Below, one piece after another: positions 1 through 42,555 of a DNA stretch of 42,555 nucleotides. The notes beneath the pieces were generated by a model. That model made no database searches. It worked only from the letters and a program-made list of their open reading frames with translations, and was not told where the DNA came from. Where the stretch lies: positions 1-42,555 of the IMG/VR virus record IMGVR_UViG_3300045051_000191; one strand, written 5' to 3'. Made by a program: the position numbers and the translations under genes. Within the stretch, counting starts at the first letter, position 1. Each line of letters opens with the position of its first letter. Source of the stretch: a virus.

Positions 1-108
1 CTGAGGCTGATCCTTGTGGGCGTCCACATAGGACAGCAGCGCCTCACCCTTGAGGGGGGCGGGTTTGGCGGTGGGGGGTACCAGAGCGGGTGCCGTGGTG
101 GTCGTCAT
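1..108 (-). CDS. Partial copy of the cyAbrB-like gene (5' end only)
   Basis: This is the first 36 codons of the cyAbrB-like gene (complete at 41905..42459), present because of the terminal redundancy. The start ATG is at 106-108 on the minus strand and the frame runs off the left end of the contig. It should not be counted as a second gene. Confidence 0.9.
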   Translation of the reverse strand, partial: MTTTTAPALVPPTAKPAPLKGEALLSYVDAHKDQPQ

Positions 109-131
109 GGGATGAGAGTTGACACCCTACA

Positions 132-160
132 ACAGTACGGCATGGCCATCATGCCGTCAA
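132..160 (-). promoter_or_regulatory. Duplicate copy of the cyAbrB-like gene promoter
   Basis: This is the redundant copy of the promoter at 42483..42511: -35 TTGACG, 17-base spacer holding a palindrome, -10 TACTGT. The T/C difference between the two contig ends (position 128) lies just downstream of the -10 box, near the expected transcription start. Confidence 0.55.
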
Positions 161-168
161 GCTCTTTC

Positions 169-1395
169 CTACTTGCCGCCGAAGATGCTTGCGAACAGAC
201 CTTTCCCTGTGTCAGCACGATGCCAGGAGTCCGCCGACGCGATGCCTTGTGCTAGGGCCGTTCCAACCGTGGCCCAGGTGGATTGCCCCCTGACCGATCC
301 GATCTCCGTATAGAGAGGCATCAGGCCAGGGGTGGGGCGCAGCGGGTCGAGGAAGGGCGCCTGCCGGTAGGGCATCGACGCCTCATAGAACGCCCCCTCA
401 GTCTGGATCTGCAACGATGCAAGCTCCCTGCCGTACTGGCGCTGGCTCAGCCCGAACGTGGGGATGGTTAGCCGCTCCATCACCTCAGCCTGGTACCGAT
501 CCTCACGGCTGAAAGAGTCGCTGGCGAACTGGGTATCACGGCCGGCACGGTCCCTGGTGTACGCCATCCGTGCTACCTGATCCTCCATTTGCAGGGCGAT
601 CCGGCCCATTTCGGATGACACCTCAGAACGCATGGCCCCATTGAGCAGGGCTACTTTCAGATCGCGGCTGCGGGCCTTCATGTCCAGTTCGGCATAGGTT
701 CGACCCACAGCCTGTGCTGCATTGATCGCCAGCCGCTGTGCCGTGGCCCCTCCACCCTGGCGGCCAGACGTGATAGCCGACATTCGACCATCCTGTTCCA
801 TGGCAGCGATGGTCTGGATCTGATAGGCCATGTTGTCCCGCGCCTCATCCAGCGCCAGGCTGGCCATCACGTCTTTTGCATCCTCCTGATACTTATTGAT
901 GATGGCGGTACTCTGATTCTCCAGCAGTTGCACTTGATTCAGGAATTGCCGGGACTGCTCCATCGAGTCCATGGCAATCTGTGTGGTCTGGAAGTTGAAG
1001 TCCGTCCGCCCCCGATCTTGGGCCTGCATGAACTCCAGTCCAACCTGTTCACCCCTCAGCCGTTCTTCCGTGACGAACCGATCGGCCAGGGCTTCCTGAT
1101 TGATCGCCAGGTTCGCAGCAGCGTTGCGGATCAGCATGTTGGCGAAGTTCGCCTGATCCGTGGCCTTCATCAGTTCAACCTCCCGAAGTTGGTTGACACG
1201 GGCCATGTCCCATTCCCACTGCTGATTCGCAACCTGATTGGCCAACTGCCATTCGGCAACGTCATAGACCCATTGGGTCAACGCTGCCTGCCTGGCTTCC
1301 TCCCTGGCCTGCTGCTGTTGGCGCCGGCTGGCGTTGCCGCCGAGAAGGCTGCTGCCGATACCCAGGACGCCCCCGACGATCGCTCCCCAAACCAT
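169..1395 (-). CDS. Internal virion protein, T7 gp14-like
   Basis: A 408-residue protein that follows the tail tubular B gene by 3 bases, the position of gp14 in T7. In T7 this protein is ejected with gp15 and gp16 and helps form the channel through the cell envelope. The N terminus has a glycine-rich hydrophobic stretch (about residues 3-20), followed by a long Gln/Ala-rich helical region (about 22-290) that looks coiled-coil-like. ATG at 1395 is preceded by GAGGTAAGG. At 408 residues it is about twice T7 gp14 (196), so the C-terminal part (about 290-408) may be an added domain. Assignment rests on position and composition rather than a diagnostic motif. Confidence 0.7.
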   Translation of the reverse strand: MVWGAIVGGVLGIGSSLLGGNASRRQQQQAREEARQAALTQWVYDVAEWQLANQVANQQWEWDMARVNQLREVELMKATDQANFANMLIRNAAANLAINQEALADRFVTEERLRGEQVGLEFMQAQDRGRTDFNFQTTQIAMDSMEQSRQFLNQVQLLENQSTAIINKYQEDAKDVMASLALDEARDNMAYQIQTIAAMEQDGRMSAITSGRQGGGATAQRLAINAAQAVGRTYAELDMKARSRDLKVALLNGAMRSEVSSEMGRIALQMEDQVARMAYTRDRAGRDTQFASDSFSREDRYQAEVMERLTIPTFGLSQRQYGRELASLQIQTEGAFYEASMPYRQAPFLDPLRPTPGLMPLYTEIGSVRGQSTWATVGTALAQGIASADSWHRADTGKGLFASIFGGK

Positions 1396-1398
1396 GCC

Positions 1399-3951
1399 TT
1401 ACCTCGCCTGTGCTCGGTCACTGTAGGAGCCTTCCCAGGATGCACCAGTCAGTGTCACCGGGAAGAACGAATCGGATTCCACGAACACCCGGCAATCGGT
1501 GTTCTTCGATGCAACCATGGCGCGGCAGCTTCCGGTATCAAGCTCGCCCGTGAATGTATCGAGCGTGTTCGATTGCACGTTGAGTTGCCGGGGATTGAAG
1601 AACTTGCGTGAATCTTCGGCACGGTTCTTCCGCTTGACCCTGATCGTATAGGGTCCGCTGTTGCTGTGATGCACAGTCCATGTTGCGATCCGCAGGCAGC
1701 CAGACTGCTCACCGACAAGTCGAGTCCGGTCATCATTCCGCACAGGCAAGAATGCTCGGTTGAACTCATAGGACATTGTGTAGCGTGAGCCGATCACAAC
1801 CGAATCGGTGCGCCAGTCTCCAAGCTCGCTGCATACGATCTCATTGCCAGTGAATCCCGTTCCGATCAACAGGCCACGATTCCTGCTGTTGCCGAATGCA
1901 ATGACCACATCAGTAGGACTGACGATCTGATAGGGCAGGGTGAACGTGGTTCGGTTGCTGCCAGGATCGTAGGTGGCAGAGACATTCGGGCCAGGGAACG
2001 AAAGGCGCCGATCCAGGCGAATGTCCGGTGCCGCCGGATCGTCAAGCTCAGGTGTCGGCATGTCCACCAGATAGGTGCCATCGGGATAGGACACGATCAG
2101 CCACAGCCGATCGTCATAGAAGCGGACCCACTGAACGTCGCCATCGAACTGCCACGTTCCCCACGCTGACTGCTGTTTGCTGATCGCATTCTGAGCCGTT
2201 GACCACAGGTATTTGTAGACATACAGCAGCTTGCGATTCTGAGGCGAACTGACAACCATGAAGTCGAGCCCTTCGCTCACGTCCCATACATCGGCCAGTC
2301 CAGGGATCAGCCGTGGCACATTGCTGGTGATGCTCAGACTGCCGCCCAGGTTGAGTCCCAGGCGCCGCGATTCAGTGTTGATGAACTGATACTCACGGAA
2401 TCCGGTAAAGCCTGTTTCCTCGGTGGCAAACAGAACGTTCGGGCCAGCCAGCCTCGGTGCGATCAGTTCATTCATTTCGATGTTACTGAGCCTGATGCAC
2501 TCTGCGGTGCGAGGCGTCAACACTTCGCCATCGGCTGCGCGGACTTGGAACTGTCCACGATCGGAGAACAGCAGCAGCGATTCATCGGCGGCAATCGCCC
2601 AGTTGAGGGACGGGGATGATGCCGATTCGGCTGGCGTCCGAATGTCGATCGGATCAGTCTCAAGAACAGTGGTGCTGGTGTCTTGGAAGTAGTTGAAGAT
2701 GTTGTCATTCTCCGACAGCACAATGCTGTCACCGCCAATCAGCGTGTATCGGCCACGAAAGATCAAGTGATCCCTGATTGGCTTGCCGATGAATGATGGC
2801 GTTGGAACAGTGGTGGTATCACCAGCCGTTCGGTCCCCCCATTTCGGGAATGTGTAGGTGTACGTTTCGGGGCCAACGGTTATCGATCGCTCCGCTCCAT
2901 CGGCAGGCCCGATAAACAGCACTCGCGGCGCCGCCCGATAGATGACAAGCGGCATGGTGTTTTCATCCAGCTTGTATTCGATCCCAGGCGCAACCGTTTC
3001 TTGCCAGAACCCTTCACCGAACTGTGAGGATTTGTTGTTGGCAGAAAACTTCACCCAGTAGTCATCATTGGTGGTGGAAGGATCCGACTGCACTTTAATG
3101 TAGAAGCCTTCACGCGCAATGGCGGGAAGTCCACTGAACGATGCAACCGAATCTTTCAGCACCCGCGCCAGGGTGTTCGACCGCGAATCATCAATGCTGA
3201 TGGTGTAGGGGCTGCCGTCCAGTTTCTGCACAAACACCAATGCACCAAAGGCCACGGCAGAAAAGCCAGGCTCCAGAGCAATCCGGTTGGCCAGTTGAGT
3301 TGCAACCGTGGCCGTGCTCAGAGTGTTGACCGTATCGGTGGCTCGGGGCGTCCGAAACTCAGGGAGCACCCTGTCATTCAAGGTGACGACATAGCCAACA
3401 TCGAAGGCCACCGCTTGAACAAAGATCAGCGCATCACTCGGGATGACCGGCGAAAGCAGGCTGCTCATTGCTGCCGGTTTCTTTCGATTGAGCAGCAAGG
3501 CAATAGGACCGCTGTTCACCAGTCTGTAGCTGGTGGAGAGTCCTGAGTCATTGAACAAATAGCTGGCGGGCGTTGCTGTGATCACGCTGCCACTGACGGA
3601 CAGCCCCGTGCCATGAACGTCAATGGAACATGGCTGGCCTTCCTGTGATACATCGATGCGGCAGTTCGCTCCGCTTCGATACAAGGCGAAGTTGTATCGT
3701 TCGGCCGACTGGGCGAGCATCGATTCGCCCCATAGGTCGGTGATCTGTTCGGTGCTCAGCCGCCGCTGGTACCGGGTAGGACGCCGCTTGGTGAGCCCCT
3801 CGACCGGAGATGGCCAGCAGTTCACCTCGCCCGCGCTCTGGCCCGGCAGGCGGACGTGTGGCGGCTGCTGGGAGATCCCTTGCACCAGGGAATCCATGCG
3901 GCCACGGATGGCACCGGGGCCTGTGCGACGTTGACGAATCAGGTTGGCCAT
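1399..3951 (-). CDS. Tail tubular protein B (T7 gp12-like nozzle)
   Basis: An 850-residue protein; T7 gp12 has 794. It forms the nozzle of the short tail. The beginning is typical of the family: a basic stretch, then a segment with QGISQQPPHVRLPGQ (about residues 24-38), and NCWPSPVEGLTKRRPT, which I recognise from gp12 homologues. The rest is rich in beta-strand-like segments. I chose ATG at 3951 because GGAGGGA lies 7-8 bases upstream; a GTG at 3966 in the same frame is the alternative. It lies 2 bases after the tail tubular A stop, so the two are probably translated together. Confidence 0.92.
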   Translation of the reverse strand: MANLIRQRRTGPGAIRGRMDSLVQGISQQPPHVRLPGQSAGEVNCWPSPVEGLTKRRPTRYQRRLSTEQITDLWGESMLAQSAERYNFALYRSGANCRIDVSQEGQPCSIDVHGTGLSVSGSVITATPASYLFNDSGLSTSYRLVNSGPIALLLNRKKPAAMSSLLSPVIPSDALIFVQAVAFDVGYVVTLNDRVLPEFRTPRATDTVNTLSTATVATQLANRIALEPGFSAVAFGALVFVQKLDGSPYTISIDDSRSNTLARVLKDSVASFSGLPAIAREGFYIKVQSDPSTTNDDYWVKFSANNKSSQFGEGFWQETVAPGIEYKLDENTMPLVIYRAAPRVLFIGPADGAERSITVGPETYTYTFPKWGDRTAGDTTTVPTPSFIGKPIRDHLIFRGRYTLIGGDSIVLSENDNIFNYFQDTSTTVLETDPIDIRTPAESASSPSLNWAIAADESLLLFSDRGQFQVRAADGEVLTPRTAECIRLSNIEMNELIAPRLAGPNVLFATEETGFTGFREYQFINTESRRLGLNLGGSLSITSNVPRLIPGLADVWDVSEGLDFMVVSSPQNRKLLYVYKYLWSTAQNAISKQQSAWGTWQFDGDVQWVRFYDDRLWLIVSYPDGTYLVDMPTPELDDPAAPDIRLDRRLSFPGPNVSATYDPGSNRTTFTLPYQIVSPTDVVIAFGNSRNRGLLIGTGFTGNEIVCSELGDWRTDSVVIGSRYTMSYEFNRAFLPVRNDDRTRLVGEQSGCLRIATWTVHHSNSGPYTIRVKRKNRAEDSRKFFNPRQLNVQSNTLDTFTGELDTGSCRAMVASKNTDCRVFVESDSFFPVTLTGASWEGSYSDRAQAR

Positions 3952-3953
3952 TC

Positions 3954-4583
3954 TCAGTCCCTCCACAGCAGACCTTCGGACGGTTGAAAGCTACTGCCTC
4001 TCCCGTCATCCCCCCACAGGAAGTTATGGCGCGGGCCGGATTCTTCCGCTCGCATCAGCATCACCCGTGCATACTCCTCATCCTGGATCGAGTATGCATA
4101 GATGGCGTTGCTGTTGACGAATCGAGAGCCGAAGATTCGACCGGCGCGAATGGTGATGTATTGCTGGGCCTGATGGGGAAGCTCATCCCACGGCAGCAGC
4201 ATCACCATCGCCTGAATTGTGAGCGACGGAACGCCGATCAGGTTGTAAGTCTGTTTGGTCTTGTCGTAGATCCTGTTGCCCCTGACCACATACGGCAACG
4301 GGTTGTATCGCCTGGGATCGAAGGTGACGCGCAGGTGATTCGACGGGACGGTGAACTGACTCCCCATCGGGGAGAGTTGAACATTCGTATCCGTGTTCCA
4401 ACTGAATCCCTCAGCCTGCACGTCCCTGGAAACTTCCGCCAGGGTCTGACGTGCAACCGTGCTTTCCGTGATCTCATTCGCAGCAGTGGTGCTCAGTTGA
4501 TCGATCGGAGCTTCGCCAATCATGGCGAGCAGTGTATTCACCGCCTCAAGTTCAGTCATGGGGATAGCTGGTAGCCGTCCCAT
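3954..4583 (-). CDS. Tail tubular protein A (T7 gp11-like adaptor)
   Basis: A 209-residue protein (T7 gp11, 196). It is the ring that joins portal and nozzle. The sequence MTELEAVNTLLAMIGEAPI near the start (residues 9-27) is the hallmark of the gp11 family. Aromatic-rich segments such as FDPRRYNPLP are also typical. ATG at 4583 gives eight residues before the usual family start; ATG at 4559 would begin exactly at MTELEAVN, but neither has a strong Shine-Dalgarno sequence. It is separated from the capsid gene by a strong terminator. Confidence 0.93.
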   Translation of the reverse strand: MGRLPAIPMTELEAVNTLLAMIGEAPIDQLSTTAANEITESTVARQTLAEVSRDVQAEGFSWNTDTNVQLSPMGSQFTVPSNHLRVTFDPRRYNPLPYVVRGNRIYDKTKQTYNLIGVPSLTIQAMVMLLPWDELPHQAQQYITIRAGRIFGSRFVNSNAIYAYSIQDEEYARVMLMRAEESGPRHNFLWGDDGRGSSFQPSEGLLWRD

Positions 4584-4601
4584 TCTGCTCTACTTGCGGA
4601 C

Positions 4602-4627
4602 AAAAAAAAGGGAGGCAAATGCCTCCC
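4602..4627 (-). terminator. Rho-independent terminator after the capsid gene
   Basis: On the minus strand, GGGAGGCA pairs with TGCCTCCC (8-bp perfect stem, 2-base loop, 4610-4627) and is followed directly by eight T (4609-4602). It lies between the capsid gene (stop 4669) and tail tubular A (start 4583). T7 has its T-phi terminator at the same place, after gene 10, where it raises capsid expression relative to downstream tail genes. The same role is inferred here. Confidence 0.93.
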
Positions 4628-4668
4628 CGGTGACGCTTCGTTTTCCCAGTCCAGACCCAGTATAGGGC

Positions 4669-5706
4669 TCAGAGGGGGAGCGAGTTCCAGACTTCCACGG
4701 TCGCTTCGGGACGGATGTAACCGAAGCCGCTGGCGTACTTGCCGACCATCAGGGTTGCCTGATACATGGCGTTGTAATCATTCCCCGTCATCTGCATACT
4801 CAGACCGCGCAGATTGACGGCACCCAGAGCACTCCGCTGGAAGGCGATCATGCGGGTCCGCGTCATGTCCACGGAGGAAAGGGGAATCGTGGTGCCATTC
4901 CAGACAAAGCCCTGTTCGCCCGGTTCCGCCGTCACGTTGCCCTGGGCAATGTGGTTGGACTGGAGAACGGTGAACCCGGCGAGTCTGGTCAGTTGCGCCT
5001 CACGGTAGGAGCCGGGGGCGCCGCCTTGGTTCCAGTCCTGATTGACCGCCCGATCGGACTGGATCAGCGAGTAGTATTCCGCCGGCCGACAGACGAGGAA
5101 TCTGTCATTCTTGGGAACGTCCTTTTCGTCCAGAACCTGAGCACAGGCGAACACGGCGGAAACCAGCGCGTTCGACGTGGGCGAGGCGGACGCCAGATCG
5201 ATACGGGCGCCGGTACGGGGCTGTTGATCGGGCGTCAGGCCGACAGGAAGGTTCGCCGTCAGATCGGAAACGGTCTGACGTGCGGCCATGACGGCGACAC
5301 GGGCGACCCGGCGATCATACCGGCGAGCCAGGGCTTCACCCAGTTCGACGGAGTAGATTTGTCGGGAGTCGAAGTGAGCTTTCGCTTCGTCCAGATCGTA
5401 GATCGAGGCATCAGCGATCACCAGATCATCGATGTTGATGATCACTTCGTTCTGGCCCAGGTTGCCCTGACCGACGACCATTTGACCGGGGACGTGGTAG
5501 CGGGAGAGCGCCCGACCGAAGATGGGGAATTGTGCCGAGCGACCCGATTGGATCGTCTTGGACATGGTGAGATCCTTGAAAACACAGGCCCGCTTGAATG
5601 CGGTCAGAGTCTCACCACTGAACACCCGAAGAAACAGGGCGTTCTGCTGTTCGTAGGTTGTGGCTGCACCATTGATGGCGCCAAGCCGCGAAAGAGTGAT
5701 GGTCAC
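4669..5706 (-). CDS. Major capsid protein (T7 gp10-like)
   Basis: A 345-residue protein, the same length as T7 gp10A. It builds the icosahedral shell (HK97 fold in this family). Features typical of podoviral capsids are the segment SGRSAQFPIFGRA (about residues 54-66), INIDDLVIADASIYDLDEA (about 90-108), and a C terminus with repeated short beta segments. The first codon in frame is GTG at 5706; no clear Shine-Dalgarno precedes it, and the next in-frame ATG is about 46 codons downstream and would remove conserved sequence. It is flanked by a 257-base leader upstream and a strong terminator downstream, as expected for the most abundant virion protein. Confidence 0.95.
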   Translation of the reverse strand: MTITLSRLGAINGAATTYEQQNALFLRVFSGETLTAFKRACVFKDLTMSKTIQSGRSAQFPIFGRALSRYHVPGQMVVGQGNLGQNEVIINIDDLVIADASIYDLDEAKAHFDSRQIYSVELGEALARRYDRRVARVAVMAARQTVSDLTANLPVGLTPDQQPRTGARIDLASASPTSNALVSAVFACAQVLDEKDVPKNDRFLVCRPAEYYSLIQSDRAVNQDWNQGGAPGSYREAQLTRLAGFTVLQSNHIAQGNVTAEPGEQGFVWNGTTIPLSSVDMTRTRMIAFQRSALGAVNLRGLSMQMTGNDYNAMYQATLMVGKYASGFGYIRPEATVEVWNSLPL

Positions 5707-5834
5707 GGTGGAATACCGAAGTAGGAGGGTTGGTGTTTGCCAAACCTCAGAAGTCCCTGACTCCTGTTCAACTCACTTCGGGTTGTCGGCGTACCGGCCC
5801 TGAGCTTCCGTTGTTGGTTGCGCTGGTCCGATTA

Positions 5835-5848
5835 TTGCACGGTGTCAA
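5835..5848 (-). promoter_or_regulatory. Recurrent motif TTGACACCGTGCAA upstream of the capsid gene
   Basis: This is one of at least six exact matches in the window to TTGACA(C/G)C(A/G)T(T/G)CAA, here on the transcribed strand in the 257-base gap between scaffold and capsid genes. There is no good -10 box at 17 bases, so an ordinary sigma70 promoter is unlikely. The place corresponds to a T7 late promoter (phi10). A role as a phage RNA polymerase promoter is inferred. Confidence 0.5.
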
Positions 5849-5931
5849 GCGTGGTGGTAGGATCCTGCCAGTCCGATGCCCAGGCAAAGTAAGGGGACGC
5901 CCCCAAACGCCGCGCTACGACTGACGGGAAA

Positions 5932-5955
5932 GGGGGGCCAGCCCACGGCTCCCCC
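5932..5955 (-). other. GC-rich hairpin downstream of the scaffold gene
   Basis: On the minus strand GGGGGAGCC pairs with GGCT(GG)CCCCC around a GTG loop, a few bases after the scaffold stop codon, followed by CTTTCCC rather than a T-run. It may be a weak terminator or an RNA processing/stability hairpin that separates scaffold and capsid messages. Confidence 0.45.
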
Positions 5956-5963
5956 AGTACCAA

Positions 5964-6749
5964 TCAGCGGCCGGCGAAAACTTCGCTGATGGCCAGCCGT
6001 TCTTCCACCTCCGCGATGTAGGCGGGATCGGCGTTGCCGCCCATGTAGCGAGGATCGTTCATTGCCGCCGTCACTTCCGCCTGGGAGCGGAAGGGTTGCA
6101 GCGACGATCCGCCACCCCCAGCAGTACCGCCCAGCAACTGCGGTTCGTATCCCTGCTTCATCATCATGTCGAACTGAATGGCCTTGATGGCCGTCAGTAC
6201 GGTTTCGACCTTTCCGGTCAGCAGGGAATCATTGAACTGAGCGATCTGATCGGCAGTGAGATTCTGGCCCGCCCATTGCTGGAGTCGGGCGAATCCTTCC
6301 TCGCCGCCAGTCTGCCCCAGGATTGCATTCCTGATCGTCGCTTGCTGCTCCGGCGAAAGCTGAGTCTCGGGAGCAGCAGGGGCGGCCGGGGGTGCCTCGG
6401 GGGTGGTGGCCGGCGGGGCGGCCGGGGGCGCCGCTGGGGGTGCATCGCCAGCGGTGACCGGGGGATCCCCGGTCGGCGGGGTGGTGGCCGGCGGGGCGGC
6501 CGGCGGGGTGCCTCCCTTGAGGGTGGCCAGTTCCGCCCGAAGGCGGCCGGCTTCACTCTCCAGGCTCTGATAGGACGCCGCGAGATCATCAGGCGATCTG
6601 AACTTCCCCAGGATGAGAGGCGGTTGGACGCCCAGTTGCTCATCCGTCAGTTCGGCTTTCGCCTGTGTGACTCGCTGTTCCTCGGTCTTGCCATCGAACC
6701 CTGCCTGATCGGCAAACGATCCGTCATCGGCAATCGTGATCTCAGGCAT
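5964..6749 (-). CDS. Capsid assembly scaffolding protein (T7 gp9-like)
   Basis: A 261-residue acidic protein between portal and capsid genes, the T7 gp9 position (307 residues). Scaffold directs procapsid assembly around the portal and then leaves. The N-terminal part contains LRSPDDLAxSY-like sequence (KFRSPDDLAASYQSLESE, about residues 47-64), typical of podoviral scaffolds. A low-complexity Pro/Ala region (about 78-130) follows and the C-terminal part has a helical, charged segment ending in a basic residue cluster, the expected capsid contact. Its start overlaps the stop of the upstream 93-residue gene by 8 bases. Confidence 0.85.
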   Translation of the reverse strand: MPEITIADDGSFADQAGFDGKTEEQRVTQAKAELTDEQLGVQPPLILGKFRSPDDLAASYQSLESEAGRLRAELATLKGGTPPAAPPATTPPTGDPPVTAGDAPPAAPPAAPPATTPEAPPAAPAAPETQLSPEQQATIRNAILGQTGGEEGFARLQQWAGQNLTADQIAQFNDSLLTGKVETVLTAIKAIQFDMMMKQGYEPQLLGGTAGGGGSSLQPFRSQAEVTAAMNDPRYMGGNADPAYIAEVEERLAISEVFAGR

Positions 6750-7023
6750 TCACTTCGGCTCCGCTGATGTAGAGAAACCCACCGTTCCCGTCCGCGATGG
6801 GATGACTCGGGGCGCCGGTCATCGGATCGATACGGGTTGCGGTCGCCGGGGCCTGATCTTCGCCCGGTTCGGCATCAGGGGTGGGGGCCTGATCTTCGCC
6901 CGGTTCGGCGTCAGGCGGCGACTGGATCGACGGCTGGGGCTCCTGCTGCTGGCTGGCCGCTCCCGGCTGCTCCTGGCTGGCCCCCTCCGGCGGCTGCTCC
7001 TTGCTGGTTTGGCGGGATGACAT
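6742..7023 (-). CDS. Small Gln/Pro-rich protein between portal and scaffold
   Basis: A 93-residue reading frame starting at ATG 7023 inside the portal gene (113-base overlap, different frame) and ending 8 bases inside the scaffold gene. It is rich in Gln, Pro, Glu and Ala and carries two tandem copies of DAEPGEDQAP (period 12 residues). The C-terminal GGFLYISGAEVNA is better ordered. Because both strands of overlap could be shadows, I am only fairly sure it is expressed; the non-overlapping 3' part (6750-6910) would otherwise be an unexplained gap. Function unknown; position suggests a head-assembly accessory. Confidence 0.6.
   Translation of the reverse strand: MSSRQTSKEQPPEGASQEQPGAASQQQEPQPSIQSPPDAEPGEDQAPTPDAEPGEDQAPATATRIDPMTGAPSHPIADGNGGFLYISGAEVNA
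6849..6914. repeat. Tandem 36-bp repeat, two units
   Basis: Units at 6849-6878 and 6885-6914 match over 30 bases with one difference, at a 36-base period. They encode the repeated DAEPGEDQAP of the small protein at 6742..7023. The second copy overlaps the last codon and stop of the portal gene. Confidence 0.85.
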
Positions 7024-8551
7024 TGCTCTGGTTGGTAGCAAGTTGACCCGCCAACTGTAGCTGCTGAGCTTGATTTTCCATAGCCTGAACCTGCTCGGGG
7101 GTCTTGAGTAGGTCTTTGGTATCGATGCCATCTGCGGCGGCGATCTTCTGGAACAGCACGGGAAGATTGATGTAGCGCATGAATCCTTGCGGATCAACCT
7201 GTGATGCCATTCCCAGGAAAGATCCCAGTCGCTGCTTCTCATTCCCACGGCTGATCGCATCGATGCCGGTTGTCACTTGCGGTTCCACCAGTCCTTCGGG
7301 AATGTCATCCAGTCTGCCGTCCCTTGTCATCACATGCAAGGCGCGGCGGATCAGCGGCAGTTGCAGTTCATCGCTGAGCAGGGTATAAACTCCCCCGTAG
7401 GATTCTTCAAGCTGCCTGGCCAGAATGGTGATCTCCTGTGCAGTGACCCGCTCGCCATCACGCTGCACAGCCTCAGTCAGCATGAATGCAAAGTTGAGCC
7501 GACGTTCGATCATCTGCATTGTTTGCAGGCCGGTCATGTAGTCGGTCTGCTTATCGACGCGCAGGAAGCCAACATCATTCGGATCGCCAGAAACAAAGTC
7601 GAAGTTTTCCGCCCGGTTCAATGCGTCAACTCGGGTGACACCATTCGGATTCACCAGGCCCACGGTCTTGCTGCTTCCCAGGCCACCCTGAACGATGGCC
7701 TTGCTGAGTGAGTTGAAAGAAGTCAGATCGCCCAGCAGTTCTTCAACAATGCCAGTCCCGTAGAAAGAGCCCGTGACCTTGTTCATCCTGAGGGGAAGCC
7801 ACGGCGACTTGTCCATGCTGGCGAAGCCGGACGTACCGTTGATCACATTCCCTTTGTATTCCTGATGCCAGGTGACAGCCTGATCTCCCTTGCGCGGATC
7901 GTACTTGATGTGTGTGTATAGATCGTGCTGATCAGGGCTGACCGATTCATCGGGATTGGTGAGTCGCATCGCCCGATTGATGCTGCGCCGAACAGCGGCA
8001 GGCATGTTCTGCGGGGAGAGCTTTTCCCGAATGACAATCTCTTTGACGTTATCTTCGGGATCCCTCTCACCGGCAATCGACCGAAGCCCGTACATCTTGA
8101 GGAACGAGTTTCCGACATACAGCAGTGCAGTCCCGCCGCAGGCCAGGTGCTTCATCGTCTCAAACAAGGCAGCGCGAGCCCGCATCTTGTCGAGTTGACG
8201 AATGATCGTCCATTCCTGCTGCGACAGGTATGCGTCAACCTGCGCTGCGAATCCAGGCTCGCCCCTTCTCTGAGCTTCGGCCGCAACAGCGGAAGCATCC
8301 ATCACCAGTCGATAGAAAGGCTGACCCGGTGGGAACAATGCCAGCAGCATTTTCGCTGCAACATTGCTCAGGCCACGCGAGCCAAGCGACTGATACAGGT
8401 GCCGCGACAGTCTGGCAGTGTTCCGCACCAATCCATAATCGCTATCAGGAATCAGGGATGGAATCGTCAGGTGCGAACAGTCAATCGCTACGTCAAGGTA
8501 GTGTTGGCGTTCGGCTTGAAGCTGGCTCCATTTTGCGGCGGCCGTGCTCAT
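6911..8551 (-). CDS. Portal protein (T7 gp8-like head-tail connector)
   Basis: A 546-residue protein (T7 gp8, 536). It forms the dodecameric portal through which DNA is packaged and ejected. Family features include LYQSLGSRGLSNVAAKMLLALFPPGQPFYRL (seen as shorter conserved blocks at about residues 53-83), the DLTSFNSLSKAIVQ segment (about 272-285) and LTEAVQRDGERVTAQEI (about 355-371), a portal hallmark. The last 35 residues are a Gly/Ala/Gln-rich tail that overlaps the next gene. ATG at 8551 lies 4 bases after the stop of the preceding gene. Confidence 0.94.
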   Translation of the reverse strand: MSTAAAKWSQLQAERQHYLDVAIDCSHLTIPSLIPDSDYGLVRNTARLSRHLYQSLGSRGLSNVAAKMLLALFPPGQPFYRLVMDASAVAAEAQRRGEPGFAAQVDAYLSQQEWTIIRQLDKMRARAALFETMKHLACGGTALLYVGNSFLKMYGLRSIAGERDPEDNVKEIVIREKLSPQNMPAAVRRSINRAMRLTNPDESVSPDQHDLYTHIKYDPRKGDQAVTWHQEYKGNVINGTSGFASMDKSPWLPLRMNKVTGSFYGTGIVEELLGDLTSFNSLSKAIVQGGLGSSKTVGLVNPNGVTRVDALNRAENFDFVSGDPNDVGFLRVDKQTDYMTGLQTMQMIERRLNFAFMLTEAVQRDGERVTAQEITILARQLEESYGGVYTLLSDELQLPLIRRALHVMTRDGRLDDIPEGLVEPQVTTGIDAISRGNEKQRLGSFLGMASQVDPQGFMRYINLPVLFQKIAAADGIDTKDLLKTPEQVQAMENQAQQLQLAGQLATNQSNVIPPNQQGAAAGGGQPGAAGSGQPAAGAPAVDPVAA

Positions 8552-8555
8552 CTAC

Positions 8556-9398
8556 CTAGGCAAGTTGCAGTCCTACCAGACTACCTCTCCCCTGACGATT
8601 GCCCAGGCTGCCAGGGGAAAGGATTGTCAGATTGGACAGCGTGTTGGCCACGGCATTCCGTCCCCCGGTCCTGGCGTCCCCGAACTGTGGCGACACAGCA
8701 GACCTTTCGGGTGTCGGCAGTCCACCCATCTGCCGGGAAAGCTGACCCTCATACAGTGCCCGCGCCGCTCCAGTCTGATCGGAGGATGCAAGCATGAATT
8801 GAGCGAACTGCGCCTGCTGCTGTTGCATGGCCAGGGCCGATTCATTCCGCGAGGCAATCAGCATGTTGCGAAGCTGATCAACCGTCAGGGCCAGATCCTC
8901 ATTCTGTCTGGCATAGGTGGCCCTGGCCTGATCGATCGCCTGCTGATTGGCGGCCTGCATTGCATTCAGTGCCGACTGATCGAGGGATCGGGGAGCAGGC
9001 AGGCCAGGGCCAGCCGGCGCACCCTGGCCACCCGCCTGCCCCTGGCCACCGCTGCCGCTGCTGCCACCCCCGGCCGCTTCCTCGCCCTTCCTCCAGACCA
9101 TCACCCGGCGGGTGCCAACGCCCCTATCCCCGTTGGGTCCGAAGAACCGGGGATCGGTTGCTGGCACCTCAGTCATTCCGACAGCCCGCCATCCTTCGGC
9201 TTCGGGTGGAGTGTCACCGTAGAAGGTGTTGCTCTGCTGGCCAAACGGCACAGCCTGCATACCTCCAGGGCCGACATTCACAAAGCCGGATGACGGGCCA
9301 CCTTGCCGTCCGAAGGCGAAGCCAACAGGAGTCAGGTTCAAGGCTGGTTGCCTCGGCTGCTGACCCTGTTGGGGAAACATCATGCCGGCGAAGTTCAT
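8556..9398 (-). CDS. Gln/Gly-rich protein upstream of the portal gene, function unknown
   Basis: A 280-residue protein whose start overlaps the stop of the 62-residue gene by ATGA. The N-terminal third is Gly/Pro/Gln-rich, a low-complexity Gly/Ala/Gln linker occupies about residues 108-135, and about 138-230 looks like a long alpha helix rich in Gln and Ala. There is no motif I recognise. Its place directly before the portal gene suggests a virion or head-assembly protein. Confidence 0.75.
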   Translation of the reverse strand: MNFAGMMFPQQGQQPRQPALNLTPVGFAFGRQGGPSSGFVNVGPGGMQAVPFGQQSNTFYGDTPPEAEGWRAVGMTEVPATDPRFFGPNGDRGVGTRRVMVWRKGEEAAGGGSSGSGGQGQAGGQGAPAGPGLPAPRSLDQSALNAMQAANQQAIDQARATYARQNEDLALTVDQLRNMLIASRNESALAMQQQQAQFAQFMLASSDQTGAARALYEGQLSRQMGGLPTPERSAVSPQFGDARTGGRNAVANTLSNLTILSPGSLGNRQGRGSLVGLQLA

Positions 9399-9583
9399 GG
9401 CGAGGAATCAATACAAGATCGCAAGAATCGGACGACCGACCTTTGCCCCGAATCGTAGCGGATCTTGTCTATGGGATCCCGCAGATTGGGGGATCGTTCG
9501 GGGTAGAGCTTGTCCAGTGCATCGAGAGCCTGACGGCTGATGCCACCGGCAATGATGCGCCTCAGTTCTTCAACGGATTCCAC
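9395..9583 (-). CDS. Small conserved-type protein between exonuclease and portal
   Basis: A 62-residue protein starting at GTG 9583 within the last codons of the exonuclease gene; GAGGTAA lies 4 bases upstream and supports that start. The sequence contains YPERSPNL and SGQRSVVRFLRS, which resembles small proteins found at this position in several T7-like phages. Function is unknown. It ends in an ATGA overlap with the next gene. Confidence 0.75.
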   Translation of the reverse strand: MESVEELRRIIAGGISRQALDALDKLYPERSPNLRDPIDKIRYDSGQRSVVRFLRSCIDSSP

Positions 9584-10332
9584 AGTGTTACCTCATGTGT
9601 TTGGAAGTTGTAGTCCCCATGCCGAAGGATGCGGACTAATCGCGCCTGCGTGAGCGCATACTGTTCGGGTCCATCCACCTTCCCTTTCTTTGCATAGACA
9701 GAAACAACCTCTTGCCAACAACCCAAGGTGTCCTCAAGGTCGAATCCTTGGACGATCTTCTCTGCGGTTTTCTCCCCCACGGTTGGGCATCCAGGGATTC
9801 CATCCGTAGCGTCACCGATGAGAGCTTGTTGCCAGAAGTGTCGGTCTGCTGTTTCATTGTCGATGCAGTATAGCTCAGTGTTCAGCCATGCATGAAAGCC
9901 AGGGATTTGCTTCATGTCCTTATCGCCAGACAGGATGATGAATCCGTCATTGATGAATGGCGGACTGGTGGCCATCATCCCCATCAGATCGTCAGCCTCA
10001 ACCATCTTGAATTGATAGGCGGTTGCGCCTGACGTGATGATCTCCCGTTGCATTGCACGGAAGCCAATCGGCTTCGGCTTGCTCTTACGGTTGGCCTTGT
10101 ATTCGGGGAAAATCTCACGCCTGAATGCGGACTCATCGGTGAAGCAATGAACCACGTCATCGGGTGAGCAGTTGAACTCATGGCACCATGCGTAGATTTG
10201 ATCCCAGTAGGCAATCCTCGGCTCCCGAAGATCGCAATACCGGGTCCATTCATCCGGTGCCAGTTCAACCTCAACCTCTGCTGCTGCCATCAGGGGATAC
10301 AGCAGCATGTCTGCATCGAGTAGAAGTTTCAT
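9562..10332 (-). CDS. 5'-3' exonuclease (T7 gp6 / FEN-like)
   Basis: A 256-residue FEN-superfamily nuclease. In T7 gp6 degrades host DNA and removes RNA primers. The metal-binding motifs are all visible: LLLDADMLLY (residues 3-12), FPEYKANR (about 76-83), EADDLMG (about 109-115), LSGDKDMKQIPG (about 130-141), and the helix-three-turn-helix GDATDGIPGCPTVGEKTA (about 169-186). ATG at 10332 overlaps the upstream stop by ATGA. In a phage without a visible DNA polymerase, this enzyme would have to work together with host Pol I or Pol III. Confidence 0.93.
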   Translation of the reverse strand: MKLLLDADMLLYPLMAAAEVEVELAPDEWTRYCDLREPRIAYWDQIYAWCHEFNCSPDDVVHCFTDESAFRREIFPEYKANRKSKPKPIGFRAMQREIITSGATAYQFKMVEADDLMGMMATSPPFINDGFIILSGDKDMKQIPGFHAWLNTELYCIDNETADRHFWQQALIGDATDGIPGCPTVGEKTAEKIVQGFDLEDTLGCWQEVVSVYAKKGKVDGPEQYALTQARLVRILRHGDYNFQTHEVTLWNPLKN

Positions 10333-10592
10333 GTTGCGGGAGGTAGCTGCGGTTGCGGATCTTCGATCACATCGACCGTGACTTTCTGGACTGGGGCGGC
10401 ACCCTTAAGCCAGAGGTAGAAGTCACGGATCTGATAGATCGCTTCGCCCACTGGATCAATGCGATTAAACCCAGCAAGCCGACTCCTTATGCCATAGCGG
10501 CTAAAGATAAAGTCTTGCCATTTGTGCTCGGAAAACGAAAAGGTTATGTTGATCTTGTGTTGCATGTTGTCATGCTCAACTGTCACTCTCAT
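10329..10592 (-). CDS. Hypothetical protein, 87 residues
   Basis: ATG at 10592 is preceded by GAGGTG at a good distance and overlaps the upstream stop (ATGA). The middle part (about residues 20-65) has mixed aromatic and charged residues (FSEHKWQDFIFSRYGIRSRL) and the C terminus is Pro/Gln-rich. I do not recognise a family. It is part of the ATGA-linked chain running from primase-helicase to portal. Confidence 0.75.
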   Translation of the reverse strand: MRVTVEHDNMQHKINITFSFSEHKWQDFIFSRYGIRSRLAGFNRIDPVGEAIYQIRDFYLWLKGAAPVQKVTVDVIEDPQPQLPPAT

Positions 10593-10966
10593 TTGCTGCA
10601 CCTCACCGGCCTGCCCTTGGCCTGCTCCGCTTTCATGTAGTCCTCTTTGACTTTCTGCATCATCTGCTCAAAGGCGATGCCGGCCTTGTATCCCTTCCAG
10701 TAGCCGCGAAGGTTGTAGGGATTGAATCGAGTCGATCGCCGTTCGGCTTCACGACCCTTCATGTATCCCTCACGGTAAGCGTCAACCTTGCATCCCCTGA
10801 TCGGCATTTTCAGTCGCCACCACAGAACGTGGCCGATCCTGAGAATGGTGCAGAGCGGAACGAATGTGCAGACCCTGTTGTCAGTCAGCCATTCGTACTT
10901 GAAAATCCCCAGGTACCAAGGGACAATCTCATTTGCCTTGTATGTCTTGAAAATAGAAAACTTCAT
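10589..10966 (-). CDS. Hypothetical basic protein, 125 residues
   Basis: Starts at ATG 10966 with an ATGA overlap to the Lar-like gene and ends in ATGA with the next gene. It has a hydrophobic aromatic N-terminal half (about residues 12-52, WYLGIFKYEWL...VLWWRLKMP) that could touch a membrane, and two related segments, GYMKGREAE and GYWKGYKAG, in the second half. Function not recognised. Confidence 0.75.
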   Translation of the reverse strand: MKFSIFKTYKANEIVPWYLGIFKYEWLTDNRVCTFVPLCTILRIGHVLWWRLKMPIRGCKVDAYREGYMKGREAERRSTRFNPYNLRGYWKGYKAGIAFEQMMQKVKEDYMKAEQAKGRPVRCSK

Positions 10967-11196
10967 GGCTTGAATCCTTGTGGTTTGGCTCGGCGGTTCC
11001 ACCGCTTGATGACTTCTCGGGCACGTTCAACATGGTCCGCGCCTTCATGATCAATGTCCGACTGTGTTGCCCCGCATTGAATGCAGTAGATCATCACTTC
11101 ATCGAACCGCTGATCATCTTCATGCGAATGAAACCTGATGGTGTTGTTGGCCACCCCGCCACAGAAAGGGCAGGGCTTAAGGTTGAGCCCGGTCAT
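10963..11196 (-). CDS. Lar-like zinc-ribbon protein (possible restriction alleviation)
   Basis: A 77-residue protein with LKPCPFCGG (residues 6-14), CIQCGA (about 38-43) and VIKRWNRRA (about 62-70). This arrangement, two CxxC pairs followed by a WNRR helix, is the pattern of the Lar family, whose founding member in Rac prophage reduces type I restriction. Many phage members have no tested function. ATGA overlaps on both sides place it in the DNA-metabolism chain. Confidence 0.75.
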   Translation of the reverse strand: MTGLNLKPCPFCGGVANNTIRFHSHEDDQRFDEVMIYCIQCGATQSDIDHEGADHVERAREVIKRWNRRAKPQGFKP

Positions 11197-11429
11197 GCTC
11201 GCCGGGGTGCATAGCCGTGATCCAATGCGCCACGGTTCTGCAAGATTCCGATTGCCAATCGGAATGCAGCGGGATCGGTGAACCTCAAGCCAACATGTTC
11301 ATGCGCATCCACAATGAACTCAATCAACATGTGCTTTGGCGTCACTTGAACATAGCGAGTCATCGCCAGGTTGATTGCCATTTCATGATCGGCGCCATCG
11401 AAAGGGCCGACAAAATCATGTGGCTTCAT
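11193..11429 (-). CDS. Hypothetical protein, 78 residues
   Basis: A small protein starting at ATG 11429, one base after the upstream stop and sharing ATGA with the Lar-like gene. It looks like a compact mixed alpha/beta protein (MLIEFIVDAHEHVGLRF in the middle). No family recognised. Confidence 0.7.
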   Translation of the reverse strand: MKPHDFVGPFDGADHEMAINLAMTRYVQVTPKHMLIEFIVDAHEHVGLRFTDPAAFRLAIGILQNRGALDHGYAPRRA

Positions 11430-11430
11430 G

Positions 11431-11817
11431 TCAGTTCAGGGGATCGTCGAAGGTGGTATCAGGTGTGGGCTCATCGTGGATCAGGTTGACCACGAATGTT
11501 CCGTGATCTTCCGGCGGTGGGACTTTCGCTTGCTGCTGCATCCTGTATTCCCGAACGATCTCTGCTTCCTCATCCAACTGTTTCCTTGTGGCTTCAAGAT
11601 CCCTCTCCCAATTGATGCGACGTTGGCCGATGAGATCGATAGCCGAATGTTCTTGGGGGCAGAGCAGATCGAACATCGCTGCCTTGTATCCCTTCCAGAA
11701 TGTATCTCGCTCGGCAACTTCCATCTTTGCGGCATGGTTGATCAGATCAACCAGCAGCAGCTTCGATACGTTGATGTTGTCTCCCGTCACAGAACGGTCA
11801 AAGGGGCTGATACTCAT
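11431..11817 (-). CDS. Hypothetical protein, 128 residues, with coiled coil
   Basis: Starts at ATG 11817, overlapping the primase-helicase stop by ATGA; longer in-frame starts would lie inside the helicase gene. The middle (about residues 70-100) is a charged helix likely to form a coiled coil, and the last 20 residues are acidic. It contains FWKGYKAAM, similar to the GYWKGYKAG of the 125-residue neighbour. It occupies the place where T7-like phages have their DNA polymerase region, but it is far too short and has no polymerase motif. Confidence 0.75.
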   Translation of the reverse strand: MSISPFDRSVTGDNINVSKLLLVDLINHAAKMEVAERDTFWKGYKAAMFDLLCPQEHSAIDLIGQRRINWERDLEATRKQLDEEAEIVREYRMQQQAKVPPPEDHGTFVVNLIHDEPTPDTTFDDPLN

Positions 11818-13490
11818 GATGGAAAGAATGGGATGATTTCGTGAAAGCGGCAGGAGTCCAGATAATGCAACTTGCACATCTCTCCCCGCCTGCCAATCGG
11901 CCTGTTCTTCTTGAGCCAACACGTTGTCGTATTGGCTTCGATAGGATCTTCGGCCTCGGGATTGCGTTGCAGCATGACGACATAATCGGGAATCTGACCC
12001 AGTGACTGTGATCCCCGAAGGTTGTGAATCTCCGGTTTGCCACCAACCTCAGCCCCAACGTGGTCCCTATCGCGTGATAGGTGACACACTGCAATCATTG
12101 CGAACCTGTAGTGAACGCACAGCGATTTCAGTTCCTTGATCGCCTTGTCGATTGCACGTCGCTGATCTGCTTTCAGATCAATGCCATCTGCCAGGATTGA
12201 AAAGTGATCAAGGAAAACCACCTTACAACCCTCAGCCACCACATAATGTTTAACGGTGGCAACGAATGAATCGAAGGATTCGTCAATGTGCTTATCCAGA
12301 AGGAACAGGTTTGGCGCGAACCCAGCCAGGGCCGATCGGGTCTTGTCGGGATCACGCCTCGCCCGTTCTTCGGGAGTGTCAGCATGGAACGGTGGGTTGT
12401 ATCCCAGTTCCTCGCTCATCATTCGCTCTAGTGTTTCTTCACATGATTCCTCCAGTGCAACGTATGCATTCCTAATCCCTCGCTTAGCGAAGTCCAGGGA
12501 GATTGATCGACTGATGGCGGATTTGCCGATGTTGGTTCCACCCGCCAGCAGCCACAGTTCGCCAGGCTTGACGCCCAACGTCATTCGATTCCAACCGACC
12601 CATGGGAGTTGAATCCCCCGGTCCCCGTCGCCCTTGGTGAGCAGCTTGGACAGCAGATCAGGCGCATGAACCACAGCCTCGGGACGGTGTTTCTTTGCGC
12701 CCACCAGTGCTTCACGGATCGCCTTCCCATCCCCCGCCATCAATGCTTCATTGGCATCTTTGTAGGCGAATGACGTAACGACCCGGCTCTTAGCACCGAT
12801 CAGAGCAGCAACATCGATGGCAGCCTTTCGGCCTGGCTCATCCATGTCAAGGAAGATGATCACCTCATCGAACCGGCCAATCCACAGCAACTGGTTAGTG
12901 ATTGCGCGGACAGCCGATTGAGCACCATCGGGAATGCTGACGGCAAGCACTGTGTCTTTGCCGAATGGCGATGCTTCGGACAGACATTCAGCAATGCTGA
13001 GCGCATCCAGTTCGCCTTCGGTTATCACAAGCCTGCCGCCATTCCCCAGGTGCTGTCCGAATAGTTGGATCTTCTCATCCTTCCGCCTGCCAATCCAGGC
13101 GAACTGCTTATCTCCGTACCGCACATGCTGAGCAGTGATCAATCCATCATCGTTTCGATAGCAAGCAACCTGAGCAGGCTTGCCCAGGTAGCCAGCCACG
13201 ATGTAGTCATAAACGCGACACGTCTTTTCAGAGATCCCGCGAGTTTTGATCTGATGGGGATTGCCTTTCAGCAGAGCCTTTTGAGCGGTGGCCATGTCTT
13301 GCTTGGGCATGGCTGCCAAGTAGTCATCTGCTGAATCGCTCATCACATGTTCCCAGAGTGATCCGTCACGGTTGAATCGTCGGCAGCAGACAAAGCAGTA
13401 AACAGATCCGTCTGCGTACTCGGTGGCACCATCGGAGCTATCGCATCCGTCTCCGGGGCAAGGAATGTGACTGGTGTTCCTTCCTGCCAT
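11814..13490 (-). CDS. Primase-helicase (T7 gp4-like)
   Basis: A 558-residue bifunctional replication protein (T7 gp4A, 566). The N-terminal zinc site is C11, C16, C32 and C35. The TOPRIM primase domain shows ITEGELDAL (about residues 156-164) and IIFLDMDEPG (about 211-220). The RecA-type helicase domain has Walker A GGTNIGKS (317-324), a Walker B-like VVFLDHFSILADG and an arginine-finger region near the end. ATG at 13490 is required to keep the zinc site and places the first 148 bases inside the endonuclease gene. It unwinds DNA and makes primers; with no phage polymerase seen, the partner polymerase is presumably host-encoded. Confidence 0.95.
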   Translation of the reverse strand: MAGRNTSHIPCPGDGCDSSDGATEYADGSVYCFVCCRRFNRDGSLWEHVMSDSADDYLAAMPKQDMATAQKALLKGNPHQIKTRGISEKTCRVYDYIVAGYLGKPAQVACYRNDDGLITAQHVRYGDKQFAWIGRRKDEKIQLFGQHLGNGGRLVITEGELDALSIAECLSEASPFGKDTVLAVSIPDGAQSAVRAITNQLLWIGRFDEVIIFLDMDEPGRKAAIDVAALIGAKSRVVTSFAYKDANEALMAGDGKAIREALVGAKKHRPEAVVHAPDLLSKLLTKGDGDRGIQLPWVGWNRMTLGVKPGELWLLAGGTNIGKSAISRSISLDFAKRGIRNAYVALEESCEETLERMMSEELGYNPPFHADTPEERARRDPDKTRSALAGFAPNLFLLDKHIDESFDSFVATVKHYVVAEGCKVVFLDHFSILADGIDLKADQRRAIDKAIKELKSLCVHYRFAMIAVCHLSRDRDHVGAEVGGKPEIHNLRGSQSLGQIPDYVVMLQRNPEAEDPIEANTTTCWLKKNRPIGRRGEMCKLHYLDSCRFHEIIPFFPS

Positions 13491-13861
13491 GATGACAAGA
13501 TTTCCTCAGAGATTGGAATACGGCACCATGGAATCCCGTGTTTCTTGCACCATGCCGCATAAGTTGTTTTGCTTTTGCGGGTGATGGTTAAGTGAGGATT
13601 CTCAAGTGCAACGATGATCTTTAGGGTTGGGTTGCAGCGAATGACGCTGAGCAACTTCGCCCTTTCATCTGCCGGCCACCAACCTTTCACCTCAAAGTGA
13701 AGATCCCCGATTGTGAAATCAGGGGTGTAGACCCGATGAACTACATAGTTCAGCTTGCCCACTTCATAGGCGAAAGGTATCCCTCTATCGGTCAGATTCT
13801 CGGCAACAGCTTGTTCAAGCCCTGACCGAAACTGACCTTTCCGGCGTGACTTGAACCTCAT
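13343..13861 (-). CDS. Endonuclease I, Holliday-junction resolvase (T7 gp3-like)
   Basis: A 172-residue protein (T7 gp3, 149). It resolves branched DNA before packaging and helps break down host DNA. Visible family features are RSGLEQAVAENL (about 13-24), YTPDFTI (about 48-54), the catalytic FEVKGWW (about 58-64) and a late KxxTxYAAWCKKHGIPW region. ATG at 13861 shares one base with the SSB stop (TGATG). The C-terminal roughly 45 residues, rich in Thr, Ala and Ser, are translated from DNA that also encodes the primase zinc-binding domain in another frame. Confidence 0.92.
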   Translation of the reverse strand: MRFKSRRKGQFRSGLEQAVAENLTDRGIPFAYEVGKLNYVVHRVYTPDFTIGDLHFEVKGWWPADERAKLLSVIRCNPTLKIIVALENPHLTITRKSKTTYAAWCKKHGIPWCRIPISEEILSSWQEGTPVTFLAPETDAIAPMVPPSTQTDLFTALSAADDSTVTDHSGNM

Positions 13862-14496
13862 CAAAATGGGATCTCATCATCGCTGAATGTCTCGCCACCG
13901 CTGGCCAGCATGGCCCCCAGCGAGTCGGCAGCGGGTGCCCCGGCTGCTCCCTCAGCCTCGGGAGTCCAGCCACCCTCCACGGCCTCAAGCTCGATGGCGC
14001 GTTTCTCCAGTTTGACGATCTGGAAACCGCTGATCTGGAGCCCGATGCCGATGTTCCCGGCCTTGTTGTAGGGATACGGCTGGAAAACCATCTTGCCTTC
14101 ACTGCCGCTCGGCACTTCCGGCAGCTTGACAGGACGCCCCATGGAATCGAACAGGAGAGGGGGCGAGTTGTCGGTCAGCCCGGTGGCTTTCTTGTTGATC
14201 TGGCAGGGACGCTTGAACTTCCAGACCAGCATCCCCGGTTCCCGCTCTTTGACGCCGGCCTCATTCTTCTTCATCGATGGCCCATAGGGGAAGATGAGAA
14301 GATCATTGGTGCGGGGGAAAACGGGATTCTTCTTCCGTTCATCCTCAATGGTCTTGTTGACCAGTTCCATCAGAGGAAGCGAATCGGCTTCGGCCAGCAC
14401 CAGGCCAGCAGACCATTCGGGCTTGTTGCTGAGGCTCATCGCCGGGTCAACAATGTGGGACCAGGCGAGGCGGCCGATGGGTGTTGTGTGATGCAT
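13861..14496 (-). CDS. Single-stranded DNA-binding protein (T7 gp2.5-like) with SSB-type tail
   Basis: A 211-residue protein in the gp2.5 position (T7 gp2.5, 232). It coats ssDNA and coordinates replication. Segments such as FPRTNDLLIFPYGPSM and MLVWKFKRPCQIN resemble cyanopodoviral SSBs. The last six residues are DDEIPF, one conservative change from the DDDIPF tail of bacterial SSB, which docks many host repair and replication proteins; T7 gp2.5 instead ends in an acidic tail with final Phe. ATG at 14496 was chosen as the start; longer in-frame starts lie between the promoter and the coding region. Confidence 0.88.
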   Translation of the reverse strand: MHHTTPIGRLAWSHIVDPAMSLSNKPEWSAGLVLAEADSLPLMELVNKTIEDERKKNPVFPRTNDLLIFPYGPSMKKNEAGVKEREPGMLVWKFKRPCQINKKATGLTDNSPPLLFDSMGRPVKLPEVPSGSEGKMVFQPYPYNKAGNIGIGLQISGFQIVKLEKRAIELEAVEGGWTPEAEGAAGAPAADSLGAMLASGGETFSDDEIPF

Positions 14497-14561
14497 GTCA
14501 GTGAAAGATGGATGGGCTAAACGAGAAACGAACCGGGCCAACTGGGCGGGCCACGTTGATA

Positions 14562-14590
14562 ACGATAGGGCGAAGGTTGCACCATGTCAA
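14562..14590 (-). promoter_or_regulatory. Promoter at the RNA polymerase/SSB boundary
   Basis: -35 TTGACA (14585-14590) overlaps the stop codon of the RNA polymerase gene; a 17-base spacer leads to TATCGT (14562-14567). The first 14 bases, TTGACATGGTGCAA, also fit the recurrent phage motif with one change. It would drive SSB and the DNA-metabolism chain. Confidence 0.65.
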
Positions 14591-16977
14591 GTGAAAAGAA
14601 AAGGATTCTCCCCGATCTTGGTTGTATCCAGGGTGCCAATCATCGGGGGTGGTGGCAGTTCACCACATTCAGCCTGGGCCATCTTCCATAGCTCATCCAA
14701 TCTGTCAGGCCCATAGAAGTTGTTGAACTCTTTGTTCAGTTGGACGCGCATTGCCCTCACTCGATCCAGGGTGGTGCCGAAGCAATCGTGAATCGTTACC
14801 AGGGGATTGCCCATCCTGCCCCATCGATAGACGAATCGTTGCAGGAATGCTGCATCCATCGAATGAATGTAGTCTGCGGCAAGTTGCCGGGTGTGATTCT
14901 TCACCGGCATTCCTTCATTGTCGCGGACAAGGAACCTTGCCCTTCGACCGCTCAGCAGTAGATCGATGGTGCGGTGTTTCGTTTCCGATGCATACGATTC
15001 CACCAGCAGGCCATTCGGTGTGTACCAGTGAGGCTTCATTCCTGCCTTTATCTGCGCCTTGCCCACCAGGGCCATCCACCTTGACAGACTGAGCACGTTG
15101 GGTATTGCTTTCTTGATGCCAGCATTGATGTAGCCAGCCAGCAAACCACCCAGCTTGACGATGTTATCCCCATCGACATTCCGAAAGTCTCTCTCCCTGT
15201 CCCTCAGGTAGCCAATGACAGCATCCATCAGTGTCAGGTGAGAGCGCCCATAGATGACAGGCATGATCGCATTCTTAAACATGGTTCGATCGGGCCATTC
15301 TTCCAGCCACCATCGAAGCATTCTCAGATCATCGGCATTGGCCAGCTTGATAAATGCCTTGTTGACTTCCTCCCTTACGATCTTGCCGATCGCTGTATAG
15401 AGATCCGAATAGGAATCGCCTGTGATGTTGACCCATTCAGCCAGCCTGGCATCACGGGTGAGGCAGGCAACATGACCGTACCCACTGGCTGACTGATCGA
15501 TCTGAAAGACAACGCCAGTTCGGTAGTTCACATCTTGCGCATACCTTGCCCATTCACGGCACAGTTGAACGAACTTCCATGGCTTTTTCTTGTCCTCCCA
15601 TGTGGCCGGAGCGGTCAGCGGATCAAGCCCGACACGTTGAATCATGACCCGGTTTTCTTCCAAGTAACTGACCCTGGCTTGCCAGTCGGGAATGATCCCG
15701 GCAGCATCACCTAAGGCCCAGGCAAACTCCTCGGTGTTACCTGCCATCGGTGCAGTCACATCGAACCGAATCATCGACCGGAACGGATCGCTCCCTGTGA
15801 TGTTAAGTTGGCTGCCACGGGGATACATTCTCCCCCGATGATCCTGCTGCCAGCAGAAGTAAATCTGTTGGTACTCCCGAATCTTCTCAGCACTGATCAA
15901 CGCATTGATGAACTTGGCACGAATGCCATCCTTCCGTTCATCTGCCTTCACCCTCCAAACTTTCTTCCACCGCTCAGTATTGCTTACGCCTTTCTTGTAT
16001 TCTTCCAGATCATTCGGCATCACCAGCTTATCCCTGGCCGGCAACCCTCCGACTTCACGATTCAGAGTCCAGATTTCCTCCATCAGATTGATCTGATCCC
16101 AGTCAAGCTGGAAGGGAATGCTCTGCTGAATGTTGAGACTACCCAACACACACTCATCAGTCTCGCGGTGGGCAATCTTATAGTTCTCCCATGGCAACTT
16201 TGAGCATGGAGTAACGATGGTGTAGTACCCACCATCAGCAAGCTCAGTGTATGGCTTCGGTGGAATCAACATCGGCATGTGCATCGGACGGAATAGCAGG
16301 AGATTCCGTTTCCACCGCCTCAGGAAATCCCAGTAGAGTGTGGTGCATTCAATCGATCGATACTTCCTGGCCCTGGCGTCATACCGAATGACAACCTCAA
16401 GCATTTTTGTTGCGGCAATCATCGCCTCAATAAAGAAGCCGCCCAATGCTGTCCGCTCGATTGTTTTCAGCGGCCGATAATGAATCGTCTTATGCAGTCC
16501 GCTATCCTTCAGCCGCTGCATCACCAGATTCATCCCAAGATCATTATTGCTGGCCAATCGCAACCCTTTTAGGTGAATCCTTCCGCCCCAGGTTGGATGG
16601 CGCAGCCACAGAACATACTCAGCCAGCTTGCCAAGCTGAGCACAGGTTGCAATGTATCGAGAGGGACCATGCAAGTTGCCGAATACATGCAACATCATTT
16701 CGATGGTCACTTCGATGACAGTATCCTCATCGTGAAACAGATCCCAAATTGCACCATTGGACTGTGCCCTTGTGCTCCGGTTTCTGTAGTATTCCAGCGC
16801 AGTCTGAACGACCCGATCGATCATTCGATGGGCCATGAATGAGGCGGCGCCTCTTTCCCAACCCTTTGAGACTGCACGGCCAGCGCCTACACAGCGCATC
16901 CATTCTTCTAGCTCGATCTGCTCTTTCAGCCCCGGCCAGCGTTGCGCGTTACGGTCTGGCGACTGTTGATCGTGCAT
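14587..16977 (-). CDS. Single-subunit DNA-directed RNA polymerase (T7 gp1-like)
   Basis: A 796-residue polymerase (T7 RNAP, 883) that transcribes middle and late phage genes. Motif A is FQIDQSASGYGH with catalytic Asp494. Motif B has Lys568 and Tyr576 (FKNAIMPVIYG), with the same eight-residue spacing as K631 and Y639 of T7. Motif C is IHDCFGT with catalytic Asp731. The C terminus ENPFLFT mirrors the conserved T7 DFAFA end. I chose ATG at 16977; GTG at 17025 would add 16 residues. It is shorter than T7 RNAP mainly in the N-terminal promoter-binding region, as in cyanophage enzymes. Confidence 0.95.
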   Translation of the reverse strand: MHDQQSPDRNAQRWPGLKEQIELEEWMRCVGAGRAVSKGWERGAASFMAHRMIDRVVQTALEYYRNRSTRAQSNGAIWDLFHDEDTVIEVTIEMMLHVFGNLHGPSRYIATCAQLGKLAEYVLWLRHPTWGGRIHLKGLRLASNNDLGMNLVMQRLKDSGLHKTIHYRPLKTIERTALGGFFIEAMIAATKMLEVVIRYDARARKYRSIECTTLYWDFLRRWKRNLLLFRPMHMPMLIPPKPYTELADGGYYTIVTPCSKLPWENYKIAHRETDECVLGSLNIQQSIPFQLDWDQINLMEEIWTLNREVGGLPARDKLVMPNDLEEYKKGVSNTERWKKVWRVKADERKDGIRAKFINALISAEKIREYQQIYFCWQQDHRGRMYPRGSQLNITGSDPFRSMIRFDVTAPMAGNTEEFAWALGDAAGIIPDWQARVSYLEENRVMIQRVGLDPLTAPATWEDKKKPWKFVQLCREWARYAQDVNYRTGVVFQIDQSASGYGHVACLTRDARLAEWVNITGDSYSDLYTAIGKIVREEVNKAFIKLANADDLRMLRWWLEEWPDRTMFKNAIMPVIYGRSHLTLMDAVIGYLRDRERDFRNVDGDNIVKLGGLLAGYINAGIKKAIPNVLSLSRWMALVGKAQIKAGMKPHWYTPNGLLVESYASETKHRTIDLLLSGRRARFLVRDNEGMPVKNHTRQLAADYIHSMDAAFLQRFVYRWGRMGNPLVTIHDCFGTTLDRVRAMRVQLNKEFNNFYGPDRLDELWKMAQAECGELPPPPMIGTLDTTKIGENPFLFT

Positions 16978-17132
16978 TCTCAGGAATCTCAGTGGTGAAG
17001 CCAGTCCATGACTGGTAGTTGACACAGCGCAATCTCATCACAGAACCCTCATCCGTGAGAAGAAAGCATGAACCTAGCAAGGACAACGGGACTCGGGCGT
17101 TGCGTTGCACGAATCCCGTTGCACATGCATTG

Positions 17133-17166
17133 CAGTCTTACGACAGTCTTACGCTGTCAAGTAAGA
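17133..17166 (-). promoter_or_regulatory. Direct repeats and TTGACA upstream of the RNA polymerase gene
   Basis: In the 190-base leader of the RNA polymerase gene, CAGTCTTACG occurs twice (17133-17142 and 17144-17153) and is preceded on the minus strand by CTTGACAGCGT, a partial match to the recurrent motif. CGTTGCAC-like words also repeat at 17100-17125. There is no convincing -10 box. A promoter or regulator-binding site is inferred. Confidence 0.4.
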
Positions 17167-17167
17167 A

Positions 17168-17620
17168 TCACTGAACCCTCAGGCCAGCATGTTCGGGAAA
17201 CTTGCCGATCACCTCGGCCCAGGTTGGTGCTTGGCCGGGATTCAGCATCGGCAGGGTGGATTGCACCAGGCCGCCGCTTTTCGGAACCTGAATGACGACA
17301 GGCCCGAAGCCAGCGATGCACCGGCCACGGAAATAGACGAACTCGATACTTCCGATCGTCAGCGTGGCGGAATCCTCATCTTCATGCCGATTGACGATCT
17401 GGCCGGTGCTGATGGTGACGAGGGGATCGTCCTGCTGCTTGAATGTTTCAAGATCCAGGCCGAACTGAGCCAACCCTTCACCGATCGTGGCCTGACGCGA
17501 ACGGTTGCAAGCATCTTGAACCTTGCCGGTCATCAGCTTGGAGAATGAATCGGCGTCATGCCCTTTCATGTCGATCAGGCAGGCTTCACGAACTTCGGTT
17601 GTCGGAGAAGTGGGAAACAT
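17168..17620 (-). CDS. Hypothetical protein, 150 residues, between integrase and RNA polymerase
   Basis: A clear reading frame starting at ATG 17620 with MFPTSPTTEVREACLIDMKG. The second half alternates hydrophobic residues with Gly and Pro (EFVYFRGRCIAGFGPVVIQVPKSGG, shown as about residues 88-112) and may be beta-rich. No family recognised. It sits between integrase and RNA polymerase, where T7-like phages carry early host-takeover genes. Confidence 0.7.
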   Translation of the reverse strand: MFPTSPTTEVREACLIDMKGHDADSFSKLMTGKVQDACNRSRQATIGEGLAQFGLDLETFKQQDDPLVTISTGQIVNRHEDEDSATLTIGSIEFVYFRGRCIAGFGPVVIQVPKSGGLVQSTLPMLNPGQAPTWAEVIGKFPEHAGLRVQ

Positions 17621-17663
17621 GGTGGAAAGGAATGGATGGGAATGATGAAAGCGTTGGACTGTT

Positions 17664-17691
17664 TTCCGGTGTCAATCGGCGGGCACCGGAA
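17664..17691. repeat. Inverted repeat downstream of the integrase gene
   Basis: TTCCGGTG (17664-17671) and CACCGGAA (17684-17691) form an 8-bp stem with a 12-base loop, 18 bases after the integrase stop. On the minus strand it is followed by AAAACAG, so it is not a typical terminator. Being next to int, it could be part of the attachment-site region, but I see no tRNA-like core. Confidence 0.5.
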
Positions 17692-17709
17692 GGTTAGGAA
17701 GGAATCGGG

Positions 17710-18729
17710 TCATGTGTCAACCATCGAGAACAGATCGATTGCGGATCCGTGGACGTAACGCTGTGTGATGGCCATGGACTGATGCCCACCCCATGCCTGG
17801 ATCTGCGGGCCTGACCATCCCTTGCTGGCGAGATTGGTCAAACAGGTATGCCGAAGCGTATGAATGACCCACTGTTTTCTGATCTCATCAGACAGGCCCA
17901 GCCGATCACAAACGCTATCCCTGGCATCATTGTATTGACGCTGGAATGTGGGATAGGGCATTGTGAACAGTCGCTCACCATAGCCACGGCTGGGAAGTGA
18001 TGCCAGCATGGGACGAATTGCCTTTGGAATGGGTATCCTGCGGGCTTTCTTTCCCTTGGTGCGAGTGAACAGGATCGATGGCTTTCCCGTTTCAAGATCA
18101 ACCCTCTCCCACGTCAGAGCAAGGGCTTCACTGATGCGGCAGCCAACGTGATACAGGAAGGCTGTCAGCCTGGCTGCTTCCCGATTCTCCCGGCGTTCCA
18201 GTTCATCCATCAGGGCGGCCAGCCATTCGGGCCTGAGCACCAGTTCACGGGGCTCAGCCTCAGGCAGCAAGCGTGACTCAGGGAATAGCGGGATGGTGTT
18301 GATCAGCCGCAGCCGCTGCGCTCGCTTGAGCATGATCCTCAGCCCTGAAAGGTACCGATTGATCGTGCCATTGCTGCATCCCTTGCCTTCTTTGCCATGC
18401 TCCCGCAGCCATGCGACGAACTTATCGATTGACTGTTCGGTTATGTCAATCGGTAGGGAATCGGGACCGAAGTAAGCAACAATTCCCTTGCCAATCTTCG
18501 GCATGGCATCGCTCTTTCCATTCCAGTCCAGCATGATGCATGTGTTGAGCAGGCTGGCCATTGTGCCATCCTTGGGAACATGCTCACGGGCGTTGATCCT
18601 GCCCAGTTCGGCTAGTAACTGGGCTTCAACTGTCCGCGCATGTTCTTCACTGTCACATGCAATGGACTTTCTCTTTCCTTTGTGTGCTGCGAATGCTCGC
18701 CACACTCCATTGACTTGACGGACTGACAT
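17710..18729 (-). CDS. int: Tyrosine recombinase integrase
   Basis: A 339-residue tyrosine recombinase. The catalytic set is visible: Arg198 in CRISEALALTWERVD, Lys225 in the beta hairpin TRTKGKKARRIP, His290 and Arg293 in HTLRHTCLTNLASKG, His316 in WGGHQSMAI, and nucleophile Tyr325 in RYVHG. The N-terminal part (about residues 1-150) holds the arm- and core-binding domains. The gene sits 15 bases after the MarR-like gene and upstream of the RNA polymerase, the same order as the integrase of some marine T7-like cyanophages. Site-specific integration is therefore likely possible, although no attP is recognisable here. Confidence 0.94.
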   Translation of the reverse strand: MSVRQVNGVWRAFAAHKGKRKSIACDSEEHARTVEAQLLAELGRINAREHVPKDGTMASLLNTCIMLDWNGKSDAMPKIGKGIVAYFGPDSLPIDITEQSIDKFVAWLREHGKEGKGCSNGTINRYLSGLRIMLKRAQRLRLINTIPLFPESRLLPEAEPRELVLRPEWLAALMDELERRENREAARLTAFLYHVGCRISEALALTWERVDLETGKPSILFTRTKGKKARRIPIPKAIRPMLASLPSRGYGERLFTMPYPTFQRQYNDARDSVCDRLGLSDEIRKQWVIHTLRHTCLTNLASKGWSGPQIQAWGGHQSMAITQRYVHGSAIDLFSMVDT

Positions 18730-18744
18730 TGTAGGAATGCAAAG

Positions 18745-19083
18745 TTACTTTTCACCGTAGACAAGATCAGCGAATAGCTGCATCACATTCTTGCCACGAT
18801 CCGTCAGATAAACAAGCTGGAACCTGTCATCTTGCGGATCCTTTTCAACACGAATCAGGCCCAACTTTCCGCCCTTCCCATCACGCCGACCGGCTGATCC
18901 CAATACATCAATGGCGCGGCTGATTGCAGCAACAGAAAGTTCACAGTCAGCAGCTAGATCGGTTTGAGATTGTCCTTCTTTGGCAGCAATGGAAAGTAGA
19001 ATGTCAACCTGGGAAACCCTCAACTGAGGATGAATGGTACGCAGCAGCTTGACAGCCTTGCGAAACCTACCTAAGCGGATCAT
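18745..19083 (-). CDS. MarR-like winged-helix transcriptional regulator
   Basis: A 112-residue protein (115 if GTG 19092 is used). The sequence QVDILLSIAAKEGQSQTDLA, then ELSVAAISRAIDVLGSAG (recognition helix region, about residues 48-65) and GLIRVEKDPQDDRFQLVYLT (wing) follow the MarR pattern, including the D-x-R motif of the wing. It is followed by the integrase after 15 bases, so the pair may form a lysogeny or early-control unit. Confidence 0.85.
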   Translation of the reverse strand: MIRLGRFRKAVKLLRTIHPQLRVSQVDILLSIAAKEGQSQTDLAADCELSVAAISRAIDVLGSAGRRDGKGGKLGLIRVEKDPQDDRFQLVYLTDRGKNVMQLFADLVYGEK

Positions 19084-19131
19084 AAAGTTCACTCGCGCAA
19101 CAGCTTGACTATAGACGATCTTTGCCCCCAG

Positions 19132-19365
19132 CTACAGTGGCAGCTTACGAAAGTCCACGATGATGCATAAATGCAGCAAAGCCCATGCCTCGATCCTGAC
19201 ATAGCCTTTGGCCGGCAGGCTTTCAGGGGATACAGGCCCGTAGCTTACCGATGGCACAGCCAGGATCCTTGCCCGTGACACAGAAAGGGAAAGGTAGAAG
19301 TCATAAGGCAGCCAGATTCCCCGGTACTTACGTCGGGAAAGGTTGAAATCAGAACGGGTCATCAT
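19132..19365 (-). CDS. Hypothetical protein, 77 residues
   Basis: Starts at tandem ATGs (19365 or 19362) and overlaps the end of the small membrane protein gene by 17 bases. Basic N terminus (NLSRRKYRGIW), then a hydrophobic mixed segment with no clear membrane helix. No family recognised. A modest candidate supported mainly by its place in a tight gene chain. Confidence 0.55.
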   Translation of the reverse strand: MMTRSDFNLSRRKYRGIWLPYDFYLSLSVSRARILAVPSVSYGPVSPESLPAKGYVRIEAWALLHLCIIVDFRKLPL

Positions 19366-19483
19366 AACGGAATCGTTCTATGTGTTGAGGGGTGAAGAAC
19401 TCTGGAGATCCTTGATCGATGGCGAATGCTGCCACGGCGAATCCTAACAGCAGGCCAACGATTGTGGGTATGCGCCTATTCAT
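19349..19483 (-). CDS. Small membrane protein, 44 residues
   Basis: ATG at 19483 overlaps the stop of the 139-residue gene (ATGA). Residues about 7-22 (TIVGLLLGFAVAAFAI) form a hydrophobic helix after an MNRR start, so it could be a membrane anchor or signal-like segment; the rest is polar and ends in RYDDPF. Function unknown. The in-frame extension further upstream lies inside the neighbouring gene. Confidence 0.6.
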   Translation of the reverse strand: MNRRIPTIVGLLLGFAVAAFAIDQGSPEFFTPQHIERFRYDDPF

Positions 19484-19899
19484 ACCGACCACACAGCAAG
19501 GCTGGCCAGTTCGTCGTCCTTCCCTTTCCACACCCATGCCTGAGCCGATCGCATGGTGTGCCCGTTCAGAATGTTTCGCAGCGTCAGATAATGCCAGCGT
19601 CGGGCCTGTAGATCGATCGCATCAGCGTAGAGTTTGTCAGCGTAGGGAACATCCACCGAGGCGATGTTTCCTGCAAAGTCAATCAGATACCGAATCCTCG
19701 CAGAGAGATAGTTTGCCTCTGCATTCATGACGTTGCGGGCCTCATCTTGGATGGCCGCTTTATGCCGACCTTCCGGCATGTTGAGGATCGTCAGCACTTC
19801 TTTCAGCGTGACGAATGCCTGATCTTTGTATTCATCCGGCCCATCTTTGTAGGTGTCGATGTAGTCAGGATGCAGGCTGGTTTGTGTAGCGTTGTCCAT
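19480..19899 (-). CDS. Hypothetical protein, 139 residues
   Basis: Starts at ATG 19899 (MDNATQTSLHPDYIDTYKDG). Mostly helical with conserved-looking Trp and Arg residues towards the end (QARRWHYLTLRNILNG, VWKGKDDEL). No domain recognised. Linked to the following small membrane protein gene by ATGA. Confidence 0.7.
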   Translation of the reverse strand: MDNATQTSLHPDYIDTYKDGPDEYKDQAFVTLKEVLTILNMPEGRHKAAIQDEARNVMNAEANYLSARIRYLIDFAGNIASVDVPYADKLYADAIDLQARRWHYLTLRNILNGHTMRSAQAWVWKGKDDELASLAVWSV

Positions 19900-19961
19900 G
19901 GTTGAGTTTGTGTGAAGAACTGGATTTTCGTGATTCTGGCCTGCCGCCATGGGCTCAGCGT

Positions 19962-20002
19962 CACCCCGGCAACAGCCAGAATCGCTGCCGGGGTGTTTCT
20001 TT
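19962..20002 (+). terminator. Strong hairpin with T-tract, pointing against the local genes
   Basis: CACCCCGGCA (19962-19971) pairs perfectly with TGCCGGGGTG (19986-19995), followed on the plus strand by TTTCTTT. The orientation would stop plus-strand transcripts, yet all genes here are on the minus strand. On the minus strand the stem is preceded by AAAGAAA and has no T-tract after it. It lies between the 68- and 139-residue genes and may block antisense transcription. Confidence 0.75.
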
Positions 20003-20207
20003 ACAGTGTCGCTATGTGCTCTCCGTCTACATCATGGACGGTTATGTGTGCCGTCCTTCCGTTCTCCCACAGGGATACTTTGTAGGTGAAACAATCACCA
20101 TCCGGTCCCTGTTCCCATTCATTCATTTGAGCCGCCAACTTTGCAGCAATGGCAGGATCAAAGTCTGTGGGAGGTTGTCTATCGATACGCTCAGAAAGTG
20201 CTTGCAT
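20001..20207 (-). CDS. Hypothetical protein, 68 residues
   Basis: ATG at 20207, 4 bases after the preceding stop, with AGGAAGG upstream; this start also lies inside a copy of the TTGACACCATGCAA motif. Helical N-terminal half (MQALSERIDRQ, AAKLAAQMNEWEQG) and a beta-like C-terminal half (FTYKVSLWENGRTAHITVHD). No family recognised. Confidence 0.65.
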   Translation of the reverse strand: MQALSERIDRQPPTDFDPAIAAKLAAQMNEWEQGPDGDCFTYKVSLWENGRTAHITVHDVDGEHIATL

Positions 20208-20215
20208 GGTGTCAA
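20202..20215 (-). promoter_or_regulatory. Recurrent motif TTGACACCATGCAA overlapping a start codon
   Basis: This exact match to the 14-base consensus contains the ATG of the 68-residue gene. No -10 box at the usual distance. If the motif is a promoter, the transcript would be leaderless or start inside the gene; it may also be an operator. Confidence 0.45.
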
Positions 20216-20466
20216 CCTTCCTGCCCAAAGTAGCGGGCAAAGAGTCTGTCCCTGTGGCACTGTTGCAGCATCCCTTGCAGATACTGGAAGCACTCTTTAG
20301 CGGTCAATCCTGACGCCATAGAAAGTCTGCCGCTGCCATACACAAAATCCAGGCCATAACCGGATCCCCCCGTCATCAGCCTGAGCTTTCCGTGCCATGA
20401 ACGATCGCCTTGTGCATTGTTGAGTTGATCGACACAGCCAGCGAGAACGGAATAGGTGATCTTCAT
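20212..20466 (-). CDS. Hypothetical protein, 84 residues
   Basis: I place the start at ATG 20466 (MKITYSVLAGCVDQLN) because it follows the upstream stop by 34 bases and carries the shared GCACTTTA leader element 17 bases upstream, as in five neighbouring genes. Longer in-frame starts (for example 20538) would overlap the preceding gene. Sequence contains a Gly-rich strand region (GGSGYGLDFVYGSGRL). No family recognised. Confidence 0.65.
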   Translation of the reverse strand: MKITYSVLAGCVDQLNNAQGDRSWHGKLRLMTGGSGYGLDFVYGSGRLSMASGLTAKECFQYLQGMLQQCHRDRLFARYFGQEG

Positions 20467-20500
20467 TGTCTTAGAGAGATTGTAAAGTGCTTGAAAGTCG

Positions 20501-20701
20501 TCAAACGTCAAGTGCAGATAGGCAGGAATAGCCACCATGCACCAAGGCATAAGACACACTCTGGTTAGTGTTCTTTGCCAGCCAGTTAAAGGCATCATTC
20601 GGGCTATCAACCGTTACGATGAATGCACCATCCCGGTAGATGTTGACAGGCCCATCAGCGATGCCTGAAAGGCTGGGATAATGGTCTTTACTGGATTGCA
20701 T
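20501..20701 (-). CDS. Hypothetical protein, 66 residues
   Basis: ATG at 20701 (MQSSKDHYPSLSGIADG) follows a promoter, palindrome and GCACTTTA leader element. The sequence has features of a small beta-rich protein (GPVNIYRDGAFIVTVDSPNDAFNWLAKN), reminiscent of short phage proteins that display a substrate-like strand. No family assigned. Confidence 0.65.
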   Translation of the reverse strand: MQSSKDHYPSLSGIADGPVNIYRDGAFIVTVDSPNDAFNWLAKNTNQSVSYALVHGGYSCLSALDV

Positions 20702-20736
20702 CAGAAAGGAAGCGAAGGAATGTAAAGTGCAGGCCA

Positions 20737-20788
20737 GGGAGGCATCATGCCTCCCCAGCAGATTAGTCGGGCTGTTGAATGCTGTCAA
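20737..20788 (-). promoter_or_regulatory. Promoter followed by palindrome, upstream of the 66-residue gene
   Basis: -35 TTGACA (20783-20788), 17-base spacer, -10 TAATCT (20760-20765). TTGACAGCATTCAA is an exact match to the recurrent motif. The palindrome GGGAGGCATGATGCCTCCC (20737-20755) starts about where transcription should begin, so it would form a stem-loop at the 5' end of the message or act as an operator. The TGA of the preceding gene lies inside the -35 box. Confidence 0.75.
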
Positions 20789-21303
20789 GCATCGCCAGCA
20801 GCAGCAGCAGCAGCCGGCAGGCCGCCCTTTGGCTCGAAAACATAGGTGCAAACATTGCCACGAATGCTGGAGTGATCAGGCTCGCCAAACTCACCATCAT
20901 CCCAAACATCGACACAATGCCCAACCTCTGCCCATTCAAGGGCGGCATTCATTTTCCGAATGTCCTTATCGTCCATCCCCGATTCGTCGCCATTGATCAG
21001 TGCGCTGGCCCAATAATCATAGAACTTGCAAAGAATGTATCCCTGTTCTTCCAGCCTTGCGATCTTATCTTCCGTTATGTCACAGGGAACATTGTGCTTA
21101 GCGCAAAGGTTCCGGTAGATTTCCTGCTGCGCATAGTCCAGATTGTCTGGATTGTCATTCCCTGAAAGTCCAGGTTTGTAGTAACGCTGCATCCTTGAAA
21201 GGCGAGCATAAAGCTCAGAACCTTGCCCCTCATGATGCAGCACACAGAAGCAATAATGGGCGGCGATAACATCCTCGCGGTAGAAGTCAAATCCAGGTTT
21301 CAT
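20785..21303 (-). CDS. Hypothetical protein, 172 residues
   Basis: ATG at 21303, with the ACACTTTA leader element 15 bases upstream. Acidic protein with several aromatic and Cys residues (HYCFCVLHHEGQG near the start, NLCAKHNVPC in the middle) and a C-terminal run of six Ala encoded by a GCT repeat. No domain recognised. Its stop codon is embedded in the next promoter. Confidence 0.75.
   Translation of the reverse strand: MKPGFDFYREDVIAAHYCFCVLHHEGQGSELYARLSRMQRYYKPGLSGNDNPDNLDYAQQEIYRNLCAKHNVPCDITEDKIARLEEQGYILCKFYDYWASALINGDESGMDDKDIRKMNAALEWAEVGHCVDVWDDGEFGEPDHSSIRGNVCTYVFEPKGGLPAAAAAAGDA
20796..20813. repeat. CAG trinucleotide run
   Basis: About six CAG units on the plus strand encode the poly-alanine near the C terminus of the 172-residue protein. 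Probably a slippage-prone simple repeat. Confidence 0.8.
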
Positions 21304-21339
21304 GGCTGAAAGGTTGATAAAGTGTTCGGTGGAAAGTCA

Positions 21340-21391
21340 GGGGAGCATCATGCTCCCCCAGCACATTAGGCGGTAACTTGAATGCTGTCAA
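21340..21391 (-). promoter_or_regulatory. Promoter followed by palindrome, upstream of the 172-residue gene
   Basis: -35 TTGACA (21386-21391), 17-base spacer, -10 TAATGT (21363-21368); TTGACAGCATTCAA again matches the recurrent motif exactly. The palindrome GGGGAGCATGATGCTCCCC (21340-21358) follows at the expected transcript start. The ArdC-like gene's stop codon overlaps the -35 box. Confidence 0.75.
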
Positions 21392-22356
21392 GCATCGCCC
21401 GTAGGCTCATCTGCTGCGATGGATTCGGGGACGATCATCCCGGCCGCTTTAGTTGCATCGCTCAGCACCTTGAAAAGCACCTTCGGACCTTCGCCCAGCA
21501 CCTTCGCCCAATGGTGCAGATAGGCCGCATGATTCTCGGTGCTGCTGCTGATCTCTAGCCTCTGGCAGAGCAGGAAAGCACCAAGCTCCGCCACAAGTTC
21601 TTCGCGGGCATACTTGTCATCCCCGAACACTCCCCCAAAGTCACGGGCCAGCCTGGACTTATGGCCGGTGCTGTGGATGCATTCATGGGCCAACGTCGCA
21701 TAATACGCGGCATCATTGGTGAATGCCTTACGGGCCGGCATGTTGATACGATCGATCGCAGGGGAATAGCAGGCCCTGTCACCCCCATGCGTCACTTTCA
21801 CCGGCCATGCCTTCAGAGCAGCCGCTGCATCGCGCAGCCGTTCATCCTCTGGCCTGTCAGCGATCGTCCCAACGTACTTGGCTATGGCATCTTCCAGGCC
21901 ATCGCCTTTCAAGTCTGCGACGTTGAAAACACAAGCGGGCCGATAGCTAATCCATTGTGCGATCACAGGATCGCCATTCTCATCCCTGATAGTCCGGCCA
22001 TCCTCATCCTGCTGGATCCTGCTATTCAGTTGCGGCCGCAAGATGTAGCAACCTTTGCTCCCCTTCACTGGATACCAACCATTCTTCTTTGCTTGTGCCA
22101 ATCCGCACCAAAGGGCAAGCGTTGATCCTCTGGCGGCCATTTGAAACTGTAGAACAGCAGGATTGCATCCCTGATAGGGTTTGCCAGTTGCCAGGTTAAT
22201 GTGGCGGGATGATTGTTGGCCGGTCCATTCTTTGCGCCATGGATTGACACCGGCATTCATAAGCTCCACAAGTTGAGCCACTAGCTTCTCATCGGCCGAA
22301 GGACCGTCATAAACGGGCCGGGCTTTTCTTGTTTTCGTAGCGGTTGCAGTTGCCAT
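21388..22356 (-). CDS. ardC: ArdC-like antirestriction protein
   Basis: A 322-residue protein with the two ArdC parts. The N-terminal ssDNA-binding domain (about residues 14-140) shows VNPWRKEW, YQGCNPAVLQ and a later WISYRPACVFNVADL. The C-terminal zinc metallopeptidase-like domain has HECIHSTGH (His224, Glu225, His228) and a downstream glutamate helix YAREELVAELGAFLL. ArdC of plasmid pSa protects incoming ssDNA from restriction; phage and plasmid relatives are common. ATG at 22356 gives the usual MATATATK-type start and follows promoter, hairpin and leader element; upstream in-frame codons lie across that promoter. Confidence 0.9.
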   Translation of the reverse strand: MATATATKTRKARPVYDGPSADEKLVAQLVELMNAGVNPWRKEWTGQQSSRHINLATGKPYQGCNPAVLQFQMAARGSTLALWCGLAQAKKNGWYPVKGSKGCYILRPQLNSRIQQDEDGRTIRDENGDPVIAQWISYRPACVFNVADLKGDGLEDAIAKYVGTIADRPEDERLRDAAAALKAWPVKVTHGGDRACYSPAIDRINMPARKAFTNDAAYYATLAHECIHSTGHKSRLARDFGGVFGDDKYAREELVAELGAFLLCQRLEISSSTENHAAYLHHWAKVLGEGPKVLFKVLSDATKAAGMIVPESIAADEPTGDA

Positions 22357-22367
22357 GATTGGGAAAG

Positions 22368-22430
22368 ATAAAGTGCAACGGTTGGCGGTTGAATGAACCG
22401 CCATTAATGCCCGACACAATGGACGGGCAA
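22368..22430 (-). promoter_or_regulatory. Promoter, hairpin and leader element of the ArdC-like gene
   Basis: -35-like TTGCCC (22425-22430), 17-base spacer, -10 TTAATG (22402-22407), then the palindrome GGCGGTTCATTCAACCGCC (22384-22402) at the expected transcript start, then GCACTTTATC (22367-22376) 13 bases before ATG. The same order recurs at several neighbouring genes. Confidence 0.65.
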
Positions 22431-22445
22431 GAATGGCGGATCTTT

Positions 22446-22850
22446 TCAATAACGCACGGCCGTCGGTTGCCATGTGTCAATGATTGAGCCGTCAGCATTC
22501 TTTACTGTTGTTTTCTTCATCCAGAAGTAGGCTCCCCTGAGTTCATCACGAATCACCTTGTCATAGTCCTCTCTGCTCAGTGAGTCCATAGGCATAGGCA
22601 GGCCACCATCAGATGGCGGGAACAGCCACATAACATCGCGGTGATAGATCACCTTAAGCTCATTCTCTTTGTGAGCATAGACTTTCTGCCTGGCCCATAC
22701 TGGCAGCTTGCCGAACGTTGGATCTTTCAATGCTTCATTGATCTCATTGATCATCCATGCATGGGACTGACGGCATCTTGCGATTTGGATGATGCAATCA
22801 ATGCGGCCGATGAACCGGGCGACCCTACGGTTTGCGAGTGCTGGCGTCAT
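22446..22850 (-). CDS. Hypothetical protein, 134 residues
   Basis: ATG at 22850 (MTPALANRRVARFIGR) has the ACACTTTATC element 13 bases upstream. Basic N-terminal helix, then a mixed region with several Trp (PVWARQKVYAHKENELKV, DVMWLFPPSDG). No family recognised. In-frame extension upstream would run through the leader hairpin and the preceding gene. Confidence 0.7.
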   Translation of the reverse strand: MTPALANRRVARFIGRIDCIIQIARCRQSHAWMINEINEALKDPTFGKLPVWARQKVYAHKENELKVIYHRDVMWLFPPSDGGLPMPMDSLSREDYDKVIRDELRGAYFWMKKTTVKNADGSIIDTWQPTAVRY

Positions 22851-22860
22851 GATGAGAATT

Positions 22861-22888
22861 GATAAAGTGTTCGGTTGAATGATCAGCC
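22861..22888 (-). promoter_or_regulatory. Leader hairpin and ACACTTTA element of the 134-residue gene
   Basis: An imperfect hairpin GGCTGATCATTCAACC (22873-22888) is followed by ACACTTTATC (22861-22870) and, after 13 bases, the ATG. I could not find a matching -35/-10 pair upstream, so this gene may be co-transcribed with the preceding one. Confidence 0.5.
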
Positions 22889-23134
22889 AAGAATGCGAGC
22901 ACAAGCGGCAGAGAGACTGCGGCAAGCCTCATCGCATTCGGCAGCTTTCAGGGCTTTCTGACCTTGTGCCGTCAGAGTCCAATTCCCCATCTTGACAATG
23001 GGGCGCAGGTTGCCTGGCTTGATCAGGCCAGCATCCCTGAGTCGGCACAGCAGCCGCATGGTTGTATTTCCCGGCGCATGGCCTGACGCGGCAATCACCC
23101 GCATGACGCGAGTTTGGGCAGTGGTGAGCTTCAT
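22883..23134 (-). CDS. Small winged-helix-like protein, 83 residues
   Basis: ATG at 23134 (MKLTTAQTRVMRVIAASG), 13 bases after a GCACTTTG leader element. The pattern of a first helix, TTMRLLCRLRDAGLIKPG and then NWTLTAQGQKALKAA looks like a winged helix-turn-helix domain with the wing at about residues 45-58. It is the first well-supported gene of the minus arm, so a role in early regulation is possible. Exact family not identified. Confidence 0.7.
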   Translation of the reverse strand: MKLTTAQTRVMRVIAASGHAPGNTTMRLLCRLRDAGLIKPGNLRPIVKMGNWTLTAQGQKALKAAECDEACRSLSAACARILG

Positions 23135-23147
23135 TGGCAGGAAAAGC

Positions 23148-23207
23148 AAAGTGCAACCGTGATCAATGATCACGCGAGGATCGTAAGGCATGTTTGATCG
23201 GTGGCAA
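23148..23207 (-). promoter_or_regulatory. Promoter, perfect palindrome and leader element of the winged-helix gene
   Basis: -35-like TTGCCA (23202-23207), 16-base spacer, -10 TACGAT (23180-23185), then the perfect palindrome CGTGATCATTGATCACG (23158-23174) and GCACTTTG (23147-23154) before ATG. Same order as at the ArdC-like gene and two further genes. Confidence 0.65.
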
Positions 23208-23398
23208 CCGTTGCGGCTGCCGCATCATCCCTGAAAAGCCAGACAGGCCAATCATTCTCAGGCATTCATCAGCATTCTTTATCGTCATTCCAGGCCAGGC
23301 CGATCGGCACTGGCAGGCATGACGCCAGCACCCTCCAGAGTGCATCCCTGGCAGCATTAGAAAAGCATTAAAAGCATCACGGCTCATCATCACTGCAT

Positions 23399-23436
23399 CA
23401 TCACGCTTGCGTTATGCACACCATCACGCTTGCGTT
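23399..23436. repeat. Two 15-bp direct repeats
   Basis: CATCACGCTTGCGTT occurs at 23399-23413 and 23422-23436, a period of 23 bases; a shortened copy (CATCACGCTT) is at about 24134. Spacing of about two helical turns fits protein-binding iterons. Confidence 0.75.
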
Positions 23437-23448
23437 GAATGCAGTCCC
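23435..23448 (-). promoter_or_regulatory. Degenerate copy of the recurrent motif
   Basis: On the minus strand GGGACTGCATTCAA matches TTGACAGCATTCAA at 11 of 14 positions, next to the 15-bp direct repeats. Confidence 0.3.
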
Positions 23449-23670
23449 ACGCTATCGCTTTAGACGCATAGCCCAGGCTGGCTCGCCATTGCTTTATACA
23501 AACTCCCATGGATTTGATCCATGCTCAGTGATGCTTTCAGGGCTCAACCCAGCCCAGCATTCACATCATCAACTCAACCGATCCTGTGCCCTTTCAACAT
23601 AACTTTCAGTGCTGGATCCGATGGCCTCTCATTGATACAAACTCAACACCAATCGATGCCCCGCTGATCA

Positions 23671-23786
23671 CATCAACACTGGCCCATTCTCGCCTGTATT
23701 CGTTGCATCATCCCTGAGCAAGCTGGCGCCGGCTGGGCTCATTCAACGCTGGCCCATTCCTGCCTGCATTCGGCTCATCATCCCCC
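23671..23786. repeat. Imperfect direct repeat, about 46 bp at 70-bp period
   Basis: The stretch around CTGGCCCATTC at 23679-23689 recurs at 23749-23759, and similarity continues into TGCCTGCATTCG and CATCATCCC. The two copies do not keep a common reading frame, so the repeat is likely a DNA-level element. Confidence 0.6.
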
Positions 23787-24134
23787 GGCATCATCCCTGT
23801 TTCATTCATTGCACATGACTGGGCTTGTCTGTTCGTCAGTGGTGCGTCATTCGTCATGCTGAGAGGTGGTGCTTCGTGGCGGTCGGGCCTATCACAAACA
23901 TGTAACCGCATTACCCGATCGGGATGCCGGAGTATCCCTGTCCTTCACGTCGTTGCACGAGTGCAGATTGGGCATCCGTTCAGAAACGTTGCAGCGCCTA
24001 CATCCGTGCATCGGCCCATACGCACCCCCGGCAGGGGGGAACATGCGGGATCGCGTGTGACGTAAAGCCCCACATCAATTAGCACCCCATTTTCAGGGCA
24101 CCTCACATCACTCCCAGACATTCCCAATCGCCCA

Positions 24135-24344
24135 TCACGCTTTAAGTCCCCGCAAGGCAGCGGTACCCAAGTGTGGCGACGGCGAGCCCGAATGGAGCGG
24201 AGCGGAATGAGGAGAGCGAGCGGAGCAGGGCATGGCTGCGGGTGGAATTATCCGCTCCCTGGAAGGATCCTTTATCAGCGTTCCGAAGGGATGGTGAGTC
24301 ATTCTGAGTTTTATCATCCGTGTTTCCTCTCCATGAGGTAACAT
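24135..24344 (-). CDS. Possible small protein, 69 residues
   Basis: The protein sequence (MLPHGEETRMIKLRMTHHPFGTL at the start, as residues 1-23, then low complexity rich in Pro, Ser and Ala) is not convincing alone. It is listed because its ATG at 24344 is preceded by GAACGCTTTATC (24350-24361 region) and a strong hairpin, the same 5' layout as the neighbouring early genes. Could equally be a non-coding RNA or remnant. Confidence 0.3.
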   Translation of the reverse strand: MLPHGEETRMIKLRMTHHPFGTLIKDPSRERIIPPAAMPCSARSPHSAPLHSGSPSPHLGTAALRGLKA

Positions 24345-24349
24345 CGGAG

Positions 24350-24385
24350 GATAAAGCGTTCAGGTGCTCATTGGGGCTTCGCCCC
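24350..24385 (-). promoter_or_regulatory. Hairpin and leader-like element upstream of the 69-residue frame
   Basis: GGGGC-GAA-GCCCC (24373-24385) is followed on the minus strand by GAACGCTTTATC and an ATG. Compare GAACACTTTATC at 22861 and 21316. No clear -35/-10 pair upstream. Confidence 0.4.
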
Positions 24386-24530
24386 AGCCGCCTGGCTTCC
24401 CCTTTGGCCCTTAGGCTCGGCTCTGCTCAAGGTCTTTCGATGCCTCGGCACGGGGATCCTACTCATCTTTTCTCAAAAGTCAAGGATACTAGCGATACCA
24501 CTTTAGGAATTATTTGTATAAGGATAACTG

Positions 24531-24561
24531 TTGACAGCGTTCAACATGCCTCAGGTACACT
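24531..24561 (+). promoter_or_regulatory. Promoter of the rightward terminase-virion arm
   Basis: TTGACAGCGTTCAA (24531-24544) is an exact match to the recurrent motif on the plus strand. A TACACT box follows at 24556-24561, giving a 19-base spacer, longer than ideal for sigma70. The first gene of the plus arm starts 23 bases further on. Confidence 0.6.
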
Positions 24562-24584
24562 GTTACGAGTGAAACCCAGGAATC

Positions 24585-24836
24585 ATGCTCCCCACGGGAA
24601 AAGAGATTTCCCAAATGAGTGCCGCTCAGTGTGCAATGGTGAAAGCCAAGATGCGCGAGCGTTGGGTGGATGGGCCTTATTTCCGAAAGACATGGAAGCT
24701 CCTGTGCGATCAAATGCGAAGGAATGGCGTGAATCCTCCGAAGCGTCCACAAGTCAGAAAGATGAATGTCAGGGATCTCCCGATCGAGGAACAGCGGAAG
24801 ATCACGGCGGGGTGGGACAAGCGCAAGGCCGGGTGA
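24585..24836 (+). CDS. Hypothetical basic protein, 83 residues
   Basis: First gene of the plus arm. ATG at 24585 has AGGA six bases upstream. Basic, Lys/Arg-rich, with a helical segment (SAAQCAMVKAKMRERWVDG) and a Pro-rich middle (NPPKRPQVRKMN). No family recognised; small size and position before the large terminase suggest packaging or DNA binding but that is only inference. Confidence 0.65.
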   Translation: MLPTGKEISQMSAAQCAMVKAKMRERWVDGPYFRKTWKLLCDQMRRNGVNPPKRPQVRKMNVRDLPIEEQRKITAGWDKRKAG

Positions 24837-25057
24837 GCAAGACCAATCCCGGTCGAATGGACTGGACTGAGATACTGGCGAAGAACGGAACACCCGAACC
24901 GCCTGGCTATCGGGAGACTGTTGAAGCCATGCGAGCCGCTGGGCGTATCGGGAAGCCGAAGAATGAAGTCAAGGCAGAGAAGAAAGAGCAGCCTGAGAAA
25001 CAACCAAAGGTGGTGAAGGCTGGGCCTTCCAGTAAGGCGAGAAGGCGGTATGTTTGA
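24833..25057 (+). CDS. Hypothetical protein, 74 residues, GTG start
   Basis: GTG at 24833 overlaps the preceding stop (GTGA), implying translational coupling; ATG at 24857 is an alternative. Residues 9-40 (DWTEILAKNGTPEPPGYRETVEA) look ordered, followed by a Lys/Glu-rich tail ending RRRYV. Function unknown. Confidence 0.6.
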   Translation: MSKTNPGRMDWTEILAKNGTPEPPGYRETVEAMRAAGRIGKPKNEVKAEKKEQPEKQPKVVKAGPSSKARRRYV

Positions 25058-25317
25058 GCGGTGGTTGCCACCGTTCAAGTGCTCCGATGACCCAAGCCCG
25101 CGACACGTCCTGGGGCAAGACTCGGGGCGCATTCTTTCTGGATCTGGAAATGTTGGCCCTGGCCGATGTGCCTGCTGGCTACATCGTTGAATCCCTCAAG
25201 CGGAAGGGGCTTGATGTTGAACTGATCAACAACGCGATTGTGCCGCCCGAAGGCATGGTGCTCACCATCACTCGGGAAGCCCGCACGGTTGTTGTGCGCT
25301 GGCGGCAAAGAGCATGA
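25054..25317 (+). CDS. Hypothetical protein directly upstream of the large terminase
   Basis: The frame opens at TTG 25054 (87 residues, overlapping the preceding stop); ATG at 25087 (76 residues, MTQARDTSWGKTRGAFFLD) is the other likely start and has no clear ribosome-binding site. The part FFLDLEMLALADVPAGYIVESLKRKGLDVELI looks well folded. It shares ATGA with the terminase gene. I do not recognise it as the small terminase; a better candidate is at 27478..27744. Confidence 0.65.
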   Translation: MSGGCHRSSAPMTQARDTSWGKTRGAFFLDLEMLALADVPAGYIVESLKRKGLDVELINNAIVPPEGMVLTITREARTVVVRWRQRA

Positions 25318-27116
25318 GTCTTGGCCTCACGCTACCGCAGTTCATCACGAAACTGATGCGTGAGTTGAGCATGGCTCGGTATCCGACGCCTGTTCAGTTG
25401 CAAATCCTTGACTACATTCAAGGTGCGCCAAGCATGGCTCAGGTTGACATGATTCGCCCGAAGGATCCGGGCGAGTTGTGGCTACCTGGCAAGGTCAGCA
25501 ATCGCAAGATTGTGTGTGGTTTTCGGGGAGTCGGAAAGTCATTCCTGACGGCAGGCACTGGCCTGTGGTGGCTTGACGAGGATCCCGATGAAAAGCTCCT
25601 ATTCGTTAGTGCATCCGGTGGCTTCGCAAAGAAGATCACCACATGGATGCTGACCACCATCAAGACGGTGCCGTGGCTGGCTCATCTTCGGCCCGATACA
25701 AGGGACGGTCGATACAGCAACATTGAGTTCGATGTTGGCTGCTGCCTCAACATTGAGCAGAGCCCATCGGTCAGGGCGGCTGGTATCTACGGACAAGTCA
25801 CCGGATCGCGGGCATCGAAGGTCATTGTTGATGACTGCGAAACGCCGCAGACGTGTTTGACCCAGTTGCAGCGGGAGAGGTTGAAGGCTGGCCTGGAAGA
25901 ATGCGAATCCATCCTCAAGCCCATTCCGACTGCTGCTGTTTACTACCTGGGGACGCCTCACGCTTCGGCTGAGTCTGTGTACTTCTTCCTCAACAAACAG
26001 CGCGGCTACGACATGCGAATGTGGCCGGCAAGGGTGCCGGAGAAGCGTGAGCCATACAAGGGAATGTTGGCCCCCAACATTGACAGGCTGGTTGACGATA
26101 ACGCCGGAAAGCCGACTGATACCCGATTCAGCGAAGAAACGCTGCGCGAAAAGCAACTGAGCATGAGCCCCGCAAAGTGGCGGCTCCAGTTCATGTTGGA
26201 TCCGACGCTGACGGATGCAGAGAAGTTCCCGCTCAAGTGCGCTGATCTGATTGTTGCCACCCTGGACGACACGTTGCCAGAGGTTGTGATGCTTGAGAAG
26301 CACCACAACTTTGCATTGCCGGATCTCCCATGTGCCGGCATGGGGAATGACACCACGTTCTACCGGCCCAGCCTGATCGAGGGGACGGTACGGGCGGCCG
26401 ACGTGCCCACGGTGCTGATTCTGGATCCCTCGGGAGGGGGCGCGGACCAGTTCGCCTGGGGCGTCCTGTCGGCCTGGGGTGGCAACTTCTACCTGCGGGC
26501 ACTCGGGGGGCAGCGGGGGGCCACTAGCGATGCGATGTGGGAACGGCTGGCCCAACTCGGGAAGAAACACAGCGTCAAGCGTGTGTTGGTTGAGTCGAAC
26601 TTTGGCGGCCTGGCTGTGTGGGAGCAGGTTGGAAAACCGTTCTTCCAGGCAGCAGGGCACCCCGTCACCTTTGAGGGGATCCGAACTGGCGGGATGCGAA
26701 AGGAACTGCGGATCATCGACACACTCGCCCCGGTGGTTCAGACGCACAGGCTGATTGTTGACCGTCGCATCATCGAGGAAGATGCGGAAATCTTCAATGA
26801 TGCTGAGGATGATGCAGCGGCCTCCTACAGCTTCATCTATCAGTTCACACGGATCACTGAGGTTAAGGGCTCAATCCGGCATGATGACAAGCTGGACACT
26901 GTTGCCCTTGGTGTTCAATTCTTCCAAGAACAGGCGGCACAGGATCAGCAAGTTCAGCACGAAAAGCGCAGACATGAGTATGCCCTGGCTGCCTTGGAAG
27001 ATAGCCAGGGCTATTCGTTGTTGAACGCGAATCGGATGGCGCTGGGGATGACGTTGGAGCAGGCCAGGCTGGCGGCTGCCAGTGACACTACCGGCAGCAA
27101 CTGGCTTGACCGCTGA
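25314..27116 (+). CDS. terL: Terminase large subunit (T7 gp19-like DNA maturase B)
   Basis: A 600-residue packaging motor (T7 gp19, 586). The ATPase domain has Walker A GFRGVGKS (about residues 69-76) and Walker B KVIVDDCE (about 171-178). The nuclease domain begins at about residue 370 with TVLILDPSGGGADQFAWG, carrying a catalytic Asp, and has later acidic residues (HDDKLD, about 523-528). ATG at 25314 overlaps the upstream stop. Its stop is immediately next to the stop of the convergent minus-strand gene, with no terminator between. Confidence 0.94.
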   Translation: MSLGLTLPQFITKLMRELSMARYPTPVQLQILDYIQGAPSMAQVDMIRPKDPGELWLPGKVSNRKIVCGFRGVGKSFLTAGTGLWWLDEDPDEKLLFVSASGGFAKKITTWMLTTIKTVPWLAHLRPDTRDGRYSNIEFDVGCCLNIEQSPSVRAAGIYGQVTGSRASKVIVDDCETPQTCLTQLQRERLKAGLEECESILKPIPTAAVYYLGTPHASAESVYFFLNKQRGYDMRMWPARVPEKREPYKGMLAPNIDRLVDDNAGKPTDTRFSEETLREKQLSMSPAKWRLQFMLDPTLTDAEKFPLKCADLIVATLDDTLPEVVMLEKHHNFALPDLPCAGMGNDTTFYRPSLIEGTVRAADVPTVLILDPSGGGADQFAWGVLSAWGGNFYLRALGGQRGATSDAMWERLAQLGKKHSVKRVLVESNFGGLAVWEQVGKPFFQAAGHPVTFEGIRTGGMRKELRIIDTLAPVVQTHRLIVDRRIIEEDAEIFNDAEDDAAASYSFIYQFTRITEVKGSIRHDDKLDTVALGVQFFQEQAAQDQQVQHEKRRHEYALAALEDSQGYSLLNANRMALGMTLEQARLAAASDTTGSNWLDR

Positions 27117-27473
27117 TCAGCCCAGTTCGGTGATCAGCAGTTCACCATCAGCGGCACCCTGACGAATCGCGGCGATCGTGTTCTGACCGGGGGCAAGCTG
27201 GATGGTCAGCCGCTCATTCACTTCGATGAACGGACTGGTTGCGACGGCGGTTGTCGCGCCGGTACCGATCAGGAATCGAGCCGGGTTGAGGCGGCATCGG
27301 ATGCTCAGGGCGCGGGCGCCGGGTGTGATGGGGACGCTGGCCGATGCGATACCGGCAGCAAGGAACCGGCTGCCGATGATCGGCCCCAGTTCATCTTCCA
27401 GTGGCCGTTGGCCGGTGGGAGCGATGACGGCATTATCCCCCAAGGGGGAATCGGGAATGGTGTAGATCGTCAT
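27117..27473 (-). CDS. Small beta-rich protein, 118 residues, possible virion component
   Basis: Starts at ATG 27473 (MTIYTIPDSPLGDNAVIAP), 4 bases after the TerS-like stop. The sequence alternates hydrophobic and small residues with many Pro and Gly (SVPITPGARALSIRCRL, TIQLAPGQNTIAAI), suggesting a beta-sandwich such as a decoration or stabilising protein. It is convergent with terL, the stops being at adjacent bases. Function not established. Confidence 0.7.
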   Translation of the reverse strand: MTIYTIPDSPLGDNAVIAPTGQRPLEDELGPIIGSRFLAAGIASASVPITPGARALSIRCRLNPARFLIGTGATTAVATSPFIEVNERLTIQLAPGQNTIAAIRQGAADGELLITELG

Positions 27474-27477
27474 GGGA

Positions 27478-27744
27478 CTAATCGGGTGAGTTACGCATGA
27501 TGCGCTCAAGTTCTTCTGGAGTCGGTAGTTCTTCCTCCAGTCTCTTGAGTGTGGGGCTTGTCCTGATGCCGGCGGTGATGTGATTGTCTTTCAGGAACTT
27601 GATCGAAAGGCTGATCGCTGCCAGCTTGACTTTCACATCTTCATCCTGCATCAGTGTGCTGAGGTTCTGAGCGGTCGAGCCGTGAAGGCTGCTCAGTTCA
27701 TCTTCACTCGCCTTGGGTCGATTGACTTCCTCCGGCGCTTCCAT
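27478..27744 (-). CDS. terS: Probable terminase small subunit (T7 gp18-like)
   Basis: An 88-residue acidic protein; T7 gp18 has 89. The central helix VKVKLAAISLSIKFLKDNHI (about residues 39-58) followed by a TLKRLEEELPTPEEL tail resembles podoviral small terminases, which typically contain a KFLKDNxI motif. It would recognise concatemer DNA and regulate TerL. Unusually it is on the opposite strand from terL and beyond its 3' end. Assignment by pattern only. Confidence 0.6.
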   Translation of the reverse strand: MEAPEEVNRPKASEDELSSLHGSTAQNLSTLMQDEDVKVKLAAISLSIKFLKDNHITAGIRTSPTLKRLEEELPTPEELERIMRNSPD

Positions 27745-27763
27745 TGCGGTAGTCTAGCGGTAG

Positions 27764-27777
27764 TTGACACCATTCAA
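27764..27777 (+). promoter_or_regulatory. Recurrent motif TTGACACCATTCAA upstream of the large virion genes
   Basis: Exact consensus match on the plus strand, between the divergent TerS-like gene and the gp15-like operon. No -10 box at 17 bases. An 18-codon frame starts 3 bases downstream. A phage RNA polymerase promoter for late plus-strand genes is inferred. Confidence 0.5.
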
Positions 27778-27779
27778 TC

Positions 27780-27836
27780 ATGGCCAAGGCGAAGGGCAAG
27801 GGTTGCAAGGGCGGCAAGGGCGGCAAGAAGTATTGA
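27780..27836 (+). CDS. Tiny Lys/Gly-rich peptide, 18 residues
   Basis: ATG 27780 to TGA 27836 encodes MAKAKGKGCKGGKGGKKY, six bases before the next gene start. It is very basic and begins right after the recurrent motif, so its mRNA leader would be almost absent if that is the promoter. It may be a real DNA- or RNA-binding peptide, or a leader peptide. Length prevents a firm call. Confidence 0.45.
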   Translation: MAKAKGKGCKGGKGGKKY

Positions 27837-27842
27837 TAGCCA

Positions 27843-30740
27843 ATGACTTTCTCCAGGCCGCAGTCATCGCCGGTTGACGCATTTGTTCGGCCCGCAAGAC
27901 CGAATGAGCCTCAAGCGGCACCCCGTCAGGTAGTCACACAGACGCCGAATGGTGGCGTTCGCATCGTCAATCTCGGCGGTGGTGAATCGAATGCGGCTGC
28001 TGCTGCGCGGTTCTTCGACACCATCTTGCAAGTCGCTCCCCCGATCATCGAGGAAGTGAGCATCGAGCGGGCGAAACGTCAGATCGGTGAGATCACTGAC
28101 AACATGGACGTGTCGGGCCTTGTTCGCAGTGGCGATCAGGCGACCATTGGCATGTTGCGCCAGTTGTCGCCACGGGCGCAAGACATGGTGAATACCGGAC
28201 TGGCGAAAGTCTTTGCCGGTGACTATGCGCGGAACCTCGCCACCCTGGCGACCCAAGACAAGGCGATCCAGACGCCGAAGGGTGATGAGGAAAGCGAGGA
28301 AGCATTCGCTCAGCGAATCGCTGCACGTCGCGCTGTCATTCGGGATCAGGCATACCAGCAATCGGGCCTGGCCAATCTGTCACCCCGTTACAGGGGTGCG
28401 GTTGCCCTGGATCTCGCGCAGGCTGACAGCCTGGTGATGAATGACGTTCGCAAGATTCAAGGGGAGAACTACAACAAGCTCCAAGACAGCAAGCATGTTC
28501 AGATTGCGAAAGGATCCTTTGAGACTCTGACGCAACAGCGGCTGCTTTTCGCCCGTGATCAGGGCATGATCAAGGGATACACCGAACAGCAGCGGCGGGA
28601 GCTTGTTCAGGGAATCATCGATTTCCCTGCTGAGTTCATCAACAGTGTTGCCCCGTTCGCCACCCCCACGCGAGCAATGGAACTGCTCACAACGGGGCTG
28701 AGGAATGCATACACCGATCTGATCGGCCAGGAACGCTGGGAGGATGCTGCTTCGCTGTTGCACACGGCGAAGATGATGACCCAACAGCCTCTCACGTCAA
28801 GCACGGTGAAGGGACTCGATCTGTGGAGCGTTCCCATCAGTGACTCGGGGGCGACCTTCGGGACTCTGATCGCCTCATTGCAGGCTGAGTTGAAACCGCG
28901 AATCGAGGAAGCACAAGCTAAGGCGACGTTTCAACAGGAGATCGCCCCTGTCCTCTCCCGAATGCTCCAGGGCGATCCCACGGCCGATGGCGATTTCAAG
29001 GCTGGTTTGCTCCAGTGGGTCAAGAATCCCGATGACCTTGGCCGCATCATCAGCTACGGGGCGCAGATCAGGGGGCTCAGGGATCAACCCACGGTTGCCC
29101 AGGAGCGAGAGATTGCCCGAATCCGCTATCTGCAATCGAAGGAAGGTGCAGACATTGGCGCACTGAATGACAAGATCGCGGCCAGCACCATTCTCACTCC
29201 GAATCAGCAGGCCCAGCTATTCCTCAAAGATCAGCCTGAGCCTGATCAGGTGACGGCGCCGATCGCCAGGGCTCGGGAGTTCAATGGGACTCGCATTCAG
29301 GAAGCGGCCATGAATGTTGCTCAGGCCCGAATCGAAAGCGGCTCGGTATCGGCCACCGATGCCGAAGATGTTGGGCGTGAAACGCTGATCAACCTCACCA
29401 ATCGTGCTACCACGGCCACCGAACAGCGAGTGCGCCAGGGTGTTGCAGCCGGTCGCACGTTTACCCAGGATGAGGTGAATCAGATTTTCCAGAATGAGAT
29501 TCGCTTTCTGGAGCAATCGCAACTGAAAGCCCTGAACAAACAGCCTCCACAGCGGCCGAATCCTCAGCAGCAGATTCAACAGGAGATCAACTTTGTCCAG
29601 CGTCAACTTCAACAGCGTCAAGGAAGGCCCGGTGTCGAGGTGTTTCCACCTTCCGTCATCGATGCCGCCAGACAGAATGGCATCCCGGTGAATGATCGGC
29701 GCCGGCTTGAGAAGTTCTTTCTGGAAAGGATGGGCAAGGTCATGGGACCGGACGGCAAAACGCCCATCATTCCTGATCCCGGCAAGCTGTGGCGCGACAT
29801 GCTGCGCCAGTCGAATCCCAGGAGCCAGAACGTCAGGGGGAACACCGACCTATCGAGGGGCACCAGCCTTCAGCCCGTGGCCAATCTGATCCAGCGTTTC
29901 GCCCCTGATGCCTTGGGCGGCCAGGGCGGGGCCACGGCGCAGCAGTCCAGGCCGGCATCCCAGCAGTCATCCGGCCAGCGCCCCCAGTCGAGCCCGGTGA
30001 TGGATCTCGCCGCTCGCGTTTTCAACGGTGTGTTGAGCGCGGCGGCAAATGTGATCGCCCCTCCCGCCATGGCCGCGCAGCAGCCGCTGGTATTTCAACA
30101 GAACATGCCGGCGATGAATGCCGCATTCCGGCAATCAGGCGGGCGGGGTGCCGTTCCGAACAGGCTTCGTCAACCGCCCCTCCCGCAACTCGCCGCCATG
30201 ACTCCTGTACGCCCCGTCCCCCTGGCAATCACCAATGACAAACACCCGTTCTTCGTCGCCATCGGCATCAATGAGGGGACGCGCACGGCGGACGGTGGAT
30301 ACACGCGCAACTATTTCGGGCACACTGATCCTGGCGATGGCAACCGCAATGTGGGGACTGTATCTGGCGGTGGTGCCCGTGGCGGCGGTGGTACTCCACA
30401 GCAAGTCGATAAAAGGTGGGCGGGCAAGCTCACACAACAAGCGATGCGGGCGGCGCCGGTTCTGGTGAATGCTGGCATTCCCAGAAACACACAGGCATTC
30501 AACCGCCTGATGTTCAATTATCTGGATCTGATGGTGCAGTCTCCGGCCGCTGCTGGCGACTTCCTCAAGAAACTTCCACGGATGCGTCAGGAAGGATTCA
30601 CCATCGAATCGATAGCCAAGGCCCGCACTGACTCTTACTATTATCCCGATGGTCGATGGGGCGCAGTCTGGCCCTATGCACGAATGCTGGCTGATCAGCG
30701 TTCCCGTGCCGGCACATTTGACTACAAACGGAGACTTTGA
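27843..30740 (+). CDS. Large internal virion protein with lytic-transglycosylase-like region
   Basis: A 965-residue protein, T7 gp15-like by position (747 in T7). Mostly Gln/Ala-rich helices (residues 1-640), a low-complexity Gln/Ser/Pro stretch (about 680-785), then a conserved-type block HPFFVAIGINEGTRT (about 800-814), with YFGHTDPGDGN shortly after. I recall this block from cyanopodovirus virion proteins; the Glu in GINEG could act as the general acid of a peptidoglycan-cleaving domain. The C-terminal 100 residues are helical. It probably enters the envelope during DNA ejection. Three bases separate it from the next gene. Confidence 0.8.
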   Translation: MTFSRPQSSPVDAFVRPARPNEPQAAPRQVVTQTPNGGVRIVNLGGGESNAAAAARFFDTILQVAPPIIEEVSIERAKRQIGEITDNMDVSGLVRSGDQATIGMLRQLSPRAQDMVNTGLAKVFAGDYARNLATLATQDKAIQTPKGDEESEEAFAQRIAARRAVIRDQAYQQSGLANLSPRYRGAVALDLAQADSLVMNDVRKIQGENYNKLQDSKHVQIAKGSFETLTQQRLLFARDQGMIKGYTEQQRRELVQGIIDFPAEFINSVAPFATPTRAMELLTTGLRNAYTDLIGQERWEDAASLLHTAKMMTQQPLTSSTVKGLDLWSVPISDSGATFGTLIASLQAELKPRIEEAQAKATFQQEIAPVLSRMLQGDPTADGDFKAGLLQWVKNPDDLGRIISYGAQIRGLRDQPTVAQEREIARIRYLQSKEGADIGALNDKIAASTILTPNQQAQLFLKDQPEPDQVTAPIARAREFNGTRIQEAAMNVAQARIESGSVSATDAEDVGRETLINLTNRATTATEQRVRQGVAAGRTFTQDEVNQIFQNEIRFLEQSQLKALNKQPPQRPNPQQQIQQEINFVQRQLQQRQGRPGVEVFPPSVIDAARQNGIPVNDRRRLEKFFLERMGKVMGPDGKTPIIPDPGKLWRDMLRQSNPRSQNVRGNTDLSRGTSLQPVANLIQRFAPDALGGQGGATAQQSRPASQQSSGQRPQSSPVMDLAARVFNGVLSAAANVIAPPAMAAQQPLVFQQNMPAMNAAFRQSGGRGAVPNRLRQPPLPQLAAMTPVRPVPLAITNDKHPFFVAIGINEGTRTADGGYTRNYFGHTDPGDGNRNVGTVSGGGARGGGGTPQQVDKRWAGKLTQQAMRAAPVLVNAGIPRNTQAFNRLMFNYLDLMVQSPAAAGDFLKKLPRMRQEGFTIESIAKARTDSYYYPDGRWGAVWPYARMLADQRSRAGTFDYKRRL

Positions 30741-30743
30741 GCC

Positions 30744-33700
30744 ATGGCCTTTCGATACGATCGGGAACGGGGCGAATGGGTCTATGACGATCCAACCGAT
30801 CCCGCAAGTACGGCTGTAGCCGAACGTCCGGTTCCAACGTCATTCGACACCTTCGGACAGGATCTGGCCGCCCGTGACATGCGGCGGCTGGAAGCTCAGC
30901 AGCAGGCTCAGTTCGATCAGCAGCAGGCAGAGTTCAATCAGGCGAAACCTGATCTGCCGTTCATCGCTGACAGCCCTGGTGAGGCTGGCAAGGAAGTGTT
31001 GCGGGTGCTGGGCAATACTGGCGCGGCGTTGATCACTGACTATGCCGATCTTTTCCTCGGTGTCGGTGATCTGATTGGTGAAACGTTTGATGCTGTCACC
31101 CCAGGTGGCGATGGCTTCACGGCTGACAACATCTTCAATGATGCTGACAATCCGTGGACTCGCTGGCGGCGCAACACGTTTGCACCGACAACGGAAGTCG
31201 GGAGAGGTGTTGGCACCCTGGCGCGGATCGCCACGATGGCCGTCACGCTGCCGAAGTTCGCCGCGAAAGGTCTTGCTCTGCCATTCAGCACGGTTGGCCG
31301 TGCTCAGTTCTTGGGGCCGATCGCCAGTGCATCTTCCGGCATCGGATCTTTCATCACGAAAGCCGATGACTGGATGAAAGGCGTCAAGGCTGGGGATGCA
31401 GCCAATGACCGGGCGAAAGCACTCAAGCGGCTACAGGATTCATTCGCCAAGGGCTCGCCTGCCGCCCGTGCCGTCAATAACGCCGCCGAGAATACCTGGC
31501 TGGCTCTGCCGCTTGATGACATTGCCAAGGTCACGGCAGGTGCTGACGATCTGAAAGGCTTTAATGAATGGGCCAGCAACGTTCGTCAGGGTGTCAAGGG
31601 ACTGACTCAGCTTGGCTTCAAGGCCCCTCCGAAAGTCAAGCTCCGCACTGTCGGACAGGCGCTGGCCTGGGATGCATTCATCGCGTTCAACATCGCTGGC
31701 GAAGGCGATGAGGAAATGGATGCGACTTTCTCTGACGCCCTGAATGACTTTGGCTTGCCCGCCTATCCCGGCCTGATGACGTGGGCCGAGGATTCGGCAT
31801 GGTCGAGGAAGGTCAAGCAGATGGTCGAAGGTCTGGCGGTCGGCGCCGTGTTCAACGGCATGATCGATTCTTACCGGGCCTACAAGTTCGCTCAGAACTT
31901 CCGGCGGGCCAAGCCGACTGAGCAAGCGCAGATCATGGCCGCTTTCGGTCAGAACGCTCAGGAGATTGGTGACTCCATCGGGATGCAGATTGCCACCATC
32001 GATGGCGTTCCCGGTGCCGTGAGGGTGGGCGCTGGCGATTCGATGGTGACGGATGAGAGAGCCGCCAGCATCGCCAGGTTGCAGCGGGAGAACGCCGATG
32101 TTGCGGCTCGCTTCCCTCAGCCTGAGCCGGGTGGCGCCCTGGCCCTGAGCAATCAGACCCAACTGGAGCAGCTTGAGAGCACCCTTCGCCAGCAGCGATT
32201 CAGCAATGAGGCTGCACGGCGGGCTCAGATGGCCCAGCAGCAGGCAGCACAGGCGATCCAGCAGAACAGCGAGATCGAAGATGAGATCATGGCGGGTCGA
32301 ATGTCGGCCACGCTTGACAGTCCGGTTCAGCAGTTTCTGGCCCAGGCCGAAGGACTGGCGAGCCCGATCAATCCTGATGATGCTCGCTTCAATCAGCGAT
32401 TCCCGGTCGGCAGTGATTTCGTAGAAGCCGATCCGCTTCCCCGGTTCAACTTCGACGCCATGCCGCCGGTCGGGCCTGCCCCGGTCGCGCCTGGTGGCCC
32501 CCTGGTGCCCACGGCCGCCCCCTCGCCCCGCTTCGACTTCGGGGCCATGCCGCCGGTTGATCCGGCCGCCCCGGCGCCGCCTGGGGCCATGGTGAGCGGT
32601 GCTGTCGAGCCGGTGACGGTTCGGGATCTCGGGCCGGCTGCGCCCCGTGGCCCTGAGCCGATCGTCACTCCACAAACGATCCGTTCGGCATTTGAGCGTG
32701 ATGCCATGCGGGCCTGGGAGGAAATGCAGGCTCTGACGTTCCAGCAGGGCTCCGATGGCATCTTCCGCAGCCTCAGCCGTGGCGTCCGAAACCTGATGCC
32801 CAGGACTCGGGTGGACGCCATGGAATACGTCATGCGCTTCCCGACCACGCTCAATCCGATGGGCGTACTTCCGGCATCGGACAGTGTGTGGACGAACTTC
32901 ATCAGTCAGAAAGCTCTGGCTGAGGGTTGGGCACGGGTTGATCCTGACACGCTTGAGATTTACTACAACCGAAAACTTGCGTTTGATCTTGACAGGGGCG
33001 ATGCAGTAACGGCCCAGGCGAAAGCACTTGACGATCTTGAATCGCTCACTGAGTTCGATGACAGCTTGGTGGACGTTTCGGAATCGTTCAGGGTTGCACA
33101 GCAGGAGCAGCCGGTTCCGATTGATCCTGCTCAATCGGCCAGGGTTGCAGATGCCGAAGTTGATCCGGCAATGGCCGATGCACAGGCCCGTGCCGTTCAG
33201 GGTGGCCAGGCGAATGACGCCTATGACGCATGGGAAGCGAGCCAGAATGCACAGCGTCAGGCTGACTTCCAGCAGGCCCTGAAAGCCTATGACGAATGGG
33301 AGGGATCTGGCTGGGCCAGCACTGCACGGGAAGCCATTGACGCTGCTGACAATGTTGACGCATTGGACGCTGCTGAGGAAGCTCGCCTGCTCACCGCCGA
33401 AAGAATGAGAATGTCGGGTGAATCTCCTGATCAGGTTGTTGTCCGTGAAATGCTGGGCATCGATCTCGATTCGGCAGTGAATGCCGAAGTTGTCAAAGCG
33501 GACACCACGCGAGGATGGAACGTTGTTGATCGAAACGGCGAACTGCTGACTGATCAAAAGTTCCAGACAAAACGCCGCGCCATTGACTTCGCCAAGGCCG
33601 AAAACAATCGGTTTAAGCAAGCATTGGTGAATCGTGCTCGGCAGATGGAAGCCGACGCCGACGATCAGGTGATGACCGTCAACACCAGTTCGCCGGTCAT

Positions 33701-34100
33701 GGAATCTGATTTGACGGCATCGATCAAACTCACGGCGCCGCAGCAAACGGCCGTGCGCGGTATTCTGCCGGAGATTGATGAGATCATCATTGATGGAATC
33801 TCCGATGCTGCATTCGCCCGCGGAACTGGCTGGTTCAACCGCAATGATCCGAAGTGGTCAGGTTCGATTGAACTGACGCAAGGGCAGATGAGCGCACTCT
33901 CTGATGCAATCAAAACGGCTCTGGCTGGCGACAATGCAGTGAAGGGCACACAGGCTCGGGTGCTGCGAAACCTGATCGACAAGCTGGACGTACAGGTGAA
34001 GCTGCTGGAACCGCAGGCCAGGGCACAGCGAGCCGTGAACAATCTGCTCAATGACGCTGATCAGTTCGGCAAGCATGGTGAGTTCTGCGATCCCCTGTAA
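30744..34100 (+). CDS. Large internal virion protein, 1118 residues
   Basis: GGAG lies about 10 bases before ATG 30744. The N-terminal 50 residues include a charged, Gln-rich helix. Residues about 70-330 hold hydrophobic helical segments (VGTLARIATMAVTLPKFAAKGLALPF; WDAFIAFNIAGEGDEEMDATFSDAL, as about 155-180 and 310-334). A Pro-rich linker (about 565-610) carries a duplicated PRF(N/D)F(D/G)AMPPV unit. The C-terminal half is Ala/Asp-rich helices. By place it corresponds to the front part of a gp16-like ejection protein. It ends in FCDPL, 28 bases before the next frame. Confidence 0.75.
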   Translation: MAFRYDRERGEWVYDDPTDPASTAVAERPVPTSFDTFGQDLAARDMRRLEAQQQAQFDQQQAEFNQAKPDLPFIADSPGEAGKEVLRVLGNTGAALITDYADLFLGVGDLIGETFDAVTPGGDGFTADNIFNDADNPWTRWRRNTFAPTTEVGRGVGTLARIATMAVTLPKFAAKGLALPFSTVGRAQFLGPIASASSGIGSFITKADDWMKGVKAGDAANDRAKALKRLQDSFAKGSPAARAVNNAAENTWLALPLDDIAKVTAGADDLKGFNEWASNVRQGVKGLTQLGFKAPPKVKLRTVGQALAWDAFIAFNIAGEGDEEMDATFSDALNDFGLPAYPGLMTWAEDSAWSRKVKQMVEGLAVGAVFNGMIDSYRAYKFAQNFRRAKPTEQAQIMAAFGQNAQEIGDSIGMQIATIDGVPGAVRVGAGDSMVTDERAASIARLQRENADVAARFPQPEPGGALALSNQTQLEQLESTLRQQRFSNEAARRAQMAQQQAAQAIQQNSEIEDEIMAGRMSATLDSPVQQFLAQAEGLASPINPDDARFNQRFPVGSDFVEADPLPRFNFDAMPPVGPAPVAPGGPLVPTAAPSPRFDFGAMPPVDPAAPAPPGAMVSGAVEPVTVRDLGPAAPRGPEPIVTPQTIRSAFERDAMRAWEEMQALTFQQGSDGIFRSLSRGVRNLMPRTRVDAMEYVMRFPTTLNPMGVLPASDSVWTNFISQKALAEGWARVDPDTLEIYYNRKLAFDLDRGDAVTAQAKALDDLESLTEFDDSLVDVSESFRVAQQEQPVPIDPAQSARVADAEVDPAMADAQARAVQGGQANDAYDAWEASQNAQRQADFQQALKAYDEWEGSGWASTAREAIDAADNVDALDAAEEARLLTAERMRMSGESPDQVVVREMLGIDLDSAVNAEVVKADTTRGWNVVDRNGELLTDQKFQTKRRAIDFAKAENNRFKQALVNRARQMEADADDQVMTVNTSSPVMESDLTASIKLTAPQQTAVRGILPEIDEIIIDGISDAAFARGTGWFNRNDPKWSGSIELTQGQMSALSDAIKTALAGDNAVKGTQARVLRNLIDKLDVQVKLLEPQARAQRAVNNLLNDADQFGKHGEFCDPL

Positions 34101-34128
34101 GATTGCGGCATCCCTGAATAGTTGAGCA

Positions 34129-36978
34129 GTGGCAAAAGCCTGTTCGCCCTTTGAGCCGCCTCGCATGGTGACGGCTGCGGAACGTGCTGACGAAAACATC
34201 GGTGCTGCTGTGAAGCAGGCTGAGGCGAGCGGAATCTACACACAGCCTCGCCAGGGTGCTACGGCAGAGTTCACGGAACGCGCAATGTCGATGTTGCGGG
34301 AGATCATTCCATTCGACATGGATGAACTTCTCAAATACTACGTCAAGATGGGGTATGTCAAAGTTGACAAGGCCGCTACTCAGGCGGCCGGCGATGGGGC
34401 ACCCGTCTATACAGCATCGAAGCGGCTGAATACTGAGCAGATCACGTTGCTTGCTCGGGTGACGAAAAGCTATCTGATGAGTACCACGATGGCGACAAAG
34501 CAGATGGCGCAGAACTTTCTCCTCAAGGTCAAGAATGGTGAGGATGCTCTAGTCGAGGGTCTGGCGTTTGCCAGGCAGATGCAGCACACCAGCCGTTTCG
34601 GTGGATTCATCCTGGGATGGCATCAGGATCTCGGCCGGGGTGTGGCCTTCCAGTCGGACAGGCTGATGCGATCTTCGCCGGGGCGTGAGCTTGGCGAGCT
34701 TCCCGATGCAACCGCAGATGAGGCGGCCAGGCTCCCTGGCTATGCAACCATCTTTGAGGGGATCGCATCGAAGATGAATGACCCGGCCACGATGGGAGAG
34801 GCGATCAACGAATTGATCGATCTCGCCCGCCGGGTGGAGTTCCTTGAGGAACCAATGCGAATCGCCAGGGTTTCGACAAGCCTGGAGATCGCCGGAAGGG
34901 CCTGGCCGGAAGTGTTCATCAATGGCCTTCTCTCCGGTCCCGCAACATTCGCCGCGAACGCCGCTGGCATGGGATGGGCTGTGGCTCGCCCGATCATGCA
35001 ACTCGGGGCAGCCAGTGCATACGCCGCGCTGGGCCTTCCCGGTGCCATGGGCGCCAGGCAGGCAGCGGCCGAAGCCATGGCATCCATCATCGCCATCAAT
35101 AGTGCATGGTCCGATGCATGGGCGCTGGGCACCCGTGCGCTCCGCACTGAAAGTTCGATCTATCAGGCCAAGTATCAACGCGCCATCGGATCTGCGCCCA
35201 TCGATCAATACCTGATGGAGCGTGGAATGGGGACGATGGATGATGGCCTGCGCAGTACCATCGATGCGCTCGGTGGCGCCATTCGACTTCCCTCCCGCTT
35301 CCTGCTGGGAAGTGATGAGTTTGCAAAGCATCTTGTGGTGCGGGGCGAAGTGGCAAGCCGTGCCGTGAAACGTGCCATGGAGAATGGCATTGACGTAACC
35401 GATAAGAAGAAGTTTCAAGAGTATCTGGATCAGGAAATGAAACTCGCCTTCAACTTCAAGGCGGCTGATGGTGGCGACATTGCCGACATTCAGGAGAAGT
35501 GGAAACTCAAGACCATTTATGATCTTGAAAACGGCATCATGGCCGAAGCAGACCGGGCGACCTTTCAGGAAGATAACTCCTGGGCGAACAATGTCAGTCG
35601 AGCCCTACAGATCCCGGTGATCGGCCCGATGGTCCGGCCCTTCATTCCGTTTGTCCGCACCCCTCTCAACATCCTCAAGCAAGGTTTTGTCGAGAGCACG
35701 GGCCTTGGTGCTGTGCTGAATGTTGGCAAGACCGCGATTGACAATGGCGGCAATCCAACCGCAACCCTCCTGGCACTCCAGCAGCAGTACCTTCGGGATC
35801 CCGGCGAAGCATTCAGGGTGGCCGGTCAGATCGCCGTCACCACAGCTGCCGCTGCCGTGATGTATGCCGGCGTGATGGATGGTCGCATTGTCGGTGGTGG
35901 TCCCCGGCGATGGAGCAGCAGGAACAGCGATGCCCAGGTTGCCTGGGAACGCTGGATCGCTGATCAGGGCAGGATCCCCTATTCGATCCGTGTTGGTGAT
36001 ACGAACATTCCGTTTGATCGCTTCGGTGAACCGATTTCGATTGTGCTGAGGATGGTCGCTGATGCTGGCATGTATTCCAGCTATGTTGACTATTCATCCC
36101 AGGAAGAATGGATGGCGGGCATCGCTGGCATCATGGCCAGTGGTTTGTATCAGGCCAGCTTCCTTCGGGGGATCGATGATCTGATGAGCCTGCTCACAGA
36201 CCCTGACATGGCGACTGGCGGCAAGCGGGCGTCACGCGCAGTTCAGAATTGGGTGGCGACACAGACTCCCTTCGGCGGCCTCCTGAACTACGTCCGCCAG
36301 GTTGAGGATCCCTACCGTCGCGCTTACGGGGGTGCAACCTTCATCGAAGCCATGCGCGTCCATGAGGATACCTATGGCAGCATCTTCGGTCGGCTGATTG
36401 ACAGGCTCCCCGGCGTTGGAAAGGCGCCGATCATGGTTGATCAGGTGACGGCTCGCCCGGTGCCGATCATGCCTGGCGGTGGCCCAACTGGCGTGAATCC
36501 CCTACAGATGGCGATTCCCTTCCTGCCTCGCGGTGGTGATGCGGAAGATGGCGCATGGTCGGTGATCTTCAATGTGAAGGGGAGCTATCGAGAGAAGCGG
36601 CCAAGCGGTATCAAGCTCACGAATGCTGAACAGCAGGAACTGAACAAACTGATGGGCGAAAGCACCATCGGTGGCCGCACCCTGGAACAGGCAATTATTC
36701 GCTTCGGGCGTCGGGCTGACGTGCAGAACTTCATGCGGAACAAGGCGGCATTGAAGTCTGATGAGAAAGCCGCCATCGAAGATGATCTGGACGAGATCGT
36801 GAATGACTACTATCAGGCGGCATGGATGGAAATGCTACAGCGGAACAGTTCGGTTGCTCGCCGCTACCTGCTGTCTGGTGCCAAGCGAGATCGCTTGTCT
36901 CAGAACGATTTGGCCGGGGCTGAGCAGGTTGAATCGGAGATCGATCAACTGTTCAGGCTTGCTCGTTCTGGCCGCTGA
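34129..36978 (+). CDS. Large internal virion protein, 949 residues (gp16-like part)
   Basis: Starts at GTG 34129 without a strong ribosome-binding site; internal ATGs are at 34165 and later. Hydrophobic segments at about residues 270-310 (FAANAAGMGWAVARP... and AYAALGLPGAMGARQAA) and 555-580 (AFRVAGQIAVTTAAAAVMYAGV) would suit a protein that inserts in membranes during ejection, as T7 gp16 does. Soft helical C terminus. Together with the 1118-residue upstream protein it would make a very large gp16, so the pair may be a split or two-subunit version of it. Confidence 0.75.
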   Translation: MAKACSPFEPPRMVTAAERADENIGAAVKQAEASGIYTQPRQGATAEFTERAMSMLREIIPFDMDELLKYYVKMGYVKVDKAATQAAGDGAPVYTASKRLNTEQITLLARVTKSYLMSTTMATKQMAQNFLLKVKNGEDALVEGLAFARQMQHTSRFGGFILGWHQDLGRGVAFQSDRLMRSSPGRELGELPDATADEAARLPGYATIFEGIASKMNDPATMGEAINELIDLARRVEFLEEPMRIARVSTSLEIAGRAWPEVFINGLLSGPATFAANAAGMGWAVARPIMQLGAASAYAALGLPGAMGARQAAAEAMASIIAINSAWSDAWALGTRALRTESSIYQAKYQRAIGSAPIDQYLMERGMGTMDDGLRSTIDALGGAIRLPSRFLLGSDEFAKHLVVRGEVASRAVKRAMENGIDVTDKKKFQEYLDQEMKLAFNFKAADGGDIADIQEKWKLKTIYDLENGIMAEADRATFQEDNSWANNVSRALQIPVIGPMVRPFIPFVRTPLNILKQGFVESTGLGAVLNVGKTAIDNGGNPTATLLALQQQYLRDPGEAFRVAGQIAVTTAAAAVMYAGVMDGRIVGGGPRRWSSRNSDAQVAWERWIADQGRIPYSIRVGDTNIPFDRFGEPISIVLRMVADAGMYSSYVDYSSQEEWMAGIAGIMASGLYQASFLRGIDDLMSLLTDPDMATGGKRASRAVQNWVATQTPFGGLLNYVRQVEDPYRRAYGGATFIEAMRVHEDTYGSIFGRLIDRLPGVGKAPIMVDQVTARPVPIMPGGGPTGVNPLQMAIPFLPRGGDAEDGAWSVIFNVKGSYREKRPSGIKLTNAEQQELNKLMGESTIGGRTLEQAIIRFGRRADVQNFMRNKAALKSDEKAAIEDDLDEIVNDYYQAAWMEMLQRNSSVARRYLLSGAKRDRLSQNDLAGAEQVESEIDQLFRLARSGR

Positions 36979-37019
36979 GCCCGTCCGGTGTCAGAATCTG
37001 AGGGAGGTTTCCTAGGGTC

Positions 37020-38840
37020 ATGGCGCTCCCCAGTTATCAATTTTCGGGGGCGGTATTTCCCTCTCCCGTTGTTGGTTCGACCACCTTCAATCTGATTGCG
37101 GCCAGTGGCAATCCCATCGGGTTCCTTGACCCGGCGCACATCAGAGTGTTCACTTCGCTTGATGGCGGGGCCAGCCTTGTCGAGCGATTCAGGCCGGCGC
37201 AATGGGACTTCAATACCGCCAGAACGCAAGTCATTCTGGCGGTCCCGACTGTTGCGAATGAGTCGGTAGTCATTCGGCGGATCACTCCGCTTACCGGCCC
37301 GTACACGGTCGTCCCTGATGGGATCGTGCTGCCGGCTGATAAGCTGCGGGCACTGAATCTCTACAACCTCTATGTATCCCAGGAGAACGTAGAAGCGAGC
37401 CAGGCAGCACTGACCCTGGCGCAGCAATCGAATAACGCAATCAACCTGGCACTTGCAACGATTGCAAACCAGTTGCCTTATGTCAGGTATGCGAACCGCG
37501 CTGCACTTCCGACCAACCCTGGATCGAACCAGAATGCGGAAGTCATCGATTCTACCAACATTCAGACATTCACCCCGCTTGTATTCATTCCGGCGGGATT
37601 CATCGGCTCGCCCAGTCTCGTTGTCAGGCTGAGATTCAATCTGGCCCTGACCCGCTGGGAGTGGCTGGATTATCGATCGGCAACGCCGGATGATCGCTAC
37701 CTGCTCAAAACTCAGGTTGTCGATAGTGTCACCAGCAGTAGCACGGTTGATCCTGCTTCCGCCAACGCTGTCAGGATCGCCAGGAATGCAGCGGCGGCAG
37801 CGCAGACGGCAGCCGACAACGCCAACGCAGCGGCCGGGAATGCCGTTGCCACGGCCAACGCCGCGCAGACGGCAGCGAACAACGCTGCTCCGCTGGCAAG
37901 TCCTCAGTTCACCGGCAACCCTCGGGCGTCCCAGTTGAACGGTGGGGCCTTGGCGGGGCTGCGGAATCGCATCATCAACGGGGACTTTCGTATCGATCTG
38001 AGGAATGAAGGCGCGGCCCAACTCCTGACCGCTGGGGCTGCATTGGCCTACACAGCGGATCAGTGGTATGCGTTCTGTACGGGCGCTAACGTCAACGCCC
38101 AACGCATCACGGTCGGTGGTGTGCAGACTGACCCGAACCGTTATCAGTTCAACGGGGCGGTCGGCGTCACCGGCATTGGCATTGGCCAGCGCATCGAAGC
38201 GGCGAATACCCGTGATCTTGCGGGGCGTGAATGTCGGCTGAGTGTGAGCATGGCTAACAGCCTGCTGACGACTGTGACGTGGCAAGTGTTCTACGCCAAC
38301 ACGGCCGATACATTCGGCACCCTGGCGGCTCCCACCCGGACGCCAATCGCCAGCGGCACCATTGGGGTCAACAGTACATACAACCGCTATGACGTTGGCT
38401 TCACGGTCCCGTCAGCAGCGACCACGGGCCTTGAGGTGGTGTTCAGTGTTGCAGGCCAAACCTCGGGAACTTGGGTGGTGGGCCAGGTGCAACTGGAGCC
38501 AGGGGATCGCGTCACTCCGTTTGAGCAAAGGCCAACGCAGATCGATGACCTTGCATGTAAGCGGTATTTCAACTGGATCCCTTACAACCTGTTCTTTGTG
38601 TCGCCCATTGCAAGTGGCAGCATGGAGCATGGAATCCTGTTCCCCGTTGAGATGCGAGTAGCGCCAACGGTCGGAGCGGTGATTGCCGATCCCGGTACAG
38701 CCCAGGCCAACGCGAACAACTCGGCATCGCTTGTACAGCGAATCACCCGGAGGGGTTGCGGGCTGGCTCTCACCGCCTCCGCTGCCAACCTCGCAACCTT
38801 TGTTGTTGGCTTCCGGTTCTCTGTCTCTGCTGTCCTATGA
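37020..38840 (+). CDS. Tail fibre protein (T7 gp17-like N terminus)
   Basis: A 606-residue fibre. GGGAGG lies about 13 bases before ATG 37020. The N-terminal 150 residues match the T7 tail-fibre attachment domain pattern (HIRVFTSLDGG, WDFNTARTQVIL, VVIRRITPLTGPY). An Ala/Asn-rich helical stalk follows (about 240-300). The C-terminal part starts with RIINGDFRIDLRN and later has GQVQLEPGDRVTPFEQRP and LACKRYF, a receptor-binding module often seen in phage fibres. This gene probably decides host range. Confidence 0.93.
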   Translation: MALPSYQFSGAVFPSPVVGSTTFNLIAASGNPIGFLDPAHIRVFTSLDGGASLVERFRPAQWDFNTARTQVILAVPTVANESVVIRRITPLTGPYTVVPDGIVLPADKLRALNLYNLYVSQENVEASQAALTLAQQSNNAINLALATIANQLPYVRYANRAALPTNPGSNQNAEVIDSTNIQTFTPLVFIPAGFIGSPSLVVRLRFNLALTRWEWLDYRSATPDDRYLLKTQVVDSVTSSSTVDPASANAVRIARNAAAAAQTAADNANAAAGNAVATANAAQTAANNAAPLASPQFTGNPRASQLNGGALAGLRNRIINGDFRIDLRNEGAAQLLTAGAALAYTADQWYAFCTGANVNAQRITVGGVQTDPNRYQFNGAVGVTGIGIGQRIEAANTRDLAGRECRLSVSMANSLLTTVTWQVFYANTADTFGTLAAPTRTPIASGTIGVNSTYNRYDVGFTVPSAATTGLEVVFSVAGQTSGTWVVGQVQLEPGDRVTPFEQRPTQIDDLACKRYFNWIPYNLFFVSPIASGSMEHGILFPVEMRVAPTVGAVIADPGTAQANANNSASLVQRITRRGCGLALTASAANLATFVVGFRFSVSAVL

Positions 38841-39271
38841 CCTACCAACGCATCTCCGCTGACTCCATCCTTCGCGTCAGCGATCAAGCGGTGATCCCCG
38901 CTGATCCGAAGAACATTGACTTTCAGGAGTATCAAGGATGGGTCAGGCAGGGCAACACGGCGCCGCCTGTTCCTGTTTCTCTCAAGGCTGTTCCTGACTA
39001 CATTGCAATGTGGGATGAACTGATCGCATCGAACCTGTATCAGAAAGTGCTGGCTCAATCGACCCGATCCCTGGCGGTTGCATCATTCAAGGTGGATTTC
39101 CTGGCTGCCTTCTCTGATGCGAAGTGGGGCAGGCCGAACATCGACGCCATGCAAGCGGCGATCAATCTCATTCTCGGCGTCCTTACATTGGAGCCTGAGG
39201 ATTATGAGGAACTGGGCGTGATGCTCAGGCGCAACAATCTTGACGATCTGTTCACCATCCCTGCGCCATGA
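38837..39271 (+). CDS. Tail-fibre-associated protein (assembly-type N terminus)
   Basis: A 144-residue protein; ATG 38837 overlaps the fibre stop by ATGA. The N-terminal segment YQRISADSILRVSDQAVIPADP and QEYQGWVRQGNTAPP (residues 3-24 and 31-45) resembles the short domain of many phage fibre or fibre-chaperone proteins. The rest is helical. A role in fibre folding or attachment is inferred from position. Confidence 0.65.
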   Translation: MTYQRISADSILRVSDQAVIPADPKNIDFQEYQGWVRQGNTAPPVPVSLKAVPDYIAMWDELIASNLYQKVLAQSTRSLAVASFKVDFLAAFSDAKWGRPNIDAMQAAINLILGVLTLEPEDYEELGVMLRRNNLDDLFTIPAP

Positions 39272-39600
39272 CTGACTCCGATGACATTCCTCAGTCTGAA
39301 CTGGGGAAGATCCAACGCTCCCTCGGCAGGATTGAGGAAGGTCTGGAGCAGATGAAACAGGGGATCAGTGATGCCATCGCTGATCAGAAAGCGGTGAATG
39401 AACGTGTCGATAAGGTCGATACTCGCGTGACTGCACTAGAAACCTGGCGAGGAATCATCGTCAGCCGTCACACCATGTTCAGTCGAGTTGGCCTGCTGTT
39501 GCTGCTGCCGACAATCTCATGGACAGTGACCATCGGGAAGTATGCATGGCAGCACATGCAATCTCAGCAAGACAATCCACCCATCACGAAAGGTAAATGA
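39268..39600 (+). CDS. Holin-like protein with coiled coil and one membrane helix
   Basis: A 110-residue protein, ATGA overlap on both sides. Residues about 10-65 form a charged coiled coil (SELGKIQRSLGRIEEGLEQ), residues about 70-90 one hydrophobic helix (MFSRVGLLLLLPTISWTVT). This layout resembles XhlA-type proteins that act with holins. It lies next to the other small membrane protein, so the pair likely forms the lysis membrane component. Confidence 0.65.
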   Translation: MTDSDDIPQSELGKIQRSLGRIEEGLEQMKQGISDAIADQKAVNERVDKVDTRVTALETWRGIIVSRHTMFSRVGLLLLLPTISWTVTIGKYAWQHMQSQQDNPPITKGK

Positions 39601-39863
39601 ACAGGGCGAATCAGTTTGCGGGTGCTGTCATCGCGGCAGTCATTCTCGTTGGCGTCGGCTATACGCTTGATTGCCGATTGAGTGCAGGAACATTCAAGGC
39701 CGAATGTTGGGCCGATGGCATACAGCGGGTGGTCGAAGGTCCGCTGCTGGCCCCTCTCATCGGTGCCGGCGGATTCCTCGCGGGATTCAACATTCCCAAC
39801 CCGCGCCTTGATGCTGAACGGCGGCGCAAATACATGGCTGAGCAACAAGAAAAGGGAGGCTAA
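39597..39863 (+). CDS. Small two-helix membrane protein, holin candidate
   Basis: An 88-residue protein with hydrophobic stretches at about residues 8-23 (AGAVIAAVILVGVGYT) and 50-66 (LLAPLIGAGGFLAGFN), separated by a short loop with two Cys, and a charged C-terminal tail. Size, topology and place after the coiled-coil protein suggest a holin. The stop codon lies inside the terminator hairpin. Confidence 0.65.
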   Translation: MNRANQFAGAVIAAVILVGVGYTLDCRLSAGTFKAECWADGIQRVVEGPLLAPLIGAGGFLAGFNIPNPRLDAERRRKYMAEQQEKGG

Positions 39864-39872
39864 TCGCCTCCC
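39854..39872. terminator. Bidirectional terminator between the converging arms
   Basis: GGGAGGC (39854-39860) pairs with GCCTCCC (39866-39872) around TAATC. On the plus strand it is followed by ATTCTTTAG, on the minus strand by TTTTCTTG, so it can stop transcripts from both sides. The stem sequence is nearly the same as that of the terminator after the capsid gene. Confidence 0.85.
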
Positions 39873-39903
39873 ATTCTTTAGAACAACTGATTTTCCGTCG
39901 ATC

Positions 39904-40305
39904 TCAGTTGTGCCAAGGGCCTAGCGATGGGGGCGGCAACTGGCCATCGAGCAGGTAGGGCAGATCCCACGGCCGCCAGATCCGTGCCGGCCAGGTTGCC
40001 TCGGCCTGGCGCAGTGCTGCGCGAGCCCGCTTTACCTGGCGCAGCAGATGTTGCATTCTTCGGTACTTCCGAATGCAGTATGACTCCCAGGCTTCCGCTT
40101 TCGTGGGATAGGCATGTCTTTTCCCTGTGCCGCAAAGCACAAAGCGCAGTTTCCCGAAACCGTACCTGATCCATGCACCTCTCGGAGTCAGCCTTTCAAC
40201 CTTGAACTCCAGCAAGTCGATGTTGACAGTATCGCCGTTTGGGAAGTCCTCATAGCGATACAGGGTCTGCCCTACTTGGTAGCCATTCTCAAAAGACGTT
40301 TTCAT
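39904..40305 (-). CDS. Hypothetical basic protein, 133 residues
   Basis: Last gene of the minus arm. ATG at 40305. Residues about 1-60 look like a small beta-rich module (FENGYQVGQTLYRYEDF), followed by an Arg-rich helix (about 80-105, HLLRQVKRARAALRQAEATW). No family recognised; nucleic-acid binding would fit its charge. Confidence 0.7.
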   Translation of the reverse strand: MKTSFENGYQVGQTLYRYEDFPNGDTVNIDLLEFKVERLTPRGAWIRYGFGKLRFVLCGTGKRHAYPTKAEAWESYCIRKYRRMQHLLRQVKRARAALRQAEATWPARIWRPWDLPYLLDGQLPPPSLGPWHN

Positions 40306-40310
40306 CGTGA

Positions 40311-40538
40311 TCAGCTAAAGGTGACTTTCGTGAATCCCTGGTGACGAACGGGCCTCCAGTTCGATGCGCCGCTAGTGATTCTTGTTCGATAGAAAGAGTT
40401 GCGCGGAATGATCACCTCAAGGGTACACCACCTATAGGTGCATTCGTTACACACACGTTCCCGCATGTTCGACTCTTTCGTATCGCCTCGGCTCCACAGC
40501 ACACGAATGTTTCCGCTGTTGCAGTTGGGGCAGTTCAT
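40311..40538 (-). CDS. NrdR-like zinc-ribbon protein
   Basis: A 75-residue protein starting MNCPNCNSGNIRVLWSRGD, then MRERVCNECTYRWCTLEV (about residues 25-42). This CxxC-x(n)-CxxC layout with the R-x-R-x-C-x-x-C pairing is like the zinc ribbon of bacterial NrdR, the ribonucleotide reductase repressor, without its ATP-cone domain. ATGA overlap with the 48-residue gene upstream. The function in the phage may be DNA binding. Confidence 0.7.
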   Translation of the reverse strand: MNCPNCNSGNIRVLWSRGDTKESNMRERVCNECTYRWCTLEVIIPRNSFYRTRITSGASNWRPVRHQGFTKVTFS

Positions 40539-40681
40539 GCCTGGCTTTCCCTGTATTGTGCAACCAACGCCGCTTCAACCTGGCAAGCCTTGGCAAGTGC
40601 TGATTGATCACCTTTCAGCATTGCCTGGCGTTTGCGCTTTAGGATGACGCGCATCAGATTCTCAAATGTCTCCGTATTCAT
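40535..40681 (-). CDS. Small helical protein, 48 residues
   Basis: ATG at 40681 to TGA at 40535 encodes a basic helical protein (starts MNTETFENLMRVILKRKR; ends YRESQA). It fits exactly between two genes through ATGA overlaps on both sides, which is the main support. Function unknown. Confidence 0.75.
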   Translation of the reverse strand: MNTETFENLMRVILKRKRQAMLKGDQSALAKACQVEAALVAQYRESQA

Positions 40682-40965
40682 GGGATTCGATGTAGCCAGC
40701 TAAGGAACTCGGGGAATGTATCAAGTGCCCTGAGTGCATTCGCATCAGCAAGAATCATTTTCTGCATGACGCCGTTGGGGAACTGGAATGGATGCACCTC
40801 TAGCTCTACGTTCTTCATTTCCCCATCTTCCATAAACGGAATGTAGATGGATGATCCCTGGAACTTTGCCGTGATCACATAGCGAAGCTCGCCTGTTTCG
40901 GCATCGAACACAGGTGTTCTGTGGCGGGGCTTGTTGGTGTCAGTCACAGGAAAGTCCACCCCCAT
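40678..40965 (-). CDS. Hypothetical protein, 95 residues
   Basis: ATG at 40965 overlaps the end of the peptidase gene by 22 bases; the stop shares ATGA with the 48-residue gene. Sequence has a beta-rich core (PVFDAETGELRYVITAKFQGSS, as about residues 18-39) and a helical C terminus. No family recognised. Confidence 0.7.
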   Translation of the reverse strand: MGVDFPVTDTNKPRHRTPVFDAETGELRYVITAKFQGSSIYIPFMEDGEMKNVELEVHPFQFPNGVMQKMILADANALRALDTFPEFLSWLHRIP

Positions 40966-41675
40966 CCATCATTCGGTCCCTTCACGAAAATGCGAGGGTT
41001 GAGATTCTTGAATGAATACTTCACGCCCCGGCCTGCCGACATTGTGCGGTTGGCCCATCCACCGCTGGCCAGCATCAATTCCCCGTAGGGATCGTGGCAG
41101 ATCCAGTGTGTCTGCGTATAGCCGATCAGCACGATGAAATGGCCACCTCCGATCGGTCGATGCACGGGGCCATGGTGAAGGACGCCGACCGCAACAGGAT
41201 TGCCGTTGTCGATTTCCTCGCGGCAGCGAATGGCGCTCAGTCCCTCATCATGGTTCGGGCCACCCTCATGCCACTGGAAGCCTTGAAAGCCAATCTCCCG
41301 CATGGCTCCGAAGTGGGGCGGGCGATGGGTTGTGTCACCATGCTTCCGCACATAGCGCAGGTAGTCGAGATCATCACGGATCGCGTTGACACCCTTGAAT
41401 GCTAGACACATGGCAATGGCCGAAGTCTGGCATTGACGCCATCCATCGGCACCGTTATCTTGCTGCCAGAAGTACGGAACGCGCAGCGGATTCGTGGTGG
41501 GCTGTCTGACGGCGGTGGAGAATGTCTTTCTCCAATCCTCATCTTCCGTCAGGATTGTTGGGTCTGCTGCCAGTTCCCTTTCGTACTTCTTTCGCAGTCC
41601 TTCGATCTGATGCGGCTTCCCGGTAAAGTGTTCGTAGAACTGACAATACCGGGCAAAGCTCATAGGCACGGTCAT
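40944..41675 (-). CDS. C39-like cysteine peptidase, possible endolysin
   Basis: A 243-residue protein. After an N-terminal helical part (about 1-60), the segment VPYFWQQDNGADGWRQC (about 66-82) leads to a likely nucleophile Cys82. His179 in GGGHFIVLIGYT and Asp195 in CHDPYG complete the pattern of C39-like papain-fold peptidases. No other lysis enzyme is evident in the phage, so it may cut cell-wall peptide cross-links as endolysin; a role in virion maturation or host protein cleavage cannot be excluded. It is transcribed after the cyAbrB-like gene. Confidence 0.75.
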   Translation of the reverse strand: MTVPMSFARYCQFYEHFTGKPHQIEGLRKKYERELAADPTILTEDEDWRKTFSTAVRQPTTNPLRVPYFWQQDNGADGWRQCQTSAIAMCLAFKGVNAIRDDLDYLRYVRKHGDTTHRPPHFGAMREIGFQGFQWHEGGPNHDEGLSAIRCREEIDNGNPVAVGVLHHGPVHRPIGGGHFIVLIGYTQTHWICHDPYGELMLASGGWANRTMSAGRGVKYSFKNLNPRIFVKGPNDGWGWTFL

Positions 41676-41706
41676 GGCTGGATTCGGGGAAGCGAAGCGT
41701 GGCGGC

Positions 41707-41889
41707 TCACGCCCCGACAGGGGACGGAGCCGAATGGGTCTTGTGAATGACGCCCCGAATGGAACCGATCAGCCAGGGACGGCCGACCGAATCGAAGGCC
41801 CACAACGGAAGGTTAGGGACGTGGGAAACTGCCTGCTCAGAGTGAGGCAGTTCATCGACAATCGGCGGGGGCAGGATGATCGGTTCCAT
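41707..41889 (-). CDS. Hypothetical protein, 60 residues
   Basis: ATG at 41889, 15 bases after the cyAbrB-like stop. Pro-rich N terminus (MEPIILPPPIVDELPHSEQ) and a possible small beta region (WAFDSVGRPWLIGSIRGV). Reasonable gene by position; no family recognised. Confidence 0.6.
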   Translation of the reverse strand: MEPIILPPPIVDELPHSEQAVSHVPNLPLWAFDSVGRPWLIGSIRGVIHKTHSAPSPVGA

Positions 41890-41904
41890 GGGATCAGGCG
41901 GGGC

Positions 41905-42459
41905 TCAGGTGGTGGCCTCCTTGGCGGGCTTGGCGGCCTTGGCGGGGGCGGTGGATTCGGGATTGGAGCCGGGATCGGATGCGCTGGCGTTGCCGGCGTT
42001 TTCCTTGGCCTCGGCCTCCTTGTCGGCCTGCGTCTTGGCGACCGCCTCGGCATCATCGGGATCGAGGATGATCACGCCATCTTCGATGATCACCTTCACA
42101 TAGGAACCGGGTTCGGCTCCGATCTGTTTGGTGTAGGCGGCACCGATCGGGACCAGTCCTTTCGGGCCGATCTTGAGCAGGTAGTTCGGGGTGCGTTCGG
42201 CGGGCTCGGCCTCGGGCTTGTCGGGACCGACTTTGGTACCGTGGGCCTCACCGATGGCCGCGAAGAATGCGGACTTCCGAAGGCTCACACGGGGATTGCC
42301 TTCCTTGTCCTTGGTGTTCTTCCAGTAGCCAGCGCCCAGGATGGTCGCGTTCTGAGGCTGATCCTTGTGGGCGTCCACATAGGACAGCAGCGCCTCACCC
42401 TTGAGGGGGGCGGGTTTGGCGGTGGGGGGTACCAGAGCGGGTGCCGTGGTGGTCGTCAT
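41905..42459 (-). CDS. cyAbrB-like transcriptional regulator
   Basis: A 184-residue protein. Residues about 19-72 (LKGEALLSYVDAHKD, GAGYWKNTKDKEGNPRVSL, FFAAIGEAHG) follow the N-terminal domain of cyanobacterial AbrB (GxxLL..V, GCGY, F..ALL.A.G). Residues about 90-130 (YLLKIGPKGLVPIGAAYTKQIG and EPGSYVKVIIEDG) match the AbrB half that ends in GLKPGDEFEI-type sequence. In cyanobacteria such factors control nitrogen and carbon metabolism. The C-terminal about 50 residues are Ala/Lys/Glu-rich and not part of the family. ATG at 42459 follows a sigma70-like promoter; a TTG at 42483 in frame lies inside the promoter. Confidence 0.8.
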   Translation of the reverse strand: MTTTTAPALVPPTAKPAPLKGEALLSYVDAHKDQPQNATILGAGYWKNTKDKEGNPRVSLRKSAFFAAIGEAHGTKVGPDKPEAEPAERTPNYLLKIGPKGLVPIGAAYTKQIGAEPGSYVKVIIEDGVIILDPDDAEAVAKTQADKEAEAKENAGNASASDPGSNPESTAPAKAAKPAKEATT

Positions 42460-42482
42460 GGGATGAGAGTTGACACCCCACA

Positions 42483-42511
42483 ACAGTACGGCATGGCCAT
42501 CATGCCGTCAA
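42483..42511 (-). promoter_or_regulatory. Promoter with palindromic operator for the cyAbrB-like gene
   Basis: -35 TTGACG (42506-42511), 17-base spacer, -10 TACTGT (42483-42488). The spacer and flanks form the inverted repeat CGGCATG-ATGGC-CATGCCG. A palindrome between -35 and -10 is a typical operator position, so autoregulation or control by another phage regulator is plausible. Confidence 0.7.
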
Positions 42512-42519
42512 GCTCTTTC

Positions 42520-42555
42520 CTACTTGCCGCCGAAGATGCTTGCGAACAGACCTTT
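42520..42555 (-). CDS. Partial copy of the gp14-like gene (3' end only)
   Basis: Redundant copy of the last codons of the gp14-like gene (complete at 169..1395), created by the terminal redundancy. Confidence 0.9.
   Translation of the reverse strand, partial: KGLFASIFGGK

Follow-up and report, generated by a model that had tools for sequence, protein, structure and literature searches.

The locus analyzed here raises the question of how a T7-type phage copies its DNA when its replication module contains no recognizable DNA polymerase gene. The window, i.e. the whole virus record IMGVR_UViG_3300045051_000191 (42,555 bases), was annotated with PHROGs and Pfam profiles, which revealed on the minus strand, in the same order as in T7, a single-subunit RNA polymerase (RNAP, 812 aa; positions 14587-17025; phrog_414, E 1.1e-101; PF00940, E 2.7e-35), a gp2.5-type single-stranded DNA-binding protein (SSB; 13861-14496; phrog_112, E 2.5e-16), endonuclease I, a Holliday resolvase (13343-13864; PF05367, E 3.8e-23), a T7 gp4-type primase-helicase (11814-13490; phrog_239, E 3.2e-124; PF21268, PF13155 and PF03796), five small frames, a gp6-type 5'-3' (flap) exonuclease (9562-10332; phrog_107, E 1.3e-55; PF02739) with a possible role in Okazaki primer removal, and a small conserved protein of 62 aa (9395-9583; phrog_4970; matched by 59 ORFs in the relatives compared), after which come the portal, scaffold, capsid and tail genes. 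The primase-helicase contained a zinc motif as well as Toprim and DnaB-like domains, and lacked an acidic, aromatic C-terminal tail. These assignments bore out the sequence-only reading, which had described a T7-type module of SSB, endonuclease I, primase-helicase and exonuclease in T7 order without a polymerase, and with only five small genes between helicase and exonuclease.

A family A polymerase would be expected in the interval occupied by these five ORFs (11431-11817 to 10329-10601, all on the minus strand). The first (128 aa; 11431-11817) had neither a family nor a homologue in relatives, and the second (78 aa; 11193-11429) had no family either. The third (10963-11196) encoded a Lar-like restriction alleviation protein with a zinc motif (PF14354, E 8.4e-13), homologues of which were found at the equivalent position in loci L008, L054 and L076, whereas the fourth (125 aa; 10589-10966) had weak homologues only in L008 and L054 and the fifth (90 aa; 10329-10601) had homologues only in the same two loci, neither of the two ORFs being assignable to a family. 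The Lar-like gene is one of two antirestriction genes of this genome, the other being ArdC-like (21388-22473; PF08401 plus the zincin domain PF18818).

Six-frame searches of the window with PF00476, PF00136 and PF07733 (families A, B and C) gave no matches while the controls matched; PF03175 gave none either, but its controls were equally silent. A custom phage-PolA HMM, trained on the family A polymerases of ten phages, reached at best 1.2 bits (E 6.3) in the window, compared with 842-980 bits in four polymerase-containing control genomes, which were themselves among the training sequences. The earlier statement that no frame has polymerase motifs was thus upheld by the three family profiles and the custom HMM. 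A highly divergent or novel polymerase might still be sought among the unassigned proteins, as several small ORFs and the two largest unassigned frames (27843-30740, 965 aa; 30744-34100, 1118 aa) have no family. However, both large proteins were homologous to virion-module proteins of Krakvirus S39C11, where they adjoin an internal virion protein, and every ORF of polymerase-capable size was either assigned or had virion homologues in that phage. With the small ORFs of the interval being far too short and not conserved across the clade, and with the PolA HMM and the PolB and PolC profiles silent, we consider such an enzyme highly improbable.

The genome proved to be closed. A direct terminal repeat was present at both ends (1-204 and 42352-42555; 203 of 204 positions identical, one mismatch), and therefore the genome is whole and no segment is missing; it closes to 42,351 bp when the two copies are merged. 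With the ends joined, an AbrB-like frame of 190 aa lies directly behind the gp14-like gene, and the same order is seen in the complete fosmid genome S39C11. IMG/VR classed the record as 'linear' and reported no end repeats, probably due to the single mismatch. As this 204-base repeat illustrates, complete genomes may be overlooked when only perfectly matching repeats are sought. The loss of a polymerase segment from the contig through an assembly artefact could be suspected for a metagenome-derived record that is classed as linear and whose end repeats differ at one base, but the closed genome, together with the recurrence of this gene arrangement in the S39C11 fosmid and in dozens of independent contigs, makes its probability practically negligible. 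Since the closed genome contains no polymerase gene, this phage must rely on a polymerase of its host.

Comparison with related phages, which the sequence-only reading had suggested as a check, supported the same absence on a wider scale. A primase-helicase scan of viral contigs yielded 80 loci, and the clade of the window was defined as those loci (some of them near-identical) whose helicase was at least 44% identical to that of the window. PolA was not found in any of the 66 clade loci that had both helicase and exonuclease, and the gap between the two genes in these loci ranged from -16 to 2173 nt. In contrast, distant relatives with a helicase 30-36% identical to that of the window carried PolA, either between helicase and exonuclease (outgroups L084, L087, L088 and LUZ100) or behind the helicase (L083 and L085). 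A search of 39 whole records with PF00476 matched only LUZ100 and L084. The absence throughout the clade indicates that it is old, and excludes a recent deletion in this genome, including one between 9.5 and 11.9 kb as had been considered earlier. In the RNAP tree, polymerase-less phages formed a Krakvirus-like clade including the window, a second clade of S-SRP02, S38C3, S37C6 and S31C1, and a single long branch of MPP-C phages. Two changes were needed to explain the lack of polymerase on this tree, although a single clade was not rejected (AU p 0.25). In S-SRP02 and Stopalavirus S38C3 (L132), the primase-helicase was also undetectable, and an NrdR-type zinc-ribbon protein was located near its usual place. 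Such a loss of the helicase is the direction expected of a growing dependence on the host replisome.

Polymerase-less T7-like phages are already known, and the window is a further example. The earlier reading assumed that a DNA polymerase gene is nearly always present in T7 relatives with their own RNAP; published exceptions are the MPP-C cyanopodoviruses, which were isolated and described in 2022 (PMC9860041). Database records of Krakvirus S39C11, Oinezvirus S37C6, Stopalavirus S38C3, Nohivirus S31C1 and S-SRP02 also show no PolA. Our literature searches brought up no paper that addresses the missing gene in the lineage of the window. The MPP-C phages (P-SCSP1a and others) are T7-like cyanophages that possess SSB, endonuclease I, primase-helicase and exonuclease, have no polymerase and, similar to the window, lack the acidic tail of the helicase. 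On the other hand, their genomes are 37-38 kb, the RNAP of P-SCSP1a is only 27% identical to that of the window and lies elsewhere on the RNAP tree, and no integrase is annotated in P-SCSP1a. Thus, judged from its genes, the window falls outside the MPP-C clade and fits the broader kind of T7-like phages that have replication genes and no identifiable polymerase.

The nearest named relative was Krakvirus S39C11 (uncultured phage MedDCM-OCT-S39-C11, AP013549). It shares with the window the order MarR, integrase, RNAP, SSB, endonuclease, primase and exonuclease without a polymerase, the terminase on the opposite strand and the matching virion genes. However, S39C11 is marine, its RNAP (41%), primase-helicase and terminase large subunit (TerL) are only 41-52% identical to those of the window, Lar and ArdC are not annotated, and its SSB has no terminal Phe. 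The nucleotide match is almost nil (with 8.5-16 kb as blastn query, the coverage was 1%). In ICTV practice, a genus corresponds to a genome-wide nucleotide identity of about 70%, and by this criterion the window would be placed outside the genus Krakvirus. Oinezvirus S37C6, Nohivirus S31C1 and Stopalavirus S38C3, all uncultured and marine, are similarly T7-like members of group G9 without PolA, but belong with S-SRP02 to a separate RNAP clade. Pseudomonas phage LUZ100 (OP329100), a temperate T7-like phage with integrase, MarR, RNAP and an equal replication order, differs from the window in two respects: its helicase-exonuclease interval contains a family A polymerase, and its helicase has an acidic tail with a terminal Phe. 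Synechococcus phage S-SRP02 (MW822601; PMC8790148), a freshwater cyanophage, resembles the window in its T7-like RNAP, integrase, MarR, SSB, exonuclease, C39 peptidase, opposite-strand terminase and lack of PolA, but has no primase-helicase and contains a RusA resolvase and its own beta-type clamp. In its publication, the 5'-3' exonuclease carries the label DNA polymerase I, and a concatenated tree includes 'DNA polymerase' (PMC8790148); the gene annotated 'DNA polymerase I' (22389-23129 in L004) was homologous to the 5'-3' exonuclease and did not match the PolA HMM. We also observed that a gene of S37C6 with the same annotation (L093, 20750-21481) had no PolA HMM match.

Given that a host polymerase has to be used, the next question is how it is engaged. 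The acidic C-terminal tail of T7 gp4 binds basic patches on the gp5 polymerase, and when the tail is removed, processivity drops from 17 kb to about 5 kb (PMC12593628). We found acidic, aromatic-ended helicase tails in 9 of 13 polymerase-containing phages and in none of the 27 dereplicated polymerase-less clade members (none of 73 in all). The net charge of the last 12 residues differed between the two groups (Mann-Whitney p 8.5e-7, not corrected for relatedness; because the helicase sequences are related, such p-values overstate the evidence). The helicases of S37C6 and S31C1 kept a short aromatic-ended tail despite having no PolA. The absence of the tail is the pattern expected once gp5 is gone, and the lack of this docking tail in the clade argues against a T7-style loading of the host polymerase on the phage helicase. 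Thus, of the earlier proposal that the phage may load a host polymerase on its own helicase, the need for a host polymerase is supported, but the T7 form of loading is not.

The missing tail also bears on the possibility that host DNA polymerase I, rather than polymerase III, is recruited to the phage helicase. Pol I belongs to family A, like the missing T7 gp5, the phage retains a Pol I-like 5'-3' exonuclease, and Pol I was the first of three options given for MPP-C, before host Pol III and a very divergent polymerase (PMC9860041). However, apart from the lack of a T7-type docking tail, relatives of the window have gained a beta clamp, on which Pol III depends for its processivity, as described below. 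Moreover, Pol I is a repair enzyme of low processivity. Taken together, these points make the recruitment of Pol I unlikely.

Two other sequence features were set aside. First, the C-terminus of the window SSB (SDDEIPF) resembles the tip of bacterial SSB, but DDEIPF as a signature of polymerase-less phages is suggestive at most. Apart from the window, only 3 of 64 clade SSBs had a PF tip, the DDEIPF tip was confined to the nearest subclade of the window and a few others, and the SSBs of the polymerase-containing ProddE and L088 also ended in PF. Second, the QTDLF motif of endonuclease I was considered as a beta-clamp binding site, but it lies within a 148-nt overlap (13343-13490) in which the final 49 codons of endonuclease I coincide with the start of the primase-helicase, in a frame that overlaps the one encoding the primase zinc finger (DGSVYCF). 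Of 11 dereplicated lineages, only 6 had the motif in the form xTxLF (or xMxLF). Synonymous conservation was 0.66 in the overlap versus 0.53 in the rest of the helicase gene, which is compatible with either overprinting or selection on the motif, and therefore the motif was not relied on.

Evidence on the polymerase partner came from the relatives. S-SRP02 and the clade member L015 shared a protein of 234-252 aa that was identified as a beta-type clamp, and a scan for its relatives found 32 viral loci, including another clade member, L101. Clamps of about 240 aa (L015, 3286-4041; L101, 7585-8430; S-SRP02 (L004), 10903-11607) were therefore present in two polymerase-less lineages, that of the window (L015/L100 and L101) and that of S-SRP02; the L060 sequence was a fragment. 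They contained the conserved motifs TDGHR and LLMPVxxR, which we take to be motifs of bacterial DnaN. Nearly all matches of the clamp profile in PDB, including the best, were beta clamps, and so were all 50 Foldseek matches listed for an AlphaFold model (pLDDT 83, pTM 0.84). None of 25 clamp-bearing records contained PolA, many of these being fragments and some of the weakest matches uncertain, and a T7-type RNAP was found in 8 of the 25. The Pfam profile PF02768 detected none of the 25 phage clamps, which are too divergent for it, and our own clamp profile was therefore used. With this profile, no clamp was found in the window, and most clade members were likewise without one.

Pol III owes its processivity to the beta clamp. 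The occurrence of such a clamp in polymerase-less relatives thus makes a mixed replisome with host Pol III the most economical reading, and points to clamp-based use of this enzyme in place of the helicase loading proposed earlier. We estimate a probability of roughly 0.6 that in the window phage, host DNA polymerase III and the host clamp cooperate with the phage-encoded helicase, SSB and exonuclease; as the window and most of its clade have no clamp of their own, the Pol III step is assigned to this genome by analogy. After injection, the phage RNAP would transcribe the replication module, and the primase-helicase would unwind the DNA and prime synthesis while the gp2.5 SSB covers the strands. 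The host Pol III holoenzyme would then synthesize DNA on the host beta clamp, which in relatives such as L015 and L101 would be replaced by the phage clamp. Finally, the flap exonuclease would remove the RNA primers and endonuclease I would resolve junctions.

Other genes suggested the lifestyle and host of the phage. A tyrosine integrase (17710-18729, minus strand; phrog_1, E 5.3e-46) and an adjoining MarR-like regulator (18745-19092, minus strand; phrog_9665, E 2.2e-23; PF01047) lie upstream of RNAP, as possibly in a temperate T7-like phage. The plus strand carries the terminase (TerL, 25314-27116; phrog_38, E 3.5e-71; 52% identical to that of S39C11), internal virion proteins and the tail fibre. 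The C39-peptidase endolysin (40944-41675, minus strand; phrog_10051) was of a cyanophage type, all 107 matching phage records being cyanophages, and the nearest terminases listed after S39C11 were also those of cyanophages. A picocyanobacterial host is likely on these gene affinities, and the closed, T7-type (autographivirus-like) genome is probably that of a temperate phage of cyanobacteria. No prophage of the clade was found in the genome-contig collection; the matches were distant relatives only (28-35%), four of five in records of Alphaproteobacteria and at least three with a polymerase. The integrase and MarR-like regulator would also suit a prophage-like or satellite-like element that has little autonomous replication and is copied passively by the host. 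But the window has the full set of genes for capsid, tail, packaging, lysis and RNAP together with a primase-helicase, and the polymerase-less S-SRP02 and MPP-C phages have been isolated and infect cultured hosts, so that this explanation appears very unlikely.

The description of MPP-C left open, among its three options, how polymerase-less T7-like phages copy their DNA (PMC9860041). The loss of the docking tail in the clade of the window, and the beta clamps that occur repeatedly among its relatives, offer a testable answer to this question. In addition, our results indicate that environmental surveys of this group cannot safely rely on DNA polymerase as a marker gene. We consider the chances about even that this is a deep T7-like lineage in which host Pol III, on a sliding clamp supplied by the host here and by the phage in some relatives, is driven by a gp4-type primase-helicase. 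If true, the combination of a gp4-type helicase with host Pol III would make a hybrid replisome of a type known neither from T7 nor from bacteria.
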